From contig JACZJK010000040.1 of assembly GCA_014860575.1 (NCBI GenBank), positions 1 to 34,081 of the forward strand: a stretch of 34,081 nucleotides of DNA, in the 5' to 3' direction. The DNA comes from Bacteroidales bacterium (GTDB taxonomy: Bacteria > Bacteroidota > Bacteroidia > Bacteroidales > JAAYJT01). Positions 1-34,081 of this stretch are shown piece by piece. The position numbers were made by a program, and so were the translations under genes. The notes under the pieces were generated by a model. It saw nothing but the letters and a program-made list of their open reading frames with translations, did not search any database and was not told the DNA's origin. Numbering within the stretch: position 1 is the stretch's first letter; every line of letters starts with the position of its first letter.

Positions 1-2051
1 CTGCAATTCACATAAATCAGCTCGTCCTGCAAAACGATAGCGAGAAAATCATGATACATGGCAAAGTTTCCAACGATCCTGTCGAGAAACTTTCTATAGA
101 TTTTGAACAATGGAATCTTGCCAATCTTGATGTTCTGCTTAAAAACACCGACTTTGACATCAGTGGTTTGATCAACGGCAATGTTGATTTGATGGAATTG
201 TATGAGAACCCAAACATGCTTGCTGATCTTATCATTGATGATTTTCATTTGAACCATGAGCGGCTTGGTGATCTTCATCTCAACACCTCATGGGATCCAG
301 CCACAAAATCGGTATGGGTTGACTCTCAAATAAAGTATACCGGCAATGTTGGAACGATCATTCCATTCAGATTACAGGGCTTTTATTACCCCGAGAGTGA
401 AACAGAGAATCTGGATCTTGAGCTGCAATTGTTTAATCTTAAGCTTGAGATTGTGGAACCTTTCCTGGATGGTATTCTTTCAGATATCAGGGGATTGGCC
501 AGCGGCAATGTGTTGATCAAAGGTCTTTTGAAAACTCCGGATGTTAGTGGTAGTGTTTCTTTAATGCGTACCGAGTTCAAGGTTGATTTTTCCAATGTCT
601 ATTATTCCATTGCCGATGTTATCACTATCGAAAAAGACAAGATTTGGGCAGATAATGTCAACATCTTCGATCAATACGGGAATTCAGGAACAGCCAAACT
701 GCTATTCACACATAGCAACTTATCCGACTGGCGGATGGATCTTCAGGTACAGGCCAATAATCTTGCCGGCTTGCAAACTTCGGTTTCGGACAATAGCATG
801 TTTTACGGTGATGCTTTTGCATCAGGTACATTTACAATGGCAGGGCCATTTAATGATCTTAAAACCGATGTCAGGGTGCGTACAGGGCCCGAAACTTATA
901 TTGCCATCCCCATCAGCTTCGCCGTGGATGTTGCTGAAAACGACTTCATAGTTTTTACAAATCCAGATACCGATACTGTGGATATTGTCATAGAAGAAAG
1001 AGCACCTTCTTCTTTCTCGCTTGGCATGGACGTAGAAATCACACGTGATGCTGAAATTCAGATTTTCCTGCCTTACCAGATGGGGAATATCCGCAGCACG
1101 GGTAGCGGTAACATGCAAATGTTCTATAACACTGCCGGCGACTTCACTATGTATGGCGATTACTTGACGAATCAGGGAACATTTCTGTTCACCCTTCAAA
1201 AAATGATCAACCGCACTTTTTCACTTTTGCCGGGCGGGATCATCCGCTGGAGTGGCGATCCTTACAATGCAGACATCAATATACAGGCAGTTTATCGCAC
1301 ACGGGTGACGCTTAACAGCCTGCCGAACATCAGCCAGGAAGGGCGTTTTCCGGTTGACTGCATAATAACATTAAAGAATAATTTGATGAACCCGGAAATT
1401 TCATTTGGTATTCGCTTGCCCAGTGTGGATGAAGAAATTCAACGCCAGGTCTTTAGCGCTATTGATACTACCAATGAAGTGGTCATGAACAGGCAAATGA
1501 TCTCACTCCTGGTTCTGAACAGTTTTAACTTTAGCACCGATCAAACCAACCTGGCTTCCACGCTAGGCAGTTCTTCTTTCGAATTACTTTCAAATCAGCT
1601 CAACAGTTGGCTCTCTCAGATCAGCAAAGACTTTGATATAGGCGTAAATTATCGCCCCGGCGATCAGCTCTCATCCGAGGAACTGGAACTTGCCCTTTCA
1701 ACACAGTTATTTGACGATAGGGTTTCTATTGATGGAAATCTTGGTATGATGGGCGATCAGCAATCACAGCAAAATGCCAGCAACATCATTGGAGATATCA
1801 ATGTGGAAGTGAAAATCACACGAGATGGAAGGTTCAGGGTCAGGGCTTTCAATAAATATAACGATATGGAAATTACAAGACGCGATGCACCCTATACGCA
1901 GGGTGTCGGCGCTTTTTACCGACGCGAATTCGATCGTTTTATAGATCTGTTTACACCCCGTAAAAAGATTCTCATTGACAAAGATTCTCCTGCTGCCCGC
2001 AATGGAGCCTATCTACCACAAACGCCGGCAAATAATTCTTCTGTTGATTAA
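1..2051 (+). CDS. TamB-like translocation/assembly protein (5' partial)
   Basis: The reading frame is open from base 3 to the TAA at 2049-2051, so the gene starts upstream of the window and about 683 C-terminal residues are visible. The ATG at 51 is internal. The protein is rich in short alternating beta-strand segments, and its C-terminal ~350 residues look like the DUF490/TamB domain, ending with the GVGAFYRREFD-type strand region and a short polar tail. TamB-like proteins span the periplasm and take part in moving lipid or outer-membrane proteins between the two membranes. The partner BamA/TamA-like gene is not visible here. The next gene follows 50 bp later on the same strand. Family assignment is by overall pattern and C-terminal signature; the exact cargo is unknown. 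Confidence 0.82.
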   Translation, partial: AIHINQLVLQNDSEKIMIHGKVSNDPVEKLSIDFEQWNLANLDVLLKNTDFDISGLINGNVDLMELYENPNMLADLIIDDFHLNHERLGDLHLNTSWDPATKSVWVDSQIKYTGNVGTIIPFRLQGFYYPESETENLDLELQLFNLKLEIVEPFLDGILSDIRGLASGNVLIKGLLKTPDVSGSVSLMRTEFKVDFSNVYYSIADVITIEKDKIWADNVNIFDQYGNSGTAKLLFTHSNLSDWRMDLQVQANNLAGLQTSVSDNSMFYGDAFASGTFTMAGPFNDLKTDVRVRTGPETYIAIPISFAVDVAENDFIVFTNPDTDTVDIVIEERAPSSFSLGMDVEITRDAEIQIFLPYQMGNIRSTGSGNMQMFYNTAGDFTMYGDYLTNQGTFLFTLQKMINRTFSLLPGGIIRWSGDPYNADINIQAVYRTRVTLNSLPNISQEGRFPVDCIITLKNNLMNPEISFGIRLPSVDEEIQRQVFSAIDTTNEVVMNRQMISLLVLNSFNFSTDQTNLASTLGSSSFELLSNQLNSWLSQISKDFDIGVNYRPGDQLSSEELELALSTQLFDDRVSIDGNLGMMGDQQSQQNASNIIGDINVEVKITRDGRFRVRAFNKYNDMEITRRDAPYTQGVGAFYRREFDRFIDLFTPRKKILIDKDSPAARNGAYLPQTPANNSSVD

Positions 2052-2101
2052 TCATAGCCGAACGTATAATTGTTATTTTTACCAGACCAATACCTACCTC
2101 A

Positions 2102-3169
2102 ATGAAAAAAATTCTACCAGTTTTTGCCTTTGCAGCTTTACTTAGTATGTCGCTAAAGGCACAGGTTACCATCACCAGGAATGATATGCCAGATACCGGA
2201 GATACAATTCGTACTAGCTTTACAGCAGCTATCGGGGCTATTAATTACGAACAGGCAGGGGCAAACATTTCCTGGGATTTCAGCGATTTGTTGCCCGGCC
2301 TTCAAACCGTGGACACTTTCGTCAGTATCAACACCTTACCGTTTACATATCAAATAGTGTTTAATCCACTAGTTGCCTCAATAGCCTCCCCGGTTTCTGG
2401 TTTTGACCTCGTACCTGGAGTTGATCTTACTGATGTTTACCAGTTCTTCCGTGAAACAAATGATTTCTTTGGCAATGCCGGGGTTGCGTTTACCTTTAGT
2501 GGAATCCCACTACCACTTAAGTACGATAACCCGGATGTATACTTCAACTTCCCGGTAACATACCTGAGTGCTGACAGTTCTGAATCTTCATTTAACCTGT
2601 CATTGCCTGATATTGGTTATCTTGAAACTACCCGCAAACGGGTAAATCATGTTGATGCCTGGGGAACCGTGACAACGCCTTATGGAGAATTCCAGGCAAT
2701 CAGGGTAAAATCGTTCCTTACCACTTACGATAGTATTTATATTGATTCAATTTCCTTCGGGCAGGGTTTAAACCGTTCATTTATTGAATACAAATGGCTG
2801 GCCAATAATATGGGAATCCCTGTTATGCAAATTGATGAAGAAGGGCCGCTGCTTACCGCCCGTTATATTGACTCAGTGCGGCTCATTACCAGTGTTGAGA
2901 ATCTGGTGTTTCAGGTAAATGTAGCGCGCATTTTTCCGAACCCAACACATGATTACTTTTATGCTGAGTTATCACTGGTTCACAGTGGCATGACCAGTAT
3001 TGAGGTGTATGATCTGGCGGGAAGACTGCAAGGCAAGCCGTATCAGGAATTTCTCAATGCCGGAAAAAATATCCGGAAAATTTCAGTAAACCATTTGCCA
3101 CCCGGCGTATATTTTGTCAGAACCAGTAACCCAACCCAAACAAGCATCCGTAAATTGCTTGTCAACTGA
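2102..3169 (+). CDS. Secreted protein with T9SS type A C-terminal sorting domain
   Basis: This is a 355-residue protein. Residues 1-20 form a signal peptide (Lys-Lys, hydrophobic core, cleavage near KA-Q). The middle is a beta-rich region I do not recognise. The last ~80 residues form a type IX secretion sorting domain: a FPNPTHDYF segment near residue 278, then SIEVYDLAGR, then LPPGVYFVRT, ending in IRKLLVN. Such domains carry proteins across the outer membrane through the T9SS and are then removed, often with attachment to the cell surface. The ATG at 2102 places the signal peptide exactly at the N-terminus. The gene lies 50 bp after the TamB-like gene and one base before the helicase start, so co-transcription is likely. 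The function of the passenger region is unknown. Confidence 0.85.
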   Translation: MKKILPVFAFAALLSMSLKAQVTITRNDMPDTGDTIRTSFTAAIGAINYEQAGANISWDFSDLLPGLQTVDTFVSINTLPFTYQIVFNPLVASIASPVSGFDLVPGVDLTDVYQFFRETNDFFGNAGVAFTFSGIPLPLKYDNPDVYFNFPVTYLSADSSESSFNLSLPDIGYLETTRKRVNHVDAWGTVTTPYGEFQAIRVKSFLTTYDSIYIDSISFGQGLNRSFIEYKWLANNMGIPVMQIDEEGPLLTARYIDSVRLITSVENLVFQVNVARIFPNPTHDYFYAELSLVHSGMTSIEVYDLAGRLQGKPYQEFLNAGKNIRKISVNHLPPGVYFVRTSNPTQTSIRKLLVN

Positions 3170-3170
3170 G

Positions 3171-6100
3171 ATGGCCCAGAGAAAATTCCAGGTTTATAAA
3201 TCATCTGCAGGTTCAGGAAAAACCTTCACACTTGTGAGGGAGTTTCTTCAATTGGTGATTGTTAATCCGAACCATTACCGGAACATCCTAGCCATAACCT
3301 TTACCAATAAGGCGGCGAACGAAATGAAAAGCCGCATTGTGAACAGTCTCGTTGGTCTCGCCAAACCTCCCGGAGAGTGGACAGAAGCCGCGAAAACAAT
3401 GGTCGCTAAGATTATGGCTGAAACCGGGTTCACAGAAGAAATTATACACCAGCGGGCTGTGTTGGTCATCAGCAATATCCTGCACAACTATTCTGATTTA
3501 TCTGCTGCCACCATTGACAGTTTCATGCAGCGGGTGATCCGAACATTCTCCCTCGATCTCAGTTTGCCAATGAATTACGAAGTTGAACTGGACGTTGAAC
3601 AGCTTCGCATGCGTGCCGTTGACCGTTTGATTGATCAGTCAGGATCAGATAAAGAGTTAACGGATTTGCTGGTTCGCTACCTGGAAACAAAAACCGAAGA
3701 CGATAAAAGCTGGCGTATTGAAAATGACCTGAATGAAGCCGCTGAAGCATTGTTCCGGGAAGATGGCATGCAACAACGCGATGCGCTGAAAGCAATGGAT
3801 TACAACGATTACCAGGTTTATTATAATAGGATTAACCACTGGTTAAAAGAGCTTGAAACCAAGGTGGGCAAAATTGGGGTCGAAGCGCTGGAATTGATAA
3901 ATAATCAGGGAATTGGCATTGAAGATTTCGCTTATGGTAAAAACGGGCCGCCATCTTATTTCCTGAAAATGGCCAACAAACAGGTCTCAGACCTGGCTCA
4001 ACCAAGTTCGCGAATACTTGCTGCAGTGAATGATGGAGCCTGGACTTCTAAAAAACAACAACCGGACATTAAGCAAAAAATAGAGGAAGTTGCACCCCGG
4101 CTGATTGATTTTTATCAGCAATCGAGAGAGTTGATTGATAGTTCGGTGCAGCGCTACACGACTTTGAAATTGTTGCTCAGGCATCTTTATCCGATGGCTG
4201 TGTTGGGAAGTATTGAAAGCATCCTGGAAGAAATCAGGAACGAAGACAGGATTTTGCCGATAAGCGAGTTCAACCGTATTATTGCCGCTGTTACACAAAC
4301 CGAAACCATTCCTTATATATATGAGCGCCTCGGTGAGAAATACCATCACCTTATGATAGATGAGTTCCAGGATACTTCGGTGTTGCAATGGCAAAATCTC
4401 TTGCCACTTGTTGAAAATGCGCTTTCAGAGGATTATTTGAACCTCGTGGTTGGTGATGCCAAGCAAGCCATTTACCGTTGGCGTGGTGGAGAGGTAGATC
4501 AATTTATTGCTTTGCCGAAACTGCCCCCAAACCAATCAATAATCAATGCATTGCGCGAGCAGACTCTTGTAAACAATTACGAAAATCAAGTACTGCCTGT
4601 AAACTGGCGTTCGCACAAGGCCATTGTTGAATTTAACAATCAATTTTTTCAGCATCTTGCCAACCGGCTCGCTCCCCAATACAAATCCGTGTATGATTCG
4701 CTCAATCAGCAGTATAATCCGTTAAAATCCGGTGGTTTTGTGCAGGTTGATTTTTTCTACCCTAAAGAGGATTGCGAACAATTGATGCTTGATCGTTTAC
4801 CAGGCTTAATTGCTGAACTAACCGAGGACAATTTCAGCCTTCGCGATATTACAATTTTATGCCGCACCAATAAGCAAGGCTCCACGGTGGCCAATCATTT
4901 ACTTTTGAATGGGATCAAGGTTATTTCATCTGAATCTTTGCTGCTTGGTTTTGCTGAAAACGTCCGGTTGGTGGTTTGCATGCTCCGCATCATAGCCAAT
5001 GCCAGCGATCAGCTTGCTTACCCCGAAGCGCTTGCAATCCTTAGCCAGAAAAACGTTTTTGATGGTTCGACCCTGAATGATTTGATTCCGCAGGTTCATC
5101 TTGCTGAAACCGAAGGAAAGCGAACCAAATCGTTCAGCCTTCATGCTTTCGAATCATTATTGCAACAAGGTGGGATTCATTTTTCCCGGAAATTCTTAAT
5201 GCACCTTCCGCTTTACGATCTGGCTGAAGAACTGATCCGTGTACTCAAACTTTCGGCTCAGGACGATATTTACCTGCAATTTTTCCTGAATGGTTTGCAC
5301 ACAGCGGTTTCGAAAAAATCTATAGCTATCAACGAATTACAAAACTGGTGGGATGAAAAAGGCAAAAGTATTTCTGTGATTTTTCCTGAAAGCCTTGATG
5401 CCGTAAAAGTGATGACGATCCATAAGGCAAAGGGTTTGGAATTTCCGGTTGTTATTTTCCCTTTTGCAACTGCTTTGCAAAGGTTCACAGTTGACAATGT
5501 TTGGGTTGATCTGAATGATCCTATACTTGAAAAGCTGCAAACTGCAAGGTTGCCGGTCAAAAGCCTGGGTGGCACTTTGTTCGAAAATATCAAAGACGAA
5601 GAAAACGACAAATCACTTCTTGATCTTGTGAACCTGATTTACGTAGTATTCACAAGAGCCGAAGAACGCCTGTATATCATGACCACTTTGGTTGACGATA
5701 AAAAAACAGAAACCAATTGCCTGCCAGTTTTCCTGTTTGATTTCATCCATAGTTTCGATCCGCAATTTGATTTTTCAAAAGGTGAACCCTGGAAGTACTC
5801 ACAAAAACTTGAACGAAAGTATATTCCGAAACACAAAGACGAAGAAAATCTGTTTTTTCAGATCACGGGTAAACAACCTTTAAAACACTGGCAACAGAAA
5901 TTGATAACAAGCAGCAGAGATCGAAGCCAGTGGCTTGATGACGAAACTGAAGTGGCCATCAGCTTTGGAACCCATGTGCACGAATTGCTGGCCGCGGTTC
6001 GCAAGAAAGAAGATTTGGATCAGGTACTTGGGAATTTTGTTTTAAATGGCAAAATTCCTTCTGCGGATCATGAAAGGGTTCGGAAAACAATGACAGAAAT

Positions 6101-6383
6101 CATAAATCACCCTAAGCTTGAAAAATTCTTTTCCGGAAGCAGCAAGGTATTGTCCGAACCTGAAATCCTTTTGCCTGGCGGGGAAATTTTCCGGCCTGAT
6201 CGTGTTTTCATTGACGATCAACTGGTACATGTAATTGAGTTTAAAACAGGGCTGCCCCGGACAATCCATAAAGCACAGCTCCAACAGTATATGGAGTTAA
6301 TTAAAGGCATTTATGATCAGGTTGTTGTAAAAGGATTATTGGTTTATGCGGGTGAAGCTGATTGCACTGTGGAAGAGATTTAG
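3171..6383 (+). CDS. UvrD/AddA-like helicase-nuclease
   Basis: This is a superfamily 1 helicase of 1070 residues. It has Walker A SSAGSGKT at residues 11-18, DEFQDT at 397-402, a UvrD-type motif V (MTIHKAKGLEFPVVIF) and motif VI FTRAEERLY near 826. The C-terminal ~120 residues look like a PD-(D/E)XK nuclease: RPD with Asp1010, then VIEFKTG with Glu1023 and Lys1025. This architecture matches AddA/RecB-type enzymes that process double-strand DNA breaks for recombination. I chose ATG 3171 because it puts Walker A at the usual distance from the N-terminus and lies one base after the preceding stop. A longer frame from 3114 would overlap the sorting domain upstream. No AddB/RecC-like partner is in the window. 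The next gene converges. Confidence 0.88.
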   Translation: MAQRKFQVYKSSAGSGKTFTLVREFLQLVIVNPNHYRNILAITFTNKAANEMKSRIVNSLVGLAKPPGEWTEAAKTMVAKIMAETGFTEEIIHQRAVLVISNILHNYSDLSAATIDSFMQRVIRTFSLDLSLPMNYEVELDVEQLRMRAVDRLIDQSGSDKELTDLLVRYLETKTEDDKSWRIENDLNEAAEALFREDGMQQRDALKAMDYNDYQVYYNRINHWLKELETKVGKIGVEALELINNQGIGIEDFAYGKNGPPSYFLKMANKQVSDLAQPSSRILAAVNDGAWTSKKQQPDIKQKIEEVAPRLIDFYQQSRELIDSSVQRYTTLKLLLRHLYPMAVLGSIESILEEIRNEDRILPISEFNRIIAAVTQTETIPYIYERLGEKYHHLMIDEFQDTSVLQWQNLLPLVENALSEDYLNLVVGDAKQAIYRWRGGEVDQFIALPKLPPNQSIINALREQTLVNNYENQVLPVNWRSHKAIVEFNNQFFQHLANRLAPQYKSVYDSLNQQYNPLKSGGFVQVDFFYPKEDCEQLMLDRLPGLIAELTEDNFSLRDITILCRTNKQGSTVANHLLLNGIKVISSESLLLGFAENVRLVVCMLRIIANASDQLAYPEALAILSQKNVFDGSTLNDLIPQVHLAETEGKRTKSFSLHAFESLLQQGGIHFSRKFLMHLPLYDLAEELIRVLKLSAQDDIYLQFFLNGLHTAVSKKSIAINELQNWWDEKGKSISVIFPESLDAVKVMTIHKAKGLEFPVVIFPFATALQRFTVDNVWVDLNDPILEKLQTARLPVKSLGGTLFENIKDEENDKSLLDLVNLIYVVFTRAEERLYIMTTLVDDKKTETNCLPVFLFDFIHSFDPQFDFSKGEPWKYSQKLERKYIPKHKDEENLFFQITGKQPLKHWQQKLITSSRDRSQWLDDETEVAISFGTHVHELLAAVRKKEDLDQVLGNFVLNGKIPSADHERVRKTMTEIINHPKLEKFFSGSSKVLSEPEILLPGGEIFRPDRVFIDDQLVHVIEFKTGLPRTIHKAQLQQYMELIKGIYDQVVVKGLLVYAGEADCTVEEI

Positions 6384-6423
6384 TCAGGGATTTTAGCATT
6401 TCATGTTGCAGCCCGATCTTCCG

Positions 6424-7671
6424 TTAAGCCTGCAATCGCCCTGGCTTTTCAACCATTTTAATATCCAATGCATTTCGCAGGCTGTTGCCAATAATCATAA
6501 AACTTAACACCATAACCATGATGGCGAGACCTGGAAGAATAGCCAGATATGCTTTATCGAGAATAATATACGCATAGTTTTCCTTGATCATCGTTCCCCA
6601 CGACGGCATGGGAGGTTGTACGCCAATGCCCAGAAAACTCAGCCCGGCTTCAATCAAAATTGCAGATGCGAAGTTAGCTGCAGAAATTACAATCACCGGA
6701 CCAAGGACATTGGGCAGGATATGTTTTGTGATGATGCGCCAATGTCTGAACCCAAGCGCCCTGGCCGCTTCAACATATTCCTTTTCGCGGATTGAAAGAA
6801 CCTGACCTCTTACGATCCTTGCTACTTCAACCCACATGGTTAATCCTACCGCAACAAATACCTGCCAAAACCCTTTACCCAACGCAAAAGTGATGGCAAT
6901 AACCAGCAGCAGTGTGGGAATAGACCAAACTACATTGATCAGCCAAACGACAAAAGTGTCAATCCAGCCTTTGAAATAACCACCAATGGCTCCAATAAAA
7001 ATTCCGATCACCAACGAAATGATGACCGAAATAAAACCCACTGAAAGGCTTACTCGCGTTCCAATCATTAACTGGCTGATCATATCGCGGCCATAGCGGT
7101 CGGAACCCAACAGAAATATGTGTTTTACAAGGTGTCTATCCCGTACAAGATTTTGCAAATCAAGGATTTTATAAGTTTGTTGCTGGCCAGCGGCATCAAC
7201 AAACCGGATCGAATCATTGGAGATTTCTCCGTTTACAAAATCAGGTGGAAGGGCAAAGGCAACATCGGCGAGATGAAATTGATATTCCCTGGGAACCTCA
7301 GTAGGGAAGGGGTCAAATTCCGTAATTATGATTTTATCGTTATCGAAATAATAGTCGTTGAACGGGATCAAAGAATAATCACTTCTTTTTCCGTAAAGCA
7401 TTGTTTTGAACCAGTGCTGACGTTCCGGAACATCGTTGCGTTTTAGCTTCAGCATATTTACCCTGAACCCTGGTGGCTGGGCTGATATTTCGATGTACTG
7501 GTTATTGGCAAATGGCGAACCGTCGGGTGTGATCAAATAACCAAGCACTGCAATCAACACTGCAAGCAAAATGCAACACGTGGCTGCAAAGGTGAGCCTG
7601 TTGTGGAACAGGAACTTCCAGCTTAAGCGCTGGGGCGACTGCGACGAAGCAAAGGCTTTTTTTCGGAACAT
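6424..7671 (-). CDS. OppC/DppC-type ABC transporter permease
   Basis: This is an inner-membrane permease of a dipeptide/oligopeptide-type ABC importer, 415 residues. One N-terminal membrane helix (about residues 23-45) is followed by a long extracytoplasmic insertion of roughly 130-150 residues. The conserved BPD_transp_1 core comes next, with five hydrophobic segments and the EAA loop (EYVEAARALGFRHWRIITKHILPN) that contacts the ATPase. The ATG at 7671 is preferred over a TTG at 7698 because the TTG lies inside a TAnnTTTG box (7696-7703). The gene stands alone: no OppA, B, D or F neighbours are visible. It converges on the helicase gene with a 40-bp gap and no clear terminator. The substrate cannot be told from sequence. 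Confidence 0.87.
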   Translation of the reverse strand: MFRKKAFASSQSPQRLSWKFLFHNRLTFAATCCILLAVLIAVLGYLITPDGSPFANNQYIEISAQPPGFRVNMLKLKRNDVPERQHWFKTMLYGKRSDYSLIPFNDYYFDNDKIIITEFDPFPTEVPREYQFHLADVAFALPPDFVNGEISNDSIRFVDAAGQQQTYKILDLQNLVRDRHLVKHIFLLGSDRYGRDMISQLMIGTRVSLSVGFISVIISLVIGIFIGAIGGYFKGWIDTFVVWLINVVWSIPTLLLVIAITFALGKGFWQVFVAVGLTMWVEVARIVRGQVLSIREKEYVEAARALGFRHWRIITKHILPNVLGPVIVISAANFASAILIEAGLSFLGIGVQPPMPSWGTMIKENYAYIILDKAYLAILPGLAIMVMVLSFMIIGNSLRNALDIKMVEKPGRLQA

Positions 7672-7695
7672 CCGGATGGCTTGGCTTAAGAAAGG

Positions 7696-7703
7696 CAAAA
7701 CTA
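7696..7703 (-). promoter_or_regulatory. -7 box for the OppC-type gene
   Basis: The minus strand reads TAGTTTTG, matching the Bacteroidota -7 consensus TAnnTTTG, 24 bases before the ATG at 7671. No good -33 TTG is seen at normal spacing. It overlaps the alternative TTG start, which argues for the ATG. Confidence 0.5.
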
Positions 7704-7764
7704 AGAATAATTGTGAATGGTTAAAAAATCTGCAATAAACCTTAGTGTGGAAAAGATTTTATAC

Positions 7765-7772
7765 TATTTTTG
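7765..7772 (+). promoter_or_regulatory. -7 box of tRNA-His promoter
   Basis: TATTTTTG fits TAnnTTTG and lies 13 nt before the G-1 of the tRNA. The -33 region (TTAGTG near 7742) is weak. Confidence 0.55.
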
Positions 7773-7785
7773 CACTCCTTAATAC

Positions 7786-7863
7786 GGTGGTTATAGCTCA
7801 GTTGGTTAGAGCACCAGATTGTGGTTCTGGGGGTCGTGGGTTCAAATCCCATTAGCCACCCCA
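7786..7863 (+). tRNA. tRNA-His (anticodon GUG)
   Basis: The acceptor stem GTGGTTA (7787-7793) pairs with TAGCCAC (7853-7859). The extra 5' G at 7786 pairs with C73 at 7860, the hallmark of tRNA-His. The D arm has GCTCAGTTGGTTAGAGC, the anticodon loop is ATTGTGGT with GTG, and the T arm contains GGTTCAAATCC. CCA is encoded at 7861-7863. A strong terminator follows, so this is a single-tRNA transcript. Confidence 0.97.
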
Positions 7864-7867
7864 CCTT

Positions 7868-7891
7868 ACCCCTGAAATATGGGGTTTTTTT
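7868..7891 (+). terminator. Rho-independent terminator after tRNA-His
   Basis: ACCCC and GGGGT form a 5-bp stem around an 8-nt loop and are followed by a T run to 7891, five bases after the tRNA CCA end. Confidence 0.8.
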
Positions 7892-8003
7892 GTGCCCGAA
7901 ATGTTTATTTGAATGATCTATTCAGTCAAAAATCCGAAATAATCCTCTCATAGATTGGCATTTCCTGATATGATCAGGCATAATTTAAAAACTTATTATT
8001 AAG

Positions 8004-8032
8004 TTGAAATTCAATATATTTCATTACATTTG
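8004..8032 (+). promoter_or_regulatory. Promoter of the small ORF at 8136
   Basis: TTG at 8004-8006 and TACATTTG at 8025-8032 are separated by 18 nt, a good match to the Bacteroidota -33/-7 pattern. Transcription should start near 8037-8040, giving a ~95-nt leader. An inverted repeat CCTGAT-ATG-ATCAGG sits upstream at 7964-7978. Confidence 0.6.
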
Positions 8033-8135
8033 CAGGAACGATAAATAATGATTATTACATCGCCACCAGGATAATTCACCCTCTTATCAAAATATTCCTG
8101 ATTGCGATATCTTTCCTGTAGCTAATTAAAAGAAC

Positions 8136-8321
8136 ATGAAACAAGAAAAAAACCAATGCAATGGCAGCATTAAAGGTAAAATCTCAATTTACCTTCCTGA
8201 TAAACGCATGTGGGTTTATGCCGATAGCCAAAAAGAGGCTGATGATTATGTTTTGCGACTCAGAGCAAAAGACACAGCCCTGCAGGCATCAAGGCAGGCA
8301 ATGAATAAGAAAACATCCTGA
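8136..8321 (+). CDS. Small basic protein of unknown function (61 aa)
   Basis: This ATG-started frame encodes 61 residues: a Lys-rich N-terminus, a beta-like ISIYLPDKRMWVYA segment, then a charged, probably helical C-terminal half rich in Lys, Arg and Ala. There is no signal peptide or membrane helix. I do not recognise a family. It is credible because a good promoter (8004-8032) lies upstream, it occupies a gap with no competing gene, and its composition is protein-like. The ~95-nt leader could hold regulation. It converges on the symporter gene with a 21-bp gap. It could still be a chance frame inside a non-coding RNA. Confidence 0.5.
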   Translation: MKQEKNQCNGSIKGKISIYLPDKRMWVYADSQKEADDYVLRLRAKDTALQASRQAMNKKTS

Positions 8322-8342
8322 GTGCTCAAAAACAGGCAGTTT

Positions 8343-9788
8343 TTAACTGTATGATCGCTCGTACTTTGGCCAGGTAAATGATATTGCAATGATCATCACT
8401 GCAGCTATACTTATACCAAAGATATTAGGATCCAGATCAAAAGGAAGCCTGAAATTAGCTATGGTGAGAAAAAGGGTAGTGCCCCCACCGGCAAGCATAG
8501 AAATAAATGCAGCTAGGGATGTAGTGCGTTTCCAAAAGAGGCCGGCAAGCACCGGCACAAACAATCCACTCACCATGAAAGCATAGGAATACAGCATCAG
8601 TTCCAGCACATTTTCCATAGCAGAAGCCAGTAGAAGAGCCATTATTCCGATTACAAGGGTGAGTATCTGCGAAAACCGCAAAATGGTCTTATGATCATTT
8701 GAGATTTTGAAAAACTTTTGAAGGATATCGGTGAGCAGGTTACCGGAAGCAGCCATCAGGCAACTATCAGCCGTTGACATGATGGCTGAAAAATAAGCCG
8801 ACATCATCAAACCCATTAGCCCAACTGGCAGAATAGACCTTAAAAACAGTGGCAAGCCCATTTCCGCATCTATATCAGAACCTGGAGCAAAACCAAGCTC
8901 TGTAAACATACCATTCTCAAATCCAACCCTGGCAAAGAGTCCCAGCAAAACACCCATAAATGCCATAAGAGGCCATTCCAGTAATCCGGCAAAATACCAT
9001 GCCCGCTGTGCCGTTTTTGCATCTTTTGTGGCATAGATACGCTGGTAAAGGGTCATTCCTACGAACCATATCGGGATGATAGTAACAGCCCAGTTCACAA
9101 TGGTTTGCCAGCTTACATTATTGAATTTCAAAAACTCACCTGGCAAAGTGGCCACGATAGCTTCATATCCGCCGATGGCATGATATCCTAGCGGAATGCC
9201 TATGCCAATCAGACCTGCCATCAGAATAATCCATTGAATAGTGTCGGTGTAAATAACGGCTTTCATACCACCCATAACAGTGTACAGCACTGCAATAACG
9301 CCCATGATAATCAAAGCAGTTTGAAGATCCAATGACTCAAATGTAGCCGAAGCAAGTTTTGCCCCAGCCAGCAATTGAGAACTTGTAAATCCAATATACC
9401 CGATGGCCGATACTACGCCTGCGAGAATAGCGACTTCCCTTGAAAAAAGATGTTCAAATATTTGCGGAAAAGTAAGCAGTTTGAAACGCTGTGTAAGTTT
9501 TGCAACTCTTGGAATAAGTACCACAGCGCTGAGCCAGGCGCCTATCAAACCCGTAAAAAGCATCCATGAACCTGATAAACCCATAATAAATCCCAATCCA
9601 CCAAGTCCGATAGAAAACCCACCACCTACATCGGTTGCCACAACCGACAAGCCTACGTGAAAGCTGCTCATTTTTCTCCCACCAACATAATAATCGTCGG
9701 TAGTTACATTGCGGCGAAGGAAGTAAAATCCAACACCAAGAACCAGGATCATGTAGACAATAAAAATGAGAAGATCTATCCAATGCAT
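8343..9788 (-). CDS. Sodium:solute symporter (SSS family)
   Basis: This is an inner-membrane transporter of 481 residues with about 13 hydrophobic segments. The N-terminal half carries typical SSS features: a YYVGGRKM-like segment after helix 1, then a Gly-rich GVGFSIG-like stretch around VATDVGGGFSIGLGGLGF, and later a YTDTIQW-type VIYTDTIQWIILMAG segment. Such proteins couple Na+ entry to uptake of sugars, amino acids, carboxylates or similar; the substrate here is unknown. A TTG-started frame extends to 9848, but the ATG at 9788 starts directly at helix 1 (MHWIDLLIFIVYM). The -7 box at 9863-9870 would leave the longer form almost leaderless. The gene is a single unit, convergent with the small ORF. 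Confidence 0.88.
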   Translation of the reverse strand: MHWIDLLIFIVYMILVLGVGFYFLRRNVTTDDYYVGGRKMSSFHVGLSVVATDVGGGFSIGLGGLGFIMGLSGSWMLFTGLIGAWLSAVVLIPRVAKLTQRFKLLTFPQIFEHLFSREVAILAGVVSAIGYIGFTSSQLLAGAKLASATFESLDLQTALIIMGVIAVLYTVMGGMKAVIYTDTIQWIILMAGLIGIGIPLGYHAIGGYEAIVATLPGEFLKFNNVSWQTIVNWAVTIIPIWFVGMTLYQRIYATKDAKTAQRAWYFAGLLEWPLMAFMGVLLGLFARVGFENGMFTELGFAPGSDIDAEMGLPLFLRSILPVGLMGLMMSAYFSAIMSTADSCLMAASGNLLTDILQKFFKISNDHKTILRFSQILTLVIGIMALLLASAMENVLELMLYSYAFMVSGLFVPVLAGLFWKRTTSLAAFISMLAGGGTTLFLTIANFRLPFDLDPNIFGISIAAVMIIAISFTWPKYERSYS

Positions 9789-9862
9789 ACGCAGGGGTTT
9801 AAAAGAAAATGAAATAAATTTTTTGGAAAGAGAAGAATCTGACGTCAAGGTACGGCGTATTG

Positions 9863-9870
9863 CAAAGATA
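9863..9870 (-). promoter_or_regulatory. -7 box of symporter gene
   Basis: The minus strand reads TATCTTTG (TAnnTTTG). Transcription from it would begin about 65-70 nt before the ATG at 9788, supporting that start. Confidence 0.5.
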
Positions 9871-9978
9871 TCTTTTTTTGCGAACCATGCGACTAAGTCA
9901 GGTAGCCTTTATTGCTGTTTGCGCAAATACATCCATCCAGATGAGCGCTAGTCAGGCGAACTGATGTTCAGTTGGCAT

Positions 9979-9998
9979 TACTGTATCACAGTATCACA
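9979..9998 (+). repeat. Copy 1 of a 19-nt dispersed element, with an 8-bp direct repeat
   Basis: TACTGTATCACAGTATCAC at 9979-9997 matches the copies at 13645-13663 and 16188-16206 with three to four differences. It contains GTATCACA twice in tandem (9983-9990, 9991-9998). It lies 55 bp upstream of aroQ. Confidence 0.5.
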
Positions 9999-10022
9999 TT
10001 TCTACTGCATCGCAAAAAAACC

Positions 10023-10030
10023 TAATTTTG
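10023..10030 (+). promoter_or_regulatory. -7 box of aroQ
   Basis: TAATTTTG matches TAnnTTTG, 22 nt before the ATG. The -33 position is not clear. Confidence 0.5.
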
Positions 10031-10052
10031 CCAACCTAAGCAATCCAACTAC

Positions 10053-10496
10053 ATGACAATTCTTATTCTGAACGGCCCCAACCTTAATCTCACCGGACGC
10101 AGGGAGCCTGAAGTTTATGGGGTTCGAACCTTTGATGATTTGCTGGTTTCTTTAAAGCAACTTTACGCCAAGGTTAAGTTTGTGTATTTTCAGAGCAATA
10201 TTGAAGGCGAACTCATTGATAAACTGCATGAATATGGTTTTTCAGCCAGAGGAATTATTTTGAATGCTGGTGCATACACCCATACTTCTGTTGCTATAGG
10301 CGATGCAGTAAAAGCCATTGAATCTCCGGTTATTGAAGTACATCTCAGCAATGTATTTACAAGGGAAGAATTCAGGCATCACTCCTTTATTTCCCCTAAT
10401 GCAAAAGGATATTTGTGTGGCTTTGGTCTTTATGGCTATTTACTGGCCGCCGAAAGCTTGATAAATGATTTTAGACTTCCTGAAACTATTGAGTAA
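10053..10496 (+). CDS. aroQ: Type II 3-dehydroquinate dehydratase
   Basis: A cytosolic enzyme of the shikimate pathway that converts 3-dehydroquinate to 3-dehydroshikimate. At 147 residues it has the normal type II length. Visible signatures are LNGPNLNLTGRREPEVYG (the catalytic Tyr is Y22), a QSNIEGELIDKLHE segment, NAGAYTHTSVAIGDA, and EVHLSNVFTREEFRHHS with the active-site His region, ending in GFGLYGYLLA. It has its own -7 box and no same-strand neighbours. Its last 11 bases overlap the 3' end of the convergent glycosyltransferase gene. Confidence 0.96.
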   Translation: MTILILNGPNLNLTGRREPEVYGVRTFDDLLVSLKQLYAKVKFVYFQSNIEGELIDKLHEYGFSARGIILNAGAYTHTSVAIGDAVKAIESPVIEVHLSNVFTREEFRHHSFISPNAKGYLCGFGLYGYLLAAESLINDFRLPETIE

Positions 10497-11508
10497 AATC
10501 GGCTTGGTTGAGATCGCTGAAGCGCTTCTTTTTCCTAACATAATGATCCACCACCAGGTTTCTTTTGTAAACTCCCGAAACTTCCGACTGTGTTAACTTG
10601 CGGCGCTTGCTTAACTGCGATCTTACATTGAAAATAAAAAACCAGTGAGCTCTCAGCACAGCAAGAAAATCAGCTAATCCTCCAGCAGCAAGAAATTTTA
10701 ATGCGGCCACCCAATCCAGGGCCCAGCGTGTAATAAATGTCTGAAATATTTTTCCGGAAGGAATATTCTTAAAAATCAGCGTGAGGTTGTTCCTGAAATT
10801 CAGGTAGGTTTTCAGCGAAGATTTTTTCGGAAGCGTACCGCCACCAACGTGGTAAACAACAGCATCGGGACAATACATGATTTTATAACCGGCATTTTTC
10901 AATCGCCAGCAAAGGTCTATTTCCTCCATATGAGCGAAAAAGTCATTGTCGAAGCCTCCAAAACGATGATACAATTCGGCTCTTACAAACAAACATGCAC
11001 CTGTTGCCCAGAAAACCTCAGCCTCGTTATCATACTGTCCGCGGTCTTCTTCAATTTCCTGAAATATCCTTCCCCGGCAAAAAGGATAGCCAAAGCGATC
11101 AATAAATCCACCTGCAGCGCCGGCATATTCAAAATGAGAACGCTTATAAAAGGCCAGCAGTTTGGGCTGACATGCTGCAATCTGCCTGTCTTTTTCCATC
11201 AAATCTATCACAGGCTTGATCCAGTTGGCTGTAACTTCAATATCGGAATTAAGCAACACATAATACTCACTGTTTACCTGAGAAAGTGCATCGTTATAGC
11301 CTTTTGCGAACCCACCGTTGGTTTCATTCTGAATTATCCTGATTTCCGGAAAGTTGGCTGTAAGAAATTCTACTGAATCATCGCTTGAAGCATTGTCGGC
11401 AATGATAATATCTGCGTAGTTTTTGCTGTGTTCAATAACGCCTGGAAGAAATTTTTCCAGGAATTTCTTCCCATTCCAGTTCAGAATAACTACAGATACT
11501 TTAACCAT
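10486..11508 (-). CDS. Family 2 glycosyltransferase
   Basis: A 340-residue GT2 enzyme of the rhamnosyltransferase-like group (WbbL type). It has an N-terminal VSVVILNWNGKKFLEKF strand/loop, ADNASSDDS, the DXD-like LLNSDIEV, and ATGACLFVRAELYHRFGGFDNDFFAHMEEIDLCWR, which carries the conserved Glu-Asp pair of the acceptor/base region. The C-terminal ~100 residues hold amphipathic or hydrophobic stretches that probably contact the membrane. The enzyme should add a sugar to lipopolysaccharide, capsule or another surface glycan; donor and acceptor are unknown. The start at 11508 is fixed by a TAATG overlap with the upstream acyltransferase stop, which implies translational coupling. The longer frame from 11568 begins with GTG. 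Confidence 0.9.
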   Translation of the reverse strand: MVKVSVVILNWNGKKFLEKFLPGVIEHSKNYADIIIADNASSDDSVEFLTANFPEIRIIQNETNGGFAKGYNDALSQVNSEYYVLLNSDIEVTANWIKPVIDLMEKDRQIAACQPKLLAFYKRSHFEYAGAAGGFIDRFGYPFCRGRIFQEIEEDRGQYDNEAEVFWATGACLFVRAELYHRFGGFDNDFFAHMEEIDLCWRLKNAGYKIMYCPDAVVYHVGGGTLPKKSSLKTYLNFRNNLTLIFKNIPSGKIFQTFITRWALDWVAALKFLAAGGLADFLAVLRAHWFFIFNVRSQLSKRRKLTQSEVSGVYKRNLVVDHYVRKKKRFSDLNQADFTQ

Positions 11509-12404
11509 TATGTTGAAGATTTTACAGATTCCGGTTTGGGAGCATATTTCCAGCGGCGGTGCGACCACAACCAGTTGTATGGCCGCTCACGGATCGCTTT
11601 TTCGAGTAAACGGACGTATTTAAGTGTTATTTCATATTCTCCGGTTTCTGCCGGGCGTTCGGAGATTAATTGAAATTCAACTTCATAATGCCCGCGCCGG
11701 GTCCTGTAAACGTTCGCAAACACCACTGCCTGATCAAGCATTTTTGCAATTTTCTCGAAGCCAGTGAAATAGGGTGTCTGGCGGTTCAGGAAATAAGTTT
11801 GAAAGCCTATTTCACTTTTATGTGGTGTTTGATCTGCTGCAAACAGGGTCAAAGTAAGCTTATCTTTATTCCTGATCATATAACGTAGCGTTTGTTTGAA
11901 AGGGATAATACTATCGTTTGTATGAAGCCTGCGCAGATCGTTGATGTACTTATCAAAAAATGGATTACTTAGCGGCTTTATCACTGCAAAGCCTGTGTAC
12001 TCGGGGAAATTGAGCTGTATCCCGGGTCCGAGCCATTCCCAGTTGCCAAGATGGGCAGTAAGCAGGATCACACTTTTCCCTTTCTCCTTGATATTGTGCA
12101 AAACTTCAGGGTTCAGAAAAGTGAAACGGCTTTTAATCTGATCGGCTGATAAACCTGGTGTTTTTATAACTTCAATGACAAGATCGGCCAGGTGTTGATA
12201 ATAGGTTCGTGTGATTGCCGATATTTCCCTTTCGGAATACTCCGGAAAACTTTTTCTCAGGTTGTCCTTGATAATCTGCTTGCGATATGCAACTACATTA
12301 TTGAGAACAAAGCAGGCAAAACCTGATAATGTATAAAGCAGAAAACCCGGCAGGATAGATACGAGCCAGGCAAATCCCGAAAACAACCAATATAGGATGC
12401 GCAT
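11508..12404 (-). CDS. LpxL/HtrB-family lipid A acyltransferase
   Basis: A 298-residue inner-membrane enzyme with an N-terminal hydrophobic helix (MRILYWLFSGFAWLVSILPG). The catalytic HX4E-type motif HLGNWE sits in the segment LTAHLGNWEWLG, as expected for late acyltransferases that transfer acyl chains to Kdo-lipid A. ADQTPHK and the downstream basic region also fit. ATG 12404 is chosen over ATG 12455 because a strong -7 box lies at 12425-12432, inside the longer frame. The TAATG overlap with the GT2 gene means the pair is made together, consistent with envelope lipid/glycan assembly. In some Bacteroidota, related enzymes act on other lipids. Confidence 0.88.
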   Translation of the reverse strand: MRILYWLFSGFAWLVSILPGFLLYTLSGFACFVLNNVVAYRKQIIKDNLRKSFPEYSEREISAITRTYYQHLADLVIEVIKTPGLSADQIKSRFTFLNPEVLHNIKEKGKSVILLTAHLGNWEWLGPGIQLNFPEYTGFAVIKPLSNPFFDKYINDLRRLHTNDSIIPFKQTLRYMIRNKDKLTLTLFAADQTPHKSEIGFQTYFLNRQTPYFTGFEKIAKMLDQAVVFANVYRTRRGHYEVEFQLISERPAETGEYEITLKYVRLLEKAIRERPYNWLWSHRRWKYAPKPESVKSST

Positions 12405-12424
12405 AATAATTTCTATAGGCTGGG

Positions 12425-12432
12425 CAAAAGTA
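12425..12432 (-). promoter_or_regulatory. -7 box of acyltransferase-GT2 operon
   Basis: The minus strand reads TACTTTTG (TAnnTTTG), 20 nt before ATG 12404. It lies within the longer alternative frame and so decides the start. Confidence 0.6.
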
Positions 12433-12519
12433 CTACATTGAAGTTTATAACACATAGTGTATGGCGAAAGGTTCGAAGGTCAAACAAGAGTAACAATACA
12501 TTGTTAGTTGTTTAAAAGA

Positions 12520-13473
12520 ATGGAAATTATGATAGCGTTGAAAAGATTCGGTATTCCTGCTTTACTATTTATCCTGGCAGGATTTCTTCAATATTACACT
12601 GATTTAGTAGGCTTTATACCTGAAAGCCTTGTAGGAACCCTTAAAAAAGCTGGAGAAGTTTTATGGATTATAAGCATAGCATGGGCAATTATCGTTGGCA
12701 TTCGCATTGCTAAAAATCATTTACTTAGAAAGTATGATCTTAGTGATGCAGATAACCTTAAAAGCCGGAAACTCTATACACAGTATAATATCCTTGAAAG
12801 AATAGTTATATTCATAATTATAATTATTGCTACAGCCATCACGCTTATGTTGTTTGATGGGGTTAAAAATATTGGTATCAGCCTGTTTGCCTCGGCTGGT
12901 GTAGCAGGATTGATTATTGGACTTTCAGCGCAGAAAGCACTGGGAACGGTTCTTGCCGGACTGCAGATCGCTCTCACACAACCTATCCGTATTGATGACG
13001 TAGTTGTGGTTGAAGGGGAGTGGGGTAGGATCGAGGAAATAAATCTTACTTTCGTTGTGATAAAAATCTGGGACAGCCGTCGCCTGATAGTTCCGTCTAC
13101 CTACTTTCTTGATAAGCCTTTTCAGAACTGGACCCGAACATCAGCCGATATTCTTGGAACCGTTTTCATTTATACCGATTATACCATTCCTTTTGAACCT
13201 CTGCGCAAGGAGCTGACGCGCTTGCTTGAATCCAATCCGCTTTGGGATGAACAGGTAAACGTCCTTCAAATCACTGATGCCAAACAAACTACCGTTGAAA
13301 TAAGGGCGTTGATGAGCGCTGCCAACTCTCCTGATGCCTGGGATTTGAGGGTGTTTGTGAGGGAAAAACTCATTGAGTTCATACAACGCGAATACCCGCA
13401 ATGCCTGCCGCGGACAAGGATTGAGATCAAGAATGAAGGCATGAAGGAATCCGGAGCTGTTTTCCCCGACTAA
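12520..13473 (+). CDS. MscS-family mechanosensitive channel
   Basis: An inner-membrane channel of about 317 residues. Two N-terminal hydrophobic helices and a third near residues 90-110 precede the pore-lining helix, with the Gly/Ala-rich LFASAGVAGLIIGLSAQKALGTVLAG typical of MscS TM3. The beta domain follows (QPIRIDDVVVVEGEWGRIEEI and RLIVPSTYFLDKPFQNWTR), then the alpha/beta vestibule. It should open under membrane tension and release solutes on osmotic downshock. ATG 12520 or 12529 is more likely than the TTG at 12508. It lies convergent with the trehalose block, which would suit an osmotic-stress neighbourhood; that link is inference from position only. Confidence 0.9.
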   Translation: MEIMIALKRFGIPALLFILAGFLQYYTDLVGFIPESLVGTLKKAGEVLWIISIAWAIIVGIRIAKNHLLRKYDLSDADNLKSRKLYTQYNILERIVIFIIIIIATAITLMLFDGVKNIGISLFASAGVAGLIIGLSAQKALGTVLAGLQIALTQPIRIDDVVVVEGEWGRIEEINLTFVVIKIWDSRRLIVPSTYFLDKPFQNWTRTSADILGTVFIYTDYTIPFEPLRKELTRLLESNPLWDEQVNVLQITDAKQTTVEIRALMSAANSPDAWDLRVFVREKLIEFIQREYPQCLPRTRIEIKNEGMKESGAVFPD

Positions 13474-13477
13474 AGAT

Positions 13478-13667
13478 CAAAGTACCAAATTCCAAGCTCC
13501 AAATTCCAAGACCCAAGTCCAAAATCAAAATTCCAAAATTTCAAATTTTAAATAACTTTCATTTGTAGATTCGCGAATCTTAAATATTGAATTTTGAATT
13601 AATCATTCCATCACTCCAGGCCTCGACAAGCTCAGCCACCGCATTACTGCAACACTGCATCACAAAA
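13478..13667. repeat. Intergenic repeat region between mscS-like gene and otsA
   Basis: Five contiguous 7-bp units, CAAATTC/CAAGCTC/CAAATTC/CAAGACC/CAAGTCC, occupy 13486-13520 after a related CAAAGTAC. An AT-rich tract of similar words follows. Then come a perfect 14-nt palindrome AGATTCGCGAATCT (13567-13580), CCATCACTCCA (13608-13618), a CTCGACAAGCTCAG palindrome-like word near 13622-13635, and copy 2 of the 19-nt element (13645-13663). No gene is visible. Confidence 0.75.
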
Positions 13668-13668
13668 A

Positions 13669-15867
13669 CTACGGCTTCCTGCTTCTCAGTTTTTTCAGAA
13701 AAGCTAAAACATCAGCCTGATCACTAATTACATATCGGGCATTTGTTTGTATCATTCCTACCTTTACGGTCCAGGCATGTTTTGGCAAGGATTGAAACAA
13801 TAACTCATCGGCCCAGCCAGCGCCAAGGGCAAGCACAAAGTCATACTCTTTCTTTGATAACCAGTGCATTCCCAGCTCACCTTTGTTGATCCCAGAGTTG
13901 CTGACTTCTATTACCTTATGACCCTGCAGCACCTGAACGCCGATATTGTTTGTAATACTTAAAAGATGATCCATGACTTCATTTGATAAAAATCCGGCTT
14001 GCTCCACATCAGCTTTGTGGTAGAGCCATGATATGGAGTAGTCTCTCTCTTCAATGCTAGCCCCTGGCAGGCGATCGGTGTACATTTCAAGAATGGGAAG
14101 GATTACTTCTTTCCACTCCGGCGATAATGGTTTAAAAAGCTTCCATTTTTTGACATTTGCTTCACGAAGCCAGGTACCATTTTCGGCGCTCAGATTCACT
14201 GGGATTTCGCCTAGCCATGCATCCAGGTCTTCTTTTCCTCTGCTACTGATAATTACAACATCGGCATGATCAATGATATTCAGATTATTCAAAATTTTAA
14301 GCAAGGCCTGATCCGGTTTTGCGTGGGCTGGATTTTTCTGGTAAGGAGCCAGGGTACCATCATAGTTTACAATGATCAGCCTGTTTTCAGCGTGTTGATA
14401 ATGTTCAACGATCTTATCAATGTCCTCTGTTTCAAAAATCTTTTTCCTGGAATAATAACTTGATATTTTGCTAACGTCTATCAGGCTGTCTACAAAATCT
14501 GTAGCCCATTTTGTAACATCGTAACGTTTAAGACGCTTTTGCATGGTGCGGTTATACCTTATCTGATCTTCTTCGGGGACACTCAAGGCATCAAATATTG
14601 CATCAGCAATTTCGTCCACATTATTTGGGTTGATAATAATGCTTTCGCTCAACTCTTTAGCTGCGCCTGTGAATTCGCTTAAAATCAACACTCCTTTTTG
14701 ATCGTTTAAAGAAGCTACATATTCTTTTGCAACAAGGTTCATCCCATCGCGTAAGGGTGTAATCAGGGAAACATCGCTGCGCCTGTATTGGGCTATCAGT
14801 TCTTTATGAGGCAATGAGGTGTACTGATATATGATTGGTGTCCAGTCAGGATTGCCATAGTTCCCGTTAATATTGCCCACCAATTCATCCAGTCGTCTTT
14901 TAATCTCCTGGTATGATGTGACCCCAGTACGAGAAGGCACAACTATCATATTTAAGAATACTTTGTTATGCCATTCAGGATGATTTTTTAAAAACAGTTC
15001 AAAACCCTGCAAACGGTTCACAATACCTTTGGAATAGTCGAGCCTGTCCACAGAGAGTACTATTTTGGGCTGATCCAGACCAGGCTTTTCTGATATGAAA
15101 GGAGAAACATCCATTTTATTGAATTTATTGAACTCAATTCCCATAGGAAAAGTCCCCACTCTCACTACCCTGTCAGGAAGGTTAACTATGCCCATGTGAT
15201 TTTCCTTACCAAGAATTCGCAGGATCGAACGCAAAAAATACTGTGAATAGTCATGTGTATGGAAGCCAATCAGATCAGAACCCAGAAGGCCTTCAAGCAA
15301 CTCGCTCCTGCTGTCTTTTGGGAACATACGGAACATCTCGTAGCTTGGAAAAGGGATGTGAAGGAAGAACCCGATAGGATTTGTTACTTTTTCACGCAAC
15401 ATCAAAGGCAACAGCATCAAATGGTAATCATGAACCCAGATGATGTCGCCCGGTTTTACGACCTTCAACACTTCGTTGCAGAATATTTTGTTCAATTGCT
15501 TGTATTCCGTCCAGAATTCACTGTCGAAGGTTGCATAATTCGGAAAGTAGTGAAACAATGGCCAGATGGTCTTATTGCAGAACCCCAGGTAAACCTTATC
15601 CATTAATTTCTGGGATAGAAAAACCGGGGAGGCTTTATAATCCTTCTGTACTGTTGTTTTTACAAAATCCTCGTCTTTTTTGGCTATGGTCATTCCCGGC
15701 CATCCCATCCAGATATAATCATTTATGTCTGTTTCGGATTTGCCAAGGCTGTTCAGATAATCGCTCAGGCCGGAAACCAGTCCGCCGGCACTTTTCTCAA
15801 ATTCAAACTCCCTGTTCTTTTTTGAAACCGAAACAGGCAATCGGTTGGAAACTATAATCAGGCGCAT
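13669..15867 (-). CDS. otsA: OtsA trehalose-6-phosphate synthase fused to a degenerate phosphatase domain
   Basis: A 732-residue protein. Residues 1 to ~465 form a GT20 synthase that makes trehalose-6-phosphate from UDP-glucose and glucose-6-phosphate. Its key residues are intact: Arg9 in SNRLP, Asp147 in HDYH, Arg275 and Lys280 in VDRLDYSKG, Asp374 and Glu382 in LRDGMNLVAKEY. Residues ~490-732 are an OtsB-like HAD domain, but the DxD nucleophile motif reads NYDGTL (Asn501 for the first Asp) and GDDxTDE reads GAGWADE (682-688). The Lys of INKGELG remains. The phosphatase half is therefore probably inactive and may be structural or regulatory. This is the last gene of the trehalose block. I see no promoter in the 351-bp repeat-filled gap upstream. 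Confidence 0.93.
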   Translation of the reverse strand: MRLIIVSNRLPVSVSKKNREFEFEKSAGGLVSGLSDYLNSLGKSETDINDYIWMGWPGMTIAKKDEDFVKTTVQKDYKASPVFLSQKLMDKVYLGFCNKTIWPLFHYFPNYATFDSEFWTEYKQLNKIFCNEVLKVVKPGDIIWVHDYHLMLLPLMLREKVTNPIGFFLHIPFPSYEMFRMFPKDSRSELLEGLLGSDLIGFHTHDYSQYFLRSILRILGKENHMGIVNLPDRVVRVGTFPMGIEFNKFNKMDVSPFISEKPGLDQPKIVLSVDRLDYSKGIVNRLQGFELFLKNHPEWHNKVFLNMIVVPSRTGVTSYQEIKRRLDELVGNINGNYGNPDWTPIIYQYTSLPHKELIAQYRRSDVSLITPLRDGMNLVAKEYVASLNDQKGVLILSEFTGAAKELSESIIINPNNVDEIADAIFDALSVPEEDQIRYNRTMQKRLKRYDVTKWATDFVDSLIDVSKISSYYSRKKIFETEDIDKIVEHYQHAENRLIIVNYDGTLAPYQKNPAHAKPDQALLKILNNLNIIDHADVVIISSRGKEDLDAWLGEIPVNLSAENGTWLREANVKKWKLFKPLSPEWKEVILPILEMYTDRLPGASIEERDYSISWLYHKADVEQAGFLSNEVMDHLLSITNNIGVQVLQGHKVIEVSNSGINKGELGMHWLSKKEYDFVLALGAGWADELLFQSLPKHAWTVKVGMIQTNARYVISDQADVLAFLKKLRSRKP

Positions 15868-16218
15868 TGTTTTTGGTTTTTGTTAATATTTTGTTCGACG
15901 TTTGGTGTAGTGTTCCAGGTTCTAAGTTCGAGGTTCACAAAGTTCGGCACCTCGGTCATTGAGTTGCTTGTCCCGATCCTTCGGGATCGAAGTGATGGGT
16001 CATTAGTTCAAAGTTCAAAGTTCAACGTTCAAAGTGCTAGGTTGCTGGTTACTAGTTGCAGGTTACTGGTTGCTGGTTGCTGGTTACCGGTTACTGATCC
16101 CTTCGTCCCTCGTCCTTCGACCCCGTCTCTTGTTTCTTGATTCTTGTTTCTTGTCTCTCCATCACTCCATCAAAATAACTAATCAGCTACTGCAACACAG
16201 CATCACTATATCACTATA
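15868..16218. repeat. Mosaic of 7-bp tandem repeats between GH65 gene and otsA
   Basis: This 351-bp gap has no credible gene. GTTCNAR units run at 15912-15939, then GTTCAAA x4 at 16006-16033. Without a break come nine GTTRCTG-like units (16034-16096), CTTCGTC-like units (16101-16128), CTTGTTT-like units (16129-16156) and CTCCATC words (16157-16171). The period stays at 7 bp while the unit changes. Also present are a CGATCC-TTCG-GGATCG hairpin (15974-15989), copy 3 of the 19-nt element (16188-16206), and CACTATAT in tandem (16204-16219). Short frames crossing it translate the repeat. Confidence 0.85.
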
Positions 16219-18615
16219 TCACAACATAAACTCCTTCCTGTCACTGGTTCTAAAAAAGTGTTTTTCCCCTTTCACTCCAATGGTTACAGGATTTGCCCAG
16301 CCTTTGTCGAACTCAATGGTTAATTTTTCATGGTTCATATTTACTTTAATCCAGTGGCTCCGGTACCGGAGGCTGAAACGGATTGTTTTAATATCTTCAG
16401 GTAGCTGTGGATTGAACCAAAGTACATTGTCGCCGATTTCAAGTCCGGAATAACAGCGTTGCATAATATCCAGGGTTCCTGCCATGGCGCCCAGGTGTAT
16501 GCCTTCGTGGGTGGTGCCACCCTGAACATCTTCAAAATCACTCATCAAAGCCACCTTAAAACTTCTCCACGACTCTTCGCGATGTGAACGCGCATAAACC
16601 CATGAATGAATCACCTGACTCAGTGTTGATCCATGTGCGGTTCTTTTCTGATAATATTCAATATTTTTAGGAATAGTTTCTGTATCGAACTTATATCCGA
16701 GCCTCTTGAACATTCGTTCTAACTCATCGGCTGAGAAAAGATAGAATAGCATGAGCATATCAGCTTGTTTGCTGGCTTTGTAGTAATTGCATGAATCGCC
16801 TTCACTCTCAAGGATGCGATCGAGGCGTAATGCTTTTCCGTATTTTTCGTGGTAGTGATCCCAATCAAGTTCTTTCAAATTTTCATAACCCTCAAACTGC
16901 ATAATGATTCCATCTTCGTGGAAAGGCATATACATTTTCTCAGTGATGTCTTTCCATCTTTCCAAATCTTTTTCAGTGAATCCCAGTTTGTCTGACAGGT
17001 TTATACAGCAGGAAGGATCAAAATTTTCAAGCAATCCAAGGGCATGTTGTAACACCCACACAGCCATTACATTGGTATATGCATTATTGTTTAGACCTGG
17101 CTCTTCGGCATCGGGATAGTGGGTGTGATATTCATCAGGTCCCATCACCTTATGGATCTCATAGCGTCCGCGTTCGGAGTTAAAATGAGCGATATCAGAC
17201 CAGAATAATGCGGATGCCACAATGATTTCAGCGCCATGAGATAGCATGAAATCCATATCACCGGTGCTCTGATAATAATGCCACACATTGTAAGGAATGG
17301 CAGCATTGACGTGATACTGCAGATGCGAAACATCTGGCAGCCAGCGTCCCGATTTTGGATTCAGATGAATTTTTTGCGTTTCTTCGCGGCCGTTGCTACT
17401 GCTTTGCCAGGGAAACAATGCTCCACGAAGTCCTTCCTGTTTTGCAGCATGGATGGCTTCGGGTAAACGGCGGTAACGATACATGAGCAGCGAGCGCGAT
17501 AGCTGCGGCATATGCAGGTTGATAAATGGAAGAATGTAAAGTTCGTCCCAGAAAATATGTCCGCGGTAAGCCTCACCATGCCAGCCACGGGCTGGAACAC
17601 CAATATCATAATCAATGCTGTTTTGCGAAACCGACTGATAAAGGTGGAAAATATGAAGGCGTATAACTAGCTGGTCATTGCTGCCGTTTGATTCGAACTC
17701 TATGTCATTGGAGTCCCAGATTTGCTGCCAGGCAATCTGTTGCTGTTCTTCCAGTTCAGAAAATTCACCAACACGTTCAATATTGGTTTTGGCCTCGGTA
17801 AGGGGATCGCTGATGGCAAAATCGCGGGAAGTATACATAGCAGCCAGTTTTTCGACAGTCACAGGTGTGCCCTTAATACATTCAAAGCTGAAATCCCCGG
17901 CAAGGAATCCTTCTTCCTGGAAAAGCTCAGGTGTTATATCCGGTGATTTGCCATTAATATAAACATTTGTTCTCACAGCTTGTGCCATGCGAATCTGCGA
18001 CTGCTTTGTCTGGCTCAGCATATAATGGCTGGTTTTATTAAAGCTTCCCTTCTCAAGTACTTGAATGTGGTTCTGATTCAATTGCCGGTATCTTGCTACA
18101 TTATTATTGATAATGTTACCATCAATTCCGGATCGGACAGTAATCTGACCCGACCAGTTCTGAGGTGTAAGTATCCATTGAATTCCAGCCAGATGGTAAT
18201 TGTACATGCTCACAATCCTGCGGCTTTTGATAAAGGTGATCCGGCCCTCTTTATCACGAAATTGCATCCTACGCTCCAATAATCCTTGCTTAAGGTGTAA
18301 TTGGGTTTCGTATTCCAGGATTTCCATTTCTTCAAGTGTGAACCATTTTCCTTCGCCGATTTTAAATGTGAGGTAGAGCCAGTTGGGCCAGTTTGCCAGA
18401 TCTTCATTTTCAATAATCTTTCCTTCAATTTCGGATTTCATTCGGTTGTAACCACCAGCCAGATAGGTTCCCGGATAATTGTACTCATTATCCTTCGCCA
18501 TTTCCAGCGCACCCCTCGTTACAAAATAACCATTGCCGAGTGCGCATAAAGCTTCATGCAAAGGGTGTTCTTTTTCATCGAAGCCTTTGTAGATCACTGT
18601 CCAGTTGTTATCCAT
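16219..18615 (-). CDS. GH65 glycoside phosphorylase (trehalose-type likely)
   Basis: A 798-residue GH65 enzyme. The N-terminal ~270 residues form the beta-sandwich, followed by the (alpha/alpha)6 catalytic barrel. Visible motifs are VPARGWHGEAYRGHIFWDE, GPDEYH with general acid Glu495, YKASKQAD with Lys616-Gln617 (substrate site), HGSTLSQVIHSW (phosphate loop), and TTHEGIHLGAMAGT. Members with these loops split alpha-glucosides with phosphate, inverting to beta-glucose-1-phosphate. Trehalose or trehalose-6-phosphate is the probable substrate given the OtsA, OtsB and TreS neighbours, and the beta-phosphoglucomutase upstream would use the product. Maltose or kojibiose cannot be excluded. The sequence resembles the C-terminal GH65 part of mycobacterial OtsB1 as I remember it. 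Confidence 0.88.
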   Translation of the reverse strand: MDNNWTVIYKGFDEKEHPLHEALCALGNGYFVTRGALEMAKDNEYNYPGTYLAGGYNRMKSEIEGKIIENEDLANWPNWLYLTFKIGEGKWFTLEEMEILEYETQLHLKQGLLERRMQFRDKEGRITFIKSRRIVSMYNYHLAGIQWILTPQNWSGQITVRSGIDGNIINNNVARYRQLNQNHIQVLEKGSFNKTSHYMLSQTKQSQIRMAQAVRTNVYINGKSPDITPELFQEEGFLAGDFSFECIKGTPVTVEKLAAMYTSRDFAISDPLTEAKTNIERVGEFSELEEQQQIAWQQIWDSNDIEFESNGSNDQLVIRLHIFHLYQSVSQNSIDYDIGVPARGWHGEAYRGHIFWDELYILPFINLHMPQLSRSLLMYRYRRLPEAIHAAKQEGLRGALFPWQSSSNGREETQKIHLNPKSGRWLPDVSHLQYHVNAAIPYNVWHYYQSTGDMDFMLSHGAEIIVASALFWSDIAHFNSERGRYEIHKVMGPDEYHTHYPDAEEPGLNNNAYTNVMAVWVLQHALGLLENFDPSCCINLSDKLGFTEKDLERWKDITEKMYMPFHEDGIIMQFEGYENLKELDWDHYHEKYGKALRLDRILESEGDSCNYYKASKQADMLMLFYLFSADELERMFKRLGYKFDTETIPKNIEYYQKRTAHGSTLSQVIHSWVYARSHREESWRSFKVALMSDFEDVQGGTTHEGIHLGAMAGTLDIMQRCYSGLEIGDNVLWFNPQLPEDIKTIRFSLRYRSHWIKVNMNHEKLTIEFDKGWANPVTIGVKGEKHFFRTSDRKEFML

Positions 18616-18652
18616 AATTCATTATTTGATTATCTCTTAAGGTTTTTTTTAC

Positions 18653-18686
18653 CACTAAGTCACTAAGTACACTAAGTTTCACAAAG
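18653..18686. repeat. CACTAAGT tandem repeat upstream of GH65 gene
   Basis: CACTAAGT occurs at 18653-18660, 18661-18668 and 18670-18677, followed by the related TTCACAAAG to 18686. The surrounding 185-bp gap between the GH65 and phosphoglucomutase-OtsB genes is otherwise AT-rich, and I find no TAnnTTTG box for the GH65 gene. Confidence 0.7.
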
Positions 18687-18800
18687 AGATTTGGTTCTTG
18701 TTTGGGGTTTTTATTTTGATATTTGACTTTATTTTGAATTTGTTTTTTATGATTTGGATTTTAAATAAATTCAACCAGTAATCCAGGATAAATTGCATGA

Positions 18801-20393
18801 TTATAGCTCATACATCCCAATCAGCTTCTTAAAAAATTCCTTCACCTGAAAAACATTCTTTAGGGCATAAGTAGCAGCGGTTTTCTTTCCATGCCCGCCA
18901 ACCAGGATTCCGATCCCCTTTTCCTGAAGCGTATTGAAAGCATCTTCATCAGTCATATCATCTCCAATGAATATGGGAATGATATCCTTTTGACCGGATA
19001 GCTTTAAGGCTTTCAAAATCCAATCCACGGCTTTACCTTTATGCCAGTCGAGGTCGGGTTTGATCTCAAGGATCTTTTTACCAGCTCCGATTTTAAAACC
19101 CTTATGCCTGCTGATCATTGTATTTGCAATTTCATGAACAACAGCCTCATCTTCCTCCCGCGCATTGCGGTAATGAATCCCAATGGCATAGCGCTTACGA
19201 TCGAGCTGGGTGCCCTGGGTTCTCTCATTCAGCTCTTTTTTAATTTCCTTTTCAATCTCATCAAGCCTTGGGATTATGTTCTTTGAGTCCTCATGTTCCA
19301 TAAAAAGCCCGTTTGGACCGCTGATGATATAGCCATGGCTGCCGGCATAAACAAGTCCGTTGAGGCCAACGAGGTTTTCCACATCTTCTTTGTTGCGCCC
19401 TGTTACGATTGCCACTGTGAATAAGTGGGCAAGTTGCTGCAAGGTTTCCTTCATCTCATTTGAAATAATGGCGTCTTCAGGACGGGGAACTATAGGCGAA
19501 AGAGTTCCGTCGTAATCGAGGAAAATGGCTGGTTTTTTTTTGGTCAGAATTTCGAAGACTTCATCATTGCCCGGAAAAATGGGTTTTCCCTGACGGGAGA
19601 AATATGCTTCCTGAATTTCCGGATCTGAAAGGTTCAGATCAGAAAAATTATCAATGGTGATATCAGCACCGTTATCAAGCAAAGCTTGTTTGTTGTTAAA
19701 ACGATTAACACCAACCACGAGTCCAAAATAGCCTTGCTGGCCGGCTTGTACTCCCGAAATAGCATCTTCAAAAACAACAGAATTTTCGGGTCTGACCCCT
19801 AGTCTTCGGGCAGCTTCTGTGAAAATATCCGGATTGGGTTTGCCTTTAAGGCCAATTTCTACTGAGACCACTCCGTCAACACGGGTATCGAACAAATCTT
19901 CAATCCCGGCCACCTTGATGATATTGCGGCAGTTTTTGCTGGAAGATACAATAGCGGTTTTTATTCCCTGTTTTTTCCAATCCCTGAGTTTAGCAATGGC
20001 ATCGTGATAAATCTCCACACCTTCCAGCTCAACCAGTTCATTAAACAGCATGTTCTTTAGGTTCCCAAGCGCACAAATGGTTGCAAAACCAGGGTCATCA
20101 TCGGGGTTTCCAAGCGGGAGCTTGATGCTGCGGGATTCGAGGAAGCTTTGTACGCCAATATAACGGGGTTTGCCGTCAACATAATTCTGATAATCGTCTT
20201 CGGTCATTGAGTCCTGCTTTAGGAACTCTTTTTCGCGTTCAGCGAAGAATTTATCAAATGTCTCTTTCCATGCTTTTTTATGGGTTTTGCGGGTTTGGGT
20301 GATGACCCCGTCAAGATCAAATATGAGTGCTTCAATCTTGTGAGTGTGCGGCCTTATATTTTCGGATAAATTAGCGTCTTTGTTCGAATTCAT
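18801..20393 (-). CDS. otsB: Beta-phosphoglucomutase / trehalose-6-phosphatase fusion
   Basis: A 530-residue fusion of two HAD enzymes. Residues ~20-250 are beta-phosphoglucomutase-like, with Asp26 and Asp28 in FDLDGVIT, DGKPRYIGVQSFL in the cap, VSSSKN, KGKPNPDIF and FEDAISGVQAG. This domain should turn beta-glucose-1-phosphate into glucose-6-phosphate. Residues ~285-530 are OtsB, with an intact nucleophile motif (Asp293, Asp295 in LDYDGTLSP), VTGRNKED and GDDMTDED (Asp478, Asp479, Asp482), and should dephosphorylate trehalose-6-phosphate. It is thus the working phosphatase beside the degenerate one in the OtsA fusion. It has its own promoter (20455-20485). Joined to the next gene it reproduces the HAD-OtsB-GH65 order of mycobacterial OtsB1. 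Confidence 0.93.
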   Translation of the reverse strand: MNSNKDANLSENIRPHTHKIEALIFDLDGVITQTRKTHKKAWKETFDKFFAEREKEFLKQDSMTEDDYQNYVDGKPRYIGVQSFLESRSIKLPLGNPDDDPGFATICALGNLKNMLFNELVELEGVEIYHDAIAKLRDWKKQGIKTAIVSSSKNCRNIIKVAGIEDLFDTRVDGVVSVEIGLKGKPNPDIFTEAARRLGVRPENSVVFEDAISGVQAGQQGYFGLVVGVNRFNNKQALLDNGADITIDNFSDLNLSDPEIQEAYFSRQGKPIFPGNDEVFEILTKKKPAIFLDYDGTLSPIVPRPEDAIISNEMKETLQQLAHLFTVAIVTGRNKEDVENLVGLNGLVYAGSHGYIISGPNGLFMEHEDSKNIIPRLDEIEKEIKKELNERTQGTQLDRKRYAIGIHYRNAREEDEAVVHEIANTMISRHKGFKIGAGKKILEIKPDLDWHKGKAVDWILKALKLSGQKDIIPIFIGDDMTDEDAFNTLQEKGIGILVGGHGKKTAATYALKNVFQVKEFFKKLIGMYEL

Positions 20394-20454
20394 AATCTGT
20401 ATTTTTAATTATCACAACATCAATCCATTATACATGCGATGAATGTGATTCTTG

Positions 20455-20485
20455 CAAATTTAACGAATTTCAGGGCAACAATCAA
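20455..20485 (-). promoter_or_regulatory. Promoter of the phosphoglucomutase-OtsB gene
   Basis: On the minus strand TTG (20485-20483) and TAAATTTG (20462-20455) are 20 nt apart, matching the -33/-7 pattern. The leader to the ATG would be about 55 nt. It probably also serves the GH65 and OtsA genes, which lack visible boxes. Confidence 0.6.
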
Positions 20486-20618
20486 GCCGAAGTGACTTGA
20501 AGTTACTGAAAGCCATCACTGTTGTTGCAGTGGTAACTACATGTCGAGTATAAATGCTGACTTTAAAAAGTCTACATCATAGATTTGCAACCAAACTCTT
20601 AGAAGCGTCAAAAAAAAG

Positions 20619-23600
20619 TCAGCTTTTCAGCTTGATTCTGTTTCTGATCCTTTGCAGTGCATTTACTGGAATAGCCACAAGTTCAGGTTGATTTTCGGAA
20701 AAATGTCTTAATTCCTGGATTGATTTTTCCAGCATAAAAAGATTAATCAGATCGTTTGTATGATTGATGTTTTTCGGGATCAATCCGGAGTTTGCCATAG
20801 CATCAATGTAGGATTGAATAAACAAGGAAGATATTTTCTCGTACCAATTGTCCATCATTGGTTGCAAATAATTCTCGTTTACAGGAACAAATTCACGACG
20901 TTTGAGATATCCCATATAGATGGATAAATGAAATGAATTGAGCATTGATGCCACGTCCTTTAAGGGACAATGCTTCAGTTTGCGAATACTAAATGCTTCG
21001 TTTTTATCTCCTTCAAAATCAGTAACTATAAAGTCTTTTCCGGTAAATAATAACTTATCGAGCTTATAACTTCCATGAATCCTTATTTTACGCGTATTAA
21101 GCTTTTCAGCTTCCAGGGTAGTGTGCAAAAATGAAAAGAAATCAGACTGGCTATCAAGAATATCCTGTATTTTGGCTTTATCTCCAACGCCTGGTTCCTT
21201 TTGTTTTTCATTGATAACAGAAAATGCCCTTTTAATAAAGGTTCTTAAAGATTGATTTAAAGATTTTTGATACAAAAGCGAAAAGTCTTCGGGTTCGAAC
21301 CCTTTTACAGCCTTCAGTGAAGCTAGTGCCAGATGCATCTCAGCCGTCCGACGACCCAGCAGGGCGATCATTTCGAGGAAGAAAGGCTCTATAAATTCTT
21401 CAACATTTAGCTGTTGAGCGGCTTGCTTGCCGACCTCAAACTTTTGGGTCAGAACCCTGTCAAAGAATGATTCAATAGCTGTTTGGGTCATCTTCCAGGC
21501 GTCTCCAACATTGGGAATCAAATCAACAAGTATAGCCAGTGAGGTGTTTTCGAACCCTGGTTTGTTATAATCAAGCCGACCTGCATACAGCGGAATATTA
21601 TCAAAACCCGAATACCGGCTGAGATTTTTTATAATTTCAACATCGGGATTTTCACCTTGCTGCGGATTGCGATAAATCTTAAAAAAGTATTTGTCGCCAA
21701 AGCTAACTGATGTGTTAGTGTGTTTTGAAACAATTACATGGGGTTTTAAATATGTTTCTCCCAGTAGCCGCAACCTGCCGCCTGATGAACCTTCAATCTC
21801 GCCAAACACGCCTTTCACTTTGGTGCGCCTTCTGATAATGCCGAAAAGTTCTTCCTGTAAAATATTATCATGTACCCCATCATATAAAATGCCCGCCTCA
21901 CCATCAATCAGAATATTTTTGATAACCGATTCAGGGTAGCTGGTTCTAATTTCGATAGCTTTGTTATTTAAGGCAATTGAAACTGGCATGAGGAAGATAT
22001 CTTCACTGGCTTCAATCAAATCCATTTTCACAATAAACAAATATGAATTACACTCCTTATGTGGAAGTGCAATCACAGCAATTATATTGATTTCCCTGAG
22101 CTTGCGCACATTTCCTTTGAACCACCGGCTTTTAATTATATAATCATATAAAAGCTCCCTAATGGTTCGCTGCATAGGTGAAGCCATCTTAGCCCATTGA
22201 TGATTGGTGATTTTTAATGGTTCCTGATCCAATCCCTCAACTTCTGTTTCTTTTTCCTGCCTCCGAAGCAGAAACCAGAAATAGTTTTTAAACTGCATTG
22301 AAAACTCCCAGGGTTGATCGGAAATAACCCGGAAATCGTTTCGGCTGAATATTTCCATGGGAACCGAACCGGCATAATCCTGTAGGTCAATTTCCACATG
22401 TTGTGAATAACGTGAAAGATTTACCACAATCAATATGGTTTCGTCTTTATATTCCCTTACAAAGGCAAGTACCTTAGGATTGCTGGTATTTATAAATTTT
22501 AAACTACCCCGGCCAAATGCTTTGTACTTATTACGTTTGGCAATAACCCTGCGTTGCCACCATAGGAAAGAAGAAGGATTCCGCTCCTGATTTTCAACAT
22601 TTACTGAGGTGTAATGGTAATTGTTGTCAATGATAACAGGTAAGAATAATTTTTGAGGGTCAGTTGAAGAAAAGCCTGCATTTTTATCGGGGCTCCATTG
22701 CATGGGTGTTCTTACACCATCCCTGTCGCCAAGGTAATAATTATCGCCCATGCCTATTTCATCTCCGTAATAAATTATAGGTGTGCCGGGCATTGACAAA
22801 AGGAGGAAGTTCAGCAATTCAATAGTTCTGAGATCGCCACCAAAAAGCGGAAAGAGCCGACGGCGGATTCCGACATTCACCCGTTTTCGCGGATCATCAG
22901 CAAAAGATTTATACATATAATCTCTTTCCTCGTCTGAAACCATTTCAAGGGTTAACTCATCATGATTGCGTAGAAAGATAGCCCACTGGCAATTGTCAGG
23001 TATCTGCGGAGTTTGTTCTATGATGTCAACAATAGGAAAGCGGTCTTCCATGCGCAGGGCCATGTACATCCTTGGCATTAGTGGAAAGTGGAAAGCCATA
23101 TGGCATTCATCGCCGCTGCCAAAATAATCTGATGCATCGTTGGGCCATTGGTTAGCTTCGGCCAGCAACAATTTATCCTGGTAATTATCGTCAACATACT
23201 TGCGCAGTTCTTTCAGGTATTTATGTGTTTCGGGTAGATTTTCACAGTTTGTGCCTTCGGCCTCAAATAGATAAGGTACCGCATCGAGCCGGAATCCATC
23301 TACCCCTATTTGAAACCAGAAATCAAGCGCTTTTAATATCTCTTTTTTGACTTTAGGGTTTTCAAAATTAAGATCCGGCTGGTGGGAGTAGAACCTGTGC
23401 CAGTAGTAGGCCTTGGCTTCATGATCATAAGTCCAGTTTGAGACCTCAAAATCCTGGAAAATAATACGGGCATCCTGGTACTTTTCAGGCGTATCGCTCC
23501 ATACGTAAAAGTCGCGGTAAGTGCTTCCCGGTTTTGATTTCCGGGCACGCTGAAACCATTTGTGTTCGGTTGATGTATGATTAAGCACCAGTTCCGTAAT

Positions 23601-23897
23601 GATCCGCAAGCCGCGCCGATGAGCTTCTTTTACAAAACGTTTAAAGTCGGCCAGTGTGCCGTAGGATGGATGAACGCCATTAAAATCAGCAATATCATAC
23701 CCACCATCTTTTAGTGGTGATGGATAAAACGGAAGCAGCCACAATGTATTCACGCCAAGGTTCTGAACATAATCAAGTTTTTGAATTAAGCCTTTGAAAT
23801 CACCAATTCCATCACTATTGCTGTCGTAAAAAGATCGCACATGTAACTGGTAAATTACAGCATCTTTATACCATAAAGGATTATTATTTTCTAGCAT
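20619..23897 (-). CDS. treS: Trehalose synthase fused to a maltokinase-like domain
   Basis: A 1092-residue fusion. Residues 1 to ~545 are a GH13 trehalose synthase that isomerises maltose and trehalose, with nucleophile Asp205 in GFRLDAVPY, acid/base Glu247 in LLAEANQWP, and Asp313 in RNHDELTLE. From ~590 to the end is a maltokinase-like domain with an aminoglycoside-kinase fold: the lysine segment FFKIYRN, NPDVEI, NVGDAWKM and the Mg-binding DFEGD (Asp960) are recognisable. The catalytic loop, however, reads HGSYKLDK (941-948) where HGDYHLGQ is usual, so Ser943 replaces the catalytic Asp. Kinase activity is doubtful. No GlgE maltosyltransferase is in the window. It is the first gene of the trehalose block, with its own -7 box and a hairpin-rich leader. 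Confidence 0.93.
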   Translation of the reverse strand: MLENNNPLWYKDAVIYQLHVRSFYDSNSDGIGDFKGLIQKLDYVQNLGVNTLWLLPFYPSPLKDGGYDIADFNGVHPSYGTLADFKRFVKEAHRRGLRIITELVLNHTSTEHKWFQRARKSKPGSTYRDFYVWSDTPEKYQDARIIFQDFEVSNWTYDHEAKAYYWHRFYSHQPDLNFENPKVKKEILKALDFWFQIGVDGFRLDAVPYLFEAEGTNCENLPETHKYLKELRKYVDDNYQDKLLLAEANQWPNDASDYFGSGDECHMAFHFPLMPRMYMALRMEDRFPIVDIIEQTPQIPDNCQWAIFLRNHDELTLEMVSDEERDYMYKSFADDPRKRVNVGIRRRLFPLFGGDLRTIELLNFLLLSMPGTPIIYYGDEIGMGDNYYLGDRDGVRTPMQWSPDKNAGFSSTDPQKLFLPVIIDNNYHYTSVNVENQERNPSSFLWWQRRVIAKRNKYKAFGRGSLKFINTSNPKVLAFVREYKDETILIVVNLSRYSQHVEIDLQDYAGSVPMEIFSRNDFRVISDQPWEFSMQFKNYFWFLLRRQEKETEVEGLDQEPLKITNHQWAKMASPMQRTIRELLYDYIIKSRWFKGNVRKLREINIIAVIALPHKECNSYLFIVKMDLIEASEDIFLMPVSIALNNKAIEIRTSYPESVIKNILIDGEAGILYDGVHDNILQEELFGIIRRRTKVKGVFGEIEGSSGGRLRLLGETYLKPHVIVSKHTNTSVSFGDKYFFKIYRNPQQGENPDVEIIKNLSRYSGFDNIPLYAGRLDYNKPGFENTSLAILVDLIPNVGDAWKMTQTAIESFFDRVLTQKFEVGKQAAQQLNVEEFIEPFFLEMIALLGRRTAEMHLALASLKAVKGFEPEDFSLLYQKSLNQSLRTFIKRAFSVINEKQKEPGVGDKAKIQDILDSQSDFFSFLHTTLEAEKLNTRKIRIHGSYKLDKLLFTGKDFIVTDFEGDKNEAFSIRKLKHCPLKDVASMLNSFHLSIYMGYLKRREFVPVNENYLQPMMDNWYEKISSLFIQSYIDAMANSGLIPKNINHTNDLINLFMLEKSIQELRHFSENQPELVAIPVNALQRIRNRIKLKS

Positions 23898-23921
23898 ACC
23901 ATTGAAGTTGTTTTAAAATAC

Positions 23922-23956
23922 GCTGTGTTAAAACAGCCGGCTTTCCACACACCGGC
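23922..23956 (-). promoter_or_regulatory. Two adjacent inverted repeats in the treS leader
   Basis: GCTGT-GTTAAA-ACAGC (23922-23937) and GCCGG-11nt-CCGGC (23936-23956) overlap by two bases. They lie between the -7 box and the treS ATG, in the expected 5' leader, and could be an operator or RNA hairpins. The stems are only 5 bp. Confidence 0.35.
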
Positions 23957-23983
23957 AATTCTTAAATGCAATATATGCAAATG

Positions 23984-23991
23984 CAAATATA
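23984..23991 (-). promoter_or_regulatory. -7 box of treS
   Basis: The minus strand reads TATATTTG (TAnnTTTG), giving a leader of about 80 nt to the ATG at 23897. No convincing -33 TTG is seen at normal spacing. Confidence 0.5.
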
Positions 23992-24153
23992 TTTAATAAA
24001 AATAACACTGGTTTTCAAGGGCAGGCGAGGAAGCCATAGCCGGATGAAGTTAAAAAATCGTGTTAAGCTCTAAATGCTGATTTACAGGCCGGTGATGTTT
24101 GGTTCGAACTAAGAGTGAATGAAACTGAGGTGACAGAACCATAGGAAGCGTTA

Positions 24154-25632
24154 CTACCTGGGTTCATTGTAATAATCCTCAATTTTACTTCCCCAAACGC
24201 GGTTTCGAGACCTTGATGTATCTTCATAATCAACGCCCCATCCTTCATTGCGGGAATTGATCTTCGACATCCACCTGGGGTTGCTAAGCTCACCAATCAT
24301 TTCCGAATGGAGAAGTTCAAAGTTATTAGTTGCAATATCATGGGTGTAAAACACAAAACGCTTGTTGCGTTGACCATTGATAACATAATAATGCCAGATT
24401 TCGTAAGGATAGCTTGCCGGTTCATCATAACTGCTGTTAATGGAGTTGGGTGGGCCGTATTGTAAATATACTCTGCCCCTGTCGGTTTCATAACCTCTTT
24501 GCACCATTGTTTTAAAGTTGGCATCGGCGCGGCACATTTCTATATAATAATTCTTCCAGGATTCTTCAGGTGATGATTGATCACGTTGCAGCCAGAAGTT
24601 ATAAAAATACTGCTGCATGTTTCTTAAGTTGCCTGAAGTTGCTAGATTGTAGGCAAATTGACGCTCAGAAAAATCTGATATTGGTGACAGTGCTTTTATA
24701 AAATATGCAAGACTGTCAACATCAACTATTTGCTCGGCAAAAGAATTGGTAACATCAACGTGTTCAAAATCCTCTGGCCTTATCTCCAGTTCGGGGTTGC
24801 TGCGCTGAAAGAACACACGGTTAGATGCAAGGGTTTCATTGTGCCGATCCTTTACACTTACTACAAGGAAGTAATTCCCGGAAGGAAGTTTAGATATATC
24901 AAAACTATTTAGAAAAACATTCACCGGCTTGGCACTCTCCCGCTTGAAACGATTATAATCAGACAGTACCCGTCTGCTTTCAAAAGTTTCAATAGAGCTG
25001 ACAATCAAAAATTCTTCACCTTCGCCAAGTGCATTGGAAGCATTGTAAACTTCCGAATAAAACGAAATGTTTTTCATGTGAGAAGGATAAAAGAAGTCAA
25101 CATAAGGATAAATGTTAAAGCCGCTTTTAGTCAGCGGGCCAGGCTCATTGGTCTGTTCAATACGTTCAGCAAGCTGAACCGATGACACAAATAATTCTGC
25201 TTGATTAAAATTAATAGCTATTAGCTCAGAATGATTGAGCGGCTCAAGTGCTTTGGTAGGATCAGAAAGGGAAATATCAAGTACATACTCTCCGCTGGGA
25301 AGTAAGAACCGTTGCTGGTCAATAAAGCTAAATCCAGTTTCGGTAAGTTCATTGATAACCGGGCTTTTTAATTCATATTTTTTGAAATCCTTAATTTGTT
25401 CGTCCTGTTTTAGAACAAGAAGAACCTCAAGGGTAGCCTGGTATTCGTCATTTGCGGTTCCTACAAAGTTAAGGCTGCTGGCATCAACTTGCAGATATGT
25501 TTCAATATACGGCCCATCAATAGGCGACAGAAATGTACTATAGGCAAAATACACCCTGGGATTGTCGGCAACCAAAAGCTTGCTGATAATGATGGCCAAC
25601 AGCAGCAGATTTAATTTTAATGGAGTTTTCAT
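24154..25632 (-). CDS. Secreted GWxTD-domain protein
   Basis: A 492-residue protein starting with a signal peptide (MKTPLKLNLLLLAIIISKLLVA). Residues ~25-290 are a beta-rich region, possibly immunoglobulin-like. The C-terminal ~170 residues form a GWxTD domain with the signature GYETDRGRVYLQYGPP near residue 380, the Trp of the usual GWxTD being Tyr, and YPYEIWHYY downstream. The domain is common in Bacteroidota and related phyla and its biochemical role is unknown to me. A -7 box at 25719-25726 gives an ~80-nt leader. The treS gene follows on the same strand after 256 bp but has its own box. No lipoprotein Cys or T9SS tail is visible. Confidence 0.82.
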   Translation of the reverse strand: MKTPLKLNLLLLAIIISKLLVADNPRVYFAYSTFLSPIDGPYIETYLQVDASSLNFVGTANDEYQATLEVLLVLKQDEQIKDFKKYELKSPVINELTETGFSFIDQQRFLLPSGEYVLDISLSDPTKALEPLNHSELIAINFNQAELFVSSVQLAERIEQTNEPGPLTKSGFNIYPYVDFFYPSHMKNISFYSEVYNASNALGEGEEFLIVSSIETFESRRVLSDYNRFKRESAKPVNVFLNSFDISKLPSGNYFLVVSVKDRHNETLASNRVFFQRSNPELEIRPEDFEHVDVTNSFAEQIVDVDSLAYFIKALSPISDFSERQFAYNLATSGNLRNMQQYFYNFWLQRDQSSPEESWKNYYIEMCRADANFKTMVQRGYETDRGRVYLQYGPPNSINSSYDEPASYPYEIWHYYVINGQRNKRFVFYTHDIATNNFELLHSEMIGELSNPRWMSKINSRNEGWGVDYEDTSRSRNRVWGSKIEDYYNEPR

Positions 25633-25718
25633 TGTTGCTTGGTTTTACGAACCCAGAATCATCTTTTTTATTGCCATACAGCTTATTAAAATGAAAATGG
25701 GTTGGTGGTTATTACCCA

Positions 25719-25726
25719 CAAAAGTA
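25719..25726 (-). promoter_or_regulatory. -7 box of the GWxTD gene
   Basis: The minus strand reads TACTTTTG, matching TAnnTTTG, about 87 nt before the ATG. Confidence 0.5.
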
Positions 25727-25821
25727 CTGATTTTTAAAAAGAAAATCAATTTCTCTTGCCGATGATTTGTTATTTGAACACGAATATTATTGCCGGAGGT
25801 TTCGGAATCAACATAATTTTT

Positions 25822-25829
25822 TAATTTTG
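25822..25829 (+). promoter_or_regulatory. -7 box of tRNA-Ser(UGA)
   Basis: TAATTTTG ends only four bases before the mature tRNA 5' end at 25834, so transcription would start at or very near the tRNA's first base. Confidence 0.6.
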
Positions 25830-25833
25830 CAGC

Positions 25834-25918
25834 GGAGAGATGGCAGAGCGGTCGATTGCGGCGGTCTTGAAAACCGTTGAGGGTAATACCTCCGGGGGTT
25901 CGAATCCCTCTCTCTCCG
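25834..25918 (+). tRNA. tRNA-Ser (anticodon UGA)
   Basis: The acceptor GGAGAGA (25834-25840) pairs with TCTCTCC (25911-25917), discriminator G at 25918. The D arm has GCAGAGCGGTCGATTGC, the anticodon loop is TCTTGAAAA with TGA, a long variable arm is typical of a class II tRNA, and the T arm contains GGTTCGAATCC. CCA is not encoded. Confidence 0.97.
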
Positions 25919-25931
25919 CAAGTACAAAGGT

Positions 25932-25966
25932 AAAGGCTGTTTCTAACACGGAAACAGCCTTTGTTT
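25932..25966 (+). terminator. Terminator after tRNA-Ser(UGA)
   Basis: AAAGGCTGTTTC (25932-25943) and GAAACAGCCTTT (25951-25962) form a perfect 12-bp stem with a 7-nt loop, followed by GTTTGTT. It lies just upstream of the MFS start, so the MFS gene needs its own promoter or read-through. Confidence 0.85.
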
Positions 25967-25988
25967 GTTATAATTATTTCCTGATTTT

Positions 25989-27188
25989 GTGAAGCCTGCA
26001 ACTCACTTTTCTGTTACAAGGAACCTGGCGGCCTTATACTTTATTAAGATCGCCAAATGGATGAATTTTGTCATGCCTGTTATCGTATTGTTCTATCAAT
26101 CGAACGACATGAGCATGCAGGATATTTTTACCCTGAAAGCCATTTATTCATTCACCTTAATGTTTTTTGAGATCCCAACGGGTTATCTTGCAGATAAACT
26201 TGGCCGGCGCACAAGTATTCTTATTGGATCAGTATTGGGTGTTGCCGGCTTCCTGATTTACAGCTTCTCTTTTGGATTCTTTGAGTTTGTGGTGGCAGAA
26301 ATTGCCCTTGGCATAAGCCTGAGCCTGGTTTCGGGTGCAGACTCCGCGATGCTTTACGACACACTCAAAGCGGGTAATCAATCTGATAAATACACCCGGA
26401 TAGAAGGCAAGATTTCATCGGCCGGGAATTTTGCAGAAGCACTTGCCGGAATCATAGGAGGATTGATTGCCGTTGTTTCTTTGCGAACCCCTTTTTACGT
26501 TCAAACATTTGTAGCCGCTTTAGCGATTCCAGCGGCACTAATACTTCGGGAACCGGAAGTAGTTTCACAACGATTGCAAACCGGGTTCATGCAGATTCCG
26601 AAAATTATTAAAGATTCCCTTCATATCAACAAAAAGTTGAAATGGACAATACTGCTGTCGGCGGCTATTGGTGCCAGCACCCTGACTATGGCCTGGTTCG
26701 TTCAGCCGTACTTTATTATGAGTGGGATGGCAGTGGCATGGTTTGGGGTTGGCTGGGCTGTTTTAAACGTTGCTGCCGGCATAGGGGCTTATCATGCCTG
26801 GCGGGTTGAACTAAAAGTCGGTTCAAAATCCATGGTTACACTCATGGTGATCATGCTGGCATCAGGTTTTATAGCAATATCTGTTGTTCCATTTATACCT
26901 GGCTTTATCATTCTCCTTGTTTTTTATATTTTTCGCGGACTGGCAACACCAACCCTACGTAATTATATCAATCAGCATACAGAATCAGAAGTCAGGGCAA
27001 CAGTAATGTCGTTGAGAAATTTTATCATCAGGTTGATTTTTGCTATAGTTGGACCTTTTTTTGGTTGGCTTACCGATGTATATAGCCTTCAAACTGCTTT
27101 TATGATAGCAGGTATATTTTTCGGCGTGATAAGCAGTATCACGTTGTTTTATTTTCTTAAACACTCCGCTTTCGATGCAGGGAAGTGA
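25989..27188 (+). CDS. MFS transporter
   Basis: A 399-residue inner-membrane protein with about 12 hydrophobic helices. The loop GYLADKLGRRTS near residues 66-77 is the major facilitator motif A, and a longer cytoplasmic stretch in the middle (about 190-215) separates the two halves. The start at 25989 is GTG and places the first helix soon after a short N-terminus; no in-frame ATG lies nearer than residue 25. It sits alone between two tRNA-Ser genes on the same strand, directly after a terminator. The substrate is unknown; drug or small-molecule efflux is the usual role of such 12-helix members. Confidence 0.87.
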   Translation: MKPATHFSVTRNLAALYFIKIAKWMNFVMPVIVLFYQSNDMSMQDIFTLKAIYSFTLMFFEIPTGYLADKLGRRTSILIGSVLGVAGFLIYSFSFGFFEFVVAEIALGISLSLVSGADSAMLYDTLKAGNQSDKYTRIEGKISSAGNFAEALAGIIGGLIAVVSLRTPFYVQTFVAALAIPAALILREPEVVSQRLQTGFMQIPKIIKDSLHINKKLKWTILLSAAIGASTLTMAWFVQPYFIMSGMAVAWFGVGWAVLNVAAGIGAYHAWRVELKVGSKSMVTLMVIMLASGFIAISVVPFIPGFIILLVFYIFRGLATPTLRNYINQHTESEVRATVMSLRNFIIRLIFAIVGPFFGWLTDVYSLQTAFMIAGIFFGVISSITLFYFLKHSAFDAGK

Positions 27189-27239
27189 TTTTATAATTGA
27201 GTCAGGAGCAGGAAATATTGCAACTGCTAAAATAGTTCT

Positions 27240-27247
27240 TACTTTTG
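27240..27247 (+). promoter_or_regulatory. -7 box of tRNA-Ser(CGA)
   Basis: TACTTTTG (TAnnTTTG) lies 16 nt before the tRNA 5' end. Confidence 0.55.
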
Positions 27248-27263
27248 CAGTCCTTTTTTATTC

Positions 27264-27350
27264 GGAGAGATGCCAGAGCGGTCGAATGGGGCGGTCTCGA
27301 AAACCGTTGTCCGCGTAGGTGGACCCAGGGTTCGAATCCCTGTCTCTCCG
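27264..27350 (+). tRNA. tRNA-Ser (anticodon CGA)
   Basis: The acceptor GGAGAGA (27264-27270) pairs with TCTCTCC (27343-27349), discriminator G at 27350. The anticodon loop TCTCGAAAA contains CGA. A long variable arm (TGTCCGCGTAGGTGGAC) marks class II, and the T arm has GGTTCGAATCC. CCA is not encoded. Its first 46 bases differ from those of the UGA isoacceptor at only four positions. Confidence 0.97.
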
Positions 27351-27436
27351 CTAAAAAATTCATTATCAATGTGTTACAGCATTGAATTAAGATTTGGTTC
27401 AAGATCAAAATAGAATCTAAAATGCACTTTAAAATC

Positions 27437-27469
27437 AAAAAACCCTGCATTGTAAGGTGCAGGGTTTTT
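27437..27469. terminator. Bidirectional terminator between tRNA-Ser(CGA) and the response regulator
   Basis: CCCTGCA (27443-27449) pairs with TGCAGGG (27458-27464), flanked by A5 and T5 that extend the stem and provide a U tract in either direction. It sits between convergent transcripts. Confidence 0.82.
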
Positions 27470-27506
27470 ACTTTATTGAATCCGTCCCGAAATAGTATGT
27501 CTTGGG

Positions 27507-27911
27507 TTATGCTTTTAACAGATCTTCAACCTTGTTCAGCAGTTGTGCCGCATTAACAGGTTTTTGGAAATAGGCAATATCATCGTAGGACATCATTTCT
27601 ATATCTTCGTCTTCTTCCAGAGGATTTGCTGAGTGGAATATCACGGGAATACTCTGGCGCTGTTCCTTGATAAGCCGGGTTGCCTCAACACCATTTAATT
27701 TGGGCATCATATAATCCATTATTACCAGGTCAATATGATCGGTGTTAAGAAAACTTTCAACAGCAGCCTCACCATCCTGAGCCCAGATTACAGTAGCTTT
27801 TGTCCTCTCAAAAATGGCTTTGAGTAAAACAAAGTTTATCTTTTGATCTTCAGCAATCAGAATTACCTTATTGCCCCAGTCGTAAGATCTGTATGTTGTA
27901 TTATCTTGCAT
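27507..27911 (-). CDS. Single-domain response regulator (CheY-like)
   Basis: A 134-residue stand-alone receiver domain with no output domain. The acidic pocket is Glu21-Asp22, the phospho-acceptor is Asp66 in VIMDYMMP, the Thr/Ser switch position is Ser94 (FHSAN), and the conserved Lys117 is in FQKPV. A histidine kinase should phosphorylate it, and it would act by protein contact or as a phosphorelay intermediate; no kinase gene is nearby. The ten or so extra N-terminal residues are polar. A near-consensus box AATCTTTG lies upstream on the minus strand, with one mismatch. The terminator at 27437-27469 follows it. Confidence 0.93.
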   Translation of the reverse strand: MQDNTTYRSYDWGNKVILIAEDQKINFVLLKAIFERTKATVIWAQDGEAAVESFLNTDHIDLVIMDYMMPKLNGVEATRLIKEQRQSIPVIFHSANPLEEDEDIEMMSYDDIAYFQKPVNAAQLLNKVEDLLKA

Positions 27912-28054
27912 AACTGGTGTTTTTTAAGTACATATTCATTTTAGGTTTTCAAAGATTGTGCCACCTGATTAAGGGGCTGTATTTCAATTGATCATAAATT
28001 TCTAGGTAAAGCTATTGGTTTCATAATGGGACAAGTTTGTATTTTAAGGACATT

Positions 28055-28822
28055 TCAATTGCGGGTAAATACCCATGTGTTGCCTTTTGTTAAACCGTCA
28101 TTAAAATAATATCCGTCATCACTGAAAAGCTTTAATTTCTCTGGGTTTGTTATGCCATTCCTGATGATGTACCCACTCATCAATCCCCGGGCTTTTTTCG
28201 CAAAAAACGAAATAACCTTATACTGTCCGTTTTTGAAATCCTTAAAAACCGGGGTTATAATCTGAACCTCTGATTCTTTGCTATCAACTACTTTGGAGTA
28301 TTCTTCAGAGGCAAGATTCACTAATGTTTTTGCATTGGTTTCGTTAATCACATGCTCAAGATGTGCAGTCACCTTGCTGGTCCAGAATGCATACAGATTT
28401 TTCGACTTGCCAACTTTTAACGGCGTGGCCATCTCAATGCGATAGGGCAATATGCGATCGAGCGGACGTAAAACCCCATAAAGGCCTGAAATTATCCTCA
28501 GGTGCTTTTGCGCAAATTCCAGCTCGGAGTCTGAAAAGTTTTCAGCCTGCAAGCCCTGGTAAACATCTCCTTTGTAAGAGAGTACAGCCGGTTTCCCTTC
28601 AGTACTATGTGCATCTGTGTTCCATACAGAATAGCGGTTCGCATTCAAATCAGCCAATTTTGGACTAACATTCAGAAACCTGGCGAGTTGTTTAGGATTA
28701 TACCGCCTTAGCTCAGCGGCTACAAGTGAAGCTTCCTCAAGATAGAGTGGTAGAGTTGACGAAACATCATTCCTGATGCGATTGAAATCAAGTGTCTTTG
28801 AGGGAGAAAGAATAACGAGCAT
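28055..28822 (-). CDS. yaaA: YaaA family peroxide-stress protein
   Basis: A 255-residue protein of the YaaA/DUF328 family, with the N-terminal signature MLVILSPSKTLDF, then SVWNTD, KGDVYQGL, LRIISGLYGVLRPLDRILPYRIEM and a C-terminal FFAKKARGLMSGYII. The length is normal for the family. In E. coli, YaaA limits DNA damage during peroxide stress by lowering free intracellular iron, and the family binds DNA; the exact reaction is not settled. It lies 91 bp after the AlbA_2 gene on the same strand and could be co-transcribed. No TAnnTTTG box is visible in front of it. Confidence 0.93.
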   Translation of the reverse strand: MLVILSPSKTLDFNRIRNDVSSTLPLYLEEASLVAAELRRYNPKQLARFLNVSPKLADLNANRYSVWNTDAHSTEGKPAVLSYKGDVYQGLQAENFSDSELEFAQKHLRIISGLYGVLRPLDRILPYRIEMATPLKVGKSKNLYAFWTSKVTAHLEHVINETNAKTLVNLASEEYSKVVDSKESEVQIITPVFKDFKNGQYKVISFFAKKARGLMSGYIIRNGITNPEKLKLFSDDGYYFNDGLTKGNTWVFTRN

Positions 28823-28913
28823 AGTGGCTAATGGTTGATCTTGAATGTAAAATGATGTCTGGACGGATGTGAATTTCTTTGCTTAAATAACAATGCCTTA
28901 GGCATAATGTTTT

Positions 28914-29597
28914 TTACCATTTCTTAAATCCTTGCGGATACTTCTCATTCAACGGAAATTCCAGGTTTGGATCCCTGAGCTTATAATAACAGCCGTTTTC
29001 GGTGAGAATTTGCTCAACAATATCAAGGGCAATCAGGTTTGCCAGGGTTTTCTCAGCCTTGTATTTGCTGAGGTTCGCCATACGACAAAACTTTGACAGG
29101 GTCACACTGAAATTTTCATCCAGGTAATGCAGCAGGGTTTTTTCTTTTTCTGTGTAAGCCAGGAAAACACCTTTTATTGCCTTTTTTCTTCGACGTGCCT
29201 GCAGGTAGATGCTGTTGGCCAGCAAATTATGATCATCAACCCTGATGTAGACTTTCCAGTTACCATCTTTGTCGGGTGCATAATGAAGTGTTTCAGAATC
29301 GGGCAAGATGGTGATTTCCAGCACTTTTCTGCCTTCTACAGTCCATTCATGCGTTTGGAAACTGATGGAAGGCCTGCAGTACAGGTTTGCAGCGGCATCA
29401 ACCATATAGTATTCTTCTTCTGAACGCACACCAGCAACCACACCATTATCTTTCACGCCTATCAGCAATGTACCGCCTTCGCTGTTTGTAAAGGCAACGA
29501 GTGAACGCGCAATCTTACGGGAATCGCTGATTTCAAACTTAAAATCAAGATGTTGGCCTTCGCCGCGTTCAATCAGTTTTTTTATGTAGCTGCTCAC
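28914..29597 (-). CDS. AlbA_2 (Schlafen-like) domain protein
   Basis: A 227-residue protein. Residues ~10-130 match the AlbA_2/divergent AAA-4 domain, with GEGQHLDFKFEI, ARSLVAFTNSEGGTLLIGV and KDNGVVAGV, and then a WKVYIRVDDHNLLA strand. The C-terminal ~80 residues are rich in basic and helical segments and look like a winged-helix (LSKFCRMANLSKYKAEKTLANLIALDIV). The start is GTG; the frame is closed by a TAA a few codons upstream with no ATG between. Proteins of this group are proposed nucleotide-binding or transcription regulators, but the function here is unknown. It follows pyrI by 56 bp, so it may belong to the pyrB transcript. Confidence 0.78.
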   Translation of the reverse strand: MSSYIKKLIERGEGQHLDFKFEISDSRKIARSLVAFTNSEGGTLLIGVKDNGVVAGVRSEEEYYMVDAAANLYCRPSISFQTHEWTVEGRKVLEITILPDSETLHYAPDKDGNWKVYIRVDDHNLLANSIYLQARRRKKAIKGVFLAYTEKEKTLLHYLDENFSVTLSKFCRMANLSKYKAEKTLANLIALDIVEQILTENGCYYKLRDPNLEFPLNEKYPQGFKKW

Positions 29598-29653
29598 TTC
29601 AACCCGCTTTTGGTTTTAAACGGGAATAATCAGAATTTGTTTTTAATGGTTGA

Positions 29654-30118
29654 CTACAGAAAAGTCACATTGTCTTTTGCCGTGATTTTTTCACAGTAAT
29701 GACATTGCAGGCGAAGATCGGCCTTGTCAATCACATTGAAGCGGGTAATTATCTTCTCGTGATTGGTGATGCAGTTTGGATTAAAACATTTAACAATCTT
29801 TACAACTTCATCCGGTATTTCAACATTGCGTTTTTCAACGATCTGAAAGTCCCTGATAACAATCATTGTTGCTGTTGGCGCTACCAGTGCAATTTTGTTA
29901 ATTTCATCACTTTTGAAGAATTTGTTGCTTAGTTTCAGTATACCCTTCTGACCATATTTCTGACTGTCGAGGTTCATACCAATCAGTATCTGGCTCTCAT
30001 ATTTTTCGAGGTTCAGGATGCGAACCACCTGGAAAAGGTTGTGAGCGGGTATGTGGTCAATCACGGTGCCATTTTCAATGGCTGACACTTTCAGTTCTTT
30101 TCTTTGATCCTTATTCAT
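29654..30118 (-). CDS. pyrI: Aspartate carbamoyltransferase regulatory subunit
   Basis: A 154-residue regulatory chain of aspartate transcarbamoylase. The N-terminal nucleotide-binding domain includes VSAIENGTVIDHIPA and LNLDSQKYGQKGILK. The C-terminal zinc domain keeps all four cysteines: Cys111 and Cys116 in CFNPNC, Cys139 and Cys142 in CHYC. The chain binds CTP/ATP and carries feedback control to the PyrB trimers in the cytosol. It begins 32 bp after pyrB, so the two are an operon. Confidence 0.97.
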   Translation of the reverse strand: MNKDQRKELKVSAIENGTVIDHIPAHNLFQVVRILNLEKYESQILIGMNLDSQKYGQKGILKLSNKFFKSDEINKIALVAPTATMIVIRDFQIVEKRNVEIPDEVVKIVKCFNPNCITNHEKIITRFNVIDKADLRLQCHYCEKITAKDNVTFL

Positions 30119-30150
30119 TTTAAATGCCTTTTTTTTGTTTTAAACCAAAG

Positions 30151-31056
30151 TTATACTCCCAGAATACTTGCAAGCAACGCCTGGCGGACATAAACTCCAT
30201 TGAGGGCCTGCTCAAAATAATATGCTTGTGGCATATCATCAACATCTTCGCTAATTTCGTTTACGCGAGGCAAAGGATGCAGCACTTTCATATTTTCCCT
30301 GGCTGTTACCAGCATCTTGCTCGAGAGGACATAGGAGTTTTTCACTTTTTCGTATTCAATGGGATCAGAAAATCTTTCTTTCTGTATGCGGGTCATGTAA
30401 ATGATGTCAGCATGGGGAACAGCTTCGCTCAAATCAGTGTATTGATGATAGTTGAGCTGCTTTTCTTTTATATGCATTTTCACTGAGCTTGGCAGTTTCA
30501 ACTCCTGCGGGGAAACAAGATGAAAGGTTGTATTGAAATTGCACAATGCAATAACAAGGGAGTGCACGGTTCGGCCATATTTCAGATCGCCAACAAAAGC
30601 TACGTGGAGGTTATCAAGATGCCCCTGTGTTTTTCTGATTGAATAAAGATCCAACAGGCATTGCGTTGGATGCTGGTTCGCACCATCGCCGGCGTTGATA
30701 ATGGGCACCGATGCGACTTCAGATGCAAAGCGTGCGCTGCCTTCGCGCGGATGGCGCATTACAATCAGATCGCTGTAGTTGCATACCGTTTTTATGGTGT
30801 CTTTTAAGGATTCACCTTTCTGAACACTCGATGAAGCTGAGTCAGTAAATCCGATCACCTTGCCGCCGAGACGGTTCACTGCACTTTCAAAGCTTAGCCT
30901 GGTGCGTGTTGAAGGTTCGAAAAACAGTGTGGCCACTACAAAATTTTCGAGAATTTTCTGCGTGGGATTTTTCTCGAACTCCATCGCCCGATCCAGTATC
31001 CGGATGCTCTCTTCTTTGCTGAAATCATTGATTGAAACTAAACTCCTTTTTTTCAT
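30151..31056 (-). CDS. pyrB: Aspartate carbamoyltransferase catalytic subunit
   Basis: A 301-residue cytosolic enzyme that joins carbamoyl phosphate and aspartate, the first committed step of pyrimidine synthesis. The carbamoyl-phosphate motif STRTR is at residues 49-53, with SSSVQKGESLKDT (the Ser/Lys loop), VMRHPREGSA, INAGDGANQHPTQCLLD, and HPLPRVNEI near residue 260. Length is typical. pyrI follows in the same transcript. No clear TAnnTTTG box is seen; a perfect inverted repeat lies 28-48 bp before the ATG. Confidence 0.98.
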   Translation of the reverse strand: MKKRSLVSINDFSKEESIRILDRAMEFEKNPTQKILENFVVATLFFEPSTRTRLSFESAVNRLGGKVIGFTDSASSSVQKGESLKDTIKTVCNYSDLIVMRHPREGSARFASEVASVPIINAGDGANQHPTQCLLDLYSIRKTQGHLDNLHVAFVGDLKYGRTVHSLVIALCNFNTTFHLVSPQELKLPSSVKMHIKEKQLNYHQYTDLSEAVPHADIIYMTRIQKERFSDPIEYEKVKNSYVLSSKMLVTARENMKVLHPLPRVNEISEDVDDMPQAYYFEQALNGVYVRQALLASILGV

Positions 31057-31083
31057 CTTGTAAATTATTTGTTGATATTCATT

Positions 31084-31104
31084 GGATTATAGCTGACATA
31101 ATCC
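31084..31104 (-). promoter_or_regulatory. Inverted repeat upstream of pyrB
   Basis: GGATTAT-AGCTGAC-ATAATCC is a perfect 7-bp inverted repeat with a 7-nt spacer, 28 bp before the pyrB ATG. It could be an operator or a leader hairpin. No T run follows it on the minus strand. Confidence 0.4.
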
Positions 31105-31161
31105 GGTTTTAAAAGTATAGACTCCTGTCAAAATGGGAGGGTATTGTTAATATTTCTTGAT

Positions 31162-31193
31162 AAAAAAAGCGGCCCGAATGAGCCGCTTTTTTT
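31162..31193 (-). terminator. Terminator of the cyclic-DPG-synthetase-like gene
   Basis: GCGGC (31169-31173) pairs with GCCGC (31082-type partner at 31182-31186), flanked by A7 and T7 that extend the stem. It lies two bases beyond the stop codon at 31196 and could act in both directions. Confidence 0.88.
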
Positions 31194-31195
31194 AA

Positions 31196-32536
31196 TTATT
31201 TCAAATTGTGTTTATTAACAAAATCTGCAAGGACTTCTTTCAGATCGGGTTTGCCGATTTCCTGCAAATCGTAATAAACACGTGTGTTAGGTTTGTCAAT
31301 CTTGATGATGCGGTTAAGATCAATCGGAGTACCGATGATCACTGAATCACATTCTGTATTGGCGATAGTTGCTTCGAGATCCCTGGTTTGTTGTTCTCCA
31401 TATCCCATGGCTGGCAGAAGCGAACCAATGTTTGGATAAGTTTTGAAAGTATCAGCCAACCGGCCAACAACGTAAGGGCGTGGATCAACAATCTCTGCTG
31501 CGCCAAATTTCTGTGCTGCCACAATACCGGCGCCTATTTTCATTTCGCCGTGCGTGAGCGTTGGGCCGTCTTCTACAACGAGTACACGTTTGCCGCGGAT
31601 CAAAGAGGTATCGTCAACCATGATAGGTGAAGCGCCGTCAATTACAATTGCATTGGGATTAACACTTGCAATACTCTGGCGAACCGTCTGAATGTCTTCT
31701 GGGGCTGAAGTATCAATCTTATTTATAACCACAACATCGGCGATTCTTAATACAACCTCGCCCGGATAATAACTTAGCTCGTGGCCTGCGCGATGTGGAT
31801 CGGTAACTGTAACCATCAGGTCGGGTTTGTAGAATGGAAAATCGTTATTTCCGCCGTCCCAAAGCACAACATCACAACCATCCGGATCCTTTTCGGCGGC
31901 ACGCAGTATTGCTTCATAATCAACACCTGCATAAATAACGTTACCGCGAACCACATGTGGTTCATACTCTTCCATTTCTTCAATGGTGCATTCGTGCAGT
32001 TTTAAGTCTTCAACAGTTGCGAACCGTTGCACTTTTTGTTTCACCAAATCGCCGTATGGCATAGGATGGCGAACTGCAACTACTTTTAAACCCTGCTCCA
32101 TGAGTATCTCGATGATACGGCGCGAGGTTTGGCTTTTGCCACACCCAGTTCGGATTGCGCCAACGGCAATTACAGGTTTGGTGCTTTTTACATAAGTATC
32201 ACGAGGACCCAGCAAAACGAAATTGGCTCCGGCTGCGTTTACAATAGCGCTGATTCCCATTACTTTATTGTAGGAAACATCGCTGTAAGAAAACACACAG
32301 TCGTCAATATTATGTTTTTTAATCAGGTCAACAAGTTCATCCTGGGCGTAGATTGGAATACCGTCGGGATAAAGATCTTTTCCGGCCAGTTCGGCAGGGT
32401 ATTTACGCCCGTCAATGTCGGGAATCTGGGCAGCTGTGAAGGCTACCACTTTGTAGGCAGAGTTACCCCGGAAGTACATGTTGAAATTGTGAAAATCCCT
32501 TCCTGCAGCTCCGATGATGATTACTTTCTTCTTCAT
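31196..32536 (-). CDS. Cyclic 2,3-diphosphoglycerate synthetase-like GTPase
   Basis: A 446-residue P-loop protein. The N-terminal ~110 residues look Rossmann-like (KVIIIGAAGRDFHNFN). A P-loop GAIRTGCGKS lies at 126-135 with Lys134, followed by VAVRHPMPYGDL, VLWDGGNNDFPFY, and VVVINKID (NKxD guanine-type motif). This pattern and length fit the family named after the archaeal cyclic 2,3-diphosphoglycerate synthetase, which in methanogens makes a thermoprotectant. Bacterial members are common, but I know of no settled function for them. A clear promoter lies upstream and a terminator downstream, so it is a single-gene unit. The true substrate is open. Confidence 0.82.
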   Translation of the reverse strand: MKKKVIIIGAAGRDFHNFNMYFRGNSAYKVVAFTAAQIPDIDGRKYPAELAGKDLYPDGIPIYAQDELVDLIKKHNIDDCVFSYSDVSYNKVMGISAIVNAAGANFVLLGPRDTYVKSTKPVIAVGAIRTGCGKSQTSRRIIEILMEQGLKVVAVRHPMPYGDLVKQKVQRFATVEDLKLHECTIEEMEEYEPHVVRGNVIYAGVDYEAILRAAEKDPDGCDVVLWDGGNNDFPFYKPDLMVTVTDPHRAGHELSYYPGEVVLRIADVVVINKIDTSAPEDIQTVRQSIASVNPNAIVIDGASPIMVDDTSLIRGKRVLVVEDGPTLTHGEMKIGAGIVAAQKFGAAEIVDPRPYVVGRLADTFKTYPNIGSLLPAMGYGEQQTRDLEATIANTECDSVIIGTPIDLNRIIKIDKPNTRVYYDLQEIGKPDLKEVLADFVNKHNLK

Positions 32537-32604
32537 ATAGATAAGTTTAATTAAAGATTAGTATATCAGATAATTATATATGCTTTCCAGATTCGAGAGA
32601 CATG

Positions 32605-32634
32605 CAAAGATACTTCTTTAAGTGTGCGGCACAA
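32605..32634 (-). promoter_or_regulatory. Promoter of the cyclic-DPG-synthetase-like gene
   Basis: On the minus strand TTG (32634-32632) and TATCTTTG (32612-32605) are 19 nt apart, close to the ideal -33/-7 spacing. The leader to the ATG is about 62 nt. Confidence 0.65.
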
Positions 32635-32757
32635 GTACCTGTTTTTGAAAATTTTACTAACAGTTTGTTAATCGCTTGATTTTCAGATGAAAAATAATTT
32701 CATAATAAGTTGATTATAAACGCTTTGTAATTGTATTTTTACATGTAGTAAAAAGAG

Positions 32758-32765
32758 TAATTTTG
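32758..32765 (+). promoter_or_regulatory. -7 box of argS
   Basis: TAATTTTG matches TAnnTTTG, 19 nt before the argS ATG. The nearest upstream TTG (32731) is too far for a standard -33. Confidence 0.5.
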
Positions 32766-32784
32766 CCGGATACAATCAATCACT

Positions 32785-34081
32785 ATGATATACGACACTT
32801 TACTCAAGGCCGCTACCGAAGCAATCGAGGATATTTATGGAAGCAGGATTTCTGCTGAAAGCATGCAGGTTCAGAAAACTAAAAAGGAATTTGAAGGCGA
32901 TTTTACAATCGTACTTTTTGGCGCTTCAAAATTGCTTAAAACATCTCCTGAGAAGTTGGGTCAGGAAATTGGAGAAAATCTGTTGAAAAGCCATCACGAA
33001 TTAATTAGCGGGTTCAATATTATTAAAGGCTTTTTGAACCTGACCTTGTGTGATAGTTTCTGGTTAGAATTTTTCATGACCGCTATTTCAGATCCTAAAT
33101 TTGGGTTCGGAAAACAAACCGATAAAGAGCCTGTACTGATTGAGTTCTCATCACCAAATACAAACAAACCTTTACATCTAGGGCATATCCGCAACAATTT
33201 GCTGGGCCATTCCATTGCTGAAATTTTAAAAGCGAATGGTAAGAAAGTTGTTAAACTGAACCTTGTAAACGACCGGGGAATTCACATTTGCAAATCCATG
33301 CTGGCCTGGAAACAATGGGGCAATGGTGAAACCCCTGCCAACGCCCGCTTAAAGGGCGATCATCTGGTAGGCAAATATTATGTGTTGTTCGACCGCCATT
33401 ATAAAACCGAACTGGCTAAATTAACGGATCAGGGACTTTCATCTGATGAAGCGGAGCAGCGTTCAACCTTGATGGCACAGGCCAGGGAAATGCTGCGAAA
33501 ATGGGAAAATGGCGAAGCTGAGGTTCGGGAACTTTGGGAGAAAATGAACAATTGGGTTTATGAAGGTTTTACACAAACCTACCATCGTCTGGGCATTAAT
33601 TTCGATACAATAGATTACGAATCTGAAACGTATCTTCTTGGAAAGGATATTGTTGCCAAGGGTGTTGAAGAGGGAAAACTTCGGGTAAAGGATGACGGAT
33701 CGGTTTGGGCAGATTTAAGTGCTTTTAACCTGGATGAAAAAGCATTGTTGCGATCGGACGGCACCTCGGTTTACATGACGCAAGATCTTGGCACAGCCTG
33801 CGCAAGGTTTGAGAAATATCATCCGCAGCAGATGATTTACGTGGTGGGCAATGAGCAAAACCATCATTTTGATGTGCTGAAGAAAGTTCTTGTGTTGCTG
33901 GGTTATTCCTGGGCTGAGAAAATGTTGCATTTATCGTATGGCATGGTTGAATTGCCTCAGGGTAAAATGAAATCGCGCGAGGGTACGGTGGTTGATGCTG
34001 ACGACCTGATGCAGGAAATGTATAATACAGCGCGGGAAACTACCACAGAACTTGGAAAAACCGAAGGATTCAGTGAAACGG
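32785..34081 (+). CDS. argS: Arginyl-tRNA synthetase (3' partial)
   Basis: The frame is open from ATG 32785 to the window end, giving 432 of an expected ~590 residues. The N-terminal ~110 residues form the ArgRS additional domain that contacts the tRNA elbow. The class I catalytic core begins with IEFSSPNTNKPLHLGHIRNN, which holds the HIGH-type HLGH. NLVNDRGIH follows, and QGKMKSREG takes the KMSKS position, as is usual for ArgRS. The anticodon-binding domain lies beyond the window. The enzyme charges tRNA-Arg in the cytosol. A -7 box lies 19 nt upstream. It diverges from the cyclic-DPG-synthetase-like gene across a 248-bp gap that otherwise shows only the two promoters. Confidence 0.97.
   Translation, partial: MIYDTLLKAATEAIEDIYGSRISAESMQVQKTKKEFEGDFTIVLFGASKLLKTSPEKLGQEIGENLLKSHHELISGFNIIKGFLNLTLCDSFWLEFFMTAISDPKFGFGKQTDKEPVLIEFSSPNTNKPLHLGHIRNNLLGHSIAEILKANGKKVVKLNLVNDRGIHICKSMLAWKQWGNGETPANARLKGDHLVGKYYVLFDRHYKTELAKLTDQGLSSDEAEQRSTLMAQAREMLRKWENGEAEVRELWEKMNNWVYEGFTQTYHRLGINFDTIDYESETYLLGKDIVAKGVEEGKLRVKDDGSVWADLSAFNLDEKALLRSDGTSVYMTQDLGTACARFEKYHPQQMIYVVGNEQNHHFDVLKKVLVLLGYSWAEKMLHLSYGMVELPQGKMKSREGTVVDADDLMQEMYNTARETTTELGKTEGFSET

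Follow-up and report, generated by a model that had tools for sequence, protein, structure and literature searches.

A bacterial OtsA-OtsB clade with altered phosphatase motifs and a predicted T6P phosphatase encoded elsewhere in most of its genomes

How does a trehalose pathway run when the fused protein expected both to make and to dephosphorylate trehalose-6-phosphate (T6P) has lost the motifs of its phosphatase half, and why would such a half be kept? This question is raised by the OtsA-OtsB fusion P0001, which lies on a stretch of 34,081 nucleotides from a Bacteroidales bacterium (the whole stretch analysed, called the window below). The gene is laid out as follows.

13669 to 15867, minus strand: OtsA fused to an apparently dead OtsB domain, P0001, 732 aa (domain and family profile matches)
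14482 to 15864, minus strand: T6P synthase half, Pfam residues 2-462, sampled catalytic residues intact (Pfam and alignment)
13759 to 14370, minus strand: T6P phosphatase-like half, Pfam residues 500-703, fold predicted to the C terminus (Pfam and structure model)
14365 to 14367, minus strand: Asn501 (codon AAC) replacing the nucleophilic Asp, within NYDGTL at 14350-14367 (sequence and alignment)
13804 to 13824, minus strand: GAGWADE replacing GDDxTDE, the Mg2+ site, residues 682-688 (sequence and alignment)

Residues lost and kept in the fusion

The reading frame of P0001 is open, without stops, and Pfam assigns residues 2-462 to Glyco_transf_20 (484 bits) and residues 500-703 to Trehalose_PPase (107 bits against a cut-off of 27). 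The full-length protein also matches NCBIfam NF011071, the bifunctional OtsA-OtsB model, over residues 1-729 (897.7 bits, cut-off 634). P0001 has the domain order of that family, a synthase followed by a T6P phosphatase (T6PP) domain; it carries Asn501 where the family has the nucleophilic Asp of motif I, and Ala683 and Gly684 where it has the motif IV aspartates. By its motifs, P0001 fails the features that define activity in a bifunctional TPSP, which bears on annotation, as the NCBI model names the protein bifunctional.

Relatives were taken from contigs of named genomes, of which the best 80 of 575 matches were kept, and from GTDB phylum and order samples, where 59 of 395 and 72 of 393 genomes had a match; matches to the synthase half only and a few fragments were excluded. 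With 80 fetched regions and after removal of duplicates, 201 fusions were aligned, the window's included. The motifs read DxD with DD..D in 167 fusions and NxD with AG in 26 (window included); single cases are L037 (NxD/SG), L051 (NxD/NN), L132 (NxD/ND) and L264 (DxD/DN), and four fusions end or break before motif IV. We compared alignment columns between 28 pseudo-phosphatase rows, including the window, and 172 other fusions, which are termed live from their motifs alone. L132 was left out of both sets, while L264, which has GDN in motif IV and keeps the nucleophile, was counted among the 172 together with the four incomplete fusions (L082, L213, L256 and L260).

Position 501 is N in 28/28 clade members and D in 172/172 other fusions. 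The DD at 683-684 is kept in 0/28 members, which have A (26), S (1) or N (1) at the first position and G (27) or N (1) at the second, as compared to D683 in 168/168 and D684 in 167/168 of the other fusions with letters at motif IV. At position 606, E is present in 170/172 other fusions and kept in 8/28 clade members, where the six commonest letters are E8 Q8 K5 D2 R2 A1, and position 608 is K in 172/172 other fusions and R15 K10 M2 H1 in the clade. The arginine at 617 is kept in no clade member, 25/28 having His, and position 656, which is K or R in 171/171 other fusions, reads S22 A4 T1 Y1. Asp503, Ser541, Arg543, Lys662, Asp687 and Glu688 are kept in 28/28 and Glu654 in 27/28.

Residues E606, K608 and E654 align with E123, K125 and E167 of the Salmonella T6PP chain, which we take to be sugar-binding residues. 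For C. albicans Tps2, Table 3 of PMC9079074 gives E131, K133, R142 and E180 among the residues that bind, and the passages with Table 1 of PMC4081830 report that activity was undetectable in B. malayi T6PP with the nucleophile replaced (D213A). The dead half has therefore retained its phosphate cradle, but its metal site is altered, as is much of the surface that recognizes the sugar. In the synthase half, the window's fusion has R9, W102, D147, H170, R275, K280, D374, N377 and E382, which we take to be catalytic residues, and all clade members that have letters at these positions share them (25 to 28 rows).

An earlier note on this DNA had argued that loss at both motifs speaks against an error, with the synthase residues all intact. 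On re-reading the sequence, its Asn501 (AAC, 14365-14367) and GAGWADE (682-688) are exact, its argument agrees with the finding that 27 further fusions in the alignment carry these changes, and the intactness of the synthase holds for the sampled positions in both window and clade. It placed PGASIEERDYS (601-611) and INKGELG (660-666) correctly, but the former does not stand as a plainly kept OtsB motif, because it has Arg608 at a position that is K in all 172 other fusions. The loss at two motifs is likewise real, but it is not confined to them: His and Ser stand here at 617 and 656, where live fusions have basic residues. Its span for the phosphatase half (13810-14370) cuts into motif IV, and the protein reaches its stop at 13669.

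A single clade, its constraint and its predicted fold

The fusions were aligned and motif loss was mapped on a tree, a check that the earlier note had proposed, and the 28 pseudo-phosphatase rows proved to be one clade. They form one branch with an SH-aLRT of 100 in a 110-row tree of the synthase half only, and the same 28 form one branch with a support of 99 in a 77-row phosphatase-domain tree that holds all 28 dead domains, L132 and only 27 of the other fusions. Among the best 80 of 575 matches, the named records of clade members have titles that refer to metagenome assemblies of Bacteroidales or Bacteroidetes; L051 (Cloacimonadota) is the exception. Motif loss thus characterizes, and is conserved in, a single clade of uncultured, mainly Bacteroidales bacteria, and the trees indicate a single loss of catalysis inside it. 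A loss private to the window was ruled out, since 28 members share it, and so was chance or error, by N501 in 28/28 versus D501 in 172/172; several losses inside the clade are not called for by the synthase-half tree, which needs one only.

Among the matches listed, and in trees built without eukaryotic rows, the clade has its nearest relatives in fusions from bacteria and archaea whose motifs are intact. Two genomes of the same genus as the window's (G001 and G002), both searched, gave neither an OtsA-OtsB match nor a T6PP. The fusion L132 (G605, 1495-3705, plus strand), which reads NYDGTL and GNDWTDE, lies outside the 28-member branch in the synthase-half tree, and its Asn501 is a separate event. 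It holds the sole T6PP domain found in G605, so that this genome may lack a T6P phosphatase or keep a weak activity.

As only 2 of 378 pairs were unsaturated for dN/dS, constraint was evaluated mainly by binning identities. In bins at synthase identities of about 0.65, 0.70, 0.75, 0.80 and 0.85, dead halves are on average identical at 0.548, 0.592, 0.678, 0.709 and 0.767, respectively, as compared to 0.554, 0.634, 0.692, 0.772 and 0.813 for the phosphatase half of other fusions in the same bins. The two usable pairs, one of which (L044, L045) comes from a single assembly, gave a dN/dS of 0.075 and 0.061 for the dead half and of 0.065 and 0.027 for the synthase half. Of the near-invariant columns, the clade keeps 70/75 in the synthase half and 20/29 in the phosphatase half.

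The AlphaFold model has a pLDDT of 92.0 for the whole of P0001 and 93.5 for the dead domain (248 residues). This domain model aligns with the T6P phosphatase domains of 5dxi (Z 30.8, rmsd 2.2, 248 residues) and 5dx9 (Z 30.4, rmsd 1.7, 248 residues), as well as with the Candida regulatory-protein domain of 5hus (Z 23.6, rmsd 2.2, 233 residues); a Foldseek search with P0001 returned synthase chains for the 50 matches listed. The dead domain is predicted to fold as a T6P phosphatase. By the identity bins and dN/dS it is under constraint, which is somewhat weaker than in live enzymes and, by the columns kept and dN/dS, lower than on the synthase half.

A phosphatase in trans and the gene neighbourhood

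The genes around otsA that bear on the question are the following.

18801 to 20393, minus strand: beta-phosphoglucomutase-like HAD (bPGM) fused to a T6P phosphatase, P0002, 530 aa, LDYDGTL and GDDMTDE intact (domain and family matches)
16219 to 18615, minus strand: GH65 family protein, P0003, 798 aa, directly upstream of otsA (domain match)
20619 to 23897, minus strand: trehalose synthase (TreS) fused to a maltokinase-like domain, P0004, 1092 aa (domain match)
12508 to 13473, plus strand: MscS-type mechanosensitive channel, convergent with otsA (domain match)

P0002 is encoded two genes upstream of otsA, with GH65 between them. It combines a bPGM-like HAD with a T6PP domain with intact motifs, as in the OtsB1 type, and is assigned as a T6PP by family and motif; a passage of PMC11046441 reports M. 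tuberculosis OtsB1 to be without T6PP activity. The window's genome has two T6PP domains, both in the window, of which one is dead and the other has intact motifs. An intact T6PP in the same cluster would explain how the phosphatase activity of the fused domain could be lost. The earlier note was right about the motif loss at this locus and overlooked this second gene.

T6PP domains were searched in 26 clade genomes, which are the window's and 25 distinct others (G770 and G795 have the same coordinates). An intact T6PP is present elsewhere in 22 of the 26 genomes, of OtsB1 type in 19 and as a second OtsA-OtsB fusion with intact motifs in three (G434, G543 and G770), where it stands instead of an OtsB1-type T6PP and the pathway could run without the pseudo-enzyme. 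G768 has contig-end fragments of a bPGM-T6PP only, and no other intact T6PP was found in the draft assemblies G786, G791 and G635, the first and last having one match and G791 two, both dead.

The trans T6PPs, 20 from the clade (G783 gives two) plus that of L083, group in a single branch (100), separate from the 56 OtsA-linked domains included in the phosphatase-domain tree. Over 19 genomes, distances between trans T6PPs correlate with those between synthase halves (r 0.80; none of 5000 permutations reached this value), as would be expected if both were inherited from a common ancestor; plain vertical descent gives the same. An origin of the trans T6PP by duplication of the OtsA-linked domain was unsupported, as it is 26% identical to the dead domain and lies in a separate branch. 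In a side branch of six clade members, the T6PP, where found (L143, L149 and L157), is stand-alone and about 300 residues long. Two genomes have further copies. The G794 bin (L262, L048, L261 and L280) contains two pseudo-phosphatase fusions, one intact fusion and one stand-alone T6PP, while L282 (G783:C180) carries at 7108-11127 a second pair of bPGM-T6PP and GH65, whose T6PP is sister to the window's (100) and whose contig ends just past GH65.

The intergenic gaps of the window's same-strand cluster range from 185 to 351 bases. The gene that ends immediately upstream of otsA, on its strand, is GH65 in the window and in 18/23 evaluable clade members besides it (4 more have too little DNA), as compared to 0/167 evaluable other fusions (5 more with too little DNA). 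Other fusions of the order are often divergent to a bPGM-GH65 fusion; in the clade, T6PP is what bPGM is fused to. The spacer between GH65 and otsA (15868-16218) contains short repeated phrases, for example, aaccagcaaccagtaacc near 16080. The TreS-maltokinase-like gene beside the OtsA cluster places two trehalose routes in one neighbourhood.

All five evaluable clade loci without an upstream GH65 belong to the side branch, whose six members all have a universal stress protein gene downstream (6/6). TrkH-TrkA potassium-uptake genes lie directly upstream of the pseudo-phosphatase fusion in L048 (256-2716), L050 (830-3328) and L122 (3554-4655); elsewhere in the side branch, L119 has another gene at this place, and L120 and L262 end near it. 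A convergent MscS-type gene was found within 2.5 kb in 13/22 evaluable clade members besides the window and in 1/100 other fusions, a count restricted to relatives of the window's MscS and including hits in short loci, which raises both rates. The MscS, Trk and universal stress protein genes nearby suggest a link with osmotic stress. P0003 reads DWSTWE at the six specificity positions of PMC8537180, which matches none of the motifs quoted in that paper, and its nearest solved chain is 9lb6 (461 bits), which is named trehalose-6-phosphate hydrolase.

Why the inactive half may be kept, and known systems

With a probability of about 0.72, we consider P0001 to be a synthase-only OtsA whose product T6P is dephosphorylated in trans, the dead half being kept as a structural or regulatory part. 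The clade ancestor would have had an OtsB1-type phosphatase beside an OtsA-OtsB fusion, so that catalysis in the fused domain became dispensable and would have been lost once, in the ancestor of this mainly Bacteroidales clade, most lineages of which appear to carry also a separate OtsB1-type T6PP, fused to bPGM or alone. The OtsA half would make T6P and the separate enzyme would dephosphorylate it, and we infer that P0001 has synthase activity and lacks phosphatase activity. The dead domain may have stayed as a structural or allosteric part on which the synthase half, or the assembly of this half with pathway partners, depends, and the dead pocket may still bind a phosphorylated ligand. What carries this reading at the sequence level is the motif losses with their single clade origin, the constraint on a domain with a predicted fold, and an intact partner that appears to be co-inherited. 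As for the exact non-catalytic role, given that one exists, our guess is an even chance of a structural or activating part, with ligand sensing and partner docking each half as probable.

The non-catalytic role proposed by the earlier note was the right inference, as motif loss is conserved in the clade and the domain appears to be constrained; its suggestion that the dead half holds the synthase in a complex is possible. It had also suggested T6P sensing, that is, a dead pocket that binds T6P without hydrolysing it and exerts feedback on the synthase or its partners, which we regard as unlikely. The pocket residues kept in the clade (Asp503, Ser541, Arg543, Lys662, Asp687 and Glu688 in all members and Glu654 in 27/28) and the same Asn501 in all 28 members are in its favour, and since Asn501 and Gly684 have become fixed, some ligand may still be bound in the pocket. 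The C. neoformans 5dx9 chain reads NYDGTL at the same place in the PDB, which fits a change of the nucleophile to Asn for holding T6P, the purpose for which it was presumably made. However, the positions aligned with sugar contacts (606, 608, 617 and 656) are lost or variable in the clade, and both variable motif IV aspartates are gone. Sensing by the canonical mode is weakened because cap residues for sugar recognition (E606, K608 and R617) are also changed, and this change speaks against an ordinary mode of T6P binding.

Somewhat less probable again is an evolutionary leftover, a redundant phosphatase in decay that is kept only for a fold that stabilizes the protein. The intact phosphatase elsewhere in 22/26 genomes would allow it, and the dead half keeps fewer near-invariant columns than the synthase half and is slightly more divergent than live halves; against this, Asn501 (28/28) and Gly684 (27/28) are fixed rather than drifting, the divergence is near that of live domains, and no member without the domain was seen in searches with whole-protein queries, among which such a member would rank low. 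HAD phosphatase chemistry requires an aspartate nucleophile and metal ligands. Since these are missing, the gain of another catalytic activity, which a fixed set of N501, A683 and G684 with a kept pocket might otherwise suggest, is very improbable. The window comes from a 66-contig assembly, but an assembly or sequencing error has a next to negligible chance of explaining an open frame without stops and the same changes in 27 other fusions.

The reading of P0001 as a synthase-only OtsA with trans dephosphorylation can be extended, tentatively and with the odds against it, to a eukaryote-like complex that evolved independently in bacteria, in which the pseudophosphatase would dock or regulate bPGM-T6PP and GH65, and one assembly would decide whether T6P goes to trehalose or to glucose-6-phosphate under osmotic stress. 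Among the open-licence PMC papers listed by our searches, none reports a bacterial OtsA-OtsB fusion with a dead phosphatase half. The layout parallels that of plant and yeast trehalose synthases. In plants and fungi such dead halves are well documented, but what they are for is unsettled. The bacterial clade shares the design, has an intact partner among the neighbouring genes and seems to be an independent and simple example, which makes the role of the dead half in synthase activity, partner binding or ligand sensing tractable with few genes.

Among known systems, the OtsB1 type resembles this locus in that P0002 and P0003 together give the order bPGM-T6PP-GH65, which we take to be the domain order of M. 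tuberculosis Rv2006 (OtsB1). In contrast to that type, two genes are present here, GH65 being separate, 185 bases downstream of P0002, and adjoining otsA; L083 encodes bPGM-T6PP-GH65 in a single frame of 1329 aa with intact motifs. Cytophaga hutchinsonii ChTPSP is, like P0001, a Bacteroidota OtsA-OtsB fusion. It is described in a passage of PMC3634074 as bifunctional with conserved motifs, whereas those of P0001 are lost.

Thermoproteus tenax TPSP, as described in passages of the same paper, is a prokaryotic fusion with a mechanosensitive channel gene nearby; its synthase half has no activity when isolated, and GT depends on the fused phosphatase domain in order to activate it (PMC3634074). 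This is a precedent for a non-catalytic role of a phosphatase domain in a prokaryote. However, the T. tenax phosphatase half is described there as active, whereas the motifs are lost in P0001, and msc is in the operon, while it is convergent to otsA here. In the 19 clade loci examined, some of them short, otsA had no gt partner gene next to it; the window's GT2 gene (10486-11568) lies two genes from otsA and has a match in 0/19 of these loci.

Proteins lacking T6PP motifs are named from plants and fungi in a passage of PMC1769515. Yeast and Candida Tps3/Tsl1 (5hus) share with P0001 a phosphatase-like domain without predicted catalysis. They differ in that synthase residues and phosphatase motifs are both incomplete or absent in Tps3/Tsl1, according to a passage of PMC3634074, whereas the sampled synthase residues are intact in P0001. 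Plant class I TPS (AtTPS1 type) and P0001 both have an intact synthase half and a phosphatase half without catalytic residues; P0001 keeps the synthase residues and has lost nucleophile and metal site, as a class I-like TPS would. Table 3 of PMC9079074 gives D25G, D230H, K133R and R142K, also D27N and R67S, for sugarcane class I TPS. P0001 also differs from live enzymes at the positions aligned with the first four in that table (D to N, D to A, K to R and R to His), whereas those of D27N and R67S are kept (D503 and R543). The N-terminal autoinhibitory extension of AtTPS1 is absent in P0001, whose synthase domain starts at residue 2, and the bacterial gene, unlike those of plants, stands in a same-strand cluster with GH65 and bPGM-T6PP. 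With these differences, P0001 would work like a plant class I TPS, with a live synthase, a dead phosphatase and a phosphatase acting in trans.
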